DNA from: a virus
Length of the DNA stretch: 64,000 nt
Direction: 5' to 3' (one strand)
IMG/VR virus record: IMGVR_UViG_3300007523_000006
Coordinates: 53,345 to 117,344 of that record
Position numbers and translations under genes: made by a program. Under the pieces are notes generated by a model. The model searched no databases, was not told the origin of the DNA, and saw only the letters and a list, made by a program, of their open reading frames with translations. Below are positions 1 through 64,000 of this stretch, piece after piece. Each line of letters starts with the position of its first letter. The first letter of the stretch is position 1.

Positions 1-33
1 GTTACTCATAATGATCTCCCAAATATATAGTCA

Positions 34-414
34 TCAATATATGACATCTAATTCATTTACAACTACCGTAACAGTATCTTCAAACCGGGCAACAGCAAGT
101 TGTTTGCGTCCAGGAGGCAACTTTCTAAGTCGTGCCTCTAGTTCATCAATGTGACAGTTTATAACGCTGAAGTTATTGTCGGCCAGCTTTTTGGCCTCTT
201 CTTCTAAATTAGCTACCGATCTATTTGGGTAGTAAGCCTGAAGCTGAGGCTTGGCGTGCATCATGATTTTTTTATAAATTGGTACATTGCACGCACATCC
301 TGGGTTTTGCAGGTATTTCTGCATATCTTCCAGGAAATCACTAGATAAGCTCTCCCGGAAGCGCTTGTCCCGTAGGGCCTGTTTCACGTCCATTAGTCCG
401 ATTGGTCTGCTCAT
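34..414 (-). CDS. Hypothetical protein, 126 aa
   Basis: Not recognised. The protein has a CxC pair (C40, C42) in a Pro/Asn-rich context and a charged helical second half. It starts with ATG inside the 3' end of the zinc-ribbon gene at 341-661, overlapping it by 74 bases in another frame; a second Met at residue 8 would shorten the overlap only slightly. It is the last gene seen of a minus-strand run of four small genes, so it is probably co-transcribed with them. The low-complexity-free sequence and compact packing support a real gene. Confidence 0.65.
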   Translation of the reverse strand: MSRPIGLMDVKQALRDKRFRESLSSDFLEDMQKYLQNPGCACNVPIYKKIMMHAKPQLQAYYPNRSVANLEEEAKKLADNNFSVINCHIDELEARLRKLPPGRKQLAVARFEDTVTVVVNELDVIY

Positions 415-661
415 CTGGTGTTGTCTCCACTAAGGTCAATTTGGTTGCTTTAATCACATATCCACAACCCGGACACTTAAACGATTTAGCCCGGTTCATA
501 GAAGGCGGAATAACTACTTTTTTGGTAAAAGGATCAACGAAAGGCGATCCACGAGGAATAGCAGCCTGCTTGACTTTAACTAAATCCTGGATGTCGTCGC
601 CTTTGGTGATTCTTTTGTAGCCACAGTTGTCACAAAAGAATTGGTATGTTTTAAGACTCAT
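341..661 (-). CDS. Small zinc-ribbon protein, 106 aa
   Basis: Two CxxC knuckles, C10/C13 (FCDNCGYK) and C63/C66 (KCPGCGYV), predict one zinc ribbon, a fold used for nucleic-acid or protein contacts. The C-terminal 30 residues are polar and probably disordered. I start at the Met of MSLKTYQFF rather than nine codons upstream, because that ATG overlaps the stop of the gene at 651-989, as expected for translational coupling. Molecular function unknown. Confidence 0.7.
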   Translation of the reverse strand: MSLKTYQFFCDNCGYKRITKGDDIQDLVKVKQAAIPRGSPFVDPFTKKVVIPPSMNRAKSFKCPGCGYVIKATKLTLVETTPDEQTNRTNGRETGPTGQALPGELI

Positions 662-989
662 GGTTCTCGTCATTTGGCAAATTGACAATAGTTGCCGCTT
701 CGAGCCAGTTTAGGATTACAGCAGCAAAATTTGCCAAAAATCCTCCTGCACACCCGCAAGCGAAAATCTGAAGTGGATTTTGTGAAATCCATATTGCGCC
801 CATCAAGAAACCGCACCATGTACCACAGCACAAGTAGCAGTCTACGACACCGCCCATGCTAGGCAGTCCAATCTTGGCTGTAATCGACTTCACAAGTTTT
901 CGGAACCATTCCATAATGGACCCATCAACTATTATGTGACTTAACCCAATACTGGACAAAGCGAACAAAATCAAAGTTTCAATATTCAT
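651..989 (-). CDS. Membrane protein with CxxCC...C motif, DUF1360-like
   Basis: 112 aa with a hydrophobic N-terminus (about residues 3-20) and two further hydrophobic stretches (about 60-95). Between them is a cysteine cluster (C51, C54, C55, C59; DCYLCCGTWCG). Small phage membrane proteins of the DUF1360 type carry a similar 'C..C.G.W.G' signature; I assign this by pattern only. Role unknown. Its stop overlaps the downstream zinc-ribbon start, so the two are likely translated together. Confidence 0.65.
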   Translation of the reverse strand: MNIETLILFALSSIGLSHIIVDGSIMEWFRKLVKSITAKIGLPSMGGVVDCYLCCGTWCGFLMGAIWISQNPLQIFACGCAGGFLANFAAVILNWLEAATIVNLPNDENHES

Positions 990-1021
990 AGATTCCCTTT
1001 ATTTATGTTTTGAAGAAAAAA

Positions 1022-1381
1022 TCACCGCCAAAATGTGACGTGGATTCTATCTTTATCTGTGTGGATACAAAAATCTCTGTAGCCAGTGAACTTACAAAGC
1101 TCATCAACTTCACCGATTTGCCAATCACAACAGGCGGTTAGCCGGTGGTCAATTTTATCCACTAGAATTGTATCTGAGAAATACTCTTCTAGTTTGCGAA
1201 TACGAATTTCGTCAAGCGAGTTGAGTAGTTCCAATACACTGCGTTGACCAAGAGTTTTCATTCCTGGAATGCGTTGACCCAACTGCCATTGGTCAAAAAA
1301 ATGGCGAAATTCGGGGAACAAGGCGTGTGCCTTTTTGTCGAAGAAAATTAGTTCCTCGATATTTTGCAGATTTATTTCCAT
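1022..1381 (-). CDS. Hypothetical protein, 119 aa
   Basis: Not recognised. Soluble, mixed charge, with a leucine-rich middle (residues 45-70) and aromatic ends. First gene of the minus-strand group, divergent from the baseplate gene at 1443; the 61-base gap must carry promoters for both directions. Confidence 0.65.
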   Translation of the reverse strand: MEINLQNIEELIFFDKKAHALFPEFRHFFDQWQLGQRIPGMKTLGQRSVLELLNSLDEIRIRKLEEYFSDTILVDKIDHRLTACCDWQIGEVDELCKFTGYRDFCIHTDKDRIHVTFWR

Positions 1382-1390
1382 GACACTATG

Positions 1391-1420
1391 TTAACCCCAA
1401 GATGATGAACTTGCTATAAG
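1391..1420 (+). promoter_or_regulatory. Possible promoter for the baseplate operon
   Basis: TTAACC (1391-1396), 18-base spacer, TATAAG (1415-1420), lying 22 bases before a good ribosome-binding site (AAGGAG) and the ATG at 1443. It is a weak match and lacks the CGTGG element of the main promoter class, so it is tentative. Confidence 0.3.
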
Positions 1421-1442
1421 CTAGTAATCCAAGGAGACAAAT

Positions 1443-2621
1443 ATGGCTGATGATACTTTTCGTCCAAGACGACCAAACCCGCCAGATGATGAAGATCAGG
1501 TAACGGGCGAAGATGAAGGCGGCATGTCCGCTTTGAATATGGCAGAGAAGATGCGACAACAGGCGGCTGGAGAGGATAGTCAATCAGATGACAATCCTAA
1601 GCTAACTGGCAACTTCAATATTAAGGGGATGGAAAACGCCCCGCCTGAATTCATGCAAGCACTAAAAGCCGCTCAGGGTGGCCCGCAGCAGAAAGTTCAG
1701 CAAGAAACATCCGGTCATGAGCCGAAGCGTGGCTTTGGCCAGATGTCTGGTGGTGGAGAAGGTCCAGGTTCAGCACCCGCAGCACCAGTCGCCAAGAAGC
1801 GTGACGCTGCATCGACAAGCTCAGGCCACTTGAAAGAATTGCTGGAAGGACTGAAAGGTTCGACCACAATTTATGAAGAGATTGAGTTGCCTTCGAGGGG
1901 TCGTTTTTACGACGGCACTGATGGTCCCGCAAACGGAGTTGTTTCTATTCGTCCGATGACGGGCGAAGAAGAACAAATTCTGGCAACCCCACGATTCGTT
2001 CGTAAGGGACAAGCCATCAACATGATCTTCCAGCGATGCCTCAAGGAACAGTTCCGTCCCGAACAACTCTTGACCATCGACCGGACCTACATGCTGATTT
2101 ACCTGCGTGGTATTTCGTATTCACCGAATTACGATGTTGAGGTAAAGTGTCCTGAATGTGAAAAGAAGTTCGGAACCACAATTGACCTCAATACGCTATA
2201 TGTCGAACCGTGTCCTGAAACATATGGGCCACAATTGCAAGATGTATTGCCAACAACCAAGCTGCCTTTCTCATATCGGCTTTCAACTGGTCGAGATGAG
2301 CAAGAGATCACGGATTACCGTGATCGCCGCATCAAGGCTTTCGGTGACGCCTCTGCTGACGATACTTTGATCTACAGAACGTCTATGCTGCTTGATGATA
2401 TCGACGGCTTGACCAATAAGGGCGAACTTCAGATTCTTCTAAAGAATCTACCGATCAGCGACGTATCGTATGCACGCAACTGTATCAACGAGCCACCATT
2501 TGGCGTTGATACAAATGTAGAAATTGTTTGCCCTAGCTGTCTACAGGACTTTGAAGTTGATCTTCCACTGGAGGCCAATTTTTTCTTCCCTCGACGGAAG
2601 AAAAACAAGACCCAAGCATAG
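1443..2621 (+). CDS. Baseplate hub subunit, T4 gp26-like
   Basis: 392 aa. The first ~130 residues are acidic, Pro/Gly/Gln-rich and probably disordered. From about residue 135 the order 'ELPSRGRFYDG ... IRPMTGEEEQIL ... INMIFQRCL ... LIYLRGISYSP' matches the baseplate hub/assembly family of T4 gp26 and its cyanophage relatives. Two CxxC pairs (C236/C239 and C363/C366) look like a zinc site typical of the non-coliphage members. T4 gp26 is 208 aa, so the long N-terminal extension is unusual. AAGGAG lies just upstream of ATG. It heads an operon of structural genes running to the terminator at 4120. Confidence 0.75.
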   Translation: MADDTFRPRRPNPPDDEDQVTGEDEGGMSALNMAEKMRQQAAGEDSQSDDNPKLTGNFNIKGMENAPPEFMQALKAAQGGPQQKVQQETSGHEPKRGFGQMSGGGEGPGSAPAAPVAKKRDAASTSSGHLKELLEGLKGSTTIYEEIELPSRGRFYDGTDGPANGVVSIRPMTGEEEQILATPRFVRKGQAINMIFQRCLKEQFRPEQLLTIDRTYMLIYLRGISYSPNYDVEVKCPECEKKFGTTIDLNTLYVEPCPETYGPQLQDVLPTTKLPFSYRLSTGRDEQEITDYRDRRIKAFGDASADDTLIYRTSMLLDDIDGLTNKGELQILLKNLPISDVSYARNCINEPPFGVDTNVEIVCPSCLQDFEVDLPLEANFFFPRRKKNKTQA

Positions 2622-2623
2622 AA

Positions 2624-2818
2624 ATGTGGAAGGGACTAGCGGAAGAAATATTCTTCTTCCAATATCACTTACACTTAGCTATGTCAGGGTCAATGAGTCT
2701 GCCGATCAATCTGCGAAAATGGATGATCGAACGCTTTATCGAGCAAAAAGAAAAAGAAAACGAGGCAATGGAAGCCTCACGCAGAAAGGCGCAGTCTCAA
2801 TCAAAGTCAAGGCGATAA
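2624..2818 (+). CDS. Small protein after gp26, 64 aa
   Basis: Starts two bases after the gp26-like stop. One long amphipathic helix with 'RKWMIERFIEQKEKENEAME', then a basic tail. Short helical proteins with a similar 'W.IERFIEQKEKEN' segment often sit next to the gp26 gene of T4-like phages and may be baseplate assembly factors; that assignment rests on position and pattern. Confidence 0.6.
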   Translation: MWKGLAEEIFFFQYHLHLAMSGSMSLPINLRKWMIERFIEQKEKENEAMEASRRKAQSQSKSRR

Positions 2819-2821
2819 AAA

Positions 2822-3565
2822 ATGGCAACAAAAGAACGATACCAAAATCCTACTTGCGGTGACTCAGTAAATCTTCGGTTGTTTACTTACAACAGCAACA
2901 ACCGAAGAGACGTGCAATCTATCGAGAAAGTGGAAATTTACACTTATGACGATACCTTCAGGTCTGCTGATAATCCTCAAGGAATGAGATTGGTTCAAAC
3001 CGTTCTCGGCACAGATGTCGTACAAGAAGCAACAGGTCAATATTTGTTACAGCTAACGGTTTCAAACCCGTTGTATACAATCGGCTCATATAGAGACGTT
3101 TGGTCTGTTGTCTTTGAGGACGGCGAATGTGCAACTGCTCAGGTTGCGAACGACTTTCAGATTTATTCTGATTTGTGGTTCACAACACCAATCCCGCCAA
3201 TATATGATTTTAATTTTAACTTCCGTCCCAATAAAGTCCGTAAAGGATCAAAGCGATATTTGCTGATCCAGGTCGTACCGAATGTTCCACGAGGGTCCGA
3301 GATTCTTCCCTACTATGAAAATCTCGCCATAGTCTCAGATTTACGGGTATCTATAGAACTTGCCTGCGGGGAGTGTGTCCCGGCAGAGCAAGACCTACGC
3401 CTGATAGAAGATCGGACCCTTGTGAACTATCGTGAAAAAGGTTACGCATATTTCTTCCTTGATACGGAAGAATATGATGAAGGCATTTACAATATTTGGT
3501 TTGAACTTGCCTTTGGCGAAAACGTGTTCGTGTCTGACAAAAACTCTTTCCAGGTATACAGCTAA
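2822..3565 (+). CDS. Putative virion structural protein, 247 aa
   Basis: Not recognised by family. Predominantly beta-strand pattern with few charged helices, and regular alternation such as 'YLLQLTVSNPLY' and 'RYLLIQVVPNVP'. Two cysteines close together (ELACGECVP) near residue 187. Tight packing (3-base gap upstream, 1-base overlap downstream) with the baseplate gene suggests a tail or baseplate component. Function inferred from location only. Confidence 0.65.
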   Translation: MATKERYQNPTCGDSVNLRLFTYNSNNRRDVQSIEKVEIYTYDDTFRSADNPQGMRLVQTVLGTDVVQEATGQYLLQLTVSNPLYTIGSYRDVWSVVFEDGECATAQVANDFQIYSDLWFTTPIPPIYDFNFNFRPNKVRKGSKRYLLIQVVPNVPRGSEILPYYENLAIVSDLRVSIELACGECVPAEQDLRLIEDRTLVNYREKGYAYFFLDTEEYDEGIYNIWFELAFGENVFVSDKNSFQVYS

Positions 3566-4086
3566 TGGCCGTTTTTAATCTTCCCGATGAACCAGATTCG
3601 CCAGCAGGAAAGGCAATCCAAACTGCATTGGCACCATCAGCAGAAAAGCTGGCATCTCTAGTGATGCCAAATAAATTTCAGTTGGTATTCAAATCAGACC
3701 CATATTTGGGCGATAGTGTTCATGGCTTGATACTTGACCTGGGCCGCAAAGAATTGATTTTCAACACAATAGAAAACGGTCAATACAATTGGATTGACTG
3801 GCTTTTAGAAGTGCCTGAAGATGAAGTTGTTACGTTATTCTTTTTAGACGAAGACAATAAACACAGGTGTATATTGGTCATGGAAGGACTCTATGTGTTT
3901 GAACATACTTGTGCAATGAATAATACACAGAACGCTTATGGCATCGACTCGACTGAAAATCTCGAACACAAAGTAACAGTGCAATTCACCAATATTGAAA
4001 GACTACATCCAGAAGGGCAGGGGAAAAGTTTGAAAAAAGTGGTCAGAAGACCCAAGGAGAATGTTGATCGCCAAAGACAAGAGTAA
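3565..4086 (+). CDS. Putative tail-associated protein, 173 aa
   Basis: The ATG overlaps the TAA of the previous gene (TAATG). Beta-rich core (residues 35-150) ending in 'LEHKVTVQFTNIERL', with a basic C-terminal tail. The pattern of 'FKSDP..GD.V.GLILDLG' followed by a paired-strand region is reminiscent of tail-tube-like folds, but I cannot assign it with confidence. Last gene before the strong terminator. Confidence 0.6.
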   Translation: MAVFNLPDEPDSPAGKAIQTALAPSAEKLASLVMPNKFQLVFKSDPYLGDSVHGLILDLGRKELIFNTIENGQYNWIDWLLEVPEDEVVTLFFLDEDNKHRCILVMEGLYVFEHTCAMNNTQNAYGIDSTENLEHKVTVQFTNIERLHPEGQGKSLKKVVRRPKENVDRQRQE

Positions 4087-4119
4087 AGGTAAGATCAAAG
4101 ACTCCTCCCAAAATGCAAC

Positions 4120-4150
4120 AAAAAGGCTCGCCAATTGGCGAGCCTTTTTT
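4120..4150 (+). terminator. Rho-independent terminator of the baseplate operon
   Basis: Perfect stem GGCTCGCC/GGCGAGCC (4125-4132, 4137-4144) with loop AATT, an A-run before and six T after. It ends transcription of 1443-4086. Confidence 0.92.
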
Positions 4151-4262
4151 CGTGTAAAATCACTCGACTCTCAATCTCTGCAAGGCTTGTTTTGCAGAGG
4201 ACTTACGGCAAAAAACATGGTGGGAGAGAAAGGCAGGCTTTCGAGAATATTTCTGTTCAATC

Positions 4263-4291
4263 TTTACAACCAGACTTTTTTGACGTACTAT
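4263..4291 (+). promoter_or_regulatory. Promoter, main phage class
   Basis: TTTACA (4263-4268), 17-base spacer, TACTAT (4286-4291). It matches the -35 and spacing of nine other sites in the window, although its spacer ends in GACG rather than CGTGG. It lies about 40 bases before the ATG at 4333, which supports that start over the much longer upstream reading frame that begins inside the terminator. Confidence 0.6.
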
Positions 4292-4332
4292 CTGAGGGAA
4301 CGAAACGTCTTCTTCACGAAAGGAAGGTGCAA

Positions 4333-5550
4333 ATGGCATCAAAACGTGGTATTCGTAAACGGAACGAGCGTATCGTCCGTCAAAAACTCGAACAGGAGTC
4401 AAACATGGCTGAAAACAAGTTGACCGGAAATGTAGGTCGCACTTCGGTAGCCGATCTGATACTAGCCCGTACTAGATTTCTTCACCCGGACAAACCTTCG
4501 ATTCAGGTGGTACAACCTCAACCTGCGGCCCCTCTGGAGAAGCCCGGCGACAAACCTGTGGCTGCATCTCCGGCACTTCAGGACACCGCTCCAGTTGCAG
4601 TTGATCCAATCATCAGCAGCGTTCGTCACAAAGAGATGATCTTTCGTGAAGCCGACGAGAATCGGGATCACTACCTCTTAAAGCAACTGGAAGACGGCGA
4701 AAAATTGCCGTGGTTTCGATACGTCCGCAAAGAGAGTCAATACTCCGAATTCGTCATGCTCACAACAGAGATGGCGAAAGCAATGCTTCAGAGCGTCTGG
4801 ACCGAGACGGAAGGCAACCGAAAGCTGAAAGTTTGGCTGAAAGATGCCTACAAGCGAGACATTGATAATGATCGCTGGATTCCCTCTGACGAATCGATTG
4901 GTATCGACTTCAATGGTGTTGTATACAATGGACGGCATCGACTCACGGCACTCGTGGAATCGGGCAAAGAATGGCCGTTCTACGTCACTTTCAATTGCTT
5001 GGAAGAGGCCAAGTTCACGGTTGATTCCGGGGCGAAACGCAACTCAGCAGAGAAGTTACGTCTCGTGATCGACACCAAGCTGGGAAATCGAACCACTGGC
5101 TTCTGCAAGGCTATCATGAAAGGTCTTCAGAGCAAGGTTCGTTACACAGAGACGGAAATCGCTGAATTTGCACACAAGTGGCAGGATTTAATTGCCTGGA
5201 TCAGTAGCAACTTGCCAGTCGCACGAGCCGAAGTTCAAGCGGCAATTGCAAAAGCATATCTGTGGTATGGCCCGGAAAAAATCGAACTGTTTGCCGAACG
5301 TCTTCGGGAAGTGAAATTCACGGAAGATGGTGATCCAGCACGAGCGTTGTATTTGGCTCTCACCAAGGCGAAAATCAATCGCATCAACGTCGCATTGGTT
5401 GCTTACAAAAAGACGCTGGCAAGCGTTGAGGCTACGGTGACAAACAAGCCGCTTTCCCGTCTGTATGAGCGAGACGAGGACATTTTCCAGTGGCAAGAAG
5501 GCTGGGAACTCCCGCAAGGATCGTGGTGGGAAGCCCAACCAAAAGAGTAA
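4333..5550 (+). CDS. ParB-like (sulfiredoxin-fold) protein, 405 aa
   Basis: The core 'GIDFNGVVYNGRHRLTALVESGK' (nt 4894-4968) is the ParB-N/sulfiredoxin-type signature 'DG.HR..A...SG', followed by 'VDSGAKRNSAEKL', as in many actinobacterial and phage proteins of this class. The C-terminal half is helical and ends in 'EDIFQWQEGWELP', which recurs in the 12327 gene. Possible role: DNA-binding regulator or nucleotide-dependent switch; not established. ATG at 4333 follows AGGAAGGT; a second ATG at 4405 after CAGGAG is a plausible alternative (381 aa). One of four ParB-like loci in the window. Confidence 0.75.
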   Translation: MASKRGIRKRNERIVRQKLEQESNMAENKLTGNVGRTSVADLILARTRFLHPDKPSIQVVQPQPAAPLEKPGDKPVAASPALQDTAPVAVDPIISSVRHKEMIFREADENRDHYLLKQLEDGEKLPWFRYVRKESQYSEFVMLTTEMAKAMLQSVWTETEGNRKLKVWLKDAYKRDIDNDRWIPSDESIGIDFNGVVYNGRHRLTALVESGKEWPFYVTFNCLEEAKFTVDSGAKRNSAEKLRLVIDTKLGNRTTGFCKAIMKGLQSKVRYTETEIAEFAHKWQDLIAWISSNLPVARAEVQAAIAKAYLWYGPEKIELFAERLREVKFTEDGDPARALYLALTKAKINRINVALVAYKKTLASVEATVTNKPLSRLYERDEDIFQWQEGWELPQGSWWEAQPKE

Positions 5551-5559
5551 AATATAAAG

Positions 5560-5592
5560 GCTGGCCCGGAAATATCCGGGCCAGCTTCGTTT
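5560..5592 (+). terminator. Rho-independent terminator
   Basis: GCTGGCCCGGA/TCCGGGCCAGC (5560-5570, 5575-5585) with loop AATA, followed by TTCGTTTT. It directly precedes the promoter at 5597. Confidence 0.85.
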
Positions 5593-5596
5593 TGGG

Positions 5597-5625
5597 TTTA
5601 CACTTCCTTATTTCCGTGGTAGAAT
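5597..5625 (+). promoter_or_regulatory. Promoter of the MoxR gene
   Basis: TTTACA (5597-5602), 17-base spacer ending CCGTGG, TAGAAT (5620-5625). Near-consensus sigma-70 type with the shared CGTGG extension. The expected start is near 5632, 46 bases before the ATG at 5678. Confidence 0.85.
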
Positions 5626-5677
5626 ATTCCCAACACCGTGGAACTCGAATATCCCCAGGAATTAAGGGAAGAAAAAA

Positions 5678-7282
5678 ATGGCTAGTGCCAATAATGTCCT
5701 AACAGCGAAATTAGACTTTTGGGTAAAGCACAACAAGAATGTGCTTTTCATCGGAAAACATGGCGTCGGCAAGACTGCTATGATTAAGGACGCCTTTGAT
5801 CGGCACGGCTTGAATTGGCGGTATTTTTCTGCATCTACGATGGACCCGTGGGTTGACTTCATTGGAGTACCACGAGAAAAAACCGACAACAAGGTTCCCG
5901 AACAATTCGAGATCATTAAGGAACTAGCATCCATTGATTTGCCGCTTGCCTACGAGTGGGTCCAGAACAATTGGAAACTCAGCGACGAAGCGTCCAAGCG
6001 TGTCGTCGATCACGCTGTAAATCGCCAGCAAGGATTGACATATCTCGATCTGGTTCGTCCGCAAACTTTTGCCGCTGGTGAAGTCGAAGCGTTATTCTTC
6101 GACGAATATAATCGGTCGCCAAAGAAAGTCCGCAACGCCGTGATGGAACTGATTCAGTTCAAGTCCATCAATGGTATGAAGTTTCCAAACCTTCGTATCG
6201 TTTGGGCGGCAATCAACCCGGACGATGATGAAAACGAAACCTACGACGTTGAACGTCTCGACCCTGCTCAGGCCGACCGATACCATATCGCAGTTGAAGT
6301 ACCTTATCGGCCAAATGCCGATTGGTTCCGAGGCGAATATGGTCAGCGTGTTGGTGATGCTGCCATTCAGTGGTGGGACGACTTGTCGGAAGAAGAAAAA
6401 AACCGCATCAGCCCTCGTCGTCTTCAATATGCTCTCGACGTATATCGTGAGCGAGGGGATATGAGGGATGTGTTGCCTCTGACGGTAAATGTCAGCAAGC
6501 TGACCACGGCATTGAATACAGGACCGATCACCGAGAAGTTGGAACAGTTGATGAAGTCGAAGGACGTGGCCGAAGCACGAACCTTCCTGAACAACGAAAA
6601 CAACTACACGGCGGCAATGAAGTTTATTCCGAAGTCGGAAACTTTGACGACATATTTCATCCCGTTGCTGCCGAAAGAAAAGATGGCAGCACTGATGAAC
6701 GATGACGACAAGACTTGCAATTACATCATTACCAATACCGACAAAGTGCCGGTATTCAAAGATGTATGTAAGGAACTTATCAACGCCAACACCAATGTTA
6801 GACTCGCCAAGAAGATTCGCCGGGCGATGACGGAGAATCAAGATTTGGCTACAGCATTCGCATCTGAGACAGATGCTTCAGTGCCACCGGCTGAATCGCA
6901 TTTTAACAAAGTCAAGGCAGGAACAAAGTCCTGGAGTGATACCTTGACCGAATTGAAGACCGCTCCACAGGATACGTCACAACAGCGTATCCAAAATTAC
7001 GACAAAATTGCATCCAGCATCCCGGAGAAGCAAACGGCAGACGAGGCATTGGCAACATTGGAAATTCTCAATGCAGTGTTTAGCGGCAATCAATTTGCCT
7101 CTAGTATCACTGCCAAACCTTTTGAAAAGCTAATGGGGATTGTGAACCACTGCATTGCAGAAATCCACCGGAACACCGGATCGGATTGGACTACAATTCT
7201 CAGTAAGCATGGCGTTCGCTTCAAGACTTTGTTGGAGAAGATTAAAGTCGGCGGATTGTCTTCTCGGTTGTACACTCCATAA
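5678..7282 (+). CDS. MoxR-family AAA+ ATPase
   Basis: 534 aa. Walker A GKHGVGKT (residues 26-33), Walker B ALFFDEYNR (about 136-144) and sensor-1-like 'LRIVWAAINPDDD' define a MoxR/AAA_5 ATPase. The region after residue 270 is helical and unassigned. MoxR ATPases usually work as chaperones with a von Willebrand factor A (VWA) partner, inserting cofactors or activating complexes; the next gene is such a partner. GGAAGA precedes the ATG. It has its own promoter and is followed by a promoter and terminator hairpin. Confidence 0.85.
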   Translation: MASANNVLTAKLDFWVKHNKNVLFIGKHGVGKTAMIKDAFDRHGLNWRYFSASTMDPWVDFIGVPREKTDNKVPEQFEIIKELASIDLPLAYEWVQNNWKLSDEASKRVVDHAVNRQQGLTYLDLVRPQTFAAGEVEALFFDEYNRSPKKVRNAVMELIQFKSINGMKFPNLRIVWAAINPDDDENETYDVERLDPAQADRYHIAVEVPYRPNADWFRGEYGQRVGDAAIQWWDDLSEEEKNRISPRRLQYALDVYRERGDMRDVLPLTVNVSKLTTALNTGPITEKLEQLMKSKDVAEARTFLNNENNYTAAMKFIPKSETLTTYFIPLLPKEKMAALMNDDDKTCNYIITNTDKVPVFKDVCKELINANTNVRLAKKIRRAMTENQDLATAFASETDASVPPAESHFNKVKAGTKSWSDTLTELKTAPQDTSQQRIQNYDKIASSIPEKQTADEALATLEILNAVFSGNQFASSITAKPFEKLMGIVNHCIAEIHRNTGSDWTTILSKHGVRFKTLLEKIKVGGLSSRLYTP

Positions 7283-7286
7283 ACGA

Positions 7287-7315
7287 TATACAACCAGCAT
7301 AAAACGTGGTACAAT
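7287..7315 (+). promoter_or_regulatory. Promoter of the VWA/metallopeptidase gene
   Basis: TATACA (7287-7292), 17-base spacer ending ACGTGG, TACAAT (7310-7315). The expected start is near 7321, inside the 5' arm of the terminator hairpin that follows, so new transcripts should not form the complete hairpin. Confidence 0.75.
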
Positions 7316-7350
7316 CAGAGGGCTGGCAGAACCAGCCCTCTGTTTCTTTA
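7316..7350 (+). terminator. Terminator of the MoxR transcript
   Basis: CAGAGGGCTGG/CCAGCCCTCTG (7316-7326, 7332-7342), loop CAGAA, then TTTCTTTA. It lies immediately downstream of the -10 box of the next promoter. Confidence 0.8.
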
Positions 7351-7363
7351 GGATGGATGTAAT

Positions 7364-8449
7364 ATGATTGAAGCAAACGAAGGCGAATTGGATAGTGTTC
7401 CTGGGGTTGCCGAGGACGGCACCTTAGATGTTGCGTCATCCAACAAATACAAAGTCCGCATCTCAAATGAGGAATGGTTTGAGATCAGCCGAGCGCTCGA
7501 ACCACACCATGCTGTATTTTACAAAGTATGGCAAATGGGTAAGCCAATTTTTAACGATGAAATCGAGACTGCTGCTGTGCAGTTCGATGAAAATGGAAAC
7601 TTCATTTGGTTCCATTTCAATCCTCACTTCTGGAAGAGGATGCAATTCAAAGACAAGTTATTCGTGATCTGTCACGAAGCGTTGCATATTGTCTTGAATC
7701 ACGGACTCCGCACTAGAGATTGTGGTTCCAATCGTCGAGCCACAAACGTAGCCCTTGACGTTGTGGTGAACCACACGCTCGCCAACAACTTCGGATTTGA
7801 GCGAACCAACATCGAAGGTTGGGAAGACTATTGTTGGGTCGATACGGTATTCAAAGATAAAAAGCCGCAACCGCCCGACAATGAAATGTACGAGCATTAC
7901 TACAACCTCTTCGAGAAAGTCTATGGCGACGGCGGCATGGGCGATGGAGAAGGCGGCGGTCCAGGTCTTGTCGATGACCACGAAATGATGGGAGAGGGTT
8001 CTGATAAATGGGATAAGGTCATCGACCAACTGAATGAAGGCATGTCCGAGGAAGAGAAAGAATCTCTCAAGGCGACAGTCAATAAGCACTTTCAGAAAAA
8101 TGAAACGAAGCCCGAGAAAAACCAACCGGCTGGAACTGGTACGGGTGGTCAATGGGTATTCACCAATGTCGGAAAAGTAAAGAAAAAATCGAAGTGGGAA
8201 ACGGTCATCAAGAAGTGGAGTAGGAAATATCTGATCGACAAAGAAAAAGAAGTTGAGCAGTGGGCCAGACTTCAACGTCGAATGACTATGCTGCCAAGGA
8301 ATATGTTCCTGCCAACTGACATGGAAGTCGAAGACAACGAAAAGGAAAAAACAAGGATCGACGTGTGGTTTTATCTCGACACGTCAGGATCGTGTTGGGG
8401 ATTGAAGGATCGTTTCTTTGAAGCGGCATTAAGCCTGCCTACAGAGTGA
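7364..8449 (+). CDS. VWA-like metallopeptidase, ends at in-frame TGA
   Basis: 361 aa to the TGA. HEALH (residues 104-108) is the HExxH zinc site of the DUF2201/VWA-like putative metallopeptidases. An acidic Gly-rich linker (about 190-215) follows, then the start of a VWA domain with 'FYLDTSGS', the DxSxS part of the metal-ion (MIDAS) site. The reading frame continues without interruption beyond TGA at 8447-8449 into the rest of the VWA domain (see next entry). The Arg-like position (…PTE-stop-FNVRLF) suggests CGA changed to TGA. As read, the product lacks the second half of its VWA domain. It partners the MoxR ATPase upstream. Confidence 0.8.
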   Translation: MIEANEGELDSVPGVAEDGTLDVASSNKYKVRISNEEWFEISRALEPHHAVFYKVWQMGKPIFNDEIETAAVQFDENGNFIWFHFNPHFWKRMQFKDKLFVICHEALHIVLNHGLRTRDCGSNRRATNVALDVVVNHTLANNFGFERTNIEGWEDYCWVDTVFKDKKPQPPDNEMYEHYYNLFEKVYGDGGMGDGEGGGPGLVDDHEMMGEGSDKWDKVIDQLNEGMSEEEKESLKATVNKHFQKNETKPEKNQPAGTGTGGQWVFTNVGKVKKKSKWETVIKKWSRKYLIDKEKEVEQWARLQRRMTMLPRNMFLPTDMEVEDNEKEKTRIDVWFYLDTSGSCWGLKDRFFEAALSLPTE

Positions 8450-8785
8450 TTTAATGTCCGTCTTTTCTGCTTCGATACCAAGGTTGAAGAAACCACCCTC
8501 GAAAGTCGTAAGGTATATGGGGGTGGCGGCACGACGTTCGATATTCTTGAATCTGAAATTCAGAATGAACTCCGCAAGGGTGGTGGCACAAAGAAAACCC
8601 TTGAAGGAAAAGAAGTGCCGATGATTACCAAATACCCGGAAGCTGTATTCGTCATCACTGATGGATACGGCACTAACGTAAAGCCTGAAAAGCCTGACAA
8701 CTGGTATTGGTTCATCACGGAAGGTGGCGTTAAATCTCACATCGACCGGGGATGTAACTTCTATAAACTGGGTGATTTTGAATAA
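8450..8785 (+). pseudogene. C-terminal half of the VWA domain, same frame after TGA
   Basis: Directly after the TGA, in the same frame, 111 codons run to TAA (8783-8785). They encode 'RLFCFDTKV', 'YGGGGTTFDIL' and 'YPEAVFVITDGYGT', the remaining VWA strands with the conserved Thr and the final Asp of the MIDAS. No good start codon or ribosome-binding site lies at its head, so it can be made only by readthrough of TGA, or it is dead. The next gene starts nine bases downstream. Confidence 0.75.
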
Positions 8786-8794
8786 GAGGGCAAA

Positions 8795-10219
8795 ATGGAC
8801 TTCACAGTATTCGACCATCGTGAGCATATGACGGCGCTCACATGGTTGGGTCGTAAAGACTGGATGCTCTATCGAGACATTCCAGCCCAACGAGCCATCA
8901 GCGCTAAACCCCGCAAATTGGTACTCAAGCCCAAACAGCTTCTCGCTCCTGGGCCTGAGTCACCTATTACTGTGGGCGAAAAAGAATTCAACCGCTACCC
9001 CGCAGAAATGTGGAAGGTATTACGGGAGATCATGAACGTCCTTGAATTCGACGTAGTGGGAACCCTATGGTACAACACCTTGGCTAAAGCATTGGCTGGT
9101 GGACCAAAGATTTTTCGACCGTCGCCGCTCCAATGTGAAGCATTGGAACACGCTGAAGCACGATATGCCTTCAAGGACTACAAGCAACCATTTCCGGTCA
9201 TCACACTGGAGATACCGGAAGAATATCGTCAGCAACTTCAGCAAAAATATGGCATTGATGAATCGCCTCGATATGTTCTTGTCAACCATGATGACAAAAA
9301 CCGATTCATTACTGTGAGTGCTTTTTACAACAAAGGAAATATCATTACGCATATTACGCCTGATCGGGCTGAATATGCAACAATTGAAGAAAGTCTCGTT
9401 CGCAATCGAGATCGTCGTCAAGATGACGTACAAGAAGTATCGGCGGGCAAATTTTTAATGCCCGGCAATCCAGCTATTCAAGGTAGCACCGAGGGTGAAT
9501 TCGATGCTGCTGAGAATGTACAACGACTCGGCATTAACTTCGCCATGATGATGTCGCTATACACAGTAAAAGTAGCCGGACCCTTGGATGCTAACAACTA
9601 CAAGATTTGGCAACAAGAAGCAAGGGCAAAGCGAGGCGGTAGCGTTCCAACTCGGAGAGCAATGGAATCGCAGCAAAAGCTGGCGGCTACTATGCAACTC
9701 ATTCAGTTCGACCAGAAAGTCGAATTCTATGACGAAGTTGAAGAACAAATCGAAGTGGCACAGGGAGTAGATATTGAAAGTTTGCACAAGTCTCCTAGAT
9801 CTCACTGGAGACGTGGGCATTTTGCAATGCAACCTTTTGGCCTTGGTCGTCGTGAACGAAGAATGATTTTTCGTAAGCCGCTATTGGTTAGAGCCAAATA
9901 CTTCCTGGGAGATATTAAGGACGCAAGCGTCACTTACACAATTCATCCAGGACGACCGGCTGCGCCATTGCCAGCACCGCCACCAGAAATGATGGTCAAC
10001 ACTCCAACTCAACTCCCTCCACCGGAGCCTGGGTTGAAGACTGGACAACGAATTGAAATCATTCAGGCAGAAGAATGTTCTGTCGGTCCTGGAACTCAGG
10101 GCAAGATCGTCAAGGTAGTTGATCTTGGATCGAACATGGTACAAATTGACGCATTGACCGACGATGGGCAAAAATTCTCGCTAATTACCCCGCCAGATGA
10201 GTTCAAAATATCAGGATGA
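8795..10219 (+). CDS. Hypothetical protein of the MoxR/VWA module, 474 aa
   Basis: Not recognised as a named family. Mixed alpha/beta N-terminal region; a segment 'SPRSHWRRGHFAMQPFG' (about residues 330-346) of a kind found in several bacterial and phage proteins of unknown function; then a Pro-rich linker (about 385-405) and a small beta-rich C-terminal domain (KOW/SH3-like pattern 'GTQGKIVKVVDLG'). GAGGG precedes the ATG. Nine bases behind the VWA frame, so probably in one operon with it and a functional partner. Confidence 0.7.
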   Translation: MDFTVFDHREHMTALTWLGRKDWMLYRDIPAQRAISAKPRKLVLKPKQLLAPGPESPITVGEKEFNRYPAEMWKVLREIMNVLEFDVVGTLWYNTLAKALAGGPKIFRPSPLQCEALEHAEARYAFKDYKQPFPVITLEIPEEYRQQLQQKYGIDESPRYVLVNHDDKNRFITVSAFYNKGNIITHITPDRAEYATIEESLVRNRDRRQDDVQEVSAGKFLMPGNPAIQGSTEGEFDAAENVQRLGINFAMMMSLYTVKVAGPLDANNYKIWQQEARAKRGGSVPTRRAMESQQKLAATMQLIQFDQKVEFYDEVEEQIEVAQGVDIESLHKSPRSHWRRGHFAMQPFGLGRRERRMIFRKPLLVRAKYFLGDIKDASVTYTIHPGRPAAPLPAPPPEMMVNTPTQLPPPEPGLKTGQRIEIIQAEECSVGPGTQGKIVKVVDLGSNMVQIDALTDDGQKFSLITPPDEFKISG

Positions 10220-10225
10220 TCGATC

Positions 10226-10723
10226 ATGTGGAAATGGCCATTAAAAGAATTTTGTGATGTTCCTATTGAGAAACATCCTGGTGCGTTCGGTGCCATAAGA
10301 ACACATGATATTCATACTGGTGTTGATTTATATTGCAAAAACAAAGACCTTGTATTTGCTGTAGAAGATGGCACTGTCGTACTTGTGGATGACTTTACAG
10401 GAAAAATAACGAATACTCCTTGGTGGAACGACACAAAAGCTGTAATGATAGAAGGTGCGACAGGAGTTGTAAACTACGGCGAAATTGAGCCTTATTGTAA
10501 ATTGAATCAAATTATAAAAAAAGGTGATTTAATTGGTTATGTCGTTCCTGTCTTGAAGTCAAAAAAAGAAAACATCCCAGGACATTCAGTTGCAATGCTT
10601 CATGTAGAACTATACAAACATGGCGTTCGCAATTTCGTTGACAAATGGGAACATGGACAAAATTGTCCTGTTGATTTGTTAAATCCGACTCAATACTTGA
10701 CAAATTGCTCCATGAATCTTTAA
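10226..10723 (+). CDS. M23-family (LytM-type) metallopeptidase
   Basis: 165 aa. 'HDIHTGVDLYC' supplies the H-x3-D zinc ligands and 'AMLHVELYKHG' the later His (normally HxH; here LHVEL, so the second His of that motif is replaced by Glu). 'VFAVEDGTVV' and 'KKGDLIGYV' are usual M23 beta-barrel elements. M23 enzymes cut peptidoglycan cross-bridges; here either cell lysis or tail-associated entry is possible. No signal peptide. Last gene before the 10741 terminator. Confidence 0.75.
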   Translation: MWKWPLKEFCDVPIEKHPGAFGAIRTHDIHTGVDLYCKNKDLVFAVEDGTVVLVDDFTGKITNTPWWNDTKAVMIEGATGVVNYGEIEPYCKLNQIIKKGDLIGYVVPVLKSKKENIPGHSVAMLHVELYKHGVRNFVDKWEHGQNCPVDLLNPTQYLTNCSMNL

Positions 10724-10729
10724 TTTTGC

Positions 10730-10758
10730 TGTACAACTCTAAATCTCCGTGGTATACT
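10730..10758 (+). promoter_or_regulatory. Promoter nested in a terminator
   Basis: TGTACA (10730-10735), 17-base spacer ending CCGTGG, TATACT (10753-10758). The -10 box lies at the tip of the 5' arm and in the loop of the hairpin at 10741-10773; the expected start (about 10765) is in the 3' arm. Confidence 0.75.
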
Positions 10759-10776
10759 CTACCACGGAGATTTTTT
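10741..10776 (+). terminator. Terminator overlapping the next promoter
   Basis: Fourteen-base arms AAATCTCCGTGGTA/TACCACGGAGATTT (10741-10754, 10760-10773), 5-base loop, T-run to 10776. It ends the M23 transcript while its loop carries the -10 box of the next gene. Confidence 0.88.
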
Positions 10777-10798
10777 CAATTGCAGGCAAAGGTGATAT

Positions 10799-11980
10799 GT
10801 GTCAAACGAAAAACAACAAATCGGGATTTTGCCCCCTGAATTCGTAGACATGATGACTCGGCAAGAAGAGTTACATCCTGATCTAGCTTCTTGCATCTTT
10901 GAAGAAGGCACATTAGGTAAATGCCTTAAACATCCACTCATTATTGGCTTGTTCTACCATCCCGGTATGAATGCCATGTACAACTCACAATACCAAGCCA
11001 AACTCAAATACATCGCAGAAGCCGAAGAGAAGAAAAACTGGTCCAGCTATATCTGGATGCACGAGCGTCCTTATCGGTTAGAAAAATTCTCTGAAATTGA
11101 GAGTGAACTATCGGACCAAGAATATTGGGAATTACTGGGTAGCATTTGGTCTGATAGTGAAAACCTTTGGCAATACGGCAGCATATTGGGCTGGCTTATC
11201 AACAAGAATCGTTCTGGTCGTGAATCCATGATGGATGAACACGAGAAGAAGCTCTTGGCAAAACTTCCTGATGAATTCACAATTTATCGTGGGCATCAAA
11301 CCAAGAATCGTCTGGGTTATTCTTGGACCTTGAGCTATTGGCGAGCTAAATGGTTCGCCAATCGTTTTCAACAAAAAGGACAAGGCGTAGTAAAGGCCAC
11401 TGTCAAGAAAGAACACGTTATTGCTGTATTGTTGGGACGAAATGAATTTGAAATCGTTGCATTGCCAAAACATCTAAAAATCGACACAGTTCGGAAAACA
11501 ATGAAGCGACTACGTTGGCTCGAAGCCGCAAAAGAAGAATTTGATGCAACCTTCATGGCAGGGCTAGGAAAACGCAATGCAAGTTTGTCTGTGCATGGCC
11601 CGTGGCATTGGGAAAAGGTCGAAAAGAACGCATTGATCTTGGCAAAAAATACGCCTGGCGCTGATAAGGTCGTGGCTCAATTATTTGCTCTGATTCATGA
11701 TACAAAACGTCAAAATGAAGATGAAGACCCGGAACACGGTCATCGCTCGGCAGCATACGCCGAAGAACTATTCAAACAGGGAAAGTTGGATATTACTGAA
11801 GACCAACTTGCTGTATTGATGGAAGCGTGTAAGCATCACAACGATGGGCAAATCACAAACAACCCTACTATTGGCGTTTGTTGGGATGCAGATCGTTTAG
11901 ACCTTACCAGAGTTGGCATTATCCCAAACCCGGAATTGCTGTCCACAAAGGCCGGTAAAGAACTTCTTTGGAGCATTTGA
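10799..11980 (+). CDS. ADP-ribosyltransferase-like domain fused to HD hydrolase
   Basis: 393 aa, GTG start after AAAGGTGA. The middle part has the R-S-E pattern of small ADP-ribosyltransferases: 'TIYRGH' (about residue 164), 'GYSWTLSYWRAKWFANRF' (about 171-188) and 'RNEFEIV' (about 217). The C-terminal part is an HD phosphohydrolase: 'HGPWHW' (about 265), 'ALIHDTKR' (about 298-305), 'EHGHRSA' and 'CWDADRLDL'. Such ART domains transfer ADP-ribose from NAD+ to protein or nucleic acid; HD domains hydrolyse phosphate esters. T4 also carries ART enzymes (Alt, ModA) that modify host RNA polymerase, but the HD fusion here is different. Substrate unknown. Confidence 0.75.
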   Translation: MSNEKQQIGILPPEFVDMMTRQEELHPDLASCIFEEGTLGKCLKHPLIIGLFYHPGMNAMYNSQYQAKLKYIAEAEEKKNWSSYIWMHERPYRLEKFSEIESELSDQEYWELLGSIWSDSENLWQYGSILGWLINKNRSGRESMMDEHEKKLLAKLPDEFTIYRGHQTKNRLGYSWTLSYWRAKWFANRFQQKGQGVVKATVKKEHVIAVLLGRNEFEIVALPKHLKIDTVRKTMKRLRWLEAAKEEFDATFMAGLGKRNASLSVHGPWHWEKVEKNALILAKNTPGADKVVAQLFALIHDTKRQNEDEDPEHGHRSAAYAEELFKQGKLDITEDQLAVLMEACKHHNDGQITNNPTIGVCWDADRLDLTRVGIIPNPELLSTKAGKELLWSI

Positions 11981-11981
11981 G

Positions 11982-12284
11982 ATGCAAACAGTAGGTGATG
12001 CAACAAAATCCATCATGAGTTCCCCGCATTGCAAGGCAGTTATTCCTTGTCCAGTAGTATGTCTACAGGTCTTCAAAACAACGGAGTGCGATTCTCGGTC
12101 GCTTGAAGAACTCGTCCTGAAGCGAAACGAAGTTCAAAAACTGTTGCAAGATAACAACAAACTTAAAAGAAAAGTTCACGCTGCCCAAGAATTCTTGGAC
12201 AGACTTCAAAATAGTCTGCCCAAGAATTCTTGGACAGACTTCAAAATAGTCTGCCCAAGTATTCTTGGACAGACTTCAAAATAG
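11982..12284 (+). CDS. Hypothetical protein ending in the repeat array, 100 aa
   Basis: Not recognised. Starts at the ATG overlapping the TGA of the ART-HD gene (TGAG ATG). Cys-rich N-terminus, charged coiled-coil-like middle (residues 40-75), then 25 residues encoded by the 35-base tandem repeat at 12192-12320. Because 35 is not a multiple of three, each repeat copy is read in a different frame, so the C-terminus is probably a by-product of repeat expansion. Confidence 0.5.
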   Translation: MQTVGDATKSIMSSPHCKAVIPCPVVCLQVFKTTECDSRSLEELVLKRNEVQKLLQDNNKLKRKVHAAQEFLDRLQNSLPKNSWTDFKIVCPSILGQTSK

Positions 12285-12320
12285 TCTGCCCAAGTATTCT
12301 TGGACAGACTTCAAAATAGG
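12192..12320. repeat. 35-bp tandem repeat, each unit a hairpin
   Basis: Three full copies and one partial copy start at 12192, 12227, 12262 and 12297. Each unit contains near-perfect 12-base arms CTTGGACAGACT / AGTCTGCCCAAG separated by TCAAAAT, so RNA or single-stranded DNA would fold into a row of identical stem-loops. It bridges the end of the 100-aa gene and the start of the 12327 gene. Confidence 0.95.
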
Positions 12321-12326
12321 TTTACT

Positions 12327-12833
12327 ATGTCGTCGAAACCAGCACTAATCGGACAAGTGGCGAGCCAAATGATGAAAAGCGGTCGTCCAGGACGGCTTAT
12401 TGCTACAGATAAACAGAAAGAAAACTTTCAGTTGCGACACAAAAAGCATATTGCTTGGGCGATTGACAGCCTTCCTCGAAGTAGTACTGCTGTCCCTGCC
12501 GTTGTTGTCAAGTGCCTTATTAAGTACGACAACAATAGGGTGGTGGAATTTTGCAAGGCTTTACGAAGTGGGCTATTTCAAGGGCAAGACGATCCTGCGC
12601 TTCAACTGTGGAAGTTTTTGCAAAAACACCGTGGACATGATACCGTTTCTGTGTACCAACGGGCGGTCGGTGCTGCAAAGGCTTATATGGAAGGTAGAAC
12701 ACTCAGTTCTCTCAGGCCGTTGAAAGAAGATGTATTTGCCTGGGACGAAGGATGGACGGTCCCGGACGATCTTCTTGGCAACTGGACCCCGGATAATCTT
12801 CCGAAAGCAGATTCGGATCGACCAATCTCTTGA
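12327..12833 (+). CDS. C-terminal-domain paralogue of the 4333 ParB-like protein
   Basis: 168 aa. 'LRPLKEDVFAWDEGW' and the preceding helices align with the end of the 4333 protein ('LYERDEDIFQWQEGW'), but the ParB-like 'GRHR' core is absent. It is therefore a stand-alone copy of the C-terminal domain: a truncated paralogue or a partner/antagonist. ATG at 12327 is preceded by AGG derived from the last repeat unit. Followed by a terminator. Confidence 0.65.
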   Translation: MSSKPALIGQVASQMMKSGRPGRLIATDKQKENFQLRHKKHIAWAIDSLPRSSTAVPAVVVKCLIKYDNNRVVEFCKALRSGLFQGQDDPALQLWKFLQKHRGHDTVSVYQRAVGAAKAYMEGRTLSSLRPLKEDVFAWDEGWTVPDDLLGNWTPDNLPKADSDRPIS

Positions 12834-12884
12834 GTAAAGGCGTTCACCCTAAAAGGTGGGAACATATCAAGAGTGTACTGAAAG

Positions 12885-12915
12885 AAAAAAGCACCGGGTT
12901 GTCCGGTGCTTTTTT
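12885..12915. terminator. Bidirectional terminator between convergent genes
   Basis: GCACCGG/CCGGTGC (12891-12897, 12903-12909), loop GTTGT, A-run upstream and six T downstream, so it works for the plus-strand 12327 gene and the minus-strand 12941 gene. Confidence 0.9.
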
Positions 12916-12940
12916 GTTTGTTCTTTGACTTCTGGAGATA

Positions 12941-14593
12941 TTACTTAGGCTTAACCAGCGTATATCGCACAACTCGTACTTGTCCAAGTTTGATAATCGG
13001 CTGAATCATAGTTTCGCCGACCTGAAGTGAACCTTTGGTGCGAATAAAATCAGCCATCCGGTCTTTGACCAACCGCATATCTTCACCAGGACAGATCATT
13101 TTGAACATATCCCTCAGCGTAAATACATAACCATCATCATTTAGATCAGCCCATTTTGTGATAGAATCCAAAATTTCTGTTCCAATCGTTCGACCTGCAA
13201 TAGATTGGGCCGAATTCCTCGCCGCCTTAATGAAATTAAGGGCTGAAATTGGAAATTGTTCTTCATTGACCGAATGGCATCGCTCAAGTTCTTCTTCTTT
13301 AAGATATGCCGAGAGCATTCTCTCCACTCGCTTATAAAGCAGAGCCACAGCATCAGCACTTGTTGGAGCGCTTGTCATCGTTTCCTTGAGGTATCTTCGC
13401 AAAGAACGCAGGGACGTGGTTCCTGGCTGTCTCGAAATGGTCTGCCTCTCGACCTTTTCACCATCGGTCAGAAGATAATCATAGGCATATTCCAACTTTT
13501 CTTTGCTGATGCCATAAACGTATGCCCTAAGAAACACGGCCTTGACAATGCCCATTCCAACTCTGCGTTTTTGTCCATCCGTGTAACGAGACAACAGGTC
13601 ATTGAGCCAAGTCAACGGTTCTTGGAAATGGTCAATCATCTTCCTAAGAGTCTTGAAGCTGAATTGAGTATTCTCTTGCTTTCCTCTGCTATAAGCGACC
13701 CTTATTACAGTTGCATTTTTGTTGTTGTACAATGATTCATTAGGATTGTTGCCAGCCATTGTTTCTGCGTCGTCCATAGTTCGACCGGCTCCGGTATCAA
13801 TTACCGGCACTTCTTCGTCGGAAATACGACGACGAGTCATAACTCGAATCGACTTGCCAGATAATAGGCAAGCCAAAGAGCGATGACAACCATTTCTGAT
13901 GCCGTCATGATTGAACAGGAACATTGAATCACCGATGTAGTAATTTTTTTGTTCAATGTCTTGAATAAGGCCAAACACTTTGCCTTCTCGCACTTTGCGA
14001 TTCGTGGCATTCATCACGATCAACCAAGCGATTTCCGGCGTAATTGTCTCTTCAGAGTAATCACGAGGATCGCTTTCGCTAATCCTTTTGTATTCAGCCC
14101 AATCCTTTTCTGTGGGGGTCAGCTTTGGAAAGGACATCCTAATTGATTTGGGAATCCAATTAGGAATATTGAAGTTAAATCCTGCGGACGACGACAGTAA
14201 ATCAAGCTGAACCTTTGGTTCGCTCATTTTTAGTTCCTTGAAAATAACACTCGAACAAAAACCTGAGTCGGTAAGACATTCAGGTAACTCCACATCAATT
14301 AGGCGATGGTACTCAATTCCAAATTTTCGATCAATCCAATTTTGGCGCATTTCGACAATCAGAGAAATTAGCTCTTGGTCCAAGTAAAACCATTCTTTAT
14401 GGCTGTTGATGTAATGAAAATATGTATGAAGGTAATCTTCATCGGACAATGTTCCCGGATAAATAGCCAACAAAACCTGCTTTTCATCGGGCGACATGCC
14501 GCTTAACGTAAAAATACGATCAGGCAAACTATTGCTATGACCGATTTTAACCTTTTTAAGCTGTGGCGAATAAAGAAAATAAACATATCCCAT
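12941..14593 (-). CDS. T5orf172/GIY-YIG-like domain fused to ParB-like protein
   Basis: 550 aa. Residues 1-80 match the T5orf172/MUG113 branch of the GIY-YIG fold: 'GYVYFLYS', 'KKVKIGHS', 'LHTYFHYI', 'EWFYL'. Residues about 190-290 carry a ParB-like core with 'NGCHRSLACLLSGK' and 'DTGAGRTMDDAE'; the rest is helical. GIY-YIG domains cut DNA; the ParB-like part is shared with the 4333 and 51487 proteins. A nuclease guided by a ParB-like switch is plausible but inferred. First gene read from its own promoter region at 14600-14650; its end faces the bidirectional terminator. Confidence 0.7.
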   Translation of the reverse strand: MGYVYFLYSPQLKKVKIGHSNSLPDRIFTLSGMSPDEKQVLLAIYPGTLSDEDYLHTYFHYINSHKEWFYLDQELISLIVEMRQNWIDRKFGIEYHRLIDVELPECLTDSGFCSSVIFKELKMSEPKVQLDLLSSSAGFNFNIPNWIPKSIRMSFPKLTPTEKDWAEYKRISESDPRDYSEETITPEIAWLIVMNATNRKVREGKVFGLIQDIEQKNYYIGDSMFLFNHDGIRNGCHRSLACLLSGKSIRVMTRRRISDEEVPVIDTGAGRTMDDAETMAGNNPNESLYNNKNATVIRVAYSRGKQENTQFSFKTLRKMIDHFQEPLTWLNDLLSRYTDGQKRRVGMGIVKAVFLRAYVYGISKEKLEYAYDYLLTDGEKVERQTISRQPGTTSLRSLRRYLKETMTSAPTSADAVALLYKRVERMLSAYLKEEELERCHSVNEEQFPISALNFIKAARNSAQSIAGRTIGTEILDSITKWADLNDDGYVFTLRDMFKMICPGEDMRLVKDRMADFIRTKGSLQVGETMIQPIIKLGQVRVVRYTLVKPK

Positions 14594-14654
14594 GAAAGAT
14601 TATATGGGCCAAGCGACAAATAAGTGGCTCGTTGTGTTTATTTGCGAATTTTTT

Positions 14655-15224
14655 TCAAGATATTTCAGGTGCATTTGATGATTCGATAAAGAAGTCATCC
14701 TCAAGTTTCAATAAATGTTCCAAAGCAACAACTGACCATTTCCCATATTGTAACTTGTATTTGAAAGTATGTCCGACCAAATCTTTGGTGTGAACAAAAG
14801 CCAACCACGGCTTTCGGGTTTTCTTCCAGCAAAGAAGCGGCTTTCTTCCGCAACGCTTGCTGTCTTGGGTGACTTGATCTAAGAACGCATCAAGCTCGCT
14901 GTTCCCCCGCACAAAGACAGAACTCATGTCGATGCCGTCATAGCCGCCTTTGCTCTCTATGACGAAGCGGAAGCCTTGGGGAACGATTAGATCGCCGGAG
15001 AAGACCTCTCGTGCGTGCTTGGGAAGATGATTGACTTGTCCCCAACGATTGCCGGAGCCAACAGAGCGACTAAAGCCGTCACCAAATCTAGTGTTCAGGA
15101 CTTTGGTAAGGTCAAGTTCAGTGCGATTGCCCTTCTTCTTGCCATCAACTTTTTTGGTAGTCTTTTTTTTGCTAAGAATATCGTCAGTGACGAAATCCTC
15201 CATATCCTCAAAATCATGTTTCAT
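14655..15224 (-). CDS. PD-(D/E)XK nuclease, Holliday-junction-resolvase-like
   Basis: 189 aa. 'GNRTELDLTKVL', 'FSRSVGSGNRW', 'SGDLIVP' and 'FVIESKGG' give the E...D...ExK active site of PD-(D/E)XK nucleases, in the arrangement of small phage resolvases and endonucleases. The basic N-terminus (residues 19-32) may bind DNA. Likely role: resolving recombination or replication branches before packaging, alongside the gp46/gp47 pair. Confidence 0.75.
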   Translation of the reverse strand: MKHDFEDMEDFVTDDILSKKKTTKKVDGKKKGNRTELDLTKVLNTRFGDGFSRSVGSGNRWGQVNHLPKHAREVFSGDLIVPQGFRFVIESKGGYDGIDMSSVFVRGNSELDAFLDQVTQDSKRCGRKPLLCWKKTRKPWLAFVHTKDLVGHTFKYKLQYGKWSVVALEHLLKLEDDFFIESSNAPEIS

Positions 15225-15252
15225 GTTGTAACCTCTAACAATTATATAGAGA

Positions 15253-16431
15253 TTACCGAGATATAATGCCGCTCAATCCTTCCAGGTCTTGACGTTGCTG
15301 TTCCAGGTCTTGCAATAATTGATCGAAATCATGTCGCTGTATTGACTGCTCTTGGACCAATTGCTCTGTATAAGTGCGGATATTGTTAATCAAATCAATC
15401 ATCTCGTCGCACTTCTTCTCCACTTCAGATAAAGGGAACTCTTCCCACTCAACAATCTTAGGCAACGGTCGCTCTTTTGGAGGTTTCTGCACTTGCAGGA
15501 TGCGATCTTTTTCATCGAGACTGGTAATGACTTCAAAAGAAGCATTACGTTGAATTGGGTCGTGCTTCTTGCCGTCAAATTGCCACGGCGTCGAGCCTTC
15601 TTTACAAACCTCAAATCGCTGGACGTTTTTGGGAGTTGTCTCTTCAAGAGTGATTTTGAATTCCCAAATTTCTTCAGTGGGTAATTCAATTAGTTTTTGT
15701 GTACGAGCTAGACTTTTAATGCCAGAACATTCATGAACAGCGTCTTCCCATATCGTCGGTTCAGACACAAAGAAAACTTGACCAAGAGGCTCTCGCATAT
15801 CGACAATCCACAATGGACGGTGACGATTACGAAACAACCATAACATGCGACTGCCATTTTCTCTTCGTTCACCTACGGCGACCGCCATGTGTCCTTCGTT
15901 GATGAGACTAAAAATATCTCGAATGCCTGCTAATCTTTGCGGCAATTCGGCATCGCCAAAATCTTTCTTTAACTCTTTGGCTGAATAACTCTCACCAGAT
16001 TCAAATATCCTAAGAAGGATTTCTGAATCGCATTGAGTTTGCAAACCGTATTTTTGTTTCAGAGAATGATATTCACAATCATCAACACGACCATTGTGAA
16101 TCAAACCTATTGATTTGTCCTGGCTGGTAAATGGGTGATTGTTTTGATTTGCACTTGGCTCACCAACACCTTTTGAAGCACCACGAGCATGAATCAACAA
16201 GAGATTGGGATTGTGTTTGGATACTAATTTCCAAACATCCTTCTTGATGAAATGGCTAGATTTGCCCGGTTCTTTGTGATAGAGAACATTGCCGTTAACG
16301 CCGCTCTCCGTACCCCAATAACCAGCAGCATCGACGCCCCGACATTCGCTCTTCTCAAATAATTTGGTTATCAGTTGATAGGTAAGAACTGGCTTCTTTG
16401 ATTCGCCTATGTAACCGGCAATTCCACACAT
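15253..16431 (-). CDS. Class II glutamine amidotransferase, 392 aa
   Basis: Begins MCGIAGYIG, leaving Cys2 as the N-terminal nucleophile after Met removal; this fixes the start two codons inside the longest frame. 'LLLIHARGAS', 'NNHPF', 'IGLIHNGRVDD' and 'DSEILLRIFE' are the Ntn-type GATase motifs that release ammonia from glutamine. There is no synthetase domain; the C-terminal 100 residues form a coiled coil. The acceptor is unknown: a stand-alone amidotransferase may feed a nucleotide- or sugar-modifying enzyme elsewhere in the genome. Confidence 0.8.
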   Translation of the reverse strand: MCGIAGYIGESKKPVLTYQLITKLFEKSECRGVDAAGYWGTESGVNGNVLYHKEPGKSSHFIKKDVWKLVSKHNPNLLLIHARGASKGVGEPSANQNNHPFTSQDKSIGLIHNGRVDDCEYHSLKQKYGLQTQCDSEILLRIFESGESYSAKELKKDFGDAELPQRLAGIRDIFSLINEGHMAVAVGERRENGSRMLWLFRNRHRPLWIVDMREPLGQVFFVSEPTIWEDAVHECSGIKSLARTQKLIELPTEEIWEFKITLEETTPKNVQRFEVCKEGSTPWQFDGKKHDPIQRNASFEVITSLDEKDRILQVQKPPKERPLPKIVEWEEFPLSEVEKKCDEMIDLINNIRTYTEQLVQEQSIQRHDFDQLLQDLEQQRQDLEGLSGIISR

Positions 16432-16445
16432 TAGCATCCTCGTTC

Positions 16446-16964
16446 TTAGAAACCATCCATAGGGCCAGGATTGCCCGCCAATGGCGGCGTAGCCAAACTT
16501 CCTGTACCTCCTGGTGGAGCTACAGGGCCAGCCTTATCAATTGTAGCTGATTGTGGCGGCGGGGCAGATTGATCTGGTTTGTCTGTGCCTTTATCATCTT
16601 CTTCTGGTGCCGTGTCTGTTGTGGCCAACTTATGAATTGGCACTCCCAGATTAGCGACAAGTTTTTCAAGAGATGTAGCACATCCAGCAATAGTTCCAGG
16701 TAGATCATCTTTTTCCTCGATTGATTTCATCAAGGCAACGCCAACTTTTTGTAGCGTTAAAAGATGTTTTTTTTCTTCCCTGGGCCAATTACTGTGTAAA
16801 ATCCGGCGAATTTGATTGACGATACGCTCTGAGAACCGAGTTAAATCTCTAGTTCCCATATTATTGGCGTCATCACGCAGTTCTTGCGCAGCGGTCAATA
16901 TATCGCCGACTTTTTGGCCGAGATAGGCTTGGGACTCGTTAAGTAAAAATTGTTTGAACCTCAT
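16446..16964 (-). CDS. Candidate internal head protein (capsid-targeting-like N-terminus)
   Basis: 172 aa, beginning MRFKQFLLNESQ. Residues 15-110 are helical; the tail is Pro/Gly/Ala-rich and probably disordered. The N-terminus resembles the capsid-targeting sequence of T4 internal proteins (MKTYQEFIAEA), a motif that recurs on four other proteins here. Function otherwise unknown. Confidence 0.6.
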   Translation of the reverse strand: MRFKQFLLNESQAYLGQKVGDILTAAQELRDDANNMGTRDLTRFSERIVNQIRRILHSNWPREEKKHLLTLQKVGVALMKSIEEKDDLPGTIAGCATSLEKLVANLGVPIHKLATTDTAPEEDDKGTDKPDQSAPPPQSATIDKAGPVAPPGGTGSLATPPLAGNPGPMDGF

Positions 16965-17002
16965 GCTCTATTTAGAGAACGTATTCACATAATTTCTCCA
17001 AT

Positions 17003-18655
17003 TCACTGAGACTCTACAGGATTCTCTGGTTGAAGTTTCAATCCTCTGTGCTGAATTGCCGCTGTAATCAGCCCTTTGAACAAAGGAGCGGCGTTCATCA
17101 ACCTGCTTTTGAATTCAGGGTGAGCCTGAGTTCCAATGAAATAAGGGTGAATATTACGATCCAACTCCATAACTTCAATAAGTCCAGTTTCCGGGTTTCG
17201 CCCACTAATTCTAAATCCCCGTTTAGCATATTGTTCAGAAAATTCCGGGTTTACCTCATATCGGTGGCGATGTCGTTCGCTAATCAATGGCTTGCCATAG
17301 ACTTCGGACGCAATGCTATCCTTGGTCAATTCACACTCATACGAACCCAATCGCATATTGGCTGATTTCTTATTCAGCTTTTCTTGCCCCTCAACAAAGT
17401 GAATGACCGGATATGGAGTTTCCTTATTGAATTCAAGGCTATTAGCTCCATCTAAATCACATTCATTCCGAGCAAATTCAATTACAGCACACTGTAGTCC
17501 CAGGCAAATGCCCAAAAATGGAATCTTCTTCTCACGAACGTACTGAATGGCTTTGATTTTACCTTCAGTACCTCGATTATCGAATCCACCAGGAACAATA
17601 ATGCCATCCAAGCCCTCAAAATGCTTGTGGATGCCTCGCAAGTCTTTGTATTTCTCCAATTCATCAGCTTTGATCCACTTGATGTTAACACGAACATCAT
17701 TGGCAATACCAGCATGAAGAAGGGATTCCTTCAAAGACATATACGCTTCATCACAATTGTCGTATTTGCCAAATACGCCGATCTCAATGGCGGGCATGTG
17801 GTTGGAGACGTATTTTTCTACAACTTCACGATATTTGTGAATTCTACAAGCACTCCGATTCAATCGGAAAAGGTCAACGAAAAGATCGTCAACGTGCCGG
17901 TCGTAGAATTCAAGTGGAACCTGATAAATGCTCTGTACGTCTGGAGCATCAAATATACACTCCCGTTTGACGTTGGTGAGCATCGAGACTTTGGCCAACA
18001 GCTTCTCAGGGATCGCACGATCTACACGACAGAAAATCACGTCGGGTTGCAGGCCATGCCGCTGAAGCTCTTTAACGCTGTTCTGGAGGGGCTTTGTTTT
18101 GAATTCTTTTATCGTATTCACCCACAGAATAGGTGCGACCATAGCGATCAACACATCGTCTTTGAACTTCTGCTTGAATTGTCGCATAGCTTCAAAGAAG
18201 GCAAAGCTCTCACTATCGCCAACGGTGCCGCCAATCTCAACAATAACAACGTCTTTATCTTTGCCCAAATCCACGAGGCGTTGCTGGATTTTATCTGTCA
18301 AATGCGGAATAAGCTGGATGGTTTGACCAAGATATTTGCCAGCTTCTTGTTCCTCGATCAATTCCTTGTGCAAAGTCCCTGACGTGCAAATGTTCATCTT
18401 GTTGACATTGATGCCAGCAATTCGCTCATAGTGTCCGAGATCAAGGTCGGTTTCCGTGCCATCATCGCAAAGGAAACACTCCCCGTGTTCACGGGGAGCC
18501 AAAATTCCCGCATTTGTGTTCAAATACGGGTCGAATTTGACGAGGGTGATGTTGTGACCACGGAACTTCAGCAAAAGCCCGACGCTCGCTGCCGAGACGC
18601 CCTTGCCAGTACCAGAAATCACACCACCGACCACTATAAGGTACTTAGCTGACAT
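17003..18655 (-). CDS. pyrG: CTP synthase
   Basis: 550 aa, full length. The N-terminal synthetase domain has 'GVISGTGKGVSAASVG' and 'KFDPYLNTNAG'; the C-terminal class I amidotransferase has the nucleophile in 'GICLGLQC' and the His-Glu pair in 'AHPEFKSR'. It converts UTP, ATP and glutamine to CTP, enlarging the pyrimidine pool for phage DNA. I start at MSAKYLIVV after AAAGGAG, 12 codons inside the longest frame. Downstream of the ribonucleotide reductase in transcription order, with a pseudoknotted leader between them. Confidence 0.95.
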   Translation of the reverse strand: MSAKYLIVVGGVISGTGKGVSAASVGLLLKFRGHNITLVKFDPYLNTNAGILAPREHGECFLCDDGTETDLDLGHYERIAGINVNKMNICTSGTLHKELIEEQEAGKYLGQTIQLIPHLTDKIQQRLVDLGKDKDVVIVEIGGTVGDSESFAFFEAMRQFKQKFKDDVLIAMVAPILWVNTIKEFKTKPLQNSVKELQRHGLQPDVIFCRVDRAIPEKLLAKVSMLTNVKRECIFDAPDVQSIYQVPLEFYDRHVDDLFVDLFRLNRSACRIHKYREVVEKYVSNHMPAIEIGVFGKYDNCDEAYMSLKESLLHAGIANDVRVNIKWIKADELEKYKDLRGIHKHFEGLDGIIVPGGFDNRGTEGKIKAIQYVREKKIPFLGICLGLQCAVIEFARNECDLDGANSLEFNKETPYPVIHFVEGQEKLNKKSANMRLGSYECELTKDSIASEVYGKPLISERHRHRYEVNPEFSEQYAKRGFRISGRNPETGLIEVMELDRNIHPYFIGTQAHPEFKSRLMNAAPLFKGLITAAIQHRGLKLQPENPVESQ

Positions 18656-18693
18656 TGACTCTCCTTTGGTAATTCCAAACAATATTTTCAAGC

Positions 18694-18758
18694 AAGCCCT
18701 GCTTTCACCTAAGAGCGAGCACCCGACCTCTTTAGGATCGGGGTAGTTGACAGGGCTT
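18694..18758 (-). promoter_or_regulatory. Pseudoknotted leader RNA upstream of pyrG
   Basis: Plus-strand coordinates: outer arms AAGCCCTG/CAGGGCTT (18694-18701, 18751-18758) enclose a helix ACCCGA/TCGGGGT (18721-18726, 18738-18744). The helix loop CTCTTTAGG (18728-18736) is complementary to CCTAAGAG (18708-18715), making an H-type pseudoknot. Compact nested-plus-pseudoknot folds are typical of small riboswitches. It lies 40-100 bases before the pyrG start. I could not match it to a known class. Confidence 0.5.
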
Positions 18759-18830
18759 ATTCTTTATGCACTCTGGAGTGTTCGTCGTAGTGGGTCGATC
18801 AGGACCGGAACTTTATCCGATCTCACAAAA

Positions 18831-21104
18831 TCATATTGAGCAAGCTCCACCGGCACAAGCAATTGTGTCCATCGGCTTGGTTTCGTCGGTTTCTTCGATC
18901 ATCAAAGAATAATCTACGTCTTTGTATTCTCTCTGCAAATCTTGCCAGAGCTTCCAATTGTGGACTTCTTTGAGGCAATATGTCATATGACGTGAATCAC
19001 CCTCGAAATATCGGTTGGCAAACTGCACTGCACGACGAACAAAATCCTTCTTTGCCTCCCAAGAAGCATGAGCAATTTTGTGGGCATGATGTTCTTGCAT
19101 ATGTTCATAATTGATGACATCACCCACCAATTCGGCTTCTGGAGACTTGGGTTCAACCAAGGGATCGCCATAACCTAATACGGTTTCGCAAGCTACCCAG
19201 AGGTTATCATCAAATGCACGCAATCCATGAACAATTAAACCACTGGCAAACAAACTGCCTTCGCCATACATCTGAACGATTTCACGGGCAGTATGAACGG
19301 TAGTGAAGGGGGCTTGGGGATAATCCAAATCGCCTGATTGCGGAAGCAATGCGATGCCTGCAAAGAATCTACGATTGTCGAAAATATAATCAGTGACAGC
19401 ATCCCATTCATCGGGACGTACATTGATCGTATTGGATACGTTATGAGTGAGCCACGGTTGAGTACAAAGTTCAGGACGTGTGCCAGCCATAACCCAATTT
19501 GCCTGTGTACTCTTGACGTGTTCCAGGAGCTTCAAAGCAGACAATTGGTTCTTGGTCTTTGCACCATCAGGAACTTCTACACAGAACGTAATGACCTCAT
19601 CGGTCTTATTGGCGCTCCATACAGATTTCTCAACAGCAATCCCATTTCGCTCTTTGAAGAACTGCAAAGGAGCTTCCATATAGTTGCCCTGAATACGACG
19701 AAAATAACGCTTGGCATGATGCGGGTGAATACCGCTGGCACTGCCAAGAATACAGCTAGTCGTTCCGGCTGGCTTTACGCATGTTGCACGGGCGGCTGGG
19801 TTGATTCCAATCTGCTTGGCCATCCACTCATTCGTATCAAGAATGAGCTTTGCCATTTCCTGTTGATTTTCCTCATCGAAAATAATATCAGGATTATCCA
19901 TCATACCCGTAATGCTGACGCCCAATAGAGCTTCTCGTTCCACAATCTCCTTGGATGTTTGTCCAAGATATTCAAAGTTTGTATACGATGCTTGAAGAGT
20001 GCCAATAATGGCTGCGGCTTTGGCCGCAATAGCAAAATCTTCTTTGCTCTTGATCTTGCGACCATTGATTTCGCAAAGATTGCACATCTGCCAACCTGAA
20101 ATGCCAGTCTTCCAATGAACCGGCCACATGCCAATTTCAACACATGGGTTCACAACAAGGTCGGGATGATCGGCAAATACGAATCCAGGTTCTCCGAATT
20201 CTTTTACATCCTTCATTGCCTCTTCAAATTGCTCTTTAGTGGTTTCGCCACGAATGAGCAACATAGAGTTGTTGGACCTTGCTCTCTGAGGATTTTCCGT
20301 AAACCAATTACCAGTCTTGGCTTTACGCATATCCATATCGTCTACCGAGAACAAACAAATGGTAGCCGACCGTCGAACGCCACCACTCAAAACGGCATCG
20401 CTGATGTGCATAACAATATCGTATGCGTCAATAGACCGCAGGCGTTTGAACCTCTTGCAGCGATCATCCATGAGCTTACAAATAATCTCTAGTGAACGAC
20501 GTAATGGTTCTGGTCCTGGGGCCTTGCCAACTCCCGATGCCAATACAGCACCGGCTGGGCGAATGTGTGAAAAATCAAAGGTCACATCACAGCCATACCA
20601 TTCCGAAAATTCTTCATGGGGCATGTATGTTGCCAACAAGATACCCAAAGCATCAGACCATCCCTCAATTGAGTCAGGAATGATATACTTTCGCTTTTTG
20701 TGAACCTGTCCGCTTGTACGACTTTCATGGAAATCAGGTAGCTTTCCAATATGGTGATGTTGCACAGAAAAACCTGTGCCGCAACCGCATAATAAAAGCC
20801 AGAATGTTTCTTGGAAAAAACGCACTCGGTCGCAATATGAGACACAGCAGTTGTACATGCGGGCATTTTTTTGTTCAATTGACTTGCCGCCAAATTGGAG
20901 CGCCCGTTGTGAGCCTAGCACTAATTTTTGCTTAACTTTATCGAATGCCCATTCAATGTCCGAAATCATGTGCGGGAACTTACGAATGTGCATTTGCATC
21001 ACTCGATCAACCGCCTCATTCCAAATCTCTCTTCTTTTTTCTTTCTGATTAAATCGAGCATATCTGCTGACGTAAGTGTATTCCTGTAAAGCCTTTATAG
21101 ACAT
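18831..21104 (-). CDS. nrdJ: Adenosylcobalamin-dependent ribonucleoside-triphosphate reductase (class II)
   Basis: 757 aa, full length for the monomeric B12-dependent class. Radical/active-site segments 'VNPCVEIG' and 'MCNLCEING', 'NNSMLLIRGE', 'VKPAGTTSCILG' and the C-terminal redox pair in 'IACAGGACSI' are all present. It makes dNTPs from NTPs without oxygen, needing host or environmental cobalamin and a thioredoxin. With pyrG downstream it forms a nucleotide-supply unit. No cobalamin riboswitch is evident in the short leader. Confidence 0.93.
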   Translation of the reverse strand: MSIKALQEYTYVSRYARFNQKEKRREIWNEAVDRVMQMHIRKFPHMISDIEWAFDKVKQKLVLGSQRALQFGGKSIEQKNARMYNCCVSYCDRVRFFQETFWLLLCGCGTGFSVQHHHIGKLPDFHESRTSGQVHKKRKYIIPDSIEGWSDALGILLATYMPHEEFSEWYGCDVTFDFSHIRPAGAVLASGVGKAPGPEPLRRSLEIICKLMDDRCKRFKRLRSIDAYDIVMHISDAVLSGGVRRSATICLFSVDDMDMRKAKTGNWFTENPQRARSNNSMLLIRGETTKEQFEEAMKDVKEFGEPGFVFADHPDLVVNPCVEIGMWPVHWKTGISGWQMCNLCEINGRKIKSKEDFAIAAKAAAIIGTLQASYTNFEYLGQTSKEIVEREALLGVSITGMMDNPDIIFDEENQQEMAKLILDTNEWMAKQIGINPAARATCVKPAGTTSCILGSASGIHPHHAKRYFRRIQGNYMEAPLQFFKERNGIAVEKSVWSANKTDEVITFCVEVPDGAKTKNQLSALKLLEHVKSTQANWVMAGTRPELCTQPWLTHNVSNTINVRPDEWDAVTDYIFDNRRFFAGIALLPQSGDLDYPQAPFTTVHTAREIVQMYGEGSLFASGLIVHGLRAFDDNLWVACETVLGYGDPLVEPKSPEAELVGDVINYEHMQEHHAHKIAHASWEAKKDFVRRAVQFANRYFEGDSRHMTYCLKEVHNWKLWQDLQREYKDVDYSLMIEETDETKPMDTIACAGGACSI

Positions 21105-21186
21105 TTTTCCTCTTTTCCTTCTGCCAAATATTGTTTGGTCTTGTTTGCTGGGAAGGTAGCTAGTTGTTATGAGCTGAATTTTTTGA

Positions 21187-21214
21187 CTATTATTGTCGGG
21201 GGTTACAATAATAG
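21187..21214. repeat. Inverted repeat between gp46-like and reductase genes
   Basis: CTATTATTGT/ACAATAATAG (21187-21196, 21205-21214) with an 8-base loop. No clear T-run follows on the minus strand, so termination there is uncertain; on the plus strand CTTTT follows. The remaining 21105-21316 gap shows no gene. Confidence 0.5.
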
Positions 21215-21316
21215 CTTTTAAGGCATTTTATGGCAAGCCATAAGTCGCTCTGAAAGTAACTTATATCGTGCAAAAACGTGCAAAAACCTTTCGCACGAAC
21301 ACATAAATGGTCTTCT

Positions 21317-23353
21317 TCATTCTTGAGACAATTTAGTATATCCACCTTCATGAACCATTCTGATAACGTCTGATCCTTCGAGCATTCGCATAAGGTCTGG
21401 ATCATGAGTCGTGACAAACACTTGCTTGTCTTCGGCCAACTCACAGATCATATTGTAAATGCCTTGGACACCCAAAGGATCGACATTGGTGCTGACTTCA
21501 TCTAAGAAGACAATAGACGGGATGGAACCGGAGCTAACGGTCATGACGTGTGCGAAAGATTGGCTCACAGCAAGATTGAGACGCCGACGTTGCCCTGTAG
21601 ACATAGCATGATATACATAAGGATCGCCATCCACTGGATTACGTTCAATTTTTTCGTTCAACTCATTATCGAACTTGAGCGTGATCTTATTGTCGATAAG
21701 GAACTGAAGCCAATAATTGATACGGCTGTTAAGCTCTGGAATAATCCCATCCACAACCCATTTGCGAATACCATGTTCGCCGAGGCCAGCAATCCAATAA
21801 TCAAAATATGGCAATTCAGCTTCGAGAGCTTTTACCTCGACTTCTTTATTGGCCACATTGAGAGTGACGTTATCAAGTTCCACTTTATCGTTGTCGATAA
21901 AGTCTTGATATGGCGAGCGACCTGCCAACTCTGTTTTTTTGCTTTCAACCGAATTCTTGATTTGAGAAATCTCTTGTTCCAAAAGAGCTTCAGCACTATC
22001 CGCTTTTGGTTCACGCACCTTAGAGGCGGCAACCAGATCATTTCTCAATGTTCTGAGTTGGGAATCAATTGAACCAATCTTTGTCACAACCTGACCGATC
22101 ATGGTTGTGACTTTTCCCTGTCGCAGCTTCAGATCATCAGTTTTAACGGCAATCTCTTTGCCTCCCGTCATGGCCGTCTGAATATCAAGATTGATCTCAT
22201 TGATTTCTAATTTAAGACCATTCACATATTCAAGGATATTTTCCTCTTCAACAACACTGCGGCATTTTCCGCAGCGGGTGCCGGGCTTATTGGATTCCAA
22301 ATCAGCAATCTCAAATTCTTTTTTCTTCCGATCAGCCAACTTAACTCTCGCAGTCGCAGAAAACTCTTCATACTGCTTGGTAAGTCCCTGAGCCTCTAAT
22401 TTCAATTCCGCTTCTTTGTCTTTCACCAACTGAAGTTTCTTCTCCAGATCAGCCTTAGAAACCTCCAAAGGAGGAATCGAATCATTGATAGAGGTAATCT
22501 TGACCTGAGCCTCTTGGTATGCCAGGAGTGCAGCGCCAGTATCAGTAGAGGCTAATTCTTGTCTCTTGGTTAGAATGGATTTCTCAAGAACAACGATCTC
22601 ATTTTTCTTCGTGAGTTGCCAATCAACATGCTTCTTTTCAGTCAACAAAAGACGACGATTGGCATCATCCTTAATGGACAATAGAAGGTTGTATTCTTTT
22701 GCTTTCGAGTCGATATTCTGTTTAATCACCTTCCGCAACTCTTTGGCGTTTTCATGCCACTCTCGATAGTCGCCCAATGAAAGCAGATTTTCTACGATCT
22801 CTTTCTTTTGAGGATTATCACACTCCAAGAAGCACAATCGCTGATCGTCTGTGAATATGCACATATTCACAAAAGCGTCATAAGACAAACCGATGACACT
22901 TTCAATCTTCTTTTGAGTAGTCTGCATTGTGCCTTGAGTAATCTCTGTGGTCTTGTCCCAGATGGCATCTGGGCTTTCCCACAATCTCAAGCTGTTTCCG
23001 TCTTTGCGATCCAACCGTGTACGAACAACACGGTAATCGCCAAAGATAAGTTCAACTTTGCAGTCTTTACCTACAAGGTTGTGAACGACATCATTGACTT
23101 TCAATTTTTGTTTTACGGTTTTGCCAAAAAGACCATAAACAATAATCTCTTGCAATGAGCTTTTGCCTGTTCCATTACTGGAAATCTTGGTTTCATCAGA
23201 TTGTTCACTTGATGAATCAATTGCCTTAGCATCTCGATTCTCGCCACGAATCAAAATGATATTGCCGTATTTCTCCAATGGAAGTTGGATACCTACGGGA
23301 CCGAAGGGCAAAAAGTTCCACGCCGCAATGTGTTTGAAGGTTAGATTTATCAT
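21317..23353 (-). CDS. SbcC/Rad50-like recombination ATPase, T4 gp46-like
   Basis: 678 aa. N-terminal 'SSNGTGKSSLQE' Walker A, long paired coiled coils on either side of a zinc hook CGKC (in 'GTRCGKCRSVV', near residue 360), and C-terminal 'STGQRRRLNLAVSQ' signature plus 'IVFLDEVSTNVD' Walker B. With the gp47-like nuclease it processes double-strand breaks to start recombination-dependent replication and may degrade host DNA. Own promoter at 23360-23388. Unlike T4, a glycosyltransferase gene separates it from gp47. Confidence 0.9.
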   Translation of the reverse strand: MINLTFKHIAAWNFLPFGPVGIQLPLEKYGNIILIRGENRDAKAIDSSSEQSDETKISSNGTGKSSLQEIIVYGLFGKTVKQKLKVNDVVHNLVGKDCKVELIFGDYRVVRTRLDRKDGNSLRLWESPDAIWDKTTEITQGTMQTTQKKIESVIGLSYDAFVNMCIFTDDQRLCFLECDNPQKKEIVENLLSLGDYREWHENAKELRKVIKQNIDSKAKEYNLLLSIKDDANRRLLLTEKKHVDWQLTKKNEIVVLEKSILTKRQELASTDTGAALLAYQEAQVKITSINDSIPPLEVSKADLEKKLQLVKDKEAELKLEAQGLTKQYEEFSATARVKLADRKKKEFEIADLESNKPGTRCGKCRSVVEEENILEYVNGLKLEINEINLDIQTAMTGGKEIAVKTDDLKLRQGKVTTMIGQVVTKIGSIDSQLRTLRNDLVAASKVREPKADSAEALLEQEISQIKNSVESKKTELAGRSPYQDFIDNDKVELDNVTLNVANKEVEVKALEAELPYFDYWIAGLGEHGIRKWVVDGIIPELNSRINYWLQFLIDNKITLKFDNELNEKIERNPVDGDPYVYHAMSTGQRRRLNLAVSQSFAHVMTVSSGSIPSIVFLDEVSTNVDPLGVQGIYNMICELAEDKQVFVTTHDPDLMRMLEGSDVIRMVHEGGYTKLSQE

Positions 23354-23359
23354 GCGGGC

Positions 23360-23388
23360 AGTATAGAACTTCTCGCAATGTGCTGCAA
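23360..23388 (-). promoter_or_regulatory. Promoter of the gp46-like gene
   Basis: On the minus strand: TTGCAG (23388-23383), 17-base spacer, TATACT (23365-23360). It lies directly upstream of the start at 23353, leaving a very short leader. Confidence 0.55.
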
Positions 23389-23396
23389 TACGATTG

Positions 23397-24131
23397 TTAT
23401 TTATTGTTATTTATATTGCTGTCAAGCACAGTCTTTGGCATCAACTTACGAAGAACGGCACTCTTTTTTCGATCAAGAGTTTGATATAGCTCTTTGTGCC
23501 GTTCCCAGAAGAAAATGTTTCTATTGTTAAGCATTCTCTTGATCTGTCCGGTAGGGTGAACCGTCTTTTGAATTTGACCCTTATAGGTCAACTTGCCATC
23601 CACGTCTTTCAAATGCGGAATGTCAGTAAAGTTCCAAGTGTTGTCGGTCTTCACAAGAAACTTACCAAAGTGGTTAATCAAGCACTCATGAAAACTGCCT
23701 TTGTCATTCATGAAAGACATGATATTCAAAATATCCTGCACGCACATCCATTGATAAGACGGACCAACCAAAAAACCGTGACTACGATTAGAAGATACAA
23801 CCAGATCATCTTTAGCTATCTTGAATATTTCGCTAATGTCATCCTGAAAGGAAACATCGGCATCCCAATAAGCAAATACAGCAGATTCTTTTTTGGCGAA
23901 GTTGGCAATTGCTCGCAATGTATCGGAACGTATATCTCCAAAAGAAATGCCAGTAAACAGCATCGCTCCGGTTTCAAGAATTTTACTTTTGGTGTTGGTC
24001 GAAAGACCAAACCCAACAATGACTATGCGTTCTGGATCGTGTTTGGCAATTTCTCGCAAGGAAACTAACCAAGATACACCCCACAAGTGCCAATACGCTT
24101 CGTCAAAACCAGTTACAACATAGTTTTTCAT
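23397..24131 (-). CDS. Putative glycosyltransferase, 244 aa
   Basis: 'KNYVVTGFDEAYWHLWGVSWLVSL' opens an alpha/beta nucleotide-sugar-binding fold (quoted in part: NYVVTGFDEAYW), and 'FAYWDADVSF' provides a DxD-type metal site (about residues 100-109). Start chosen at MKNYVV, whose ATG lies next to the TGA of the gp47-like gene. The C-terminus ends in Asn-rich low complexity from a TTATTG-type repeat. Donor and acceptor unknown; position inside a recombination operon is odd. Confidence 0.55.
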   Translation of the reverse strand: MKNYVVTGFDEAYWHLWGVSWLVSLREIAKHDPERIVIVGFGLSTNTKSKILETGAMLFTGISFGDIRSDTLRAIANFAKKESAVFAYWDADVSFQDDISEIFKIAKDDLVVSSNRSHGFLVGPSYQWMCVQDILNIMSFMNDKGSFHECLINHFGKFLVKTDNTWNFTDIPHLKDVDGKLTYKGQIQKTVHPTGQIKRMLNNRNIFFWERHKELYQTLDRKKSAVLRKLMPKTVLDSNINNNK

Positions 24132-24132
24132 A

Positions 24133-25191
24133 TCACTCCACTTTTTGACAAATTTTGCGACCGATACGCAGAAGCTCATCTCGATCAAGATTTTTGGGGC
24201 CAATCTCATCAACATACTTACCAAGCATTTCATCGCCCCTGTATAAGATAGCTTTGGCATCTTGGATTACATGCTGATCCATAATCTTTTTTTGCTGCTT
24301 GATCTCCAAGCTGCCCATATTATTGGATTCCAGCATCTCTTTTCGCAGGGCAACCAAATCGGTTGCTCCAATATCGTCAACTTTAATACGAATGAAATTT
24401 TTGTTCAAATCGTATTTGTCTTTATCCTTGATGCTGATGACCAAGTGAACGGGACTGAAATCATTTGGGATATATGTCTTCTTGCCAGTTTTACCATTGA
24501 AAGCAATGATGTGCTTCTTCTGGAATGCTTCACCGAAAGAAAGCTCCAAAGGAGAACCAACATATTCGACCTTCTCATTAACCCGTTGTTCGGCATAGTA
24601 GTGACCAAGGAACGTGTGTTTATAATGATCGAATAAACTAACGCCCACACTCACCATATCGCCGTCATGTTCGATGGAAATATCAGACTGATGGGTGCCA
24701 TGCAGGATAGCTCCGTCAATAGCAATATGTCCTAACGCATATTCTGGGCTTCCTGGTTTTTCCTTGAGTTCTTCCAACGTGGTAATCGGATTGTGTGTGA
24801 ACGGAATAAAGTCCCAATTCGATCCAGCGATATTGATACGCTCAGGACGAGCGATAATCTGAACGCCGGGCAGTGCCGATAAAGGAATGACGCTGCTGAC
24901 CGAGGTTTTATCGTTGTACCAAAGATCGTGATTTCCCAGCAGCAAATATAGTTTGAATTTGCCGCCCCTCAGTCGCTTCTCCAAAGTCTCGAAAGCTCTT
25001 TGGTAGGTGTAGACCTCGATTTTTTGACGGTCGTGATATAGATCGCCACCAAATAGAATATTGGTTATTCCTCGTTGTTCAGCAACGTCAAATACCCAAT
25101 CAAGTGCCTTTAGGCAATCTTCCAATCGACCATTGGATCGCTTGTGCGGGTGAACGTGAATATCGCTAAAGATCAAAACTTCATCATTCAT
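24133..25191 (-). CDS. SbcD/Mre11-like nuclease, T4 gp47-like
   Basis: 352 aa. Metallophosphoesterase motifs in order: 'IFSDIHVHPH', 'FGGDLYHDR', 'LLGNHDLWYN', 'AILHGTHQ' and 'FLGHYYAEQ'. Mre11-type enzymes bind two metals and trim DNA ends, partnering the Rad50-like gp46. Start at MNDEVLIF rather than 21 codons upstream, where the frame would run through the DUF4326 gene. Overlaps that gene by 4 bases. Confidence 0.9.
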   Translation of the reverse strand: MNDEVLIFSDIHVHPHKRSNGRLEDCLKALDWVFDVAEQRGITNILFGGDLYHDRQKIEVYTYQRAFETLEKRLRGGKFKLYLLLGNHDLWYNDKTSVSSVIPLSALPGVQIIARPERINIAGSNWDFIPFTHNPITTLEELKEKPGSPEYALGHIAIDGAILHGTHQSDISIEHDGDMVSVGVSLFDHYKHTFLGHYYAEQRVNEKVEYVGSPLELSFGEAFQKKHIIAFNGKTGKKTYIPNDFSPVHLVISIKDKDKYDLNKNFIRIKVDDIGATDLVALRKEMLESNNMGSLEIKQQKKIMDQHVIQDAKAILYRGDEMLGKYVDEIGPKNLDRDELLRIGRKICQKVE

Positions 25192-25475
25192 ACCGATTCT
25201 CCGAGCAGTTCGAGAAGGACATCGCCATGACAGAGTTTGGGACGACACCAGCAACCCAGACGTTTTCCACGAAGGTCTTCAAGCGATGCCATTAAATCAG
25301 GTTGGGTCTTTATCCATTCCCGATATTTGTCAATGGCTTCATAACGGGTCGCAACTTTTGTCTCGGCCAAGCAACTTGGTTTATGACTGAAAGGGTTGCC
25401 CCAGATTGAAGGTCGTCCGATATAAACGTCGTACTCATCACGACCGCAGTGTACGATACTGGTTTTCATGTTCAT
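25188..25475 (-). CDS. DUF4326 family protein, 95 aa
   Basis: 'YIGRPSIWGNPFSH' and 'GCWCRPKLCHGDVLLEL' are the family's hallmark segments, with Cys and His likely binding metal. DUF4326 proteins are common in phages and bacteria, function unknown. First gene of the gp47-GT-gp46 cluster. Confidence 0.85.
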   Translation of the reverse strand: MNMKTSIVHCGRDEYDVYIGRPSIWGNPFSHKPSCLAETKVATRYEAIDKYREWIKTQPDLMASLEDLRGKRLGCWCRPKLCHGDVLLELLGESV

Positions 25476-25514
25476 GGGCGTATTGTGCCTAAACCAGTGC
25501 GTTCAATCAAGACA

Positions 25515-25552
25515 AGATAAAAAAATAGACGACTCGTAAATAGTCGTCTATA
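25515..25552 (-). terminator. Terminator of the 25561 gene
   Basis: ATAGACGACT/AGTCGTCTAT arms with loop ATTTACG, read on the minus strand, followed by a seven-T run. Confidence 0.88.
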
Positions 25553-25560
25553 AAGCAGAT

Positions 25561-25878
25561 TTATTGATTTTGCATATCGGGCTTATCGGGCTTTTCCTGT
25601 CCGTCTCCACTGAGAACTCTTTCCAAAACGTCCCAGACGTTGTATGCTTTGAGCTTCTGAGGAGCGGTGCCACCAGCCGGTGCGCCAGGCATCCCTCCCA
25701 TCGGTGGAGCGCCCATGCCCATTCCACCACCCATCGGTGGCATTCCACCCATTGGGGGAGCGCCGCCAGCAGGCAGTAATGCCCCAGGACCACTGATTCC
25801 ACCAGCCCCGCCCGGTGGAGGCGGTGGTGGTGCAGCTTCGTTCAGTTTGAATTCGAGAAATTTCTTGAAGGTATTCAT
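25561..25878 (-). CDS. Gly/Pro/Met-rich candidate internal head protein
   Basis: 105 aa, starting MNTFKKFLEFKLNEA, a capsid-targeting-like N-terminus. Residues 16-75 are a low-complexity GGAPPMGGMPP-type region, probably disordered; the last 30 residues may form one helix. Twelve codons of upstream frame are ignored because the MNTFKKFLEF start fits the recurring N-terminal motif. Function unknown. Confidence 0.6.
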   Translation of the reverse strand: MNTFKKFLEFKLNEAAPPPPPPGGAGGISGPGALLPAGGAPPMGGMPPMGGGMGMGAPPMGGMPGAPAGGTAPQKLKAYNVWDVLERVLSGDGQEKPDKPDMQNQ

Positions 25879-25882
25879 CACC

Positions 25883-26068
25883 TTATGTAGTGACGAAAAT
25901 CGGAAATTTCCCAAAAGGATCGAACCTGAATCGTTTTTGACTCTCTAAGGTATCTGAAGCCAAGTCGCTGGAAGTCTCGGAACCGACAAGTGCGTTTTCA
26001 ACTTTGTCGAGAAGTAACTTTACAAGTGACAAAAGCCGTGGTATGATACCAACGTCCTGATCGGACAA
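25883..26068 (-). CDS. Possible small protein, 61 aa
   Basis: TTG start, amphipathic helix 'IPRLLSLVKLLLDKVENAL', ending five bases before the next gene. It runs antisense across the plus-strand promoter at 26019, so it may not be real. Confidence 0.3.
   Translation of the reverse strand: MSDQDVGIIPRLLSLVKLLLDKVENALVGSETSSDLASDTLESQKRFRFDPFGKFPIFVTT
26019..26047 (+). promoter_or_regulatory. Promoter of the noncoding hairpin-array transcript
   Basis: TTTACA (26019-26024), 17-base spacer ending CCGTGG, TATGAT (26042-26047). A near-perfect member of the main promoter class with no protein gene for the next 790 bases. Confidence 0.82.
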
Positions 26069-26176
26069 CGCTTCTTGTGAGTCTGGGCGTGTGGGGCTTG
26101 CCTCATTATCAGACGAGGGTGGGAGTCAACCTAATGACCGGGTTTTAATGTTTGCACCAAAGCATAAGCAAGCGTC

Positions 26177-26328
26177 GGCTTCTATGGGTTGTCTGTGCCG
26201 TAATCAGACCACCCGGCTTCTATGGGTTGTCTGTGCCGTAATCAGACCACCCGGCTTCTATGGGTTGTCTGTGCCGTAATCAGACCACCCGGCTTCTATG
26301 GGTTGTCTGTGCCTCAATCAGACCACCC
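26177..26328. repeat. 38-bp tandem repeat, four copies, each a hairpin
   Basis: Copies start at 26177, 26215, 26253 and 26291; the first three are identical and the fourth differs at two bases. Each unit has arms GGGTTGTCTG / CAGACCACCC around a 9-base loop (TGCCGTAAT). The GTCTG/CAGAC core also forms the stem of the unrelated 35-base array at 12192. Confidence 0.95.
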
Positions 26329-26544
26329 GCCTGCGAGTTGAATAAAATTTCAGATTCCGTCTTGAAATTTTGTTTCGAGACGACTACTATAACAGACACA
26401 AGCGAACAAAACGTCCGCACAATCAATTGGAGTTCATCGTGAACACTTTATCCCTCAGTCTATCGCTCTCTTATTCCTTGCTATCATTTAGCAACGGAGA
26501 AGGCTGCGTCCTGACTTAAAGGGACAATTGTGGGGAAGAATAAA

Positions 26545-26592
26545 CCCCCGGCAGCTTTCTCCAGAAATGGAAAAGCTGCCGGGGGTTTTTTT
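26545..26592 (+). terminator. Terminator before the tRNA cluster
   Basis: CCCCCGGCAGCTTT / AAAGCTGCCGGGGG arms (26545-26558, 26572-26585) with a T-run after. Confidence 0.9.
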
Positions 26593-26597
26593 AGTTT

Positions 26598-26687
26598 GGG
26601 AGTAAGGCGACTGCTGGTTGTGTCGCACCTGCCTGTAAAGCAGGGCCTACAAGGTAAACATCGCAGGTTCAATTCCTGCTGCTCCCA
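26598..26687 (+). tRNA. tRNA-Tyr (GTA)
   Basis: Acceptor GGGAGTA/TGCTCCC, D stem GCGA/TCGC, anticodon stem CCTGC/GCAGG with loop CTGTAAA, long variable arm as expected for bacterial Tyr, T stem GCAGG/CCTGC with TTCAATT. CCA is not encoded. Confidence 0.93.
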
Positions 26688-26759
26688 CTGTGTACGTCAG
26701 ATTTATTGTTGCGTCCTCACTCTTGTAGTGCGGAGGCAACTAATGAAAGAATAACAAAC

Positions 26760-26831
26760 GGATCGGTAGCTGAGATGGAGTATCGCTGGCCTGAAAAGCC
26801 GGAGACGAGGATTCGAGCGACTCCCGATCCA
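26760..26831 (+). tRNA. tRNA-Phe (GAA), degenerate arms
   Basis: Acceptor GGATCGG/CCGATCC is perfect; anticodon stem CTGGC/GCCGG with loop CTGAAAA (GAA). D stem pairs poorly and the T stem GAGGA/GACTC has two mismatches, although the T loop TTCGAGC is normal. Either a relaxed phage tRNA or decaying. Ends 12 bases before the AlkB-like start. Confidence 0.6.
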
Positions 26832-26843
26832 CTGAAAGGAACA

Positions 26844-27404
26844 ATGATGGAACCGATTTATTTGCCATCTGCTGGCAACGATATGAGCAGAGTGGTTAAC
26901 TCTATTTTCGATGAAACGAAGGGTCTTGAATGGCTGACCGAGAGGTCTGCCCGGAAAGAATACTTCATGTCCACGAAAGACAGAGAGTATAGCTACGGGA
27001 ACAGACATCAAGGCGACGTAATGTACAGAAGCAAGCCATTCAGTTTTTTAGTGGGACAGTTTATGGAGTACATAAACGAAACACAGAAATCTGAATTCAA
27101 TGTTTGTTTTCTGAACCGCTACGAAAACGAACAACAGCACCTTGGATGGCACGCTGATGATTTTCCGGGAATGAGAGCCGATCAGTCAATCGCCGTGTTG
27201 TCGTTGGGAGCAGAACGGGAAATATGGTGGAAGGAAAAATCCTTCAAAGGAATTATTCCACCAGAAAATAAACAACTGTTGGAACACGGCAGCATATGGA
27301 TTATGCCTGTTGGATTTCAAGATGTTTATCTTCACAAAATTCCAAAACATGGAAAGCCTTGTGGAGAAAGGATCAGTTTGACATTCAGAAGTTTTGTTGA
27401 TTGA
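26844..27404 (+). CDS. AlkB-like 2-oxoglutarate/Fe(II) dioxygenase
   Basis: 186 aa. 'LGWHADDFPGM' gives the HxD pair, 'DVYLHKIPKH' the distal His, and 'CGERISLTFRSF' the 2-oxoglutarate-binding Arg. 'NRYENEQQHLGWH' is typical of AlkB relatives, which reverse alkyl lesions on DNA or RNA by oxidative demethylation. ATG after AAAGGA. It sits inside the tRNA cluster, so tRNA or RNA repair is as likely as DNA repair; inference only. Confidence 0.88.
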   Translation: MMEPIYLPSAGNDMSRVVNSIFDETKGLEWLTERSARKEYFMSTKDREYSYGNRHQGDVMYRSKPFSFLVGQFMEYINETQKSEFNVCFLNRYENEQQHLGWHADDFPGMRADQSIAVLSLGAEREIWWKEKSFKGIIPPENKQLLEHGSIWIMPVGFQDVYLHKIPKHGKPCGERISLTFRSFVD

Positions 27405-27501
27405 CGGTAGAAGTCTGTATGTTGTCCACCGGCTTGCCGAGTTCAACGGGACTCTGAGCTAATGACTCAGACGAAAGATTGATGCTCCGATCAACAAAAA
27501 T

Positions 27502-27575
27502 GGCACGGTGATGCAATTTGGCAGACATCTCACGCTTAGAACGTGGGTTCTGTGGGTTCGAGTCCCACCCGTGTC
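27502..27575 (+). tRNA. tRNA with Leu anticodon (TAG), short variable loop
   Basis: Acceptor GGCACGG/CCGTGTC (one G-U), D loop with GG, anticodon stem TCACG/CGTGG, loop CTTAGAA, 5-base variable loop GTTCT, T stem GTGGG/CCCAC with TTCGAGT, discriminator A. Bacterial Leu tRNAs normally have a long variable arm; this one is class I in shape. CCA not encoded. Confidence 0.82.
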
Positions 27576-27592
27576 ACTTTCCTGGAAAACAA

Positions 27593-27677
27593 GGGTTCTG
27601 TTCCTCATGCCTGACTGTAAATCAGGTGACAAAAAATTTTGAGGCGGCTGTCGAGGGGTTCAACTCCCTCAGAACCC
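27593..27677 (+). tRNA. tRNA-Tyr-like (GTA) without a normal D arm
   Basis: Acceptor GGGTTCT/AGAACCC (27593-27599, 27671-27677), anticodon stem CCTGA/TCAGG with loop CTGTAAA, T-type stem GAGGG/CCCTC with an 8-base loop. Only about 10 bases lie between acceptor and anticodon stem, too few for a D arm; CCTCA there can pair with TGAGG in the long variable region. May be non-functional or a tRNA-like RNA. Confidence 0.5.
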
Positions 27678-27717
27678 ACTTCGGCTTTACAGCCGAATTT
27701 GATGGTGATAGAATCAT

Positions 27718-27793
27718 GCCCAGGTGATGCAACCTTCGGTAGACATCCGATACTCAAAATATCGGTTTTACGGGTTCGAGTCCCGTCCTGGGT
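27718..27793 (+). tRNA. tRNA with Leu anticodon (CAA), short variable loop
   Basis: Acceptor GCCCAGG/CCTGGGT (first pair G-U), D arm with GG, anticodon stem CGATA/TATCG, loop CTCAAAA, variable loop GTTTT, T stem ACGGG/CCCGT with TTCGAGT, A73. Class I shape, like the tRNA at 27502. Confidence 0.82.
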
Positions 27794-27810
27794 ACTTTGC
27801 GGAGAATGTG

Positions 27811-28341
27811 ATGGAAGAGAAATGCACGGAGTTGACTCTCGAACAATGTGAATTTGCTTGCAAGATGGTTTGCCAGTGGATGAATATTTGCGAGGACAAT
27901 AAGCGTGGATCAAGTTCGGCTGATGTCGATCATTCTGCCCTTTTGCGAAGGATGTTGATGGGTGGGACGGTTCATAAAAATCCTCCACCAAAAAGATTCA
28001 GTTATCCTTGTTGGGGATTGGTTGAACAAGAAGAGATCGAAATCCAAGACATGCACGAATATGACATAGACATTGAAGGCATGAAAGGAACTGTGGTTGT
28101 CGATCAACATCGTGAATACGAATGGGTGGATAAAGAAAATAAAATCATCAAACACACACGATTGGGCATTGAGTATCAATATTCCGAACGTGAAGTAACA
28201 CCAGATGCCAGACGTTTACGAAAGGGTTTGAACCCCGAAGACCATAAATACACTGGTAAATTTTTGAAGAGATTGAATGATCCACCAACAGGAAAAGAAG
28301 AAGTGTGGAAAATGCAAGTGAGTGGCTTTTGTTCAGGATGA
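27811..28341 (+). CDS. Hypothetical protein, 176 aa
   Basis: Not recognised. Cys-containing helical N-terminus (residues 5-28), then an acidic and aromatic mixed region. ATG after GGAG, 17 bases behind a tRNA. Not obviously linked to translation. Confidence 0.6.
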   Translation: MEEKCTELTLEQCEFACKMVCQWMNICEDNKRGSSSADVDHSALLRRMLMGGTVHKNPPPKRFSYPCWGLVEQEEIEIQDMHEYDIDIEGMKGTVVVDQHREYEWVDKENKIIKHTRLGIEYQYSEREVTPDARRLRKGLNPEDHKYTGKFLKRLNDPPTGKEEVWKMQVSGFCSG

Positions 28342-28495
28342 ACATCAGGCTGACCCCGGTAGCGTAACTCGCCAATGATCGGTAAGTAACATCATCAAGG
28401 AAGATGAAACCACTAAGGAATAAAATGATGAAAAATAATCACGAAAGTTTGGGTAGCGTCTTTTAAGTGCATTCCGCACTTAGGAGAATCGCTAC

Positions 28496-28948
28496 ATGGC
28501 AAAAAAAAGATGGTTCTCGGCATTCCTTCGGTATCCGAGAACAACACAAGAACTAAGAGCAAACCAAGACCGCAATGATCCCTATGTCCGTGGAAAGAGA
28601 CGAAACCTTCCCACGGCATGGGACGATCGGTTTGTTCGCAAGCAAAAATCATGGAAATATCTCGGTCGAGATCATCAATACCGAGAACAAGGTCATGGTT
28701 ACGAGTGGCATGAATTCCAATACTCGTGGCGTGATACTGAACGGAGAATGATCGCCAGAACCATCATGGACTGGCTGGAACGACTTGGATGCTTCTACGA
28801 AACGATTCGTGGCGGCTTCCGTTGGTTTGGACCAGCATGGTGGATCAAAGGTCATTGTCGCTGTTGTTATACACAATTGATTTCTGACACCCAATCCGAA
28901 GAGTTCGGAGATTGGTGTCCAAACCCGGACTGTTGCTTCCTTAACTAA
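28496..28948 (+). CDS. Hypothetical Arg/Trp-rich protein with zinc-like cysteines, 150 aa
   Basis: Unrecognised. Very rich in Arg, Trp and Tyr; the C-terminus carries 'HCRCCYTQ' and 'DWCPNPDCCFLN', which could bind zinc. AGGAG precedes the ATG. The 154-base gap before it (28342-28495) holds small inverted repeats and no clear gene. Confidence 0.6.
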   Translation: MAKKRWFSAFLRYPRTTQELRANQDRNDPYVRGKRRNLPTAWDDRFVRKQKSWKYLGRDHQYREQGHGYEWHEFQYSWRDTERRMIARTIMDWLERLGCFYETIRGGFRWFGPAWWIKGHCRCCYTQLISDTQSEEFGDWCPNPDCCFLN

Positions 28949-29025
28949 GAGAAAAACCATGAACAAATTCACTCAAATCCTTGGACTCATCAAACCTATT
29001 ACCCAAACCCATTATGGAGGGAACG

Positions 29026-29325
29026 ATGAGAAGGTGGAACGAGGATTACAAGATCACTCTGCGTGAGTGGAAAAAGCACCGTCGCTCTCATGTTGAGAGT
29101 AACAAAAGCTGGATAAATCGCATCGGAGTCAGCGCCTATGTCGTTGATTGTGAGCGTGATGAACAAAAAGGTCGATTCCGTAAGAAAGACGCTTTCGATT
29201 GTGGCAATACGCAGTGCAGAATTTGTCACAGCGACAAGTATCCCAAGCGGGAAAAACACGAACACGAATTGAAGTCCGATGTGGACTTCAAAGAACAACT
29301 CAAAGAGTTGCGTGGTGAAGAGTAA
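29026..29325 (+). CDS. Small basic zinc-finger-like protein, 99 aa
   Basis: Arg/Lys-rich N-terminus followed by 'DCGNTQCRICHSDKYPKR', a C-x4-C-x2-C-H cluster that could bind zinc and RNA. ATG after GGAGGG; the longer frame from 28981 lacks a ribosome site. It sits between tRNA genes, so an RNA-binding role is possible, inferred only from charge and place. Confidence 0.6.
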   Translation: MRRWNEDYKITLREWKKHRRSHVESNKSWINRIGVSAYVVDCERDEQKGRFRKKDAFDCGNTQCRICHSDKYPKREKHEHELKSDVDFKEQLKELRGEE

Positions 29326-29359
29326 AAGAAGACGAAGGTTTGAAAAAGCCTTCGTTTGA

Positions 29360-29435
29360 GTCCAAGTAGGCAAACCTCCGGCAAAGCCGCCAGATCGAGA
29401 GTCTGGTGTTTGTGGGTTCGACTCCCACCTTGGAC
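29360..29435 (+). tRNA. tRNA with Leu anticodon (GAG), short variable loop, C33
   Basis: Acceptor GTCCAAG/CTTGGAC perfect, D stem GGC/GCC with GG loop, anticodon stem CCAGA/TCTGG, loop TCGAGAG, variable loop TGTTT, T stem GTGGG/CCCAC with TTCGACT, A73. Position 33 is C instead of the near-universal U, so the anticodon reading (GAG) is less certain. Confidence 0.72.
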
Positions 29436-29513
29436 ATTTTCTAAATCCTGTTCAACAATCAACGAGAATTGGGAGTGTCAGACAATGCAGTTAGAAAACG
29501 GCAGTTAGAAAAC

Positions 29514-29586
29514 GGCTCAGTAGGCAATCGGCAGACCACCCAGGCTTAAACCCAGGGATGCTGTGAGTTCAAATCTCACCTGAGCC
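29514..29586 (+). tRNA. tRNA with Leu anticodon (TAA), short variable loop
   Basis: Acceptor GGCTCAG/CTGAGCC, anticodon loop CTTAAAC closed by a stem CCAGG/CCAGG with one central A-A mismatch, 6-base variable loop, T stem GTGAG/CTCAC with TTCAAAT, A73. D arm short. Preceded by a direct repeat of AGTTAGAAAACGGC (29489-29515). Confidence 0.7.
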
Positions 29587-29602
29587 ACTTGATTTTTAAT
29601 AC

Positions 29603-29683
29603 GGCTTTGTGGTGAAATTGGCAAACGCACAGCACTCAAAATGCTGCGTCGAAAGACTTGTGGGTTCGAGTCCCACCAAAGCC
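29603..29683 (+). tRNA. tRNA-Leu (CAA), canonical long variable arm
   Basis: Acceptor GGCTTTG/CAAAGCC, anticodon stem CAGCA/TGCTG, loop CTCAAAA, variable arm with CGTC/GACT-type stem, T stem GTGGG/CCCAC with TTCGAGT, A73. CCA not encoded. Confidence 0.94.
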
Positions 29684-29802
29684 ACTGTTTCGATTTCTGG
29701 ATCTGGCTCTTACTCGTTGTGAGTAGAAACACCTTTTTTTGGTGGGGTTATAGAAGTCAAACCTCCAACGGTGATCTCGTAAAGATCACAGGAGAAAGTA
29801 AA

Positions 29803-30975
29803 GTGAAGAAAGTCCACATCAATGTCGGAACGATTGGTCACATTGACCACGGGAAGACGACTCTGACAGCAGCAATTCTCGCTGTTCAGTCCGAGAAGGG
29901 TTACGCAAAAAAGAAAGCATACGGCGACATCGCCAAGGGCGGCACCGTTCGTGACGTTACCAAAACGGTAACGATCACCACGTCGCACGTTGAGTATGAG
30001 ACGGATACCCGTCACTATGCTCACATTGACTGCCCCGGTCACGCCGACTATGTAAAAAATATGATTACCGGGGCTGCTCAAATGGACGGCGCTGTATTGC
30101 TCGTCAATGCAGCAGACGGTCCTATGCCTCAGACGAAAGAGCATATTCTGCTCGCTCGTCAGGTGGGCGTGCCGGATATTGTAGTATTCCTCAATAAGTG
30201 CGATCTTGTCAAAGACGAAGAATTGCTGGAACTGGTCGAGATGGAAACAAGAGACTTGCTGACGAAGTATGGCTTCGACGGCGAGAAGACTCCGTTTATC
30301 CGTGGAGCAGCAAAACCTGCCTTGGATAATCCTGCTGATCCCGCAGCAAGCAAGTGTATTGTAGAATTGTTGGCGGCTCTGGATTCTTATATTCCTGACC
30401 CCAGCCGTTCTATCGACCGTCCCTTCTTGATGCCCGTCGAAGGTGTTCACAATATCGAAGGTCGTGGCTGCGTAGTCACGGGCAAGATCGAGCAAGGAAC
30501 CATCACGGTCGGAACCAAAGTTGAAATCCTTGGGTTGACTGATATTCTGGAGTCAGTTGTCACCAGCGTCGAGGCTTTCAATAAGCAACTGGAATATGGA
30601 GAAGCTGGACAGAATGTCGGTTTGCTGCTGAGAGGCATCAAGGCCGATCAAGTTCAGCGTGGACAGGTTGTGGCACAACCACGAAGCATCAAGCCTCACA
30701 CCAAGTTCAAGAGCGAAATTTACGTCTTGGGCAAGGATGAGGGCGGGCGTCACACCCCGATCTTCAATGGTTACAAGCCACAGTTCTTCCTCAGAACTAC
30801 CAACGTCACCGGCCTTGTCCAAATGCCGGAAGGAATTGAGTTGGTCATGCCGGGCGAGAACACTTGCCTGTTTATCACCCTGGATAAGCCGATTGCTATC
30901 GAAAAAGGTAGTCACTTCGCCATTCGTGAGGGTGGTATGACAGTCGGTTCTGGCGTCGTGACGGAATTGCTGTAA
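29803..30975 (+). CDS. tuf: Translation elongation factor Tu
   Basis: 390 aa, full length, GTG start after GGAGAAAG; the in-frame sequence upstream runs through tRNA-Leu and is not coding. G1 'GHIDHGKT', G3 'DCPGH' and G4 'NKCD' are intact, domains 2 and 3 complete ('[13 protein letters not shown]', '[11 protein letters not shown]', '[12 protein letters not shown]'). EF-Tu brings aminoacyl-tRNA to the ribosome as a GTP complex. The switch-I region reads '[16 protein letters not shown]' instead of the usual 'PEEKARGITIN', the form I recall from Planctomycetota; with '[16 protein letters not shown]' this points to a planctomycete source. It lies directly after the tRNA cluster and ends in a promoter-overlapping terminator. 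Confidence 0.96.
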
Positions 30976-30992
30976 AACGGCTGTAAAACGGC

Positions 30993-31021
30993 TGTAAAGC
31001 AAAGCGAAAGCGTGGTATAAT
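30993..31021 (+). promoter_or_regulatory. Promoter nested in the tuf terminator
   Basis: TGTAAA (30993-30998), 17-base spacer ending GCGTGG, perfect TATAAT (31016-31021). The -10 box runs from the end of the 5' arm into the loop of the terminator hairpin. Confidence 0.8.
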
Positions 31022-31045
31022 CAAATACCACGCTTTCGCTGCAAC
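31004..31045 (+). terminator. Hairpin after tuf, overlaps promoter
   Basis: GCGAAAGCGTGGTA/TACCACGCTTTCGC (31004-31017, 31026-31039), a perfect 14-base inverted repeat. No long T-run follows, so termination efficiency is uncertain; by analogy with 10741 I take it as a terminator. GGCTGTAAAAC is also directly repeated at 30970-30997. Confidence 0.6.
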
Positions 31046-31083
31046 GGTTAAGAAATTTCCATTGGCACGCACCAGGCATAAAC

Positions 31084-31365
31084 ATGCGTCGAGAAACAAC
31101 CATCATCGGCATGATAACAATCATTTTCATGATTGTCGTTTTCTTCATTTCAAGTGCCACTAATTCCAGCGATCAAGCCAAAATACAAAAATGGGCTAGT
31201 GACAACAAATATGTCATAGTCACATCTGAACGGTGTTTTTTCTACTCCGGCCCTTATTGGACGACTAAAAACACTCGGATTTACAAAGTCGATTTGGAAA
31301 ATAACAAAACCCATTGGTTCCGATTCGGACTTTGGGGAACCGACACCGACATCGAGGAATATTGA
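31084..31365 (+). CDS. Small membrane-anchored protein, 93 aa
   Basis: One N-terminal transmembrane segment (about residues 7-25, 'IIGMITIIFMIVVFFI'), then an 65-residue polar domain with alternating aromatic strands. Probably anchored with its C-terminus outside. Function unknown. First gene behind the 30993 promoter; its TGA overlaps the next ATG. Confidence 0.65.
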   Translation: MRRETTIIGMITIIFMIVVFFISSATNSSDQAKIQKWASDNKYVIVTSERCFFYSGPYWTTKNTRIYKVDLENNKTHWFRFGLWGTDTDIEEY

Positions 31366-31736
31366 TGCGAAGACAAAGACCCACCGCTTGTGAAATCCGA
31401 AAACAAATGAACACTGCCGATAGCACCCACCAAAGGTGTGTGTCGGATTATTCATTTGGTAAATTCAAAATGAAACCGGGAGAAGTAATTCTTACTTGGC
31501 ACGACAAAGAAAACGACAAGCACAATAGAATGGTATTGACCCACCGTTCAACTGGCGTCCAAATATTTGGATATATCAAGCCAGGATACAACCCATCCAA
31601 AAAAGAGATCAGCGAAATGCGAAAGCATTTTATCAAAAAGAATTTGTCTTTACTTGAAAGCATGACGAGGCGACACCTTAGAGCGTGCATGGCAAGTCAG
31701 TATGGACCCATTCCAAAAGGACAGTTCGATGAGTAG
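31365..31736 (+). CDS. Hypothetical protein, 123 aa
   Basis: Not recognised. Basic; 'FKMKPGEVILTWHDKEN' and 'GVQIFGYIKPGYNPSKKEISEMRK' (in part) suggest a small beta-then-helix fold. ATG overlaps the preceding TGA. Confidence 0.6.
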   Translation: MRRQRPTACEIRKQMNTADSTHQRCVSDYSFGKFKMKPGEVILTWHDKENDKHNRMVLTHRSTGVQIFGYIKPGYNPSKKEISEMRKHFIKKNLSLLESMTRRHLRACMASQYGPIPKGQFDE

Positions 31737-31962
31737 AAATCAAATCAAACGATGTGCCTGTGGGCTACCGCTTCATTATCGAGACAAAACCAAAGAAGCG
31801 GAAGTTCAAGGAGAGATCGACAAGCTCGGAGAATGGATACCATTCAGCATTGGTCAAAGTCGATATTTGGTGCAAAGACACTACAAAGAACTGCACGGCC
31901 TTAATCCAAATGAAGTTCCTGCTTTAATGAAGCAAGGAATTATCAGAATAAACAAGGATTAA
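31729..31962 (+). CDS. Hypothetical protein, 77 aa
   Basis: Not recognised. A 'RCACGLPLHY' Cys pair at the N-terminus, then a helical segment. ATG overlaps the previous TAG by eight bases. In the gap that follows (31963-32152) only a 16-codon frame MNTYSNELMQKL... is seen, perhaps a gene remnant. Confidence 0.6.
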   Translation: MSRNQIKRCACGLPLHYRDKTKEAEVQGEIDKLGEWIPFSIGQSRYLVQRHYKELHGLNPNEVPALMKQGIIRINKD

Positions 31963-32152
31963 AGTCGATATGAACACCTACTCCAACGAACTCATGCAAA
32001 AACTGACAAATCAGTTTTAGGCGACATTTTACAATTGGTGCCAAACATTTGGAAGTTGCTAGTTTTTCGACCTTTTCATGAATTGGCAATAGCATCAATC
32101 ACAGACAATGTTGCATCATCAGATATTGTCGCTAGAGCTTTGGGCAATTTTT

Positions 32153-32464
32153 TTAGCTCCCAAGATTTTCTTTGTTGGTTGGCAATAATTCAGACGCCCA
32201 ATTATACATTTCAGATAATAAATCTCCAAATTGTTTGGCTCGACTTTGATTACAAAAATGTAAAGGATAATTGCTATGAGGAAAATGCCAATTAGAACAA
32301 CCATCCCACTTAATGTGTCCAATTAACAATGGATCTTCATCAGAAACTTCTTGATTTCCTTGGTAAATAAAAAAATTAACAATATGTCCATTTTTATGCA
32401 AGTCAGCCAACACCACATAAGGATCTTCTGATCCTTGAAAGAACTCTCTTAATGTATTCGACAT
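32153..32464 (-). CDS. Hypothetical protein, 103 aa, opposite strand
   Basis: Not recognised by name. 'IGHIKWDGCSNWHF' and 'AKQFGDLLSEMYNWASELL' look like a conserved small alpha/beta fold. One of two minus-strand genes inserted in a plus-strand region, suggesting a separately acquired pair. Confidence 0.6.
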   Translation of the reverse strand: MSNTLREFFQGSEDPYVVLADLHKNGHIVNFFIYQGNQEVSDEDPLLIGHIKWDGCSNWHFPHSNYPLHFCNQSRAKQFGDLLSEMYNWASELLPTNKENLGS

Positions 32465-32502
32465 TTCATTGTCTTTCTAAATTTATTTTATTGTCTAATG
32501 GC

Positions 32503-32721
32503 TCATACAACAATTCTTACGTTTCCGGGTGGCTTTCTAGGAGCCATCTCTCCCTGTCCCAAAATCATTACAGAGTGTCCAACTTGTGTTAGGTGAAACT
32601 CTAAAGTCACATCCTCAACCATCCAAAGTCCCATGCCAGTTCCATTACAGTGTGGACAAGGTCCATCAACCAAACCACTGCAATTACAATTTCCACAAGA
32701 TTTCTTTACGAAAAAATCCAT
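32503..32721 (-). CDS. DnaJ-like zinc-finger protein, 72 aa
   Basis: 'CGNCNCSGLVDGPCPHCNGTGM' (in part CPHCNGTGM) has the CxxC..G.G spacing of the DnaJ cysteine-rich domain. I start at MDFFVKK, six bases after GGAG; two earlier Mets are possible. No J domain. Function unknown. Confidence 0.55.
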   Translation of the reverse strand: MDFFVKKSCGNCNCSGLVDGPCPHCNGTGMGLWMVEDVTLEFHLTQVGHSVMILGQGEMAPRKPPGNVRIVV

Positions 32722-32784
32722 ATCCATCTCCGCCACAAGTGTAACAAAAATCACATGGCACAAAATCGCTCAGTGGAAGAAAGA

Positions 32785-33036
32785 ATGAACATTTTGGCTC
32801 TTATCCCAATTGGTGGGATTGCCGGTATGCCGCCATATACGCCACATGCAGGATCAGGAAAAATCGCCTGTGCTGGCTGTGGTATAGCTTGTTGGATCGG
32901 TCCTCGTCAAACCGTGATGAAGCTCGAAAAGCCTGAACTCCCGGCATTGTGCATGTTGTGTGCGTGCAAAGAAATACAAAAACAAAAAGAATCAGACGAA
33001 GAAGTAACTGCATCCGTGATTCCATTAGGTGATTGA
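32785..33036 (+). CDS. Hypothetical Cys-rich protein, 83 aa
   Basis: 'IACAGCGIACWIG' and 'LCMLCACKE' could form a zinc or Fe-S site. Start ATG 32785 after GAAAGA; an earlier ATG at 32755 overlaps the divergent gene. Its TGA overlaps the next start region. Confidence 0.55.
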   Translation: MNILALIPIGGIAGMPPYTPHAGSGKIACAGCGIACWIGPRQTVMKLEKPELPALCMLCACKEIQKQKESDEEVTASVIPLGD

Positions 33037-33689
33037 ATATGCAAAGAGATTATAGTTGGAAGCCATCCTGGAGTCCTATTCACAAAGAATGTGACGTTCA
33101 CCCTCATGTCCCTGCGGAACGTGCTGATTTATTTGAGGTCGCCGATGGCGGCTCTACTGAATATGAAGTCTTAAATTGGCTTCATTCCACAATCCGAGTA
33201 TTGAAGCCACAACTGGTTCTTGAAACTGGTGCGTGGGAGGGTTTCGGAACAACCGCCCTAGCTCATGCTTGCAAACTCAATGGATTCGGCAAGGTGCATT
33301 CTCTTGAAGTTCTGCCGCCACAATGCGTGCGACTTCAGACGGTTCTTGAAGAAGAACACTTGCTTAAATGGGTTGAAGTGCATTGCGTAGATTCGCTTGA
33401 ATTCTTGCAACAATCTAATATTATCTTCGATATTGGATTCTTTGATAGCCTGACCGAGATCAGGCCCATCGAATGCGAGATAATGCTCAACAAAGGCACG
33501 TTGAGAAACCTTGCTGTCTTCCACGACACATCGCCTCATCGGTCTGAATCCGCTCCTGATTGGACCAGCACAGAAACTCAAAACACATACAGAGAAAAGG
33601 TCTTGGCCTTAGCCAAACATCCCCGATGTACTGGCTACTATGATTCCCCACTATCCAGAGGATTCATGGCCTTGTTCTTAAAAGGCTAA
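33033..33689 (+). CDS. Class I SAM-dependent methyltransferase-like protein
   Basis: 218 aa. '[19 protein letters not shown]' (about residues 67-85) is motif I for S-adenosylmethionine; 'VHSLEVLPP' the acidic motif II; '[11 protein letters not shown]' motif IV region. Arrangement resembles the cephalosporin-hydroxylase/sugar methyltransferase type. Substrate unknown; nearby glycosyltransferase suggests a glycan. Overlaps the previous gene by four bases. Confidence 0.7.
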
Positions 33690-33690
33690 C

Positions 33691-34028
33691 ATGAAAAACG
33701 TAGTTGTAATGTTCCCATATCCATCGGGTGCCGGTTTACACTTGGGGCATTACTATAATTATGCCATTATCGACAGCTATTGTCGATTTCTGCGATATGA
33801 GGGCGAAGAAGTCTTTCAGCCTTTTGGATATGACGCATTCGGACTGCCTGCCGAGATCAAGGCTTGAAGAATTCAGTACGAAATTATTTGTTCTTTTGGA
33901 AAGTGAACAAGGTGGTCAGCACATTCATGACCTTCTATAACGACAACAAAGACAAAAAAGTCTCGCCCGCCAACGCCAAAGAGATTGTCCAGTTGCTTCA
34001 AAATTTTGCACCTGGATTTAATCTTTGA
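33691..34028 (+). pseudogene. leuS: Leucyl-tRNA synthetase remnant, internal deletion
   Basis: 33691-33867 encodes 58 aa, '[20 protein letters not shown] ... [11 protein letters not shown]', the N-terminal LeuRS block with its HIGH motif as HLGH, ending at TGA. After a one-frame shift (from about 33864) an open stretch continues 'SVRNYLFFWKVNKVVSTFMT ... LLQNFAP' to TGA at 34026-34028, resembling the anticodon-binding region near the end of LeuRS. About 600 residues of catalytic, editing and KMSKS sequence are missing. It cannot charge tRNA; it may be dead or a residual peptide. Confidence 0.75.
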
Positions 34029-34744
34029 AAATATCGTTCTGCACAACTTGTATGGGCAGGGTTCATCATCTAATGAGAACCCTGCCCATAAATATTCATG
34101 TCGCTCCAGATTGCGAATTTGTGTTGCTTAACTATGGCAGCAAAGATGGAATGCACGAGTGGGTCCGAGACAATATGCGTCCTTGGATAAATCGAGGAAC
34201 CATCAAGTATTATAGAACTCAGCTTCCTGAATACTTCGTGGCGACACATGCCAAAAACATTGCACATCGCCAAGCGACCGGCGATATTCTTTGCAATTTA
34301 GACGCAGACAATTTCTTGATTGACGGCTTTGTTGAATTGGTTAAAAAGACCATGAGCGACAAACAAAGCATTATGACTGCTCCTATATTTGATATGTTCA
34401 ATATGTCGGGCAGTTGCGGAAAGATAGCAGTTCATCGAGAGCATTTCTATAGCGTAAATGGATACAACGAAGACATCAATTTGGGATGGGGGTGGGATGA
34501 TATTGATTTTGAATTACGTGCAGCCATGCACAACAAATTGAAATACGCTCAAACTCCCGTGAAGTTTTGCCGAGTAATAGACCACGACGAATCAGATCGA
34601 GTCAAGAACTTTCGCACCAAAAACTTGAAGGATTCCCAACGGACAAATGGGGAACTGTTGGAAACGGTGAAAAATACTAGAAATTACGTTGTCAACAAAA
34701 ACAGAGAGTGGGGAGTTGCATTAGATTTATCCAGTGATATATAA
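34025..34744 (+). CDS. Glycosyltransferase family 2-like
   Basis: 239 aa. 'ISFCTTCMGRVHHL' opens the GT-A fold; 'ATGDILCNLDADNF' holds the DxD; 'GYNEDINLGWGWDDIDFELR' (in part WGWDDIDF) is the acceptor-side acidic motif. TTG start at 34025, since the first strand begins there; the ribosome site is poor. Likely modifies virion or host glycans. Confidence 0.75.
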   Translation: MKISFCTTCMGRVHHLMRTLPINIHVAPDCEFVLLNYGSKDGMHEWVRDNMRPWINRGTIKYYRTQLPEYFVATHAKNIAHRQATGDILCNLDADNFLIDGFVELVKKTMSDKQSIMTAPIFDMFNMSGSCGKIAVHREHFYSVNGYNEDINLGWGWDDIDFELRAAMHNKLKYAQTPVKFCRVIDHDESDRVKNFRTKNLKDSQRTNGELLETVKNTRNYVVNKNREWGVALDLSSDI

Positions 34745-34747
34745 GAC

Positions 34748-34972
34748 ATGATTAAATTCAAAGACTGGATGCAGACAAGAGAAGCCAAACTCCGAGAAAT
34801 GGGGAGTGGTCCATATATTGGAAACTGCACTGACACCAGTGATTATCAAGTAATTGGTGCTTGTAGCGATCAAAATTCCGAAGAAAAGAACAAGGCGTAT
34901 CGAAAAGGTGGCGTAGACCACAAAAAAGTCCACAAGCATTCCGACAAGATCAGATCAAAAGTCGGTATATAA
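34748..34972 (+). CDS. Candidate internal head protein, 74 aa
   Basis: Begins MIKFKDWMQTREA, a capsid-targeting-like N-terminus, then a polar Lys/His/Ser-rich chain ending 'RSKVGI'. Small, basic and polar, as T4 internal proteins often are. Function unknown. Confidence 0.6.
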   Translation: MIKFKDWMQTREAKLREMGSGPYIGNCTDTSDYQVIGACSDQNSEEKNKAYRKGGVDHKKVHKHSDKIRSKVGI

Positions 34973-34975
34973 GGT

Positions 34976-35395
34976 ATGATGACGTTCAAGGAATTCGTGG
35001 GATCGCAAGAAGTACAGCCGCAGGTGCAACAGCCTCAAGCGGCTGGTTCTCAGCAATCATCCAAATGGAAGGCCACAAAAGATGAAATTGTGGGCTACTG
35101 GAAGAACTTACGTCCCGACACACCCGTCCAAATGCGAGCCATTGATTACACCCATAAGGGATCAACATATGGCGAAGACGGAATGCGACTAACAGGCAGT
35201 CCGCAGTTTATTGCATCAATTTTAGCCAGAATGAAAGAGTTGTTGACTTACGAAACTCCAACAACCAAACTCGCCGTTACATATCGACAAACAGAGTCCC
35301 CCAGCAAGATGGCAATGGGACAAAGTAAAACTTCCTACGTCTTTTACGTTGCTGCTCGTCAACGTGGCGGCAAAACTCAAATCGCACCCAACTAG
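34976..35395 (+). CDS. Candidate internal head protein, 139 aa
   Basis: Begins MMTFKEFVGSQE, capsid-targeting-like; Gln/Pro-rich stretch (residues 13-30), then a compact basic domain. Four bases behind the previous gene with the same N-terminal type, so likely co-expressed for head assembly. Confidence 0.6.
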   Translation: MMTFKEFVGSQEVQPQVQQPQAAGSQQSSKWKATKDEIVGYWKNLRPDTPVQMRAIDYTHKGSTYGEDGMRLTGSPQFIASILARMKELLTYETPTTKLAVTYRQTESPSKMAMGQSKTSYVFYVAARQRGGKTQIAPN

Positions 35396-35397
35396 AC

Positions 35398-35425
35398 TTG
35401 ATTTTATCTTTCGTGATTGTATACT
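35398..35425 (+). promoter_or_regulatory. Possible promoter
   Basis: TTGATT (35398-35403), 16-base spacer, TATACT (35420-35425). It lacks CGTGG. It lies 48 bases before the GTG at 35473. Confidence 0.5.
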
Positions 35426-35472
35426 CATAACTTGTGTTGAGAACCAACCAAGGCCCCAAAGGAGAGTTTACA

Positions 35473-35925
35473 GTGAGTATGAAAATTGCGTGGACGATTG
35501 CCGGAATTGTCGGAATTTCCGCTCTGTGTGTGGGATCAATGACGTGGCACGCCTGGAGTGTCCAGAAGGAAAACCAACGACTCTCGCTGGTGAATTACAT
35601 CTATGTTGCGGAGCATCGTATTCTCAAGGATGAAATCTCTGAACTTGCATCTAAGCCAACATACGATCAGGGATATAAAGACGCTCTGATCCGCATCGGC
35701 GGACCACAAGTCCCTGGTGCATACCAAGATGGCTGGGACGACGCTCAGAAGCTCTGTGGTGCGGAAAACAATTACGCAGACGGGTATCACGCTGCAATCC
35801 AACAGTTTGGATATACTAAGACTACAACAATGGCTCGTTGGTTGGTTCCCGAACCAAAAGACAAGGCTATTGCTGCGGATAAGTCCAACAAGGAAGGCAT
35901 CACGCCTGCTAAATTGGAAAAGTAA
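35473..35925 (+). CDS. Membrane-anchored protein with YxxGYxDA-type repeats, 150 aa
   Basis: N-terminal transmembrane helix (about residues 4-22), then a polar region with three related segments 'YDQGYKDALI', 'YQDGWDDAQK' and 'YADGYHAAIQ'. GTG start six bases after GGAGAG; ATG two codons later is the alternative. Function unknown. The RNA at 35930-36191 follows directly. Confidence 0.65.
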   Translation: MSMKIAWTIAGIVGISALCVGSMTWHAWSVQKENQRLSLVNYIYVAEHRILKDEISELASKPTYDQGYKDALIRIGGPQVPGAYQDGWDDAQKLCGAENNYADGYHAAIQQFGYTKTTTMARWLVPEPKDKAIAADKSNKEGITPAKLEK

Positions 35926-35929
35926 TCCA

Positions 35930-36191
35930 AACCGCTATAGAAAGCATTGGCTACAGTAAATCGGGTGATTTAGGGAAAGGTACGTCCTTTCCTTTGGGGA
36001 AACAAAGACAGCCAGGATGTTGGCCTAGAAGTAGCCAACATTCAAAGAGTAGGGTTACACAGGGACTTCCTGTTAACGGACCCTTTTGGTGTAATAACAC
36101 ACTGGCCGAGCCACCCAACACTCGACACTGGCAATGCTGGTGCCTGGAGAGCATGTCGCCGACGAAGGCTTAGGCGACATGCTCATTTTTT
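35930..36191 (+). ncRNA. Structured RNA mimicking the 23S rRNA GTPase-associated centre
   Basis: 36006-36110 reads as helices 42-44 of bacterial 23S rRNA (E. coli about 1046-1112). The 19-mer AGACAGCCAGGATGTTGGC is shared with E. coli; the A1067 loop CTAGAAGTA and the A1095 loop GTAATA are kept in order, closed by GCCAG/CTGGC (36011-36015, 36103-36107) and followed by CGAG. Between AAAGAGT and GGTGTAATA sits an extra self-folding segment (36051-36087, AGGG...CCCT). Flanks fold into hairpins and a strong terminator closes the RNA. No protein frame. In ribosomes this domain binds L11 and the L10-L12 stalk and activates EF-Tu and EF-G. Confidence 0.8.
36149..36191 (+). terminator. Terminator of the rRNA-mimic RNA
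   Basis: GAGCATGTCGCC/GGCGACATGCTC (36149-36160, 36173-36184), 12-base loop, then ATTTTTT. Confidence 0.92.
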
Positions 36192-36206
36192 GAAAAGAAA
36201 GATGAA

Positions 36207-36389
36207 ATGATAGCTTGTATTTGCGGTGGATTTTTGGAACTAGGTTACATCCTAGTGATGGCAATTATTTCTATTTCGGGAGCAATATTTGGCACCAACT
36301 GGTACAATACAGCACGATATAAAAAGTACATAAAATACAAAGACAAACACAAAGGCTGTGGTTGCGACTGTCACAAAGAAGACGAGTAG
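36207..36389 (+). CDS. Small membrane protein with Cys/His tail, 60 aa
   Basis: One or two hydrophobic segments (residues 2-30), then a basic stretch and a metal-binding-like 'CGCDCHKEDE' tail. Sits between the rRNA-mimic RNA and two tRNAs. Function unknown. Confidence 0.6.
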   Translation: MIACICGGFLELGYILVMAIISISGAIFGTNWYNTARYKKYIKYKDKHKGCGCDCHKEDE

Positions 36390-36392
36390 TGC

Positions 36393-36473
36393 GGCCCTGT
36401 GGTGGAATTGGAATACACATGGGACTTAAAATCCCACGCCGAAAGGATTGCGGGTTCGAGTCCCGCCAGGGCT
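36393..36473 (+). tRNA. tRNA-Leu (TAA), canonical long variable arm
   Basis: Acceptor GGCCCTG/CAGGGCT (first pair G-U), anticodon stem TGGGA/TCCCA, loop CTTAAAA, class II variable arm, T stem GCGGG/CCCGC with TTCGAGT, A73. CCA not encoded. Confidence 0.93.
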
Positions 36474-36507
36474 ACGTTTTACAAGATGCCTAAAACGTGG
36501 TAAAACT

Positions 36508-36587
36508 GGCCGAGTGGTGGAATGGCATACACGATGGTTTTAGGAACCATTGCCGCAAGGCTTGCAGGTTCAAGTCCTGTCTCGGTC
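36508..36587 (+). tRNA. tRNA-Leu (TAG), canonical long variable arm
   Basis: Acceptor GGCCGAG/CTCGGTC, anticodon stem ATGGT/ACCAT, loop TTTAGGA, variable arm GCC/GGC, T stem GCAGG/CCTGT with TTCAAGT, A73. A promoter-like string TTTACA-17-TAAAAC with CGTGG (36478-36506) ends just before it, but its start would fall inside the tRNA. Confidence 0.92.
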
Positions 36588-36616
36588 ACTAATGAGGAAT
36601 GAGGAATGAGGATACG

Positions 36617-37111
36617 ATGGAAGTTTCGGTTGGCGATTACGGTCGCATGATGTTCGAGATGATGGTTGCTGAAAAAGGCAATCTCCCGGAACACTGGCAA
36701 AGCATTCAAGTCCTTGCTGAACCTCTAGTTCGTCAGCTTATTGCCCTCAACGGTCAAATGACTAACGGTGGATATGAAATCCACGGTTATGTTGAACCGG
36801 GCAACAAGAAAATATTATCCAAACACGAACTGATCCAAGCCGCTCAAGAAAAAGCCCTAAAGTTCCCTGCCAATAAATTGAAGATAGGCGACCGTCTTTG
36901 GTTGATTGAAGATGGTGAGCTTGACATGAGTTTCGACCAAGACCCTGTGGCAGTAAGTGATATTGGCAATACAGGCAGCATCTATGTTGAAATGCAAGGC
37001 GGATACGTTGCCCAAATCCACCCTTCTAACCTTGTGTTGAAGGCACCAGACGATTGGGATGAAAACGAAGATCAATATCGTTCTGATGATTACTGGTTAA
37101 ATGCAAAATGA
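36617..37111 (+). CDS. Hypothetical acidic protein, 164 aa
   Basis: Unrecognised. Helical N-terminus, acidic C-terminus ('APDDWDENEDQY'). ATG after GAGGAATGAGG. TGA overlaps the start of the 37108 frame (ATGA). Confidence 0.65.
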   Translation: MEVSVGDYGRMMFEMMVAEKGNLPEHWQSIQVLAEPLVRQLIALNGQMTNGGYEIHGYVEPGNKKILSKHELIQAAQEKALKFPANKLKIGDRLWLIEDGELDMSFDQDPVAVSDIGNTGSIYVEMQGGYVAQIHPSNLVLKAPDDWDENEDQYRSDDYWLNAK

Positions 37112-37211
37112 AAATTAAGCCTATTGATTCAACAAAAAAGAAGAAAAGCCTTTGGGCGTCGAAGTCATCTACTTGAAAAGAGAATCAGACGGCAACTGGA
37201 AAACCTTATGA
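37108..37211 (+). CDS. 34-aa protein made by apparent -1 frameshift at A_AAA_AAG
   Basis: Frame 0 starts at ATG 37108 (overlapping the previous TGA) and ends after 22 codons at TGA 37176. At 37134-37140 the slippery heptamer A AAA AAG lies exactly in frame; a -1 shift continues as 'EEKPLGVEVIYLKRESDGNW' to a TGA at 37209-37211 that overlaps the ATG of the deacetylase. The balanced overlaps at both ends suggest that the shifted product is the real one. Function unknown. Decay by one-base insertion is the alternative. Confidence 0.5.
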
Positions 37212-38092
37212 AAGTTTTTTACAACGAAAATCAGTCAGTGGAAAATAATCCAAGCATTTCGCCAAGTGCCAAGAAGCCCACGGCAGTATTGAAGTCGTGG
37301 CAGGAAATTGTGCCTGTCGAGATCATGCCAGTTGTTCCTGTAACCGTTGCAGACTTGGAGTTGGTGCATGACAGAGAATACGTTAATGATGTTATCTCTT
37401 GTCGCATAGAAAATGGGTTCGGCAACAAACTGAAAACCATTGCTGATTCTTTGCTGTGGACAAATGGTAGTTTTCTTAGTGCTGCTAAATACGCAGTTGA
37501 AAACAAAACAAATACAGTTAGCCCAACAAGTGGTTTTCACCATGCAGGATATTATGCTGGTAGTGGATTTTGTACATTTAATGGACTTATGTTGGCGGCA
37601 ATAACGCTCAAAAATGCCATGCTGGTCAATCGAGTTGCCATTGCTGATTTAGATATGCACTATGGCAATGGCACGGATTGCATCCTTGAGCAGTTATCCA
37701 TTCGAGGAATGAAAGATTTCATCTCTCATTATACTTTTGGCGGGCATTTAGACACTGTTGATCGTGGAGCTAAAAGTCGGCTTGCTTTTGGCCAAGCATA
37801 CACAAAACTTTTGCCCGACATTATCACTAGGTTGCTTGATGATGCAGATGTTCTGTTCTATCAGGCTGGGGCTGACCCTCATGTGAATGATCCATATGGC
37901 GGCGTTCTCACGACTGAAGAGTTAAAAGAAAGAGATCGCATTGTTTTTACAATTGCGAAAGAAAGAGGAGTGCCGGTTGTTTGGAATTTAGCAGGCGGGT
38001 ATCAAACCGACTTTTCTAAAGTCTTGGAAATCCACAACAACACAGCTTTGTTGCACGTTGAGATATTCGAGAATGCACCGGAAACCTTGTGA
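37208..38092 (+). CDS. Histone-deacetylase-superfamily amidohydrolase
   Basis: 294 aa. 'TSGFHHAGYYAGSGFCTFN' holds the catalytic His pair, 'VAIADLDMHYGNGT' the zinc Asp and His (the usual HH here is HY), and 'YQAGADPHVNDPYG' the second zinc Asp. Bacterial members remove acetyl or acyl groups from polyamines, acetoin-pathway or protein lysines. ATG chosen where homology begins, overlapping the frameshift product's stop. Next to an ATP-grasp glutathionylspermidine-synthetase-like gene, so a polyamine substrate is possible (inference). Confidence 0.85.
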   Translation: MKVFYNENQSVENNPSISPSAKKPTAVLKSWQEIVPVEIMPVVPVTVADLELVHDREYVNDVISCRIENGFGNKLKTIADSLLWTNGSFLSAAKYAVENKTNTVSPTSGFHHAGYYAGSGFCTFNGLMLAAITLKNAMLVNRVAIADLDMHYGNGTDCILEQLSIRGMKDFISHYTFGGHLDTVDRGAKSRLAFGQAYTKLLPDIITRLLDDADVLFYQAGADPHVNDPYGGVLTTEELKERDRIVFTIAKERGVPVVWNLAGGYQTDFSKVLEIHNNTALLHVEIFENAPETL

Positions 38093-38103
38093 GGCATTTA
38101 ATT

Positions 38104-38451
38104 ATGTGGGCTGTTCTTTGCACGGATGGACAATTGAACCTCAACGAAGTTCGCAACGAATGTGTGCCCGGCAAATGGGTGCCATTATTCGTTTACAGAA
38201 CGAACCCTGAAGACAATCCTGTTGTCCCTGTATTCCACGATGGGTTAACTACCAAGAAATTCGCCAAACGAAACATGCCTAAGAATTGGATGTGTGGCGG
38301 GGTAGAGCTTACCGACAGGGATGTTGAGTGGATGAAAGAAAAAGGATGGATCATCAAAGAAATGACTTATCCTCAAAAAGTTGACAACTTCATCTGTGGC
38401 TTTGAGGTTCTTGAGTTTGCCGAAGCCCCTGATTTCAGGACAAGTAGATGA
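38104..38451 (+). CDS. Hypothetical protein, 115 aa
   Basis: Not recognised. Starts MWAVLCTDG; 'CVPGKWVPLFVY' and 'WMCGGVELTDRDVEWMKEKGW' (in part) suggest a small alpha/beta fold. ATG nine bases after GAGG. Overlaps the next gene by four bases. Confidence 0.6.
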   Translation: MWAVLCTDGQLNLNEVRNECVPGKWVPLFVYRTNPEDNPVVPVFHDGLTTKKFAKRNMPKNWMCGGVELTDRDVEWMKEKGWIIKEMTYPQKVDNFICGFEVLEFAEAPDFRTSR

Positions 38452-39071
38452 AACGTGAAGTTGACGACATTCATGTTGCCGCCAAAAAGTTCGTGTCTCG
38501 ATATATTCGAGGCCGCAAACCTCGTCGTTTACACACATCCAGCAGCAAGCTGGCTCTGAAGGATATTCATCTCACACCACAAATCACCGATCACAAACCT
38601 AAAGGCATTTGGTACGGAATTGCCGATTCATGGATTGATTGGTGTATTAGCGAACATTTTGGAGGCATCCACCAATACATCTACGAAGTCGTATTGGACG
38701 AAGGCAATATATTGACCATTGACAATATCCAAGACTTTGAAAAGTTCGAGGACGAACACAAGGATATTCCTGAGTGGCGTAAAGAACTTCAGTCCGTCGA
38801 TGGCTTCCCATTTGATCTGCCATTCGGAAGATCGAGATATTTTGACAGCATGAACTACAGGAAGGTTTCTGAAACTTTCGGAGGGATTGAAATTACTCCC
38901 TATCAATGGGAAAAAAGACTTGAATCTATGTGGTATCATGGTTGGGACTGTGCCAGCGGGTGCATTTGGAATCCCAGCGTCATCAAGGATTTAAGGCTTT
39001 TTGCCTACTTTGATGCCCGAAAAGGTGAGTTCGTCAAAACGAGTTTACAACCCGACAAAACCAAGGTATAA
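38448..39071 (+). CDS. Hypothetical protein, 207 aa
   Basis: 'PKGIWYGIADSWIDWC' followed by 'YIYEVVLDEGNILTI' is a segment I associate with uncharacterised phage proteins in which a substrate-pocket-like loop precedes an aspartate-rich region. No name. ATGA overlap with the previous gene. Its 3' end contains the promoter at 39044. Confidence 0.65.
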   Translation: MKREVDDIHVAAKKFVSRYIRGRKPRRLHTSSSKLALKDIHLTPQITDHKPKGIWYGIADSWIDWCISEHFGGIHQYIYEVVLDEGNILTIDNIQDFEKFEDEHKDIPEWRKELQSVDGFPFDLPFGRSRYFDSMNYRKVSETFGGIEITPYQWEKRLESMWYHGWDCASGCIWNPSVIKDLRLFAYFDARKGEFVKTSLQPDKTKV

Positions 39072-39072
39072 T
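39044..39072 (+). promoter_or_regulatory. Promoter of the DUF350-like gene
   Basis: TTTACA (39044-39049), 17-base spacer ending CAAGG, TATAAT (39067-39072). Both hexamers near-perfect. It lies 61 bases before the ATG at 39133 and inside the end of the previous gene. Confidence 0.85.
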
Positions 39073-39132
39073 CCTTTCGTTGCTTCTAAACCTTCAGTTC
39101 ACAGTTCACAGTACACAAACAGGGGAGTTGAG

Positions 39133-39351
39133 ATGAATTTGCCAGAGAACTTTTGGATCGGTGTGTTTGGTTCTTTGATTTTCGGTTTCATGGGCATCGT
39201 GTTGTTGCTCGTTGGCTTCAAGATGTTCGACTGGCTTCTGCCCAAGGTCGATTTCCAGGCTGAAATGAGAGGAAACCCGCTCGCAACGTCCATCATCGTT
39301 GCCTCGTTTTTTCTGGCGTTAGCACACATCATCGCCTCGTGCGTACACTAA
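39133..39351 (+). CDS. Small membrane protein, DUF350-like
   Basis: 72 aa, two transmembrane segments (about 8-30 and 50-70) separated by 'LPKVDFQAEMRGNPLATSI', the arrangement of one DUF350/UPF0719 unit. ATG after AGGGGAG. Function unknown; such proteins accompany ATP-grasp glutathionylspermidine-synthetase-like genes in bacteria, and one lies at 40024. Confidence 0.7.
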   Translation: MNLPENFWIGVFGSLIFGFMGIVLLLVGFKMFDWLLPKVDFQAEMRGNPLATSIIVASFFLALAHIIASCVH

Positions 39352-39372
39352 CGGTATTCACGTTGCTCGATC

Positions 39373-39427
39373 ATAAGTCCGGCTAACGGCGAGCAGCAAT
39401 TGCGGCTTGTCTAGTCGGACTTTTTCT
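39373..39427 (+). terminator. Probable terminator
   Basis: AAGTCCG (39376 region) pairs with CGGACTT before a TTTTT run; the interior GGC...GCC pairs can form a branched stem. Confidence 0.65.
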
Positions 39428-39441
39428 TATGTGAGCGAGTC

Positions 39442-39804
39442 ATGCCAATAAGTCGATTCATGAACAACAAGATGACTAAAAAGGTCGGACTTGTTCTGAT
39501 CTCGTCATCTTTGATCCTCAATGGATGTTCACATCATGTGCCAGAGCAAGACCCTTCACAAGAGGGTCAACCGCAAATAATTCATGGTGGCGTTCATCCG
39601 TTTTGGTATTTCCATCACAGTGGCGGCTACGTTGGCGGAAGTGGATATAGTGGCGGGGGTTTCCATCCCGGCACTTATACGCATGGTGGCGGCATAGTCT
39701 CAAGCGGTGGGATTCGCAGTGGTGGAGGATTCAAAGCATCGCCATCAGTTAGCGCCCGTGGCGGCTTTGGTGCTTCCAGTCATGCCTTTGGTGGAGGATC
39801 ATAA
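39442..39804 (+). CDS. Gly/Ser-rich lipoprotein, 120 aa
   Basis: Type II signal peptide 'KVGLVLISSSLILNGC' with lipobox (L-N-G-C), then a short acidic linker and a Gly/His/Ser repeat region to the end. Probably an outer-membrane or periplasmic surface protein, perhaps for superinfection exclusion; that role is a guess. A second ATG at 39460 is possible. Confidence 0.65.
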   Translation: MPISRFMNNKMTKKVGLVLISSSLILNGCSHHVPEQDPSQEGQPQIIHGGVHPFWYFHHSGGYVGGSGYSGGGFHPGTYTHGGGIVSSGGIRSGGGFKASPSVSARGGFGASSHAFGGGS

Positions 39805-39805
39805 C

Positions 39806-40027
39806 ATGGCAGTTGAAACAGATATTACAAAGCGTTGGGAACAAGGGATAGATCACCATCCCAAAAGCATCGCTTTGTTCAAAAAACTAGCAGAAATCGA
39901 CTTCAAATTCGGTGGAGATTTCTTCGACTGGTCATCAGGTGGCGATGGAGACAATGGCGAACATTTAATGTACGAAATGGACATTATGTTCGAGAAAGAA
40001 GATGCTGAAATAGGAGCTTCATCATGA
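39806..40027 (+). CDS. Hypothetical acidic protein, 73 aa
   Basis: ATG after GGAGG overlapping the preceding stop region. Acidic; 'FKKLAEIDFKFGGDFFDW' then a Gly/Asp stretch. Such small proteins often precede glutathionylspermidine-synthetase-like genes; possible partner. Confidence 0.6.
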   Translation: MAVETDITKRWEQGIDHHPKSIALFKKLAEIDFKFGGDFFDWSSGGDGDNGEHLMYEMDIMFEKEDAEIGASS

Positions 40028-41169
40028 AGCGACACACAACCGATCTTAGGCATGATTGGAAAAAGACCATTGAAGGTCAGGGAATGTTATTTCATACATT
40101 TGATGGCGATATTTATTGGGACGAGTCAGCATACTACGAGTTAAACAGTCCTGAAGTAGACACCATAGAGGCGGCTACTTACGAACTGAATGATCGTTGT
40201 CTTGAAGCTGTTCAACACGTCATCGACAATGATCTGTTAGATGCTTTCTTGATCCCGCCCGAATTCCATCAGTTTATCCAAGACAGTTGGGAGAGAGACG
40301 AACACACCATTTATGGTCGGTTTGACTTTTCCTATGACGGAAAAACCCAACCAAAGATGTTGGAGTTCAATGCCGACACGCCTACCGGCCTGATAGAAGC
40401 TGCTGTTACCCAATGGTATTGGGCAAAAGACAAGTTTCCAAATCGGAACCAATTCAACTCAATACACGAGCGGCTAATTAAGGTTTGGAAAGAACTGAAG
40501 TCCGTGACGCCAGGAGTATTGTATTTTACGGCACTCGCTGGCAATCTCGAAGATTACATGAACGTCAATTATCTTCGAGACACTGCCATCCAAGCCGGGT
40601 GGGATACTGAATATATTGACATTGAAAACATCGGATGGAACGAAGGTCGCCGTACATTCACCGACCTGAACGAAAATCCAATACAGACATGCTTCAAGCT
40701 GTATCCTTGGGAATGGATGCAGACCGACGAGTTTGGCAGAAAACTATTCCTCAAGACCACCAAATGGCTTGAGGCTCCGTGGAAGGCAATCCTTAGCAAC
40801 AAGGCCATTCTGCCTATATTGTGGGAGTTGTTTCCCGATCATCCAAACTTATTAGAAGCATCGTTTCAACCAATTCGCACAAAACCTTACGTTCAGAAGC
40901 CAATTCTGAGTCGTGAGGGAGCTAATGTGCAAATATTTGAGCATGGCGAATTGCTGCTTAAAACTGATGGTCCTTACGATGGACCATGTGTATATCAACA
41001 ACTATGGGAACTTCCCAACTTTGATGGCAATCACGCCTGCATTGGTAGTTGGTTGGTCAACGGCTGGGCTTGTGGAATAGGCATTCGAGAAGACAAAACC
41101 ATTGTAACGGGGAACCTGAGTCGGTTCGTACCGCACATTTTCGGTGTTCGACCAAAATACGGGAGTTAA
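40024..41169 (+). CDS. Glutathionylspermidine synthase-like ATP-grasp enzyme
   Basis: 381 aa. 'RFDFSYDGKTQPKMLEFNAD' (substrate/ATP site), 'TPTGLIEAA', 'KPILSREGANVQIF' and 'IGSWLVNGWACGIGIRED' (in part) are the family's conserved blocks. It would form an amide bond using ATP, in GspS joining glutathione to spermidine; in the stand-alone bacterial and phage forms the substrate is unknown. Overlaps the previous gene by four bases. Confidence 0.88.
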   Translation: MKRHTTDLRHDWKKTIEGQGMLFHTFDGDIYWDESAYYELNSPEVDTIEAATYELNDRCLEAVQHVIDNDLLDAFLIPPEFHQFIQDSWERDEHTIYGRFDFSYDGKTQPKMLEFNADTPTGLIEAAVTQWYWAKDKFPNRNQFNSIHERLIKVWKELKSVTPGVLYFTALAGNLEDYMNVNYLRDTAIQAGWDTEYIDIENIGWNEGRRTFTDLNENPIQTCFKLYPWEWMQTDEFGRKLFLKTTKWLEAPWKAILSNKAILPILWELFPDHPNLLEASFQPIRTKPYVQKPILSREGANVQIFEHGELLLKTDGPYDGPCVYQQLWELPNFDGNHACIGSWLVNGWACGIGIREDKTIVTGNLSRFVPHIFGVRPKYGS

Positions 41170-41173
41170 GATC

Positions 41174-42427
41174 ATGGCTGCAAACAAAAAGATTCACATC
41201 ATCGGTGGTGGAACGGTCGCACAAATTGGCCCGCACTTGGCTTTGTGCGCCCCAGCTTATGGTGGCACTGCAAAGAGACTACATCACTTGTGCTGGCAGC
41301 AGTGCCACACTCTGGACTCTGAACTCCATCTCACCAAGATGGCTGGCGGAAATGAACTGGAAACCAATGCTGATATTGCAAAATTGGTGAACGAAATCGT
41401 TGCCGATCCAGCATCAAAGATCGTGTTTTTGAATGCTGCTCTGGTTGATTTTCAATACGATGGTGTTGCCGACAAATACGGCGAGCGAATTAAATCTCGT
41501 GAAACTCCACACCTTCAGTTGAACTTTGTTCCAGCGGATAAAGTCGTTGGCAATATCCGCAAGAATCGTAAGGATATTTTTGCCGTCGCATTCAAAACGA
41601 CTTCAGGAGCAACGCCAGAAGAACAATACATCGCTGGCTTAAATCTCCTGAAAGAGTCCAGCCTGAATTTGGTTTTTGCCAACGATGTGAAAACTCGATT
41701 GAACATGGTCATTACGCCTGAAGAGGCTCGTTATCACGAAACCACAGATCGTGATGAAGCCCTGGAAGGCTTGGTCGAAATGACTTTGCTTCGATCTCAT
41801 TTGACCTTCACTAGATCAACCGTCGTAGACGGTCAACCTGTGCCTTGGGACTCGGAATTGGTGCCTGAAGCACTCCGCACGGTTGTCGATCACTGCATCA
41901 GTGCTGGTGCCTACAAGCCATTCCGAGGGGCGACTGTGGGGCATTTTGCTTGTAAGGTAAACGACACAACTTTCCTTACAAGTATTCGCAAGTCGAACTT
42001 CAACGATCTACCCAATACTGGTCTGGTTCGTATTGTGACTGATGGGCCAGACAGCGTGATCGCTTATGGTGCCAAACCGAGTGTCGGTGGGCAAAGTCAA
42101 CGTATTGTGTTCCACGATCATCAGGAATACGACTGCATTGTTCACTTCCATTGCCCGATTAAACCGGGATCAGAAGTACCAGAAGTCTCACAGCGGGAAT
42201 ACGAGTGTGGGTCGCATCAATGTGGAGAGAACACCAGCAAAGGACTGAAGCAGTTCGGAAACTTGAGCGCCGTTTATCTTCAAGAGCATGGACCCAATAT
42301 TGTTTTCAATCGCTCGATCAATCCGCAAGAAGTGATCGACTTCATTGATGCCAACTTCGATCTGAGCGATAAGACTGGCGGTTATGTGAGCTTGGGGCAA
42401 ATCCTCACGACTCCTCACGACTCCTGA
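41174..42427 (+). CDS. CoaB-like (DFP) domain fused to class II aldolase-like domain
   Basis: 417 aa. The first ~210 residues look like the phosphopantothenoylcysteine synthetase half of CoaBC: 'VFLNAALVDFQYDG', 'KTTSGATPEEQYIAGLNLLK', 'NLVFANDVKT'. The second half has 'GHFACKVNDTTFLTSIRKSN' and 'DCIVHFHCPI', the class II aldolase/adducin fold with its HxH zinc site. It could act on a nucleotide or sugar-phosphate intermediate; chemistry unknown. Ends in a short direct repeat (CTCACGACTC). Confidence 0.7.
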   Translation: MAANKKIHIIGGGTVAQIGPHLALCAPAYGGTAKRLHHLCWQQCHTLDSELHLTKMAGGNELETNADIAKLVNEIVADPASKIVFLNAALVDFQYDGVADKYGERIKSRETPHLQLNFVPADKVVGNIRKNRKDIFAVAFKTTSGATPEEQYIAGLNLLKESSLNLVFANDVKTRLNMVITPEEARYHETTDRDEALEGLVEMTLLRSHLTFTRSTVVDGQPVPWDSELVPEALRTVVDHCISAGAYKPFRGATVGHFACKVNDTTFLTSIRKSNFNDLPNTGLVRIVTDGPDSVIAYGAKPSVGGQSQRIVFHDHQEYDCIVHFHCPIKPGSEVPEVSQREYECGSHQCGENTSKGLKQFGNLSAVYLQEHGPNIVFNRSINPQEVIDFIDANFDLSDKTGGYVSLGQILTTPHDS

Positions 42428-42463
42428 CACTGTGGATTTTCTACGCTTTTCCTATGAGGGGCA

Positions 42464-43216
42464 ATGATGAAGAAGGTTGTGCTTTTTGCTTGTTTGTTAA
42501 TGATTGGATGTAGCAAATCCACCGAAACAGTTGCCGAGGCACAAGTGTCGGTACAGACAGAGCCGACAATGCTTCAAAGGTTTTTTGGAGGCCCCACCAA
42601 AGAAGAGATTGCCACACAGCAAGAACTATTGGCTCAACAGCAAGAGTTGCACGCTCAACAACTCAAGGCCAAACAAGAGTTGCAGGCTCAACAGCTTAAA
42701 GACGGAGACGCATTGGTTGCTAAGTGGGCTGATAAGATTCAAGAAACAGCAACTAAAGACAGCTTCGGATATGAGCGAATGGAAGGTTTGACGGAAGCTG
42801 ATCCCTGGGGTCAGCAAATTAAGGTGAACTATCGCCAAGAATGGTTCAAAGAAATTGCAACTATTCAATCTGCTGGACCTGATGGTGTTTTTGGAAATAC
42901 CGATGACTTGATTAGAACAAGATCAGCCAAGAATCCCGCTGGAATCATTGAGGGAATTTCTTCATTAGGTTGGGTTGTATTGGCTTGGTTGTTTTGTGGT
43001 GGATTGGCATTGGCATTCTCGTCGGGAATTGGTCATCGCCGAGTCACTAAAGGCAAATCAAAAAATCATCGTCGTCCACTTGTGTTCGGCGTGACAACTG
43101 TATTATTTGCTCCTGTGGCGGTGTTGATTTACGGATTGCAATTCATTGGCGGGGCTTTGGGTGCAAACGGTGAATTCTTCGATGGATTTGACTTCGACTT
43201 CGACATTGACCTATGA
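42464..43216 (+). CDS. Lipoprotein with T2SS-G-like C-terminus and two TM helices
   Basis: 250 aa. Lipobox 'LLMIGC' after a short signal, Gln-rich coiled region (residues 50-80), then 'DPWGQQIKVNY ... SAGPDGVFGNTDDL', the calcium-site-like end of type II secretion pseudopilins (GspG), followed by two transmembrane helices and an acidic Phe/Asp tail. Membrane protein of unknown role. Confidence 0.65.
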   Translation: MMKKVVLFACLLMIGCSKSTETVAEAQVSVQTEPTMLQRFFGGPTKEEIATQQELLAQQQELHAQQLKAKQELQAQQLKDGDALVAKWADKIQETATKDSFGYERMEGLTEADPWGQQIKVNYRQEWFKEIATIQSAGPDGVFGNTDDLIRTRSAKNPAGIIEGISSLGWVVLAWLFCGGLALAFSSGIGHRRVTKGKSKNHRRPLVFGVTTVLFAPVAVLIYGLQFIGGALGANGEFFDGFDFDFDIDL

Positions 43217-43224
43217 GGATGAAT

Positions 43225-43380
43225 ATGAGCAACTGTCCACAAGAAGAACGTTACCAGGATATTTTACAAAAGAATACCTCCACGATGAACTTGCTCAATA
43301 ACATTGAGCGGTCACAAAGGCGACGAAGATTCAACGCCTGGGTCAAACGATGGTGGTATAAACTAACCTTCCGAGGTTAA
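43225..43380 (+). CDS. Small basic protein, 51 aa
   Basis: ATG after GAGGATGA, eight bases behind the previous gene, ending two bases before the HNH gene. Helical; C-terminal 'RSQRRRRFNAWVKRWWYK' is strongly basic and aromatic, suggesting nucleic-acid or membrane contact. Confidence 0.6.
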   Translation: MSNCPQEERYQDILQKNTSTMNLLNNIERSQRRRRFNAWVKRWWYKLTFRG

Positions 43381-43382
43381 AA

Positions 43383-43925
43383 ATGAGCGAAAAAAAGTCA
43401 ACAAGGGATGATTTTCGTAATGCCGTATTCAAACGGGATGGCTATGCCTGCGCTATGTGCGGGCATAAACCAGAAAACGTCAATGAATTAGACGCCCACC
43501 ACATTACAGATAGAACCTACATGCCATTCGGTGGATATTGTGCCGCCAATGGCATTTCGCTTTGTACAGATCGCTGCAAGAAGGAATCTTGGCTGGGTTC
43601 TTCGCTCGATTGTCACCAGAAGGCAGAACACCTTCACGCTACCGGAATTGAATTTCCGGGATATGCTCCAGTGAACCTTTATGCTAGAATCAAGTCTTCC
43701 TATAAACAGGCTTATTCGCACAGTCTCAAGCTAGAGATCACAGCCAATAGAGCCGACGCAATGATGGCCGTCATTGACGTAATCTCCAAAAAAGAATTGG
43801 AGGTATGTCTTCGCTTGTGTGAAAACACCAGCCCGGAGACATGGGAGTTAACTTGTGACGAACTAAGTGAGTGGGAACCCCTCAATAGAACTTACGGAAA
43901 AGGTCGCTATGTCCCTGACAAATGA
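43383..43925 (+). CDS. HNH endonuclease
   Basis: 180 aa. 'KRDGYACAMCGHKPENV', 'LDAHHITDRT' and later 'DCHQKAEH' give the betabeta-alpha-metal site with a Cys4 zinc scaffold. Could be a homing or packaging-associated nuclease. Overlaps the helicase start by 17 bases. Confidence 0.8.
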   Translation: MSEKKSTRDDFRNAVFKRDGYACAMCGHKPENVNELDAHHITDRTYMPFGGYCAANGISLCTDRCKKESWLGSSLDCHQKAEHLHATGIEFPGYAPVNLYARIKSSYKQAYSHSLKLEITANRADAMMAVIDVISKKELEVCLRLCENTSPETWELTCDELSEWEPLNRTYGKGRYVPDK

Positions 43926-45000
43926 ACAGAAAGATGTCCTGAAGCTCTTAGTGGGCAATATGGACAACCACCAGCAGCAAACTCTTGGTGGATATGCGGG
44001 GACAGGAAAATCAACAATTATTCGAGTGATGCTCGACGCCCTTCAACGAAAAGGGCGATATTTTTGCGCAGCCGCATTTACCGGCAAAGCCACGAACGTA
44101 TTGCGCAAAAAGGGAATGAATGCCAATACGATTCACAGCACGATATACCAGCCGTACAAAGACGAGCATGGCGAAACCGTGTGGTTCTTGGCTGACAAAA
44201 CTGACTTAGTGTCCAAGGGCATTGACGGCTTCATTATTGATGAAGCGTCTATGGTGAGCAAGGAAATACACGACGATCTTATGTCGTTTGGCCTGCCAAT
44301 TATCTATGTTGGCGATCACGGTCAACTTGAGCCTATTGGCACCAAATTCAACCTTATGCAAAAGCCAATGTATAAGCTGGAGACGGTTCATCGAAATGCT
44401 GGTGAGATTGCATATTTTGCCGAGCATCTTCGCAAGGGCAATTCTGCCAATTCCTTCATGGGAGCAACGAAGGTTCAGATTGTTCAAGAAAAAGCAATTG
44501 AGGATCGACACCTTGCTGCCGTCGATCAAATCATCTGCGCCTTCAATAAGACTCGTGTGCAACTCAACGAGCGTGTGCGTATCGAGAAAAAGATTCAATA
44601 TACATTCATTGCCAAAGGCGAGAAGGTCATTTGTTTAAGGAACAATAAGAAGCAGGGTTTGTTTAATGGGATGCAAGGCGTTGTCCAGAAAATCCACAAG
44701 AACGACCGCTTTGACTTTATATCGGATGGCAACTTCTTCGAGAAGGTCCATTACGATCCTGACCAGTTTGGAAAAGACTCAAATAAGTTTGAGTTTTCCC
44801 AGGCAGCAAATCCATTCGATTACGCATACGCCATCACTTGCCATAAGGCTCAAGGCGACGAATGGGGCAATGTGATCGTATACGAACAGCGATGCGATAA
44901 ATGGGATAACGTGCGATGGTCTTATACAGCAGCCAGTCGTGCAAAAAACGGACTGATCTGGATCGCTGTAGAAGAGTTCCGACCCAACTATCTAGGGTAA
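43909..45000 (+). CDS. Dda/RecD-like SF1 helicase
   Basis: 363 aa. 'GGYAGTGKSTII' Walker A, 'FIIDEASMVS' Walker B, 'IYVGDHGQLEPIG' motif III, 'YAITCHKAQGDEWGNV' motif V and 'YTAASRAKNGLIWI' motif VI. T4 Dda is a 5'-3' helicase that helps start replication and clears proteins from DNA. Start ATG after AAAAGG in the end of the HNH gene. Confidence 0.9.
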   Translation: MSLTNEQKDVLKLLVGNMDNHQQQTLGGYAGTGKSTIIRVMLDALQRKGRYFCAAAFTGKATNVLRKKGMNANTIHSTIYQPYKDEHGETVWFLADKTDLVSKGIDGFIIDEASMVSKEIHDDLMSFGLPIIYVGDHGQLEPIGTKFNLMQKPMYKLETVHRNAGEIAYFAEHLRKGNSANSFMGATKVQIVQEKAIEDRHLAAVDQIICAFNKTRVQLNERVRIEKKIQYTFIAKGEKVICLRNNKKQGLFNGMQGVVQKIHKNDRFDFISDGNFFEKVHYDPDQFGKDSNKFEFSQAANPFDYAYAITCHKAQGDEWGNVIVYEQRCDKWDNVRWSYTAASRAKNGLIWIAVEEFRPNYLG

Positions 45001-45215
45001 TGTTAAAAGAACCAATCAGTAAATGTGCATCGCATTGGGCTGTGGGCGTACTCGACACCAATCGTGCCGAATATTTCAAAGCCAAGAATTTGGAGATTAG
45101 TTTACAGATCGCCGAAATCGTGGTATCATCTATCGCAAAAATCAAGCTCCACGAGTATGATATAAGGGGATGCAACTTGTCGAGTCGTCGCTGTAATCCC
45201 CTCAAGGGGTTGTAG
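45000..45215 (+). CDS. Possible small protein overlapping rnpB, 71 aa
   Basis: ATG overlaps the helicase TAA (TAATG). Residues 1-50 look protein-like, but the last 17 codons are the 5' part of the RNase P RNA, and the rnpB promoter lies inside it. Could be a true short gene or chance. Confidence 0.35.
   Translation: MLKEPISKCASHWAVGVLDTNRAEYFKAKNLEISLQIAEIVVSSIAKIKLHEYDIRGCNLSSRRCNPLKGL
45101..45129 (+). promoter_or_regulatory. Promoter of the RNase P RNA
   Basis: TTTACA (45101-45106), 17-base spacer ending TCGTGG, TATCAT (45124-45129). The start is expected near 45136, about 28 bases before the first RNase P helix. Confidence 0.82.
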
Positions 45216-45448
45216 AGGAAGTTCTGGACACTACTGCTTTTAAGGTAGGAGCGAAAACCTCGAAAGGGGCTAATAGTGTTTGAACTACCGAGGGTGCAAG
45301 CCATACAGACCAAAATCTCGTAAGAGGTACGCCGGTGAGCAGGGCGTCATCATGGTCGGGTCGGTGCAGTCCGCAAGGACCGGGGGCAACTCCGAGATAA
45401 ATGACGACATAGAACAGAATCCAGGCTATGGATAAGTTGCATCTCCTT
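45164..45448 (+). ncRNA. rnpB: RNase P RNA
   Basis: The two hallmark strands are present at the right distance: GAGGAAGTTCTGGACAC (from 45215) and ACATAGAACAGAATCCAGG (45408-45426), corresponding to GAGGAAAGUCCGGGC and ACAGAACCCGGCUUA of E. coli M1. AGATAAATGACGAC before the second strand matches M1's AGAUGAAUGACUGU, and GTGCAA...ACAGAcCAAAA resembles the J11/12 region. Ends pair in a 15-bp helix P1 (45164-45178 with 45434-45448). About 285 nt, shorter than most bacterial RNase P RNAs. RNase P trims tRNA 5' leaders. Confidence 0.88.
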
Positions 45449-45468
45449 TTCAAGTCAAAAAGGAGATG
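45440..45468 (+). promoter_or_regulatory. Hairpin sequestering the ribosome site of the 45471 gene
   Basis: CATCTCCTTTT (45440-45450) is fully complementary to AAAAGGAGATG (45458-45468), which contains the AAGGAG ribosome-binding site of the gene starting at 45471. The same CATCTCCTT strand forms the 3' side of RNase P helix P1, so the two pairings exclude each other. Confidence 0.65.
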
Positions 45469-45470
45469 TC

Positions 45471-46262
45471 ATGCGTGCCGAAATTGTCCACGTTACGGAC
45501 CACGCTTTGTTGCGATGGAAAGAACGTGCGTCGAAAACAGGTGAAGTCAACGTAGAAGAAATCGTTCAGGCTGTAAAAGAATCCAAGGTCATCAAAAAAA
45601 ACGAACCTTTGCCTTACCCGATGCCTCGTTTAGATGGATCAGTTTACAGCTTCAATGCCGGAGTGTTGTTCATTCTCGAATCAGTAACCATTGATGAATA
45701 TCGACTCGTCACAGTTATCGCCGACGAGCCGACCTATCAACGGATTGCTCGACCGCCGAAGAAACAACTTAATCCTCGAAAGAGACAGAAATACGAGGAA
45801 GTTCAAAAGGTGCAAATCGACATTCCTTGCTTTGAAAGTTTCATCGAAGAACGTCAATGGTTGACCGACGAGAAACGAAAACTCGAAAGTGAACTGGCAA
45901 CAACAGCGAAGAAATCTTCCACTCGCAAAGAAATATTGAAGGTGTGGGGCGAGATTGAAGCCCGACTCACCGAGAACAAACCTCAATATCTCGAAGAGCG
46001 GAAAAAATCAGGAGACGGATATGTTGACTATGGTTCTCTTCTTTTGCAAATTATCAGAGAGTTAAAAGAAATACGCTCTGAACAACAGGAATTACGTAAC
46101 CTAATCGAAGGCTCCAATGGACAACAACCGAGATCACCGAGCAATCGGAAAAAAGCTAGACCTCTTCATGTTCAGCCCTCTATCGCCGGGTTGTCCGATC
46201 TGGCTCCCGAAGGGAGTTGTGCTTTATCAGTCTTTGCTGAACCGCATTCGTCAACTCAATGA
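45471..46262 (+). CDS. Hypothetical protein between rnpB and thrS, 263 aa
   Basis: 'VTDHALLRWKERA' at the N-terminus and a beta-rich first 100 residues, then long charged helices (115-230). No named family. The last 49 codons overlap the start of the synthetase gene in another frame; the compositional change there (Pro/Ser-rich) suggests that the frame continues past the functional end. Start codon follows the sequestered AAGGAG. Confidence 0.65.
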   Translation: MRAEIVHVTDHALLRWKERASKTGEVNVEEIVQAVKESKVIKKNEPLPYPMPRLDGSVYSFNAGVLFILESVTIDEYRLVTVIADEPTYQRIARPPKKQLNPRKRQKYEEVQKVQIDIPCFESFIEERQWLTDEKRKLESELATTAKKSSTRKEILKVWGEIEARLTENKPQYLEERKKSGDGYVDYGSLLLQIIRELKEIRSEQQELRNLIEGSNGQQPRSPSNRKKARPLHVQPSIAGLSDLAPEGSCALSVFAEPHSSTQ

Positions 46263-47340
46263 AGCCAATGGTTGCCAAGAAGTTCGGACCCCACTTATAT
46301 GGAAGTCCGAACTTTATGCAACCAGCGGACACCTGGATCACTATGCAAAAAATATGTTCTTCGTCAGTGATAAGCCTGCTGGCGAGTCCCACGAAGAAGG
46401 ACATGAAGATCAGTGCTTAAAACCAATGAATTGTCCTGGGCATATGGAGATATTCCGCTCGAAACAGTGGAGCTATCGAGACTTGCCTGTTCGATTCGCT
46501 GAATATGGTCCTTTACACCGCAATGAAGTTTCTGGTGCCTTGGGTGGGCTAACTCGCTGTCGTGCATTCTGCCAGGATGACGCCCACATTTTCGTTTCGC
46601 CGGACAACCTACAAAGCGAAATCAAACGAATCCTTGTCATGATCGAAAGAGTTTACGGATGGTTTGGAATGAAGTTCCGATCCGTACTCAGCACTCGTCC
46701 TTATAACTTCATGGGCGAGAAGTTGGTTTGGGATAATGCTGAGGCGAACCTCGAAGATGCTTTATGCGAAAATGGATTGAAGTTCGAGATTGCCCATAAA
46801 GACGGTGCGTTTTATGGTCCAAAAATAGACTTCATTGTGACTGATTCCCTTGGACGTGATTGGCAAACAGCAACAATCCAATTGGACTTCCAGTTGCCTC
46901 AAAGATTCGGTTGTACCTATACCGACAAGGACGACAAAGAGCAAACTCCAATTGTCATTCACAGAGCAATATACGGCAGCTTTGAAAGATTCATTGGTGT
47001 ATTGTTGGAACATACTGACGGGCATCTACCATTATGGTTGGCTCCTGTTGGTGTAACCATTGCACCAATCAGCGACAAAGTTGCTGAATACGCTGATGAG
47101 ATCAAAGAGGTTTTGCTTGCTCATGGAATTCGGTGTGAATGCGATCACTCGAATCGAACTCTGCAACAGAAGATTGCCATCGGGTACGATAAAAAAGTAC
47201 CCTACATGGTCATCTTGGGAGAGAAAGAAAAATCCGCAAGAACCGTTACCCTCAAACAAATGAGATCAACTGCTGTCGCACAGGAAACCTTATCTTTGGA
47301 AGTATTCCTTCCTCAGATGGTCGCACTGGCGAAAGAGTAA
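46117..47340 (+). CDS. thrS: Threonyl-tRNA synthetase, catalytic and anticodon domains only
   Basis: 407 aa against about 640 in bacteria. It begins exactly at the catalytic domain ('DHRAIGKKLDLFMF ... GCPIWLPKG'), so the TGS and editing domains are absent. Zinc Cys in 'MNCPGHMEIF', motif 2 'RFAEYGPLHRNEVSGALGG', 'FYGPKIDF', motif 3 'GSFERFIGVLLEHTDG', then the anticodon-binding domain ('WLAPVGVTIAPIS'). It should charge tRNA-Thr without hydrolysing Ser-tRNA. No tRNA-Thr gene is seen in this window. Co-transcribed with rnpB by position. Confidence 0.93.
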   Translation: MDNNRDHRAIGKKLDLFMFSPLSPGCPIWLPKGVVLYQSLLNRIRQLNEANGCQEVRTPLIWKSELYATSGHLDHYAKNMFFVSDKPAGESHEEGHEDQCLKPMNCPGHMEIFRSKQWSYRDLPVRFAEYGPLHRNEVSGALGGLTRCRAFCQDDAHIFVSPDNLQSEIKRILVMIERVYGWFGMKFRSVLSTRPYNFMGEKLVWDNAEANLEDALCENGLKFEIAHKDGAFYGPKIDFIVTDSLGRDWQTATIQLDFQLPQRFGCTYTDKDDKEQTPIVIHRAIYGSFERFIGVLLEHTDGHLPLWLAPVGVTIAPISDKVAEYADEIKEVLLAHGIRCECDHSNRTLQQKIAIGYDKKVPYMVILGEKEKSARTVTLKQMRSTAVAQETLSLEVFLPQMVALAKE

Positions 47341-47358
47341 GCCAAGGATGAGTGATAC

Positions 47359-47385
47359 ATAATGTTGTATGAGGTACGACATTAT
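47359..47385. repeat. Inverted repeat, possible operator
   Basis: ATAATGTTGTAT...GTACGACATTAT, imperfect 11-base arms in the 83-base gap between thrS and the next gene. No T-run, so not a terminator; could be a regulator site. Confidence 0.45.
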
Positions 47386-47423
47386 TCAAAATTTACCCTT
47401 CCGAATATATTTGTTGGAAGTAG

Positions 47424-47639
47424 ATGGAACTACACAATATTGGATACATCGATGACGATTTCCGAACGGACCTGCGTACATTCAGTGCCACGTCCAAAAA
47501 TTCAAGCCCTGATTCAATCATCAAGGGCTTGAACGCTTTCCTGGAAAGTGAAGGATACATCAACGTCGCCGAGTTGGTTTCCGAAGAATACAAAGCTGGC
47601 GTCGTCAGCATTCGATCACGACTCATAGAAAGAGACTAA
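47424..47639 (+). CDS. Hypothetical protein, 71 aa
   Basis: Not recognised. Helical second half. Two bases before the next ATG. Good ribosome site (GGAAG) eight bases upstream. Confidence 0.6.
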   Translation: MELHNIGYIDDDFRTDLRTFSATSKNSSPDSIIKGLNAFLESEGYINVAELVSEEYKAGVVSIRSRLIERD

Positions 47640-47641
47640 TC

Positions 47642-48598
47642 ATGTCAGAGCATATTGAGTTCACGCCCAATGGACTCGTGCTTCATAAGTGGAACGGCAA
47701 CAAGCGTAAGTTTGTTCGCAAGCGTCCCAAGAAACTGAGCATCATTACTCATCTTAGATCTCGCTGCGAGATTGCCGAAGGCACTACCCTGAAGCAAATC
47801 TTCGAGACGGTTGACAAATACAAGTTTCTGAAATTGGTGATTTCCCAATATTCATGGTGCCGTCAATTGGACGCATTCCACGCACAGGCTCAAGAACCTA
47901 TGCGTGACGATCCAGATGATACTGATCCGCTTGAATATCTGGAACTCTATCATCATCCCGAAGTTTACAAGTTAACGGAAAAGAAGAAACACCCTGGTGG
48001 TATGCGTGAACGCACCATTACCGTTGACTTCGACACGTCAGTTGGGTTCCACGGCATTGGTCCCACCAAAGAAGAAGACGGTTTAGCCAACCGTACAGAC
48101 GGGAAGACCAATTATTCCGTGTCTTATAGTCCCATGTGGAAGTTGGCTGATTTGCCGGTCAAACTCAACAAGACATTTGACGTATATGAACCTTTCGATA
48201 CCAACAACCCTCGCAAAAAACCCGAAAAGCTGCTGACTGCTACTCGTGAATATACTCTCCTGGAAGTCCTCGATGCCATCTATTGGGACATTTCCTTTAT
48301 GGGCGGTCCCGAAGATAACGCTAATTTTCTGGATAACATGAAAGAAACGGTGGATCAAATCAAAAACGGCGAAGTGCCGATGATCCCCATTGAACAAGTT
48401 TTCACCGACATGAAAGAAGACATGTCGGAAGAAGGCGAACCCAAACCGATGAAAATTTTGATGCACCCGGATGTTGCCAGATTCTTCGGCTGCGACCCCG
48501 ATAGCATCCCGTTGGATGACAAAGAAATCATTCGCAACGAAATCATTCGCAACGAAATCATTCGCAACGAAATCATTCGCAACGACGATGAGTCTTGA
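47642..48598 (+). CDS. Hypothetical protein with EIIRN repeats, 318 aa
   Basis: Unrecognised. Basic N-terminus, mixed central region with 'ERTITVDFDTSVGFHGIGP', acidic C-terminus, and a tail of four EIIRN units from a 15-base repeat. Being an in-frame multiple of three, the repeat can expand or shrink without breaking the gene. Confidence 0.65.
   Translation: MSEHIEFTPNGLVLHKWNGNKRKFVRKRPKKLSIITHLRSRCEIAEGTTLKQIFETVDKYKFLKLVISQYSWCRQLDAFHAQAQEPMRDDPDDTDPLEYLELYHHPEVYKLTEKKKHPGGMRERTITVDFDTSVGFHGIGPTKEEDGLANRTDGKTNYSVSYSPMWKLADLPVKLNKTFDVYEPFDTNNPRKKPEKLLTATREYTLLEVLDAIYWDISFMGGPEDNANFLDNMKETVDQIKNGEVPMIPIEQVFTDMKEDMSEEGEPKPMKILMHPDVARFFGCDPDSIPLDDKEIIRNEIIRNEIIRNEIIRNDDES
48524..48583 (+). 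repeat. 15-bp tandem repeat, four copies, coding
   Basis: GAAATCATTCGCAAC four times (starts 48524, 48539, 48554, 48569), identical copies, encoding EIIRN repeats at the end of the 318-aa protein. Confidence 0.95.
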
Positions 48599-48646
48599 CA
48601 CTTCTTTTTGTTTGCTGTACAGTGACTTCAAGAAAGGAAGCGTGTC

Positions 48647-49015
48647 ATCGTAGTCAAAGAAATTCTAAATGCTGGCGGCGTTTGTCCTTTCTAGGTCGAA
48701 GGAAAAACAGATAAAGGTGAAGAGATATACGCCCGTTATCGCTGGGGTCGATTAAGAGTCGAGGTTACTCATGGTGACGGTGAACGTGAAGTCATTTTCA
48801 CCAAGCAGGTTGGCGAAGACCAAGACGACGAAGAAATAAACAAAATGCGAGCAGCCGGAATGAGCGAGGAGCGTCTCACTCAAATGGCTGAAACTTTCAA
48901 AAACGTACGTGCCTATTCCGAAGGTGAGCCTCTTTGTTTCGACGGATATATGGACATGGACAAACTCCGTGTTGCTACCGAAGGCGAAATAGAGTGGCCA
49001 GATTTTGAGGAATAA
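48647..49015 (+). pseudogene. Hypothetical gene with ATC at the start site and in-frame TAG
   Basis: AGGAAG is followed six bases later by ATC where ATG is expected, then 'VVKEILNAGGVCPF', TAG (48692-48694) and a long open stretch 'VEGKTDKGEEIYARYRWGRL ...' to TAA at 49013. The only canonical in-frame start is ATG 48845. The 107 codons after TAG look coding (balanced charge, FDGY, IEWPDFEE). Either disrupted, or read with suppression. Confidence 0.6.
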
Positions 49016-49044
49016 CTAATGTGGCCTTTCACCAGGAGAAAAAA

Positions 49045-49554
49045 ATGGGTGGTATTAACGAGTCTGTTCTTGAGTCCGACGATAAGGGTGGAAAGAAGAA
49101 AAAAGATGCTGGTGCTGCTAGTCCCAGCATGGACGGAACAATCCTTGCACCTGACCACGTTCAACCGCCTACGAACGTGGTCCCGCCGTTGTTGAGGCGG
49201 AAACCGCCGTCCTGGCCAAGGCGGAAACCGCCGTTAAACTTGCATGACGAGCAAGAAACTGGCGTTCCAATGCAGACTCAGGCTATTCGACAACATATGA
49301 ATAATGGACAAGTCCATTTGCATGTAGATTTGCCACAGCCTCTCAAAGCTGCTGTGCCAGTTGCCGAATGGTTCGTCATCATGCGACATCTGCGTTCCTT
49401 GAACCCATTCACCTTTGTCGATGCAGAAAACAAGTGCGTGGCGTATTTACGCCCTTACGTTCATGGCGGTCTATTCGAGGTCGTCATTGAATTGGCTCCA
49501 ATTGAAATTGGGCCTCGTTTCAACGATATGAATGCCGTCACTGGCAAGAGATAA
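49045..49554 (+). CDS. Hypothetical protein, 169 aa
   Basis: Disordered N-terminal third (Lys/Asp/Gly, then Pro/Arg-rich from repeats of GGCGGAAACCGCCG), followed by a compact beta-rich domain (residues 85-165). ATG after AGGAG. No family recognised. Confidence 0.65.
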   Translation: MGGINESVLESDDKGGKKKKDAGAASPSMDGTILAPDHVQPPTNVVPPLLRRKPPSWPRRKPPLNLHDEQETGVPMQTQAIRQHMNNGQVHLHVDLPQPLKAAVPVAEWFVIMRHLRSLNPFTFVDAENKCVAYLRPYVHGGLFEVVIELAPIEIGPRFNDMNAVTGKR

Positions 49555-49562
49555 GGTGACTA

Positions 49563-49940
49563 ATGGACAACAAAATATGGCAGGAATTTTACTGCGGCGA
49601 GTGTTCGGGCTATTTCCGTGTCAGATTGAACATGGCCCTGACTATCGGCGTAGAAATCGTTTGCCCCAAGTGCAAACATAAACACCATCGCTTCATTAAG
49701 GATGGAACGATATACGAAAATGGTCGCAGAGAAAATGGGGCCAAGGAAGAAATCTGCCCGCCTTTGTCGGCTTACAGCAAAGAACCACTGACGGCCAAGA
49801 TGAGATCGGCCACGGGGTATAGTGGTCGCAGGGACGGAGTGAAGATTGAGAAAGAAGAAGACCTCAACGAACGCAGTCCCATTGCCGATGCAATGATTAA
49901 AGAACGATGGTTCGAGTTATATGGAGGTAACATCAATTGA
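49563..49940 (+). CDS. Zinc-ribbon protein, 125 aa
   Basis: 'FYCGECSGYF' and 'IVCPKCKHKHH' give a four-Cys zinc ribbon in the first 45 residues; the rest is polar. Similar in build to the zinc-ribbon protein at 341. Overlaps the next gene by four bases. Confidence 0.65.
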   Translation: MDNKIWQEFYCGECSGYFRVRLNMALTIGVEIVCPKCKHKHHRFIKDGTIYENGRRENGAKEEICPPLSAYSKEPLTAKMRSATGYSGRRDGVKIEKEEDLNERSPIADAMIKERWFELYGGNIN

Positions 49941-50215
49941 AAAAGTTCTACGACCCTCATCCTGGTGCGAGCATAGCATTGCCAGAAATTATTTCCCTTG
50001 TAGCCAAGGGAATCAGCGGCAAAGAAATGGAAATTGCCGATGTTGTCAGAATCATTCAAGATGCTGCCGATACTTTGGTGGCAGACGGTTCTTTTGGTGA
50101 CGCCAAAGTCGAAGACCAAAAAGACTACATCAGTCTTACCCTGGTTGAAGGAGAAGGTGGTGCCGAGGACTTTCCGAGGCACTCATTCAGAGTCATTCGA
50201 TATAAGGAAAAGTAA
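49937..50215 (+). CDS. Hypothetical protein, 92 aa
   Basis: TTG start eight bases after GGAGGT, within the end of the previous gene. Amphipathic helices then a strand pair. Unrecognised. Confidence 0.6.
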   Translation: MKKFYDPHPGASIALPEIISLVAKGISGKEMEIADVVRIIQDAADTLVADGSFGDAKVEDQKDYISLTLVEGEGGAEDFPRHSFRVIRYKEK

Positions 50216-50590
50216 ATGACCGCCACAGTAGATCGTGAAATCGACGCTGCAATGCTTCGAGTAGGCAATAAACCCGGCAATCTGTCGGCCAAGATCAGGA
50301 TTCCCGACATTTTGGGAATCATGGATGATCCATCACAAAAGGCACCCGAAGGGTTCGGTTGTTTCCGCATCATGACGCCAAAAGACGGCGACAAGCGTGT
50401 GGTGTGGGATAGCCGAGACTTCGCTCAAATCAGTGAAGCAAAAACAATGTTCGACGAACTGGTCGTCCAAGGACTTGTTCCATATTGTGTGGGAGTAAAC
50501 GGTCGAGCTTCATCAGAAGTCATGGCTGAGTTCGATCCTTACGCCGAAGAGATCATCTTTCTCCCCGTAGCAATGGTTGCAGGAGGTTAA
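50216..50590 (+). CDS. Hypothetical protein, 124 aa
   Basis: ATG directly abuts the previous TAA. Compact alpha/beta; 'GFGCFRIMTPKDGDKRVVWD' segment. Part of a tightly packed run 49045-51425. Unrecognised. Confidence 0.6.
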   Translation: MTATVDREIDAAMLRVGNKPGNLSAKIRIPDILGIMDDPSQKAPEGFGCFRIMTPKDGDKRVVWDSRDFAQISEAKTMFDELVVQGLVPYCVGVNGRASSEVMAEFDPYAEEIIFLPVAMVAGG

Positions 50591-50591
50591 T

Positions 50592-51425
50592 ATGGCCACA
50601 AGTGGATACTTGATACTCGGTAACAACAAATACACTGTAGGTAGTTGTGAAATCACCTACGATTGTAATCCTGCTGCAACCTCCAGTTGTAATTCTTGGG
50701 TCAATTACGATTATGGCACCGGAACAGCCAGCCCTCGCATCAAAGTGAAGGCATACCGTGCTGACCCTTGGTCTACTGGAAATGTCTATCGTGTTGCTTC
50801 GACAGCTACTACGGCGTGTACCATTCAATTGAATAATTGGGGCTGGAGCGATAACGATTGCTCTGTTGAATACGAATACGAATGGTATGGAGTTGCCGCC
50901 AAGCCGATGTCGGCTGAAGAAAAGAAAGCCTATGAGGAAAAACGGCTCAAAGAACGGTTTTCTCAAATCATCCAAGGTCGGTGTGCGCCGAATATCGCTA
51001 TTCGGCAAAATACAAAACGGCAACCCTTGCCGTTGCCTGCGGATATTCGAGAACAACGAGCGAGAGAAACGCTGCGAAGGGTTATTGGAGATCAGAAGTA
51101 CGTCAACTTCATCAAGCACGGGTTTATCTCAGTGAAGGGTAGAAGTGGATTGGTCTACCAAATCTTCACTGGACAAGGTATAACCCATGTGTTCGACCAG
51201 GGCAACTTGGTTGAACGATTGTGCGTCGTACTTCAGGGCAGCTTCCCACCCACTGACTCGCTTATTATGAGATATCTACTCATCCTAAATAATGAGCAGC
51301 AGTTCCGATCCCTCGCCATCAAGCACTCGATCTCTGGATACGAGCGCTCCCGCCAAGTTAATGGCCCTGCGGAAATTAAGCCGCTTGCGGAACTCTTCAA
51401 GGAATTGAAGTCCAAAGTTGCATAA
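50592..51425 (+). CDS. Hypothetical protein, 277 aa
   Basis: ATG after AGGAGG. N-terminal 100 residues are Cys/Thr/Ser-rich strands; the C-terminal 150 residues carry 'GDQKYVNFIKHGFISVKGRSG', 'VERLCVVLQGSFPPTDSLIM' (in part) and 'ILNNEQQFRSLA', a pattern seen in uncharacterised phage and bacterial proteins. Followed by a terminator. Confidence 0.65.
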   Translation: MATSGYLILGNNKYTVGSCEITYDCNPAATSSCNSWVNYDYGTGTASPRIKVKAYRADPWSTGNVYRVASTATTACTIQLNNWGWSDNDCSVEYEYEWYGVAAKPMSAEEKKAYEEKRLKERFSQIIQGRCAPNIAIRQNTKRQPLPLPADIREQRARETLRRVIGDQKYVNFIKHGFISVKGRSGLVYQIFTGQGITHVFDQGNLVERLCVVLQGSFPPTDSLIMRYLLILNNEQQFRSLAIKHSISGYERSRQVNGPAEIKPLAELFKELKSKVA

Positions 51426-51444
51426 CTCTGAAGATGAAACACGA

Positions 51445-51477
51445 AATAGCCAGGGATAAAACCCTGGCTATTTTTAT
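51445..51477 (+). terminator. Rho-independent terminator
   Basis: ATAGCCAGGG/CCCTGGCTAT with loop ATAAAA, then TTTTTA. Confidence 0.92.
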
Positions 51478-51486
51478 ATATAAGGC

Positions 51487-51945
51487 ATGAATTTTAAGAA
51501 ATGGCTCCTCATAGAGCATGAACAAAATGTCAATCTACAGCAAGCAATCCAAATTGCTACGGCTCATAATGGACCTATTTCTGCAAAAGAAATGCGTATA
51601 GACACATTGCAGAATGCCGCTCGTTTAGAGAAGTCGATATCATTTGATTCAGAATTCGCCGTAGCTAATATCGGCAGAAGAATTCAAGGATATGACATGC
51701 AACGAGTAATGCAGATGATTGGGGTCATGTTTCAAGCATTGAACCTACCTGCTCCCCAAGACCCACGACAGATCGACAAGCAAGTGGTTCAACAGCATGT
51801 TCCTAAAATCAAAGAGATGTTGCCACCGATCATTGTTAGCGTAATGCCAGATGAATCCTATGATCTGGATGACGGCAACCACAGATTAGGCTGTGCGAGA
51901 GTTTTGGGGCTTCTAACCATGAAAGCCTTTGTAATCCGTGATTAG
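51487..51945 (+). CDS. ParB-like protein with capsid-targeting-like N-terminus
   Basis: 152 aa. Begins MNFKKWLLIEHEQN. The C-terminal 'YDLDDGNHRLGCARVLGL' is a ParB/sulfiredoxin-type signature ('DG.HR'), so it is the fourth ParB-like locus here. Between terminators at both ends, so expressed alone. Head-packaged delivery of a small DNA-acting protein is an attractive guess. Confidence 0.7.
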   Translation: MNFKKWLLIEHEQNVNLQQAIQIATAHNGPISAKEMRIDTLQNAARLEKSISFDSEFAVANIGRRIQGYDMQRVMQMIGVMFQALNLPAPQDPRQIDKQVVQQHVPKIKEMLPPIIVSVMPDESYDLDDGNHRLGCARVLGLLTMKAFVIRD

Positions 51946-51960
51946 AAACATTAAAGCACG

Positions 51961-51992
51961 AAAAAGTCAGGGATGTATCCCTGACTTTTTTT
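51961..51992 (+). terminator. Rho-independent terminator
   Basis: AAAAAGTCAGGG/CCCTGACTTTTTTT with loop ATGTAT; works in both directions in principle. Confidence 0.92.
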
Positions 51993-52063
51993 ATTGGTCG
52001 TCCAAACTAATTTAGTCAGCATATAAATTAGAAGCCCAATTACGGATCAAAATCGAGGAAAAT

Positions 52064-52128
52064 ATGGCAACCGGCTATTGTTATTGTTATTGTTATTGTT
52101 ATTGATCTTGATCTTGATCTTGATCTTG
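52064..52128 (+). repeat. Hexanucleotide repeats with a Tyr-Cys leader peptide
   Basis: YTATTG x5 (52075-52104) then ATCTTG x4 (52105-52128). A 13-codon frame from ATG 52064, after GAGG, reads MATGYCYCYCYCY and stops at TGA 52103-52105. It lies 48 bases before the 52153 gene, so it could be a leader peptide; or the repeats are simple slippage products. Confidence 0.7.
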
Positions 52129-52152
52129 ATTTTATATTTTTGATCCGATAAG

Positions 52153-52572
52153 ATGGGATTTTTCGCCACCATCGCAATTTTCAATGAGACCGACATGCCA
52201 ACCAAATACTCAGAACGACTGATTCTCCCCTCTGATGGCTCCGAAGAAATTGTATTCAAAACAAAAAATGGCTTGACAATCGCCACTGGCTACAGAAAAG
52301 TGAATTTTAGCGAAAAAAAGCCACTTATCGAGTTTGTAGACTCAATGATTGAAAAAGAAAATATCTTCATGCCGCTGAACCAGCAGTGGAAAGAGAAAAA
52401 CCCATCTATCCAATATGCTGAATATCGCAGCCGGGATTATTGCAATATCAGGATTTTGAGAGATAAAACAAATGGCAGGTTTTACATCTCGCCCTTTGAT
52501 CTCATTTCTGATGAAATCCCCGTATTGATCTCACCACTGCGGCGTAAAAAAACCATTCTCGCCATAGCCTAA
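52153..52572 (+). CDS. Hypothetical protein, 139 aa
   Basis: Unrecognised. Mostly beta, then 'RRKKTILAIA' tail. The ribosome site before ATG 52153 is poor; ATG 52195 is an alternative. Confidence 0.55.
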   Translation: MGFFATIAIFNETDMPTKYSERLILPSDGSEEIVFKTKNGLTIATGYRKVNFSEKKPLIEFVDSMIEKENIFMPLNQQWKEKNPSIQYAEYRSRDYCNIRILRDKTNGRFYISPFDLISDEIPVLISPLRRKKTILAIA

Positions 52573-52627
52573 CCAGCATGATTTACGATGCCAGAAAGAA
52601 AACTGATGTTGGAATCATAAATACAGC

Positions 52628-52966
52628 ATGGCAGACTTTGAATATATCGGAAGTGGTGGCGCTGAAACACTTGGCTGTGCCGAATACAGTATGCAGGTGT
52701 ACTACACCTACGCATTTGAAGTAGGTTCTATCGTATATCTTAAACATAAAGCAAAAAAAGGAATTTTGGAACGTGTTGCCATCAAACGAATATTCATTCG
52801 TCAAAACAAGGCAACTTGGGGACAACCAATATTCATTTATCAAGACACCTTAAACTCGTTGTATAACGAAGCAGACCTAGTGACTCATCAGCAGGCCGTC
52901 GATTTGACATTGATCTACCATGAAAATATTCAACTCAACACCCTGGCCGCTCTAAGATTGTGCTAG
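52628..52966 (+). CDS. Hypothetical protein, 112 aa
   Basis: Starts 'MADFEYIGSGGAETLGCAEY', a Gly/Ala-rich strand pattern common in small phage structural proteins, followed by 'YTYAFEVGSIVYLKHKAKKG'. Function unknown. Confidence 0.6.
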   Translation: MADFEYIGSGGAETLGCAEYSMQVYYTYAFEVGSIVYLKHKAKKGILERVAIKRIFIRQNKATWGQPIFIYQDTLNSLYNEADLVTHQQAVDLTLIYHENIQLNTLAALRLC

Positions 52967-53020
52967 ACCGACATCCATCTTCAAGTTACAATACAATATC
53001 CATTTTGACAACTTCAGGAG

Positions 53021-53632
53021 ATGAACATGCTTTATTGCTCAATCGACATTGAAACAACAGGACTCAATCCAAAAACTTGCGATATTGTGCAGTTTGCGGC
53101 AATAATTGATGATCTGTCTAATCCGCAGCCACTCGAAAAGCTGCCGAAGTTTCAAACTCATTTCGCACAGCCAACATATACTGGCGAGCCATACGCCTTG
53201 GGGATGCACCCTCAAATATTCAAGAAAATCGCCGATGCTCAAAAGAAGCGAATTGAAGAGAATGAATTCGGCGACCGATTCATGAATATTCTCGACCTGC
53301 CTTCTGCATTCAAGAACTTCTTAACACAGAATGGCGTCCCAGAAGACCCAAAGAGCGGTCGGGTCAGAATTACTATGGCAGGCAAGAATGTAGCTATGTT
53401 CGATCTTCCATTTTTGAACAAGAAGCTCAAAAAGCATTGGGGCGACATCACGATTTTACATCGTGTGATTGACCCGGCAATCCTTTATTATCAACCTGGA
53501 GATAAAAACCTGCCTGACTCGGCAACATGCCTGGAGCGAGCAGGATACGCTGGAGAAGTGGCTCACACGGCTCTGGAAGACGCCTTAATGGTCGTCAAGC
53601 TGGTACGACACAAGTTGCTGCCAAAGACTTAA
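53021..53632 (+). CDS. DnaQ-like 3'-5' exonuclease
   Basis: 203 aa. ExoI 'CSIDIETTGLNP', ExoII region 'ITMAGKNVAMFDLPFL' and ExoIII 'AHTALEDALMVVKL' complete the DEDDh active site. Stand-alone exonucleases of this type proofread or mature nucleic acids. GGAG seven bases before ATG. Overlaps the convergent 53629 gene by four bases. Confidence 0.88.
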   Translation: MNMLYCSIDIETTGLNPKTCDIVQFAAIIDDLSNPQPLEKLPKFQTHFAQPTYTGEPYALGMHPQIFKKIADAQKKRIEENEFGDRFMNILDLPSAFKNFLTQNGVPEDPKSGRVRITMAGKNVAMFDLPFLNKKLKKHWGDITILHRVIDPAILYYQPGDKNLPDSATCLERAGYAGEVAHTALEDALMVVKLVRHKLLPKT

Positions 53633-53979
53633 TCGAACCGTGAAACCTCCCATTCTGCGTCGATGGGTCTTGGAACAATCCTCTTTTTTCGGTTTTTGAA
53701 TCGCACCTCGGCTTCGGCAGAAATTCTGAACGAATCAGTTGAACCATTACGAGCTAGGTCTTCAAGGATTTCCTTGTCGATCTCGCTCGCAATTTCTTGC
53801 GCTATAATATCAGCCAATGATTTTGCTGCATCTATGTTGTACAAATCTTGTGCGGCTTCCATGCTCCATACGGCTTTTAGCTTGCGTTGGACTGGAACAA
53901 TTTCCTGGGACTCTATGCCCAACACGATTTCAGGGGCATACATACTTGTTGACATATTTTTTAATTGAGGAAATGCCAT
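53629..53979 (-). CDS. Fragment-sized gp23-like (major capsid) protein
   Basis: 116 aa. 'VPVQRKLKAVWSMEAAQDLY' and 'DIIAQEIASEIDKEILEDL' resemble the T4 gp23 block 'SRQLKAAYSIELAQDLRAVH ... ILATEIMLEINREV', yet T4 gp23 is over 500 aa. It may be a duplicated capsid segment serving as a minor structural protein. I start at MAFPQLKNM. Alone on the minus strand between two plus-strand genes. Confidence 0.65.
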   Translation of the reverse strand: MAFPQLKNMSTSMYAPEIVLGIESQEIVPVQRKLKAVWSMEAAQDLYNIDAAKSLADIIAQEIASEIDKEILEDLARNGSTDSFRISAEAEVRFKNRKKRIVPRPIDAEWEVSRFD

Positions 53980-54001
53980 GTGTTGTGGTTCAAAACGGAG
54001 T

Positions 54002-54030
54002 GGTACAAGAGGCAGTAAATCTGGTAGAAT
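54002..54030 (+). promoter_or_regulatory. Promoter of the UvsW-like gene
   Basis: GGTACA (54002-54007), 17-base spacer ending TCTGG, TAGAAT (54025-54030), 48 bases before the ATG at 54078. Confidence 0.65.
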
Positions 54031-54077
54031 AACCCGTGCCAGGAAGATCATACAAACTCAGGCAATAGATACAAACA

Positions 54078-55520
54078 ATGAGCAACCTACTGAGAATAGA
54101 GAACGATTACTCGTACTTCCTGTCGGAAGACCTACAGACGAAACACGAGATTTGGGATCGTCTGAGATTCAGGGACAAGAACTACTTCCATAACCGTGCA
54201 TACAAAATGCGGAAGTGGGATGGTTATATCCAATTCTTCGCTATGGAAACAGGCAAATTTCTCACAGGGTTGCTTCCTGAAGTCACGGCTGTTCTACGAC
54301 ATTTCAAAATTGATTTTGTTGTAGAAGACAACCGGAAGAAAACCTCTTTTATTTATGAAGAAGTAGATCAAAATTTCTTAAATCAATGGCTTCCAGCTAA
54401 AACATTGGGCGGCGATCCAATGAAGCCGGTTACACTACATGATTATCAAGTTGAACTCATCAATCAAGTCCTGAAGCATCGAAGGGGCGTTATTTATGCT
54501 CCCACCAGTGCCGGTAAAACTTTCATCATGTTGGGAATCCTGAAGTCGATCCCACCAGGAACTCCCACTCTTGTTCTTCAAAACAGAGTAACGCTCGCCC
54601 AACAGAATTATGATGAAATCAACAATTGGGGTTTCAATAATGTAGGCACTCTTTGGGGTGGTGCGGTAAAACCAAATGTTATCACTGTTGCCAGCGTCCA
54701 AAGTGTTGCAAAAATTGAAAAACTTTTGCCTAAAATAAAAGTCCTCATCGTCGATGAAATCCACGATATGATGAGTGCTTTACCAAAAGCTGTATATCGT
54801 CGCTTGAAGGCTTGTGATATACGAGTTGCAGTCAGTGCTACACCATTCAAATTTGGCGGCACAGACAACGTACAGAAGTTCCACGTTCGAGGATTCTTTG
54901 GTCCTATCCTCAAAGTGAAGAGTGCAGCAACCGGCGTATTGACGACTGCCGAGCTTCAAGGGCGAGGCATTCTATCATCCAGCAAGTGTACATTCTATCC
55001 TATTTATGAACCGATGATCCCGCACGACATCTATATCGATGCCGTGACCAGAGGAATTGCGGAGTCCTATCATTTCCATAGAATTGTAACCAGACTGGCA
55101 AAGTTACAAACCGGACGAACTTTAATTTTGGTAGATCGAGTAGCACATGGAGATGCTTTACATAATTTACTACCAGGAAGTTTATGGGTGCAAGGAAAAG
55201 ACACCCAAGCCACTCGCAAGGGAGTAATTAAACAACTACAAAAAGATGAACATTGTATTGCTATTGCGACACAACAGATATTCAACACAGGAGTGAATTG
55301 TCACATCCACAATCTTATCAACTGCGCAGGAGGTTCTGCCGAACATATGATAATTCAAAGAATGGGTAGAGGACTACGAACCGCTGCTGATAAAGCAGTT
55401 TTGAACTATTACGATTTTCTTTTCAAGATCAACGATTATCTTGAAAAACACAGCAATGATCGTATAGCCATATTAAAAAGAGAAGGTCATGAAATTATCG
55501 TAAAAGAAATTGATTTCTAG
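54078..55520 (+). CDS. uvsW: UvsW-like DNA/RNA helicase
   Basis: 480 aa, close to T4 UvsW. An N-terminal dsDNA-binding-like domain (residues 1-110), Walker A 'YAPTSAGKTFIM', Walker B 'LIVDEIHDMM', motif III 'VAVSATPF', motif VI 'IQRMGRGLRT'. UvsW unwinds R-loops and branched DNA, shifting T4 from origin-dependent to recombination-dependent replication; partners gp46/gp47 elsewhere in the window. Confidence 0.93.
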   Translation: MSNLLRIENDYSYFLSEDLQTKHEIWDRLRFRDKNYFHNRAYKMRKWDGYIQFFAMETGKFLTGLLPEVTAVLRHFKIDFVVEDNRKKTSFIYEEVDQNFLNQWLPAKTLGGDPMKPVTLHDYQVELINQVLKHRRGVIYAPTSAGKTFIMLGILKSIPPGTPTLVLQNRVTLAQQNYDEINNWGFNNVGTLWGGAVKPNVITVASVQSVAKIEKLLPKIKVLIVDEIHDMMSALPKAVYRRLKACDIRVAVSATPFKFGGTDNVQKFHVRGFFGPILKVKSAATGVLTTAELQGRGILSSSKCTFYPIYEPMIPHDIYIDAVTRGIAESYHFHRIVTRLAKLQTGRTLILVDRVAHGDALHNLLPGSLWVQGKDTQATRKGVIKQLQKDEHCIAIATQQIFNTGVNCHIHNLINCAGGSAEHMIIQRMGRGLRTAADKAVLNYYDFLFKINDYLEKHSNDRIAILKREGHEIIVKEIDF

Positions 55521-55531
55521 TCAACTCAAGC

Positions 55532-55873
55532 ATACGGGCTACAACAAAATATTGCTCAAGGAAATGCAAAGGCATAGACAAACGAAAAATCAAAAATGAA
55601 GGAATTAGACAGTGCAACAAATGCAAAGAAATATTGCCTATGTCAAACTTTGGAAACAAAAAATGTCATTATTGCTTTGATGATCTCAATCCAACTGGAA
55701 CAGGACTTGATAGAAAAGATAATGACAAAGGATACTTAATCGATAATGTGGTTTCTTGTTGTTGTACTTGCAACAGAATGAGATCGGATAAATTCAGCTA
55801 CGAAGAAATGCTTGTGCTGTCTGTGACAATTAGAGCAATCAAGGAAAAAAGAGTTTCTAATGGACACTCCTGA
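55532..55873 (+). CDS. HNH-type endonuclease lacking a canonical start
   Basis: The open frame runs from just after the UvsW stop. 'KYCSRKCKG', 'RQCNKCKEILPMSNFG', 'KKCHYCFDDLNPTGTGLDRKD' (in part) and 'CCTCNRMRSDKFSYEEML' are the linked zinc knuckles and catalytic region of a phage HNH enzyme. No ATG or GTG precedes the first knuckle; ATA (55532) is the nearest candidate, and TTG (55634) would remove two knuckles. The start is therefore unusual or mutated. Confidence 0.6.
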   Translation: MRATTKYCSRKCKGIDKRKIKNEGIRQCNKCKEILPMSNFGNKKCHYCFDDLNPTGTGLDRKDNDKGYLIDNVVSCCCTCNRMRSDKFSYEEMLVLSVTIRAIKEKRVSNGHS

Positions 55874-56165
55874 TTACGAACCAGAATTCTATGAGAAACA
55901 GATCAAGATGATGGAGGACAGATACTCCAAATTGTTCAAGAAATGGAATCTCAGTTGGGATGCGTATCACAACCATGTTATCGAAAAACTCAGAAACAAA
56001 CGATATTGGGTGTGGTGCTACCTGTGCGGCTTCGAGAAGTTTGTACAGGAACAAGGTGATACAAAACGGGGTCGCTGTGATCGCCTTTACAAAGATGCCG
56101 ACGAACGTATCAGACGTATCGTTGGCGATTACTTCAAAATACAATATTATGTGAAATCATTATGA
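55860..56165 (+). CDS. Hypothetical protein, 101 aa
   Basis: Charged helical protein, 'YWVWCYLCGFEKF' in the middle. Overlaps the HNH gene by 14 bases and the next gene by four. Unrecognised. Confidence 0.6.
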   Translation: MDTPDYEPEFYEKQIKMMEDRYSKLFKKWNLSWDAYHNHVIEKLRNKRYWVWCYLCGFEKFVQEQGDTKRGRCDRLYKDADERIRRIVGDYFKIQYYVKSL

Positions 56166-56368
56166 TTGCATTCATTAAAAAAATACCTTCGGTGCTGTTG
56201 TTCCTTCTCCTTGCCCTTGTGTACATCACTTGTGGTTACGTGATTGGCTATCACCAAGGATATAAAGCCGGACAAGAAGATTACATCGTTTACATCAACA
56301 AGGTATTAGAAAATGCCGATGTGGGTAAAATTGATAACGCACCAGTTGATGTCAAAAAACAACCTTAA
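56162..56368 (+). CDS. Small membrane protein, 68 aa
   Basis: One transmembrane helix (about residues 8-27) then 'GYVIGYHQGYKAGQEDY', a helix resembling that of the 35473 protein. Last gene before the convergent fibre cluster. Confidence 0.6.
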   Translation: MIAFIKKIPSVLLFLLLALVYITCGYVIGYHQGYKAGQEDYIVYINKVLENADVGKIDNAPVDVKKQP

Positions 56369-56442
56369 ACAATAGTAAAAATGTCCCCTTGGAATCCTTG
56401 CAAGCCCCGACTGTTTTGAGCGCCTTGAGGGCCTTGGAATCC
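56365..56442 (-). other. Collagen-like extension of the fibre gene after in-frame TAG
   Basis: Beyond TAG (56445-56443) the same frame continues 'GFQGPQGAQNSRGLQGFQGD' and a few more residues to TAA at 56367-56365. The paralogous fibre at 59318 continues without a stop through the equivalent GYQGHQGYQGYQG tail, with Gln where the TAG stands. Suggests CAG changed to TAG, or readthrough. Confidence 0.65.
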
Positions 56443-58317
56443 CTAGAATCCAATCGTCGCCACTCCCAAACTAACAACCTGACCATTGGAAAATAAAGTT
56501 CCGATGTCAGATAAGTAGCCAACGGAAAAGTTATAGTCGCCTGCGTTTTTTACAACACTATTTGCCTCGAAAAACACATATTGAACTGCCGATCCCTCAG
56601 ATGTTATGTACAACAGCGTTCCTATGCCTAAGCGATCAAGAACTCCTTGTTGTCCAACTCCATTTCTATCTGTTCTTGAAATATCCACATTAGTCACCGA
56701 AGACTTAGTGGCATGGTTGAATCTAATTTCACCTGAAGCCGCTGCCATTGTTGTGCTAGTGTTAAATGTATATGGAACGACAAATCCAACCATGACGGTG
56801 CCTTGGAAGCCTTGTGTTCCCTGACTGCCTTTCGTTGCTTGATTACCCTGAAATCCTTGGTTACCCTGCGGTCCTTGATGTCCTTGACGACCTTGGCTCC
56901 CAATAAACCCTTGTAATCCTTGTGATCCCGCTAGACCCTGATTGCCTTGGCTTCCTTGGCTTCCTTGATTACCTTGCCGACCTTGGTTGCCTTGAGAGCC
57001 TTGCGACCCTTGAGGACTACTGCCCTGGTTCCCCTGGTTCCCCTGGTTTCCTTGACGACCTTGGTTGCCTTGAGAGCCTGTGGCTCCGATAACGCCTTGG
57101 TTGCCTTGAGAGCCTTGCGACCCTTGAGGACTGCTGCCCTGGTTTCCTTGTGAACCTTGATTTCCCTGAGTTCCCTGGTTGCCTTGAAAGCCACGGTTGC
57201 CTTGATTTCCCTGAAAACCTTGGTTTCCCTGAGAATCTACTCCTTGGTTTCCTACAAAACCTTGATTGCCTTGGTTGCCCTGATTGCCAATGTTACCCGC
57301 ACTACCAACTGCTCCCTGCAATCCTGTCGGGCCATTGATCCATTCGAGTTGGGTAGTATCGGAATTCGTCTGCATATAGATATCGCCGCTATCGACACAA
57401 GCATAAACATTACCGTTTGCAGTGGCAGTCATACCAATCCAATTTCTCGAAGTTTGGCTTAGTGCAACGAAGTTCCCTGCTCCATTTGTCTGCATATAGA
57501 TATCGCCAACCCAAACAGCAGCGTAAACATTGCCGTTTGGAGCGGTAGTCATGCCGTCCCAACCTCTAGTAGTCTGGCTTAGCGTAACGAAGCTACCTAC
57601 TCCACCAGTCTGCATATAAATATCGCCGTTAAAGACACAAGCATAAACATTACCGTTTGAAGCGGTAGTCATGGCATACCAATTTCTAGTAGTCTGGCTT
57701 AGTGCAACGAAGTTCCCTGCTCCACCAGTCTGCATAAAAATATCACCGCCCCAGACACAAGCATAAACATTACCGTTTGGAGCCGTAGTCATGCCGAACC
57801 AAGCTCTCGCAGTCTGGCTTAGAGCAACGAAGTTCCCTACTCCGCCAGTCTGCATATAGATATCGCCGTTGTTGACACCAGCATAAACATTGCCGTTTGG
57901 AGCGGCAGTCAGAACAGTCCACTGCCTAGTAGTCTGGCTTAGCGTAACGAAGTTGCCTGCTCCACCAGTCTGCATAAAGATATCGTCATTATAGACGCAA
58001 GCATAAACATTACCGTTTGGAGCGGTAGTCATGCCATACCACCGCCTAGTAGTCTGGCTTAGTCCATCGAAAACAATGCTTCCGGGATAGCCCATAACTT
58101 GGCCAGGACTACCAACTGTGTTTGCAAATTGATATTGACTCTGAACCCCTAAAGTCACTGCTTGGAAATTGCCCATAGAGACAATATTGCCAAATCTAAC
58201 AGCCACATTAGACGGACTTGGAGAATCAACACTTAGGTCCGGGTCATACCAATACTGCACCTTATATTGATTGATTAAACTGGCTTCGGAATCAAATATA
58301 GATACAGATAATGTCAT
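56443..58317 (-). CDS. Collagen-like tail fibre with six beta-propeller-like repeats
   Basis: 624 aa. After an N-terminal ~90-residue head domain come six 40-residue repeats of the form 'LSQTTR.W..MTTAPNGNVYA' + 'V..GDIYMQTGG.GN' (nt about 57360-58070), then a collagen-like GNQGNQG region (nt about 56800-57290) and a C-terminal domain shared with the 59318 fibre ('PYTFNTSTTMAAASGEIRFN', 'DYNFSVGYLSDIGTLF'). A trimeric host-binding fibre is likely. The repeats suit adhesion; copy number can change by recombination. Confidence 0.8.
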   Translation of the reverse strand: MTLSVSIFDSEASLINQYKVQYWYDPDLSVDSPSPSNVAVRFGNIVSMGNFQAVTLGVQSQYQFANTVGSPGQVMGYPGSIVFDGLSQTTRRWYGMTTAPNGNVYACVYNDDIFMQTGGAGNFVTLSQTTRQWTVLTAAPNGNVYAGVNNGDIYMQTGGVGNFVALSQTARAWFGMTTAPNGNVYACVWGGDIFMQTGGAGNFVALSQTTRNWYAMTTASNGNVYACVFNGDIYMQTGGVGSFVTLSQTTRGWDGMTTAPNGNVYAAVWVGDIYMQTNGAGNFVALSQTSRNWIGMTATANGNVYACVDSGDIYMQTNSDTTQLEWINGPTGLQGAVGSAGNIGNQGNQGNQGFVGNQGVDSQGNQGFQGNQGNRGFQGNQGTQGNQGSQGNQGSSPQGSQGSQGNQGVIGATGSQGNQGRQGNQGNQGNQGSSPQGSQGSQGNQGRQGNQGSQGSQGNQGLAGSQGLQGFIGSQGRQGHQGPQGNQGFQGNQATKGSQGTQGFQGTVMVGFVVPYTFNTSTTMAAASGEIRFNHATKSSVTNVDISRTDRNGVGQQGVLDRLGIGTLLYITSEGSAVQYVFFEANSVVKNAGDYNFSVGYLSDIGTLFSNGQVVSLGVATIGF

Positions 58318-59273
58318 GCGTTGTTGTTATCCAGCAACAATAAAGGAAAGCCGCCCACCCATGCTGCTTGCGCCGCAATTGTTGCTGCTGGGTTGGTCAA
58401 AGCACCGGCAGACACGGCGAATTGGGCATATCCACCATCCATGAAGCCATTATCAATGTTAATCGAACCGGGCCATGCTTTGGGCAATACTACTATTTGT
58501 CCCGTGGTTGCAGCAAGGCTCGGTCCACAACACAACATGCCTGCTGTTGTGCTTGTTGTGCTGGCCGACACGGCCATAAAATACAATTGGTCCTTGGACA
58601 GCGTTAGAGCAAGATCATCGCCAACTTTGCCCCATGTGCTCGCCGTTGTGGTAATCGACATTTGCCCCGTCAATCTTTCCAACGTATCGCCGTTGTAGAT
58701 CGCAGTTTGGTAAATTCCTGTGACATTACCAACGCCATAGAATCGAATCGTGTTTACTATAATATTTTTTGGCGGTCTAAAATAGCTAATTCGGGCAATG
58801 GTGTTTGTTATATTGGTGGGTGTTGCTGCGATAGTGCCAGACATCTGAGCCATGCGCATGCCTTGCTGTGGATCGCTCCTGCCATAAGTCCAATGCAATT
58901 GTCCTTGCCAAGAATCGACAACGGATAAACCAGTATCAGATAAGTTGAAACCACTCTCAGCAAAATAGGTTATTGTGCCACTGGGTCCAATAGATATTTC
59001 TTTATACAGATTTTTTGAATTTGTCCCGTCATGGTGTAGGATTGTGACCACCACCGATGTCGTGTCGTCATTTGATATAATCAAACTTTTGACATTTCTT
59101 GTGCCTGATGATGGGCTGCTAACAACTGTTGTTGTTGTAGCACTTGAAATCGTTGTTGTTTGTCGTCCTGGAACAACCGTAGTATCATAATCCATGTAGC
59201 TTGAGTAAACACTCAAGCTAGTGGTGGTTGCCGTAGTGATCCGAATAGTATCAGTAGTTGCTAGGATAATCAT
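58314..59273 (-). CDS. Tail-fibre-associated structural protein, 319 aa
   Basis: Ser/Thr/Val-rich N-terminal 110 residues (beta), middle 'DSWQGQLHWTYGRS', then a beta-sandwich-like domain ('NTIRFYGVGNVTGIYQTAIY', 'LSKDQLYFMAVSAS') of the kind seen in phage fibre and receptor-binding proteins. Overlaps the fibre gene by four bases, so assembled with it. Confidence 0.65.
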   Translation of the reverse strand: MIILATTDTIRITTATTTSLSVYSSYMDYDTTVVPGRQTTTISSATTTTVVSSPSSGTRNVKSLIISNDDTTSVVVTILHHDGTNSKNLYKEISIGPSGTITYFAESGFNLSDTGLSVVDSWQGQLHWTYGRSDPQQGMRMAQMSGTIAATPTNITNTIARISYFRPPKNIIVNTIRFYGVGNVTGIYQTAIYNGDTLERLTGQMSITTTASTWGKVGDDLALTLSKDQLYFMAVSASTTSTTAGMLCCGPSLAATTGQIVVLPKAWPGSINIDNGFMDGGYAQFAVSAGALTNPAATIAAQAAWVGGFPLLLLDNNNA

Positions 59274-59317
59274 GCTGTATCTATATGCCCTTCAAAATTT
59301 TGTGAAATACAATCTTA

Positions 59318-60625
59318 TTATGGTCCGCACCATTCGCCTTGGTGTCCTTGGTAGCCCTTATCGCCCTGGAAGCCTTGGTAACCTTGGTAGCCCTGATGAC
59401 CTTGGTATCCAATAATTGCGACACCTAATCCAATATTGGCCGAGTTTGAAAACAACGAGCCTCCATTTGATAGGTATCCAACAGAAAAGTTATATTCTGT
59501 TGCGTTTTTCGTAACACTATTCGCCTGGAAAAAAGCGTGCTGCGTTGCAGTGATTTCAGAAGAAAATCTCATTAAAGTCCCAGACGCCATTCTATCGAGA
59601 ATAGATTGATGACCAATTCCATTGCGGTCAGTTCTGGATACGTCGATATTAGTGACAGCGGCTACTGTGGAATTATTGAATCGAATTTCACCTGTTGCCG
59701 ATGACATCGCTGTGTTAGTGTTAAAGGTGTATGGCAAGCCAAAACCCAATCCAGATATACCTTGGTTGCCCTGATTTCCGGTTAACCCTTGATTGCCTTG
59801 GAATCCTTGATTGCCTTGTAATCCTTGACTGCCTTGATTCCCCTGGTTGCCTTGTAACCCTTGATTTCCGGTCAACCCTTGGTTTCCTTGATTTCCTTGA
59901 TTGCCTTGGTTTCCTTGATTTCCTTGATTGCCTTGATTGCCTTGAAAACCCTGTGAACCAGTTACACCAGCCGTGCCTTGATTGCCTTGTGAACCTTGAT
60001 TTCCTTGGTTTCCTTGATTTCCTTGATTGCCTTGGTTTCCTTGATTTCCTTGATTGCCTTGATTACCCTGAAAGCCAATTGTTCCTGACGCTCCTTGATT
60101 TCCCTGAAAGCCTTGATTGCCCTGATTTCCTTGCGTTCCTTGATTTCCCTGATTTCCTTGTAAACCTTGTAAACCTTGATTACCCTGAAAGCCAACTGTT
60201 CCTGACGCTCCCTGAAAGCCTTGATTGCCCTGATCTCCTTGCGTTCCTTGATTTTTTCCTTGTAAACCTTGTGCGCCAATGCTGGTATCGACCCAAGCTA
60301 ATTGACTGACGCCTTGATAACCAATGGCTTGTCCTGCGGTGCCTACAGTTGTAGGAAATTGATACTGGCTCTGTACGCCAATTGATGCTGCTTGAACATT
60401 GCCCAAAGAAATCATCGCACCAGTGCGCATCAACATATGCACTTCGGTAGTGGTTAGTTCAAGGCTGTCTTTAGCCATCACTAAGTCACTGAGAGCTTGT
60501 ATAAAGCCATCAGCGTCTACTGAATCAATCTCTATGTTCTGGGGGTGAGTCGAAACGACGGTGCCATTCTCGTCAACCACCAAGTAGGTTGCTGTTAGCA
60601 CTGGTTTAGTTATTACAATTGGCAT
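59318..60625 (-). CDS. Collagen-like tail fibre, 435 aa
   Basis: N-terminal ~115 residues related to the other fibre ('GNVQAASIGVQSQYQFPTTV'), about 150 residues of GNQGNQGFQG repeats (nt about 59750-60230), a C-terminal domain 85 residues long shared with the 56443 fibre, and a second short collagen tail 'GYQGHQGYQGYQGFQGDKG'. Collagen-like repeats form stable triple helices in phage fibres. Gene pair arose by duplication. Confidence 0.8.
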   Translation of the reverse strand: MPIVITKPVLTATYLVVDENGTVVSTHPQNIEIDSVDADGFIQALSDLVMAKDSLELTTTEVHMLMRTGAMISLGNVQAASIGVQSQYQFPTTVGTAGQAIGYQGVSQLAWVDTSIGAQGLQGKNQGTQGDQGNQGFQGASGTVGFQGNQGLQGLQGNQGNQGTQGNQGNQGFQGNQGASGTIGFQGNQGNQGNQGNQGNQGNQGNQGNQGSQGNQGTAGVTGSQGFQGNQGNQGNQGNQGNQGNQGNQGLTGNQGLQGNQGNQGSQGLQGNQGFQGNQGLTGNQGNQGISGLGFGLPYTFNTNTAMSSATGEIRFNNSTVAAVTNIDVSRTDRNGIGHQSILDRMASGTLMRFSSEITATQHAFFQANSVTKNATEYNFSVGYLSNGGSLFSNSANIGLGVAIIGYQGHQGYQGYQGFQGDKGYQGHQGEWCGP

Positions 60626-60692
60626 TCTATGATTTCTCCACTCTCTTAAAGCAGCGTCAAGCAGTCGTTTTATATAGTGGAGTTCGGAAAAA

Positions 60693-61589
60693 ATGATGCC
60701 AAATTACGATCCTGAACATTTATGGTGGGAACCATACAAGCAGCACCCGAAAAAAAGCAGGATAATCCCGAAAATTATTCATCAGATGTGGATTGGAGAA
60801 AATCCACCAATGAATCTTATAAACACCTGGAAAGAGCAAAATCCTGAGTGGCGGCACATATTGTGGACGGACAAAACACTCAAAGAGTGGAAATTTCGTA
60901 ATCAAGACAAACTTGACCATATGTCCGAACCTAACGGCAAATGTGATATTATGCGATATGAAATACTTTATCGCATGGGTGGTTTTTTCGTGGACGCCGA
61001 CACAATTTGTATTAGGCCGTTAGAGGAAAAGCTGTTCGAGTACGATTGTGTGTCGGTATATGAAGGCGAAAAACAACGTGGTGGCTTGATCGCTTGCGGT
61101 TTCATGGCTTGTCAGCCTCGATGCGAACTAATGAAACTCTGCATTGAAGGAATCGAAAAAGTCGCAAGTCCGGCGTGGTGGCATGTGGGTCCAGCTTATT
61201 TCACCCACATTGTAAAAATCCACAAATATCCAATCAGAATCTATCCATCTCATTATTTCATACCAAAACACTACGCTGGTCCAATGTACAAAGGCCCTGG
61301 ACCTGTTTTTTGCGATCACCTTTGGGGAGTAACCTATGAAGGAGGATATGAGCGATTTGTTGGTCTTATGCCAAAGAATCGGACAATCCAAGTTCAGCAG
61401 CCAAAAGTTCAGCAGCGTCAGCCAAGGCTTCAAATGGCTGGTATTTGCCGTCGTATGGGTATTTTATGTCAATCCCGATACATGATACAGGATCATACAT
61501 CAAATCAATCTCTTGAGCATGATGGTCAACCGTGTAGCCGAGTGCCAAACTCTGCAACTCAGGTAATGAAGGTGCGATCCCCTTCTTAG
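60693..61589 (+). CDS. Glycosyltransferase of the OCH1/GT32 type
   Basis: 298 aa. 'IPKIIHQMWIGENPPMN', 'WRHILWTDKTLKEW', 'CDIMRYEILYRMGGFFVDAD' (DxD at about residue 105) define the Gly_transf_sug family. Homology ends near residue 225; the last ~70 residues are Gln/Arg-rich and run antisense over the 61366 gene, so they are probably frame carried past a lost stop. Glycosylates virion or host surface structures. Confidence 0.8.
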   Translation: MMPNYDPEHLWWEPYKQHPKKSRIIPKIIHQMWIGENPPMNLINTWKEQNPEWRHILWTDKTLKEWKFRNQDKLDHMSEPNGKCDIMRYEILYRMGGFFVDADTICIRPLEEKLFEYDCVSVYEGEKQRGGLIACGFMACQPRCELMKLCIEGIEKVASPAWWHVGPAYFTHIVKIHKYPIRIYPSHYFIPKHYAGPMYKGPGPVFCDHLWGVTYEGGYERFVGLMPKNRTIQVQQPKVQQRQPRLQMAGICRRMGILCQSRYMIQDHTSNQSLEHDGQPCSRVPNSATQVMKVRSPS

Positions 61590-62283
61590 CACGATCAAAG
61601 AACATTTTCCAATGCGACCAATCTGGTCGTAGCCCTCTATTTGCTGGATTGGCTAATTTTGCTGTCCATCCAACGAGGGCTTTTTTCATGAATTGGTCTG
61701 CTGACCGAATGGGAAAATGAGCCAGATGCAGATGTGGTGAAATCACCATTCGCAATACGCCGTCTCCCAAATAAACCTCGTGACACCCCTCTCGCATATG
61801 TGTATTCATGTCCAATATTGGACCTGGAATCATTGTTTTGTGCTGATTAGGATTGATGTGTTTATTGCGATAGCAGATGTCCCTCAAAATATGAAAATTA
61901 TCCTCTTTGGTCGGAGCATAGTTCCACCACAATGCCGAAAGAGTGCATGGATAGTTTTTTGGCAAATCATGAGCAGCCTGTCGAATGTCTCCCACAACGA
62001 ACTCATCAGCGTCTATTGCCATCAACACAGAAGGCTTGTGTTTCTCTCGAACCTCTTTAAGAAGACTTGTCATGGCCTCGCCCTGAGCGTGGTAAAAAGA
62101 AGTTGACTGAGTCACCGTCAGTGGCAGTCCCTCTTTAACCAAGGCGGCAAGGATGTCTGAAGTGCCGTCTTTGCTTAGATGGTCGATGATAAACACATGA
62201 TCGAAAATTATAGCATGATACCTGACAAACAATTCAATGATGTCAGCTTCGTTGCGAACAATACTTATAACAGCACTTTTCAT
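61366..62283 (-). CDS. Glycosyltransferase (GT2/GT92-like)
   Basis: 305 aa. 'VISIVRNEADIIELFVRYH', 'HVFIIDHLSKDGTSDIL', 'LMAIDADEFVV' (DxD) are the signature of the Glyco_tranf_2_4 group. Overlaps the 62280 glycosyltransferase by four bases and the convergent GT32-type gene by 224 bases. Confidence 0.8.
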   Translation of the reverse strand: MKSAVISIVRNEADIIELFVRYHAIIFDHVFIIDHLSKDGTSDILAALVKEGLPLTVTQSTSFYHAQGEAMTSLLKEVREKHKPSVLMAIDADEFVVGDIRQAAHDLPKNYPCTLSALWWNYAPTKEDNFHILRDICYRNKHINPNQHKTMIPGPILDMNTHMREGCHEVYLGDGVLRMVISPHLHLAHFPIRSADQFMKKALVGWTAKLANPANRGLRPDWSHWKMFFDRAKKGIAPSLPELQSLALGYTVDHHAQEIDLMYDPVSCIGIDIKYPYDGKYQPFEALADAAELLAAELGLSDSLA

Positions 62284-63293
62284 GGTAGCTTAATGCCCTT
62301 CTTTTTCAACAATGATTGTTGAATGAAATGACCCCAATGCTGGGACATAAACTTATCATGCCACGGCAATATTTCTTTGCTAATTCCCCGTGACATATTA
62401 AAAAGAATCTCTGGATTATCTTTTAAGAAAAGAATCTTCTCTGCACAGGCTTCGGCATTGCGATCAATGATGAATAAATTTTTGAAGTAATCGCAATAAC
62501 CAACCTTAGTCATAATAGGAACACACCCACATGCGGCAGCTTCGTGTAGAGTGCATGGACCACCTTCAGAAATAGACAAGCAAACGAACACCTGACATTC
62601 ATTGTACAATGAATTCATTTCTTCTGGAGTCCGCTTGTTGTTGAATGAATCGGTAAGAATCTCAACAAATTCAATGTCGGTTCGATGGGCGAGTAATTCT
62701 TTAACCCGTTGCCAGATCGGATAACCCTTGTGATCCAATCGAACAATGCTCGACGAAAAGAAAACCTTGAACTTTCTTTTCTGAATTGGCATGTCAGGAC
62801 CAAATACATGCAAATCTACACCATCAAATGTTGTGTAGATATTGCTGAATCCTGCTTTGGAAAAATTTTCGTATGCCCAAGGATTGTTGACAGACAAGGC
62901 ATTGAATACAGCATATCTTCTCAGATCGTTTTGAATCAACTCCAAAGGAGTAACCTCGTTCTGAGTCAGAATAAACTGCGTGCCTTTTTTGTTTTGGTCG
63001 GCAACAAAAGCAAACCAACGATCATAACCAGGGACGTTATAGCCGTGAAGATGCCAAATCACATCGTACTTTTTTTGTCTCATCATATCTTCCCAATAAC
63101 CAAATTCAGGGGCGAGATCACAACGAGCGTAGCCGATGTCTATTTCAAATTGTGGCAGATACTTTCTGTATTGATGTCCTTTAATGTCGAAGCTCCAGTT
63201 GGGAACATCAGCAACATAAAGCACTTTTGGCTTAATGGAATATTCAAATAAATGAGGCGGATTTAGATTGAATAAAGTGGTTTCTTGACTCAT
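62280..63293 (-). CDS. Glycosyltransferase, GT-B fold (GT4-like)
   Basis: 337 aa. C-terminal 'CLSISEGGPCTLHEAAACGC' and 'PIMTKVGYCDYF' match the E-x7-E nucleotide-sugar site of GT4 enzymes. Start at MSQETTLF, 18 codons inside the longest frame; the upstream frame overlaps the previous gene. Likely acts in sequence with 61366 and 60693 products to build a glycan. Confidence 0.75.
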   Translation of the reverse strand: MSQETTLFNLNPPHLFEYSIKPKVLYVADVPNWSFDIKGHQYRKYLPQFEIDIGYARCDLAPEFGYWEDMMRQKKYDVIWHLHGYNVPGYDRWFAFVADQNKKGTQFILTQNEVTPLELIQNDLRRYAVFNALSVNNPWAYENFSKAGFSNIYTTFDGVDLHVFGPDMPIQKRKFKVFFSSSIVRLDHKGYPIWQRVKELLAHRTDIEFVEILTDSFNNKRTPEEMNSLYNECQVFVCLSISEGGPCTLHEAAACGCVPIMTKVGYCDYFKNLFIIDRNAEACAEKILFLKDNPEILFNMSRGISKEILPWHDKFMSQHWGHFIQQSLLKKKGIKLP

Positions 63294-63720
63294 TAGGTTC
63301 AAAGCCCTTTTTCTTTGGCGCAGAAGCCAGTGCTGGCGGTAATTCAAACGGATATTCTACATCCGGCATGTGATTGTACCCCTTCATGTCTTTCAAGAAG
63401 GAATCAACTTGCTGGTCTGTGTAACCGAGTAGTTCTCCAATTCTTTTGTGAATTGGTTTACAATTCATACCGCCATAGCCTCGTTTACAAAACACATCGC
63501 ACCTACCATGCAGCATTTGATTGACACGGCCTATGATTTCTGGAGCGACATTGCCGTGATCGGCAGAAGTGAGGAAATCCAAATAATATTGACATTGATA
63601 GACCTTCCACAATTCTTCGGCGGCTGCACGTCCTCCAACTATGATATTTGTTCTTGAATATCCTGGCAAATTCATGTGAATAATATGAAAATCAGGCCGC
63701 ACTTTAATGCCATGCGTCAA
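63244..63720 (-). CDS. Hypothetical protein, 158 aa
   Basis: Not recognised. 'GRCDVFCKRGYGGMNCKPIHKRIGELL' (in part GYGGMNCKPIH) may be a metal- or DNA-binding helical segment; 'IGELLGYTDQQVDSFLKDM' resembles a helix-turn-helix. Three bases from the gene at 63724. Confidence 0.55.
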   Translation of the reverse strand: MTHGIKVRPDFHIIHMNLPGYSRTNIIVGGRAAAEELWKVYQCQYYLDFLTSADHGNVAPEIIGRVNQMLHGRCDVFCKRGYGGMNCKPIHKRIGELLGYTDQQVDSFLKDMKGYNHMPDVEYPFELPPALASAPKKKGFEPNESRNHFIQSKSASFI

Positions 63721-63723
63721 TAA

Positions 63724-64000
63724 TTATGCCTGAATGCGACCAAGGTTGCCAAAATCCTTCTTGATCGCATCAGCGACAACGGATGAGGCGGGACTTTCGG
63801 GATGATAGTCATAACGCACAATAGCGGCTGGTTTAAGCCCCAATATGGCAGCGATTAGATGATCGCCAGAATGCGGCCCAGGCTTGTAGGTTGCCTGAGT
63901 ATGGTAAATGCGTGCCTGAGCCTCTGGAGAAAGTTCCAGGGCTTCTGCAAAGGTTACGACATGACCCTGATCGAGTCTGAAGACCTCGCTGACAACCAAC
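63724..64000 (-). CDS. Hypothetical protein, partial at window edge
   Basis: At least 91 aa, open to the right edge; the TTG at 63999 is probably internal. Alpha/beta pattern with 'GPHSGDHLIAAILGLKPAAI'. Function unknown. Confidence 0.55.
   Translation of the reverse strand, partial: LVVSEVFRLDQGHVVTFAEALELSPEAQARIYHTQATYKPGPHSGDHLIAAILGLKPAAIVRYDYHPESPASSVVADAIKKDFGNLGRIQA

Follow-up and report, generated by a model that had tools for sequence, protein, structure and literature searches.

Putative stand-alone phage RNAs built on the GTPase-associated centre of 23S rRNA form a widespread family

The window analysed in the present study is a stretch of 64,000 nucleotides, bases 53,345–117,344 of the 117,344-base virus record IMGVR_UViG_3300007523_000006. 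A putative RNA at positions 35930–36191 of the window (plus strand) is preceded by a 163-amino-acid reading frame that ends at 35925 and followed by two tRNA-Leu genes on the same strand as the RNA, tRNA-Leu (taa) at 36393–36475 and tRNA-Leu (tag) at 36508–36589. Six tRNAs were predicted by ARAGORN within 26598–36589, five of them tRNA-Leu, and eight by the Rfam tRNA model. An EF-Tu-like gene lies upstream on the plus strand at 29641–30975; its true start is probably further downstream, as the first start of the frame overlaps a tRNA. Beyond the RNA, the window encodes a histone-deacetylase-like protein (37124–38089), a glutathionylspermidine synthase (40024–41166) and a protein with a class II aminoacyl-tRNA synthetase domain and an anticodon-binding domain (46117–47337).

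The sequence-only reading of this DNA had proposed that 36006–36110 follows helices 42–44 of bacterial 23S rRNA, the GTPase-associated centre (GAC), and had asked for a check by covariance model. This segment matched positions 1078–1159 of the Rfam LSU_rRNA_bacteria model with 32.9 bits and an E-value of 4.4e-8 (1-kb search, 4227 families). The score is below the gathering score of 50, which suits full-length rRNA, and the match covers ~80 of the 2925 model positions. The 19 identical bases, both signature loops and ACTGGCCGAG are all present in the window sequence as claimed. The Rfam scan of the window gave no other 23S rRNA match above threshold; the remainder of the molecule, expected of a functional 23S rRNA, is absent, as had been stated. 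The analysis thus confirmed 35930–36191 as a putative stand-alone phage non-coding RNA built on helices 42–44. We use E. coli 23S numbering for the GAC residues.

The predicted fold of the 262-nt stretch, from just after the upstream frame to the T-run of the terminator, had an energy of −97.2 kcal/mol and was more stable than all of 200 dinucleotide shuffles (z −5.15). The RNA is conserved along its length with two diverged versions, L001 and L011. At the 5′ end, CTATAG (35935–35940) and CTACAG (35951–35956) form a hairpin (35935–35956) with one A·C mismatch in the window, which reads CTGTAG/CTACGG in L011 and L001. The GAC domain is enclosed by an outer stem (35961–36125) of TCGGGTG (35961–35967) and CACTCGA (36119–36125), paired in the predicted fold and present as TCGAGTG/CACTCGA in L011 and L001. 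An internal hairpin, GGGAAAGG/CCTTTCCT (35973–35993), also appears in the predicted fold and differs in sequence among the relatives. Following the LSU match and the family alignment described below, the domain itself begins with the 5′ strand of helix 42 (36006–36016), which carries the same kink-turn sequence, AGACAGCCAGG, as 23S rRNA, and continues with helix 43 and its 1067 loop (36017–36041; A1067 at 36027 and U1072 at 36032) and the junction 1082–1090 (36042–36050; A1088 at 36048 and U1090 at 36050), whose positions are invariant or covarying. The insert between U1090 and G1091 consists of AGGG (36051–36054) paired with CCCT (36081–36084), an inner hairpin and then TTTG. Its true span is 36051–36088; the sequence-only reading had recognized the insert and made it one base too short, 37 bases ending at 36087. 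The helix 44 hairpin GT-GTAATA-AC (36089–36099) follows, with A1095 at 36093 and with A1101 at 36099 able to pair with U1090, and the 3′ strand of helix 42, CACTGGCCGAG (36100–36110), completes the domain.

Downstream of the GAC part, a 3′ hairpin, CACTGGCAATGCTGGTG (36126–36142), is more evident in L011; in the window, the fold of lowest energy gives some of its bases other partners. The dedicated terminator that had been claimed was found as a terminator-like hairpin, GAGCATGTCGCC/GGCGACATGCTC (36149–36184), with a T6 run (the whole element at 36149–36191), seen in the sequence, in the relatives and in the predicted fold. A simple terminator scan did not report this hairpin because its 12-nt loop exceeds the limit of 8 in the scan. 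A promoter scan near the RNA gave nothing above chance. Two pairings put forward earlier fared less well. Regular pairing in helix 43 (GATGTTGGC with GCCAACATT) holds in the window but in few relatives, as it depends on position 1078 being an A, which is so in 2 of 100 relatives (3′-seeded set); in the window, A1078 permits uninterrupted pairing, a possible competitor of the native U1060·A1088 contact. The switch pairing of GTTACAC with GTGTAAT, which would hide the A1095 loop, is absent from the close relatives L001 and L011, and so is not conserved.

We then considered whether the window RNA is real. The same RNA was found across 300 compared bases in a second IMG/VR contig of 98,662 bases (L009). 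This second copy, together with the convergence of three independent seeds on one architecture (see below), argues against a join artefact. The second contig, the diverged versions in L001 and L011 and the covariation across relatives rule out an assembly chimera or host rRNA contamination in the window, an outcome that the sequence-only reading had named among its refutations.

The exact 19-base pattern retrieved 12 IMG/VR stretches, comprising seven phage RNAs, three real 23S rRNAs (L002, L005 and L010) and two chance matches (L006 and L012); the rRNAs and chance matches were left out of the family, as was L014 (Paenibacillus phage Pd_22F, MZ092003), which reads as real 23S rRNA. A 3′ pattern that ordinary 23S rRNA does not match recovered the same seven phage RNAs from IMG/VR and gave no match in bacterial and archaeal genome contigs. 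With a relaxed helix 43 (5′-half) pattern, 29 stretches were obtained. All 26 non-rRNA copies examined, the window included, had a TTTGGCGTAATAGCACAC-like 3′ half 48–249 nt downstream, and the bases flanking both halves were complementary, though their sequences differ. A search with the 3′ motif by itself retrieved at least 120 stretches from IMG/VR and 18 from genome contigs; among these and the earlier matches, the 5′ half was present at six edits or fewer in 131 of 142, at least two of which are chance (L147 and L149). A non-ribosomal motif from the insert gave 58 stretches; the GAC 3′ half follows immediately in 55, both halves are present in 48 and neither in three. All three seeds (5′ half, 3′ half and insert) thus led to one shared architecture. 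In total, 145 instances were called, of which 125 are distinct, from IMG/VR contigs, phage isolates and bacterial genome contigs; 15 loci gave no RNA call, some with the RNA cut by the end of the locus, some being variants and some chance. The search of related phage contigs suggested by the sequence-only reading therefore found the RNA in many phages with an identical insert position. The GAC RNA is a widespread phage family, larger than first noted.

The shared order is a helix 42 stem, helix 43, the junction 1082–1090, the insert, UUUGG, the helix 44 hairpin, residue 1101 (A, rarely G, and able to pair with U1090) and the return strand of helix 42. The insert between U1090 and G1091 is 34–365 nt long (median 147), is closed by its own stem and shares little between lineages. 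A second structured insert, of 20–91 nt at the 1078 bulge of helix 43, occurs in 18 of 124 RNAs (L020, L024, L029 and 15 others). Just before the GAC 3′ half, an insert hairpin of the form CACCCC-loop-GGTAAGG is found in 20 of 125 RNAs (including L015, L073 and L166), and this pattern adjoins the GAC 3′ half in 55 of its 58 IMG/VR occurrences. A sarcin–ricin-type hairpin, AGUA-C-GNRA-G-GAA, lies inside the insert of L063 and L142 in its strict form (2/125; shuffles mean 0.03), and a loose form adds L088 (3/125; mean 0.32 and maximum 2 in 60 shuffles); by sequence, the RNAs bearing it belong to one related subfamily. Against the LSU model, L142 gave a weak match (18.4 bits, E 0.0012) that left its sarcin–ricin-like part unmatched. 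L033 and L015, with inserts of 160 and 196 nt, gave no LSU match at E-values up to 1, though both halves were read directly.

To assess selection on the fold, the percentage of sequences in which two positions pair was compared, over 124 sequences, with that after re-dealing the partners 1000 times. Positions 1058 and 1080 were paired in 98% of sequences compared with 43% after re-dealing, and 1082 and 1086 in 93% compared with 56%. The helix 42 pairs 1054–1105 (99% compared with 69%) and 1051–1108 (90% compared with 42%) behaved alike, and none of the 1000 re-deals reached the observed value for any of these four pairs. The pair 1046–1113 was not above chance (46% compared with 39%; 59 of 1000 re-deals reached it), and pairs that never vary, such as 1087–1102, are uninformative for covariation. 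The first three closing pairs of the insert were formed in 100, 98 and 94% of the 125 RNAs, where 61, 59 and 45% were expected. When the sequences were grouped into 59 clusters to limit relatedness, helix 42 was paired in 75% compared with 35–44% with the partner slid, and three helix 43 and junction pairs in 93% compared with 37–67%.

The base triple 1072·(1092–1099) was C·C-G in 119, U·U-A in three and U·U-G in two of 124 RNAs, with no other combination; in the insert-seeded set (n=39) it was C·C-G in 34, U·U-A in three and mixed in two. We take the 1082–1086 pair, this triple, U1060 and A1088 to be tertiary signatures of the GAC, and all of them are found in the family. Identity was 84% in the GAC 5′ half (83% in 100 sequences not seeded on it) and 31% in helix 42. 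In the 3′-seeded set of 100 sequences, U1060, A1088, A1077, A1084, A1085 and G1087 were invariant. A1095 was kept in 24 of 24 RNAs in one comparison and in 43 of 44 in another. Position 1067 was an A in 81 of 100 3′-seeded and 35 of 39 insert-seeded sequences; to our knowledge, A1067 is near-universal in bacterial 23S rRNA. Thus the near-frozen core, a helix 42 that is variable yet paired, and the covarying pairs and triple show that the core of the phage RNA is kept under selection for the native GAC tertiary fold off the ribosome. The frozen core does not separate uL11 binding from other uses of the fold. These data also bear on whether the copies are merely captured or contaminating rRNA without function, or assembly chimeras. 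Viral collections do contain genuine 23S fragments (L002, L005, L010 and L014), but more than 100 independent copies share the same insert site, the phage-specific A1101 and the covariation, by which we consider this explanation refuted and its remaining probability negligible.

BLAST matches to the RNA were obtained in the named phages GAP32, CBB, BF, Kaldavass, six Erwinia SNUABM phages, XbC2, XaC1 and XacN1, and further in ME3, pf16, UNO-G1W1, Astolliot, Milchi and Aeromonas phage 4_4572. Both halves were read directly in pf16, 4_4572, ME3 and GAP32 (a 100% match of L067, which was itself read), and the other named phages are BLAST matches. The RNA occupies a gap between two annotated genes in GAP32 and lies between tRNA-Asn and tRNA-Pro in pf16, a phage of Pseudomonas putida; UNO-G1W1 is a phage of P. 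fluorescens. Most of the remaining BLAST matches are to entries submitted under a phage name whose matching part is host 23S rRNA by reading or by annotation, e.g. OR845016, KM209255 and MZ092003 (L014). A plasmid BLAST with the L007 RNA returned 516 records, and the 20 listed match the 55-nt GAC core only. Both halves were present in 14 of the 18 stretches from bacterial genome contigs. In the one such contig examined for context, L157 (Flintibacter muris), the RNA lies among phage genes (tail fibre, RNA ligase and methyltransferases), and a Pnkp-type RNA kinase/phosphatase/ligase-like protein (L157:2522–4711; phrog_8238) is encoded shortly downstream of it.

A tRNA was found within 500 nt of the RNA in 71 of 125 cases, compared with 35% for random places in the same loci, and within 150 nt in 60 of 125; in 27 of 125, it was flanked by tRNAs no more than 300 nt away on either side. 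The 693 tRNAs of the RNA loci were all on the strand of the RNA, and 36 of 125 loci had no tRNA within the stretch examined. A called frame of at least 100 amino acids overlapped the RNA in 19 of 125. Only two neighbour families recurred in five or more loci, both homing-endonuclease-like by eye (HNH-type and GIY-YIG), one in ten loci and the other in five; ribosomal protein genes were not among the recurring neighbours, and the RNA did not show the position 5′ of such a gene expected of a ribosomal protein leader. RNA-bearing contigs were larger than those from a neutral 14-mer scan (median 82 kb compared with 19.5 kb; above 100 kb, 31/80 compared with 2/80; 80 listed of 120 in each set).

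The kink-turn of helix 42 in 23S rRNA binds uL10–bL12. The corresponding motif, AGACARCCAGG/CACTGGYCGAG, was present in eight of 125 RNAs (the window, L001, L003, L004, L007, L008, L011 and L030), and absent from the other 117; most members of the family have a plain covarying helix in its place. The claim that the window phage encodes EF-Tu is borne out by matches to PF00009, PF03144 and PF03143, and EF-Tu is associated with the kink-turn subclass: it was found in six of 49 records, five of seven kink-turn records compared with one of 42 others (Fisher P=6e-5, which ignores kinship). L003 and L007 are the kink-turn records in which EF-Tu was not found, and in G005 its frame is split. The co-occurrence is partly shared descent, as identity between the EF-Tus of these phages runs from 97% (window/G001) down to about 73% (window/G003 and window/G013). 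Matches to the L12 C-terminal domain were detected in nine of 49 records, six over the cut-off and without a matched control, in phage proteins of the loci L169–L179 (G035, G013, G010, G025, G037, G028, G036, G042 and G032); the domain is whole in G035, G013, G010 and G025 and short in the others. L177, from the record of L121, has a weak L12-model match and is EF-Ts-like by eye, and the same phage record has an EF-Tu domain match.

One reading of these associations is that the RNA mimics the factor-binding site and, with uL10–bL12, phage L12-like proteins and phage EF-Tu, would assemble a mini stalk, recruiting translational GTPases or stimulating them. The enrichment of EF-Tu in kink-turn records, the L12 domain matches (with the reservation on controls above) and the sarcin–ricin-type hairpin in L063, L142 and, more loosely, L088 are consistent with it. 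The kink-turn, however, is absent from 117 of 125 RNAs; A1067, a translation factor contact, is another base in 19 of 100; one of the nine L12 matches (G042) resembles EF-Ts by eye; the EF-Tu sharing may be common descent; and the sarcin–ricin-like part was unmatched by the LSU model. We therefore regard a mini stalk as improbable. A broader version, in which large phages across many hosts would own a separate GTPase docking platform, an RNP capturing uL11 and in one subclass uL10–bL12, and acting alongside the L12-like proteins and EF-Tu of the phage and, in one subfamily, a sarcin–ricin-like hairpin of the insert, appears about as improbable. Of the earlier proposal that the RNA is aimed at the ribosomal factor-binding site, a phage-borne GAC copy stands, but the aim at that site is not general and would be at best a special case.

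The distribution of the RNA suggests that many large phages use a piece of the ribosome as a tool on the host protein-making machinery. Isolated 58-nt GAC fragments bind uL11, and the recognition of the GAC by uL11 is conserved across bacteria. By analogy, the stand-alone RNA may bind host uL11 off the ribosome (and, in the window subclass, also uL10–bL12) and so titrate the stalk-base protein, a proposal to which we give about an even chance. A constant RNA part would be expected to meet a constant host partner, which makes uL11 the best candidate; it is also the likelier common partner because most members keep only the helix 43–44 core, the uL11 site, with the kink-turn replaced. No uL11 gene was found in the 49 records, so the partner would be that of the host. 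The frozen core would then be a universal host interface and the variable insert a phage-specific effector or assembly domain. If the RNA is made in quantity from tRNA-array transcripts, it would capture free uL11 (and, in the window subclass, the stalk complex), and ribosomes made or repaired during infection would lack a normal stalk base. RelA and the stringent response depend on uL11; such uL11-dependent responses might be blunted, or factor use retuned. RelA_SpoT matches were likewise absent from the 49 records, which leaves the stringent-response link unsupported.

The position of the RNA in tRNA arrays is also relevant to a different role. The tRNAs and RNA-repair enzymes of phages are believed to act against defences that cut tRNA, and the RNA could belong to such a translation-protection kit as a decoy, offering a surrogate GAC to toxins, of the host or of rivals, that would otherwise modify or cleave the GAC site. 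The adjacent Pnkp-type RNA ligase in L157 and the EF-Tu and class II aminoacyl-tRNA synthetase domain encoded in the window would fit a kit of this kind, and GAC-modifying toxins exist, as Tre23 ADP-ribosylates the 23S GTPase-associated site (PMC9990079). The large covarying insert is not obviously needed for a decoy, and we consider this role unlikely, if a serious candidate.

The scans of the stretches with Rfam 15, which we take to contain both the ROOL and GOLLD families, gave no family other than LSU rRNA that matched the GAC RNA, and no ROOL or GOLLD match (gathering scores for some stretches and permissive E-values for others, over a subset of loci). ROOL and GOLLD are structured phage RNAs of unknown function, often found beside tRNA islands (PMC12286853); there, the length is given as 659 nt for ROOL env-120 and as above 800 nt for many GOLLDs. 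The shared habitat of phages and tRNA islands, together with recurrent insert hairpin modules such as CACCCC..GGTAAGG (20/125), raises the possibility that the GAC fold is a compact block of a larger ornate RNA particle of this type, with protein binding incidental. A scaffold would not be expected to hold the surface loop residue A1095 fixed (43/44) while inserts share little between lineages, and neither family was matched; this explanation seems to us quite unlikely.

Full-text searches of open PMC papers gave no description of a phage GAC RNA. The family was perhaps overlooked because the LSU model scores members with long inserts poorly or not at all and because searches for new RNAs tend to mask rRNA-like matches. 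A functional domain of rRNA kept as a separate viral gene and selected for its tertiary fold would represent a new type of virus–host interface, one of rRNA mimicry. Some of the cargo of phage tRNA arrays that is not translated would thereby be accounted for, the control of translation and stress signalling by uL11 and the stalk could be probed with a natural tool, and the stalk base would emerge as a site of conflict between phage and host.

Compared with the GAC of 23S rRNA, the phage RNA has the same helix 43–44 sequence, 1067 and 1095 loops, base triple and 1082–1086 pair, and the window subclass also the kink-turn. It differs in that it stands alone with the rest of 23S rRNA absent, carries a 34–365-nt insert and optionally a second at 1078, and has A or G at 1101. 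Ribosomal protein leader RNAs, e.g. the L10 leader, imitate the binding site of a ribosomal protein outside the ribosome. The phage RNA would also be an off-ribosome mimic, but it is free-standing and often lies between tRNA genes rather than before a ribosomal protein gene. T4 rnaC and rnaD are likewise stable RNAs other than tRNAs, encoded within the tRNA cluster of a phage; no GAC sequence was seen in them on reading by eye. With ROOL and GOLLD the phage GAC RNA shares its habitat, whereas it is smaller (about 150–450 nt) and has a ribosomal domain at its core. Finally, phage PhiMa05 encodes uL11 (PMC13157829) and thus likewise supplies a component of the stalk base, as a protein rather than as an RNA.
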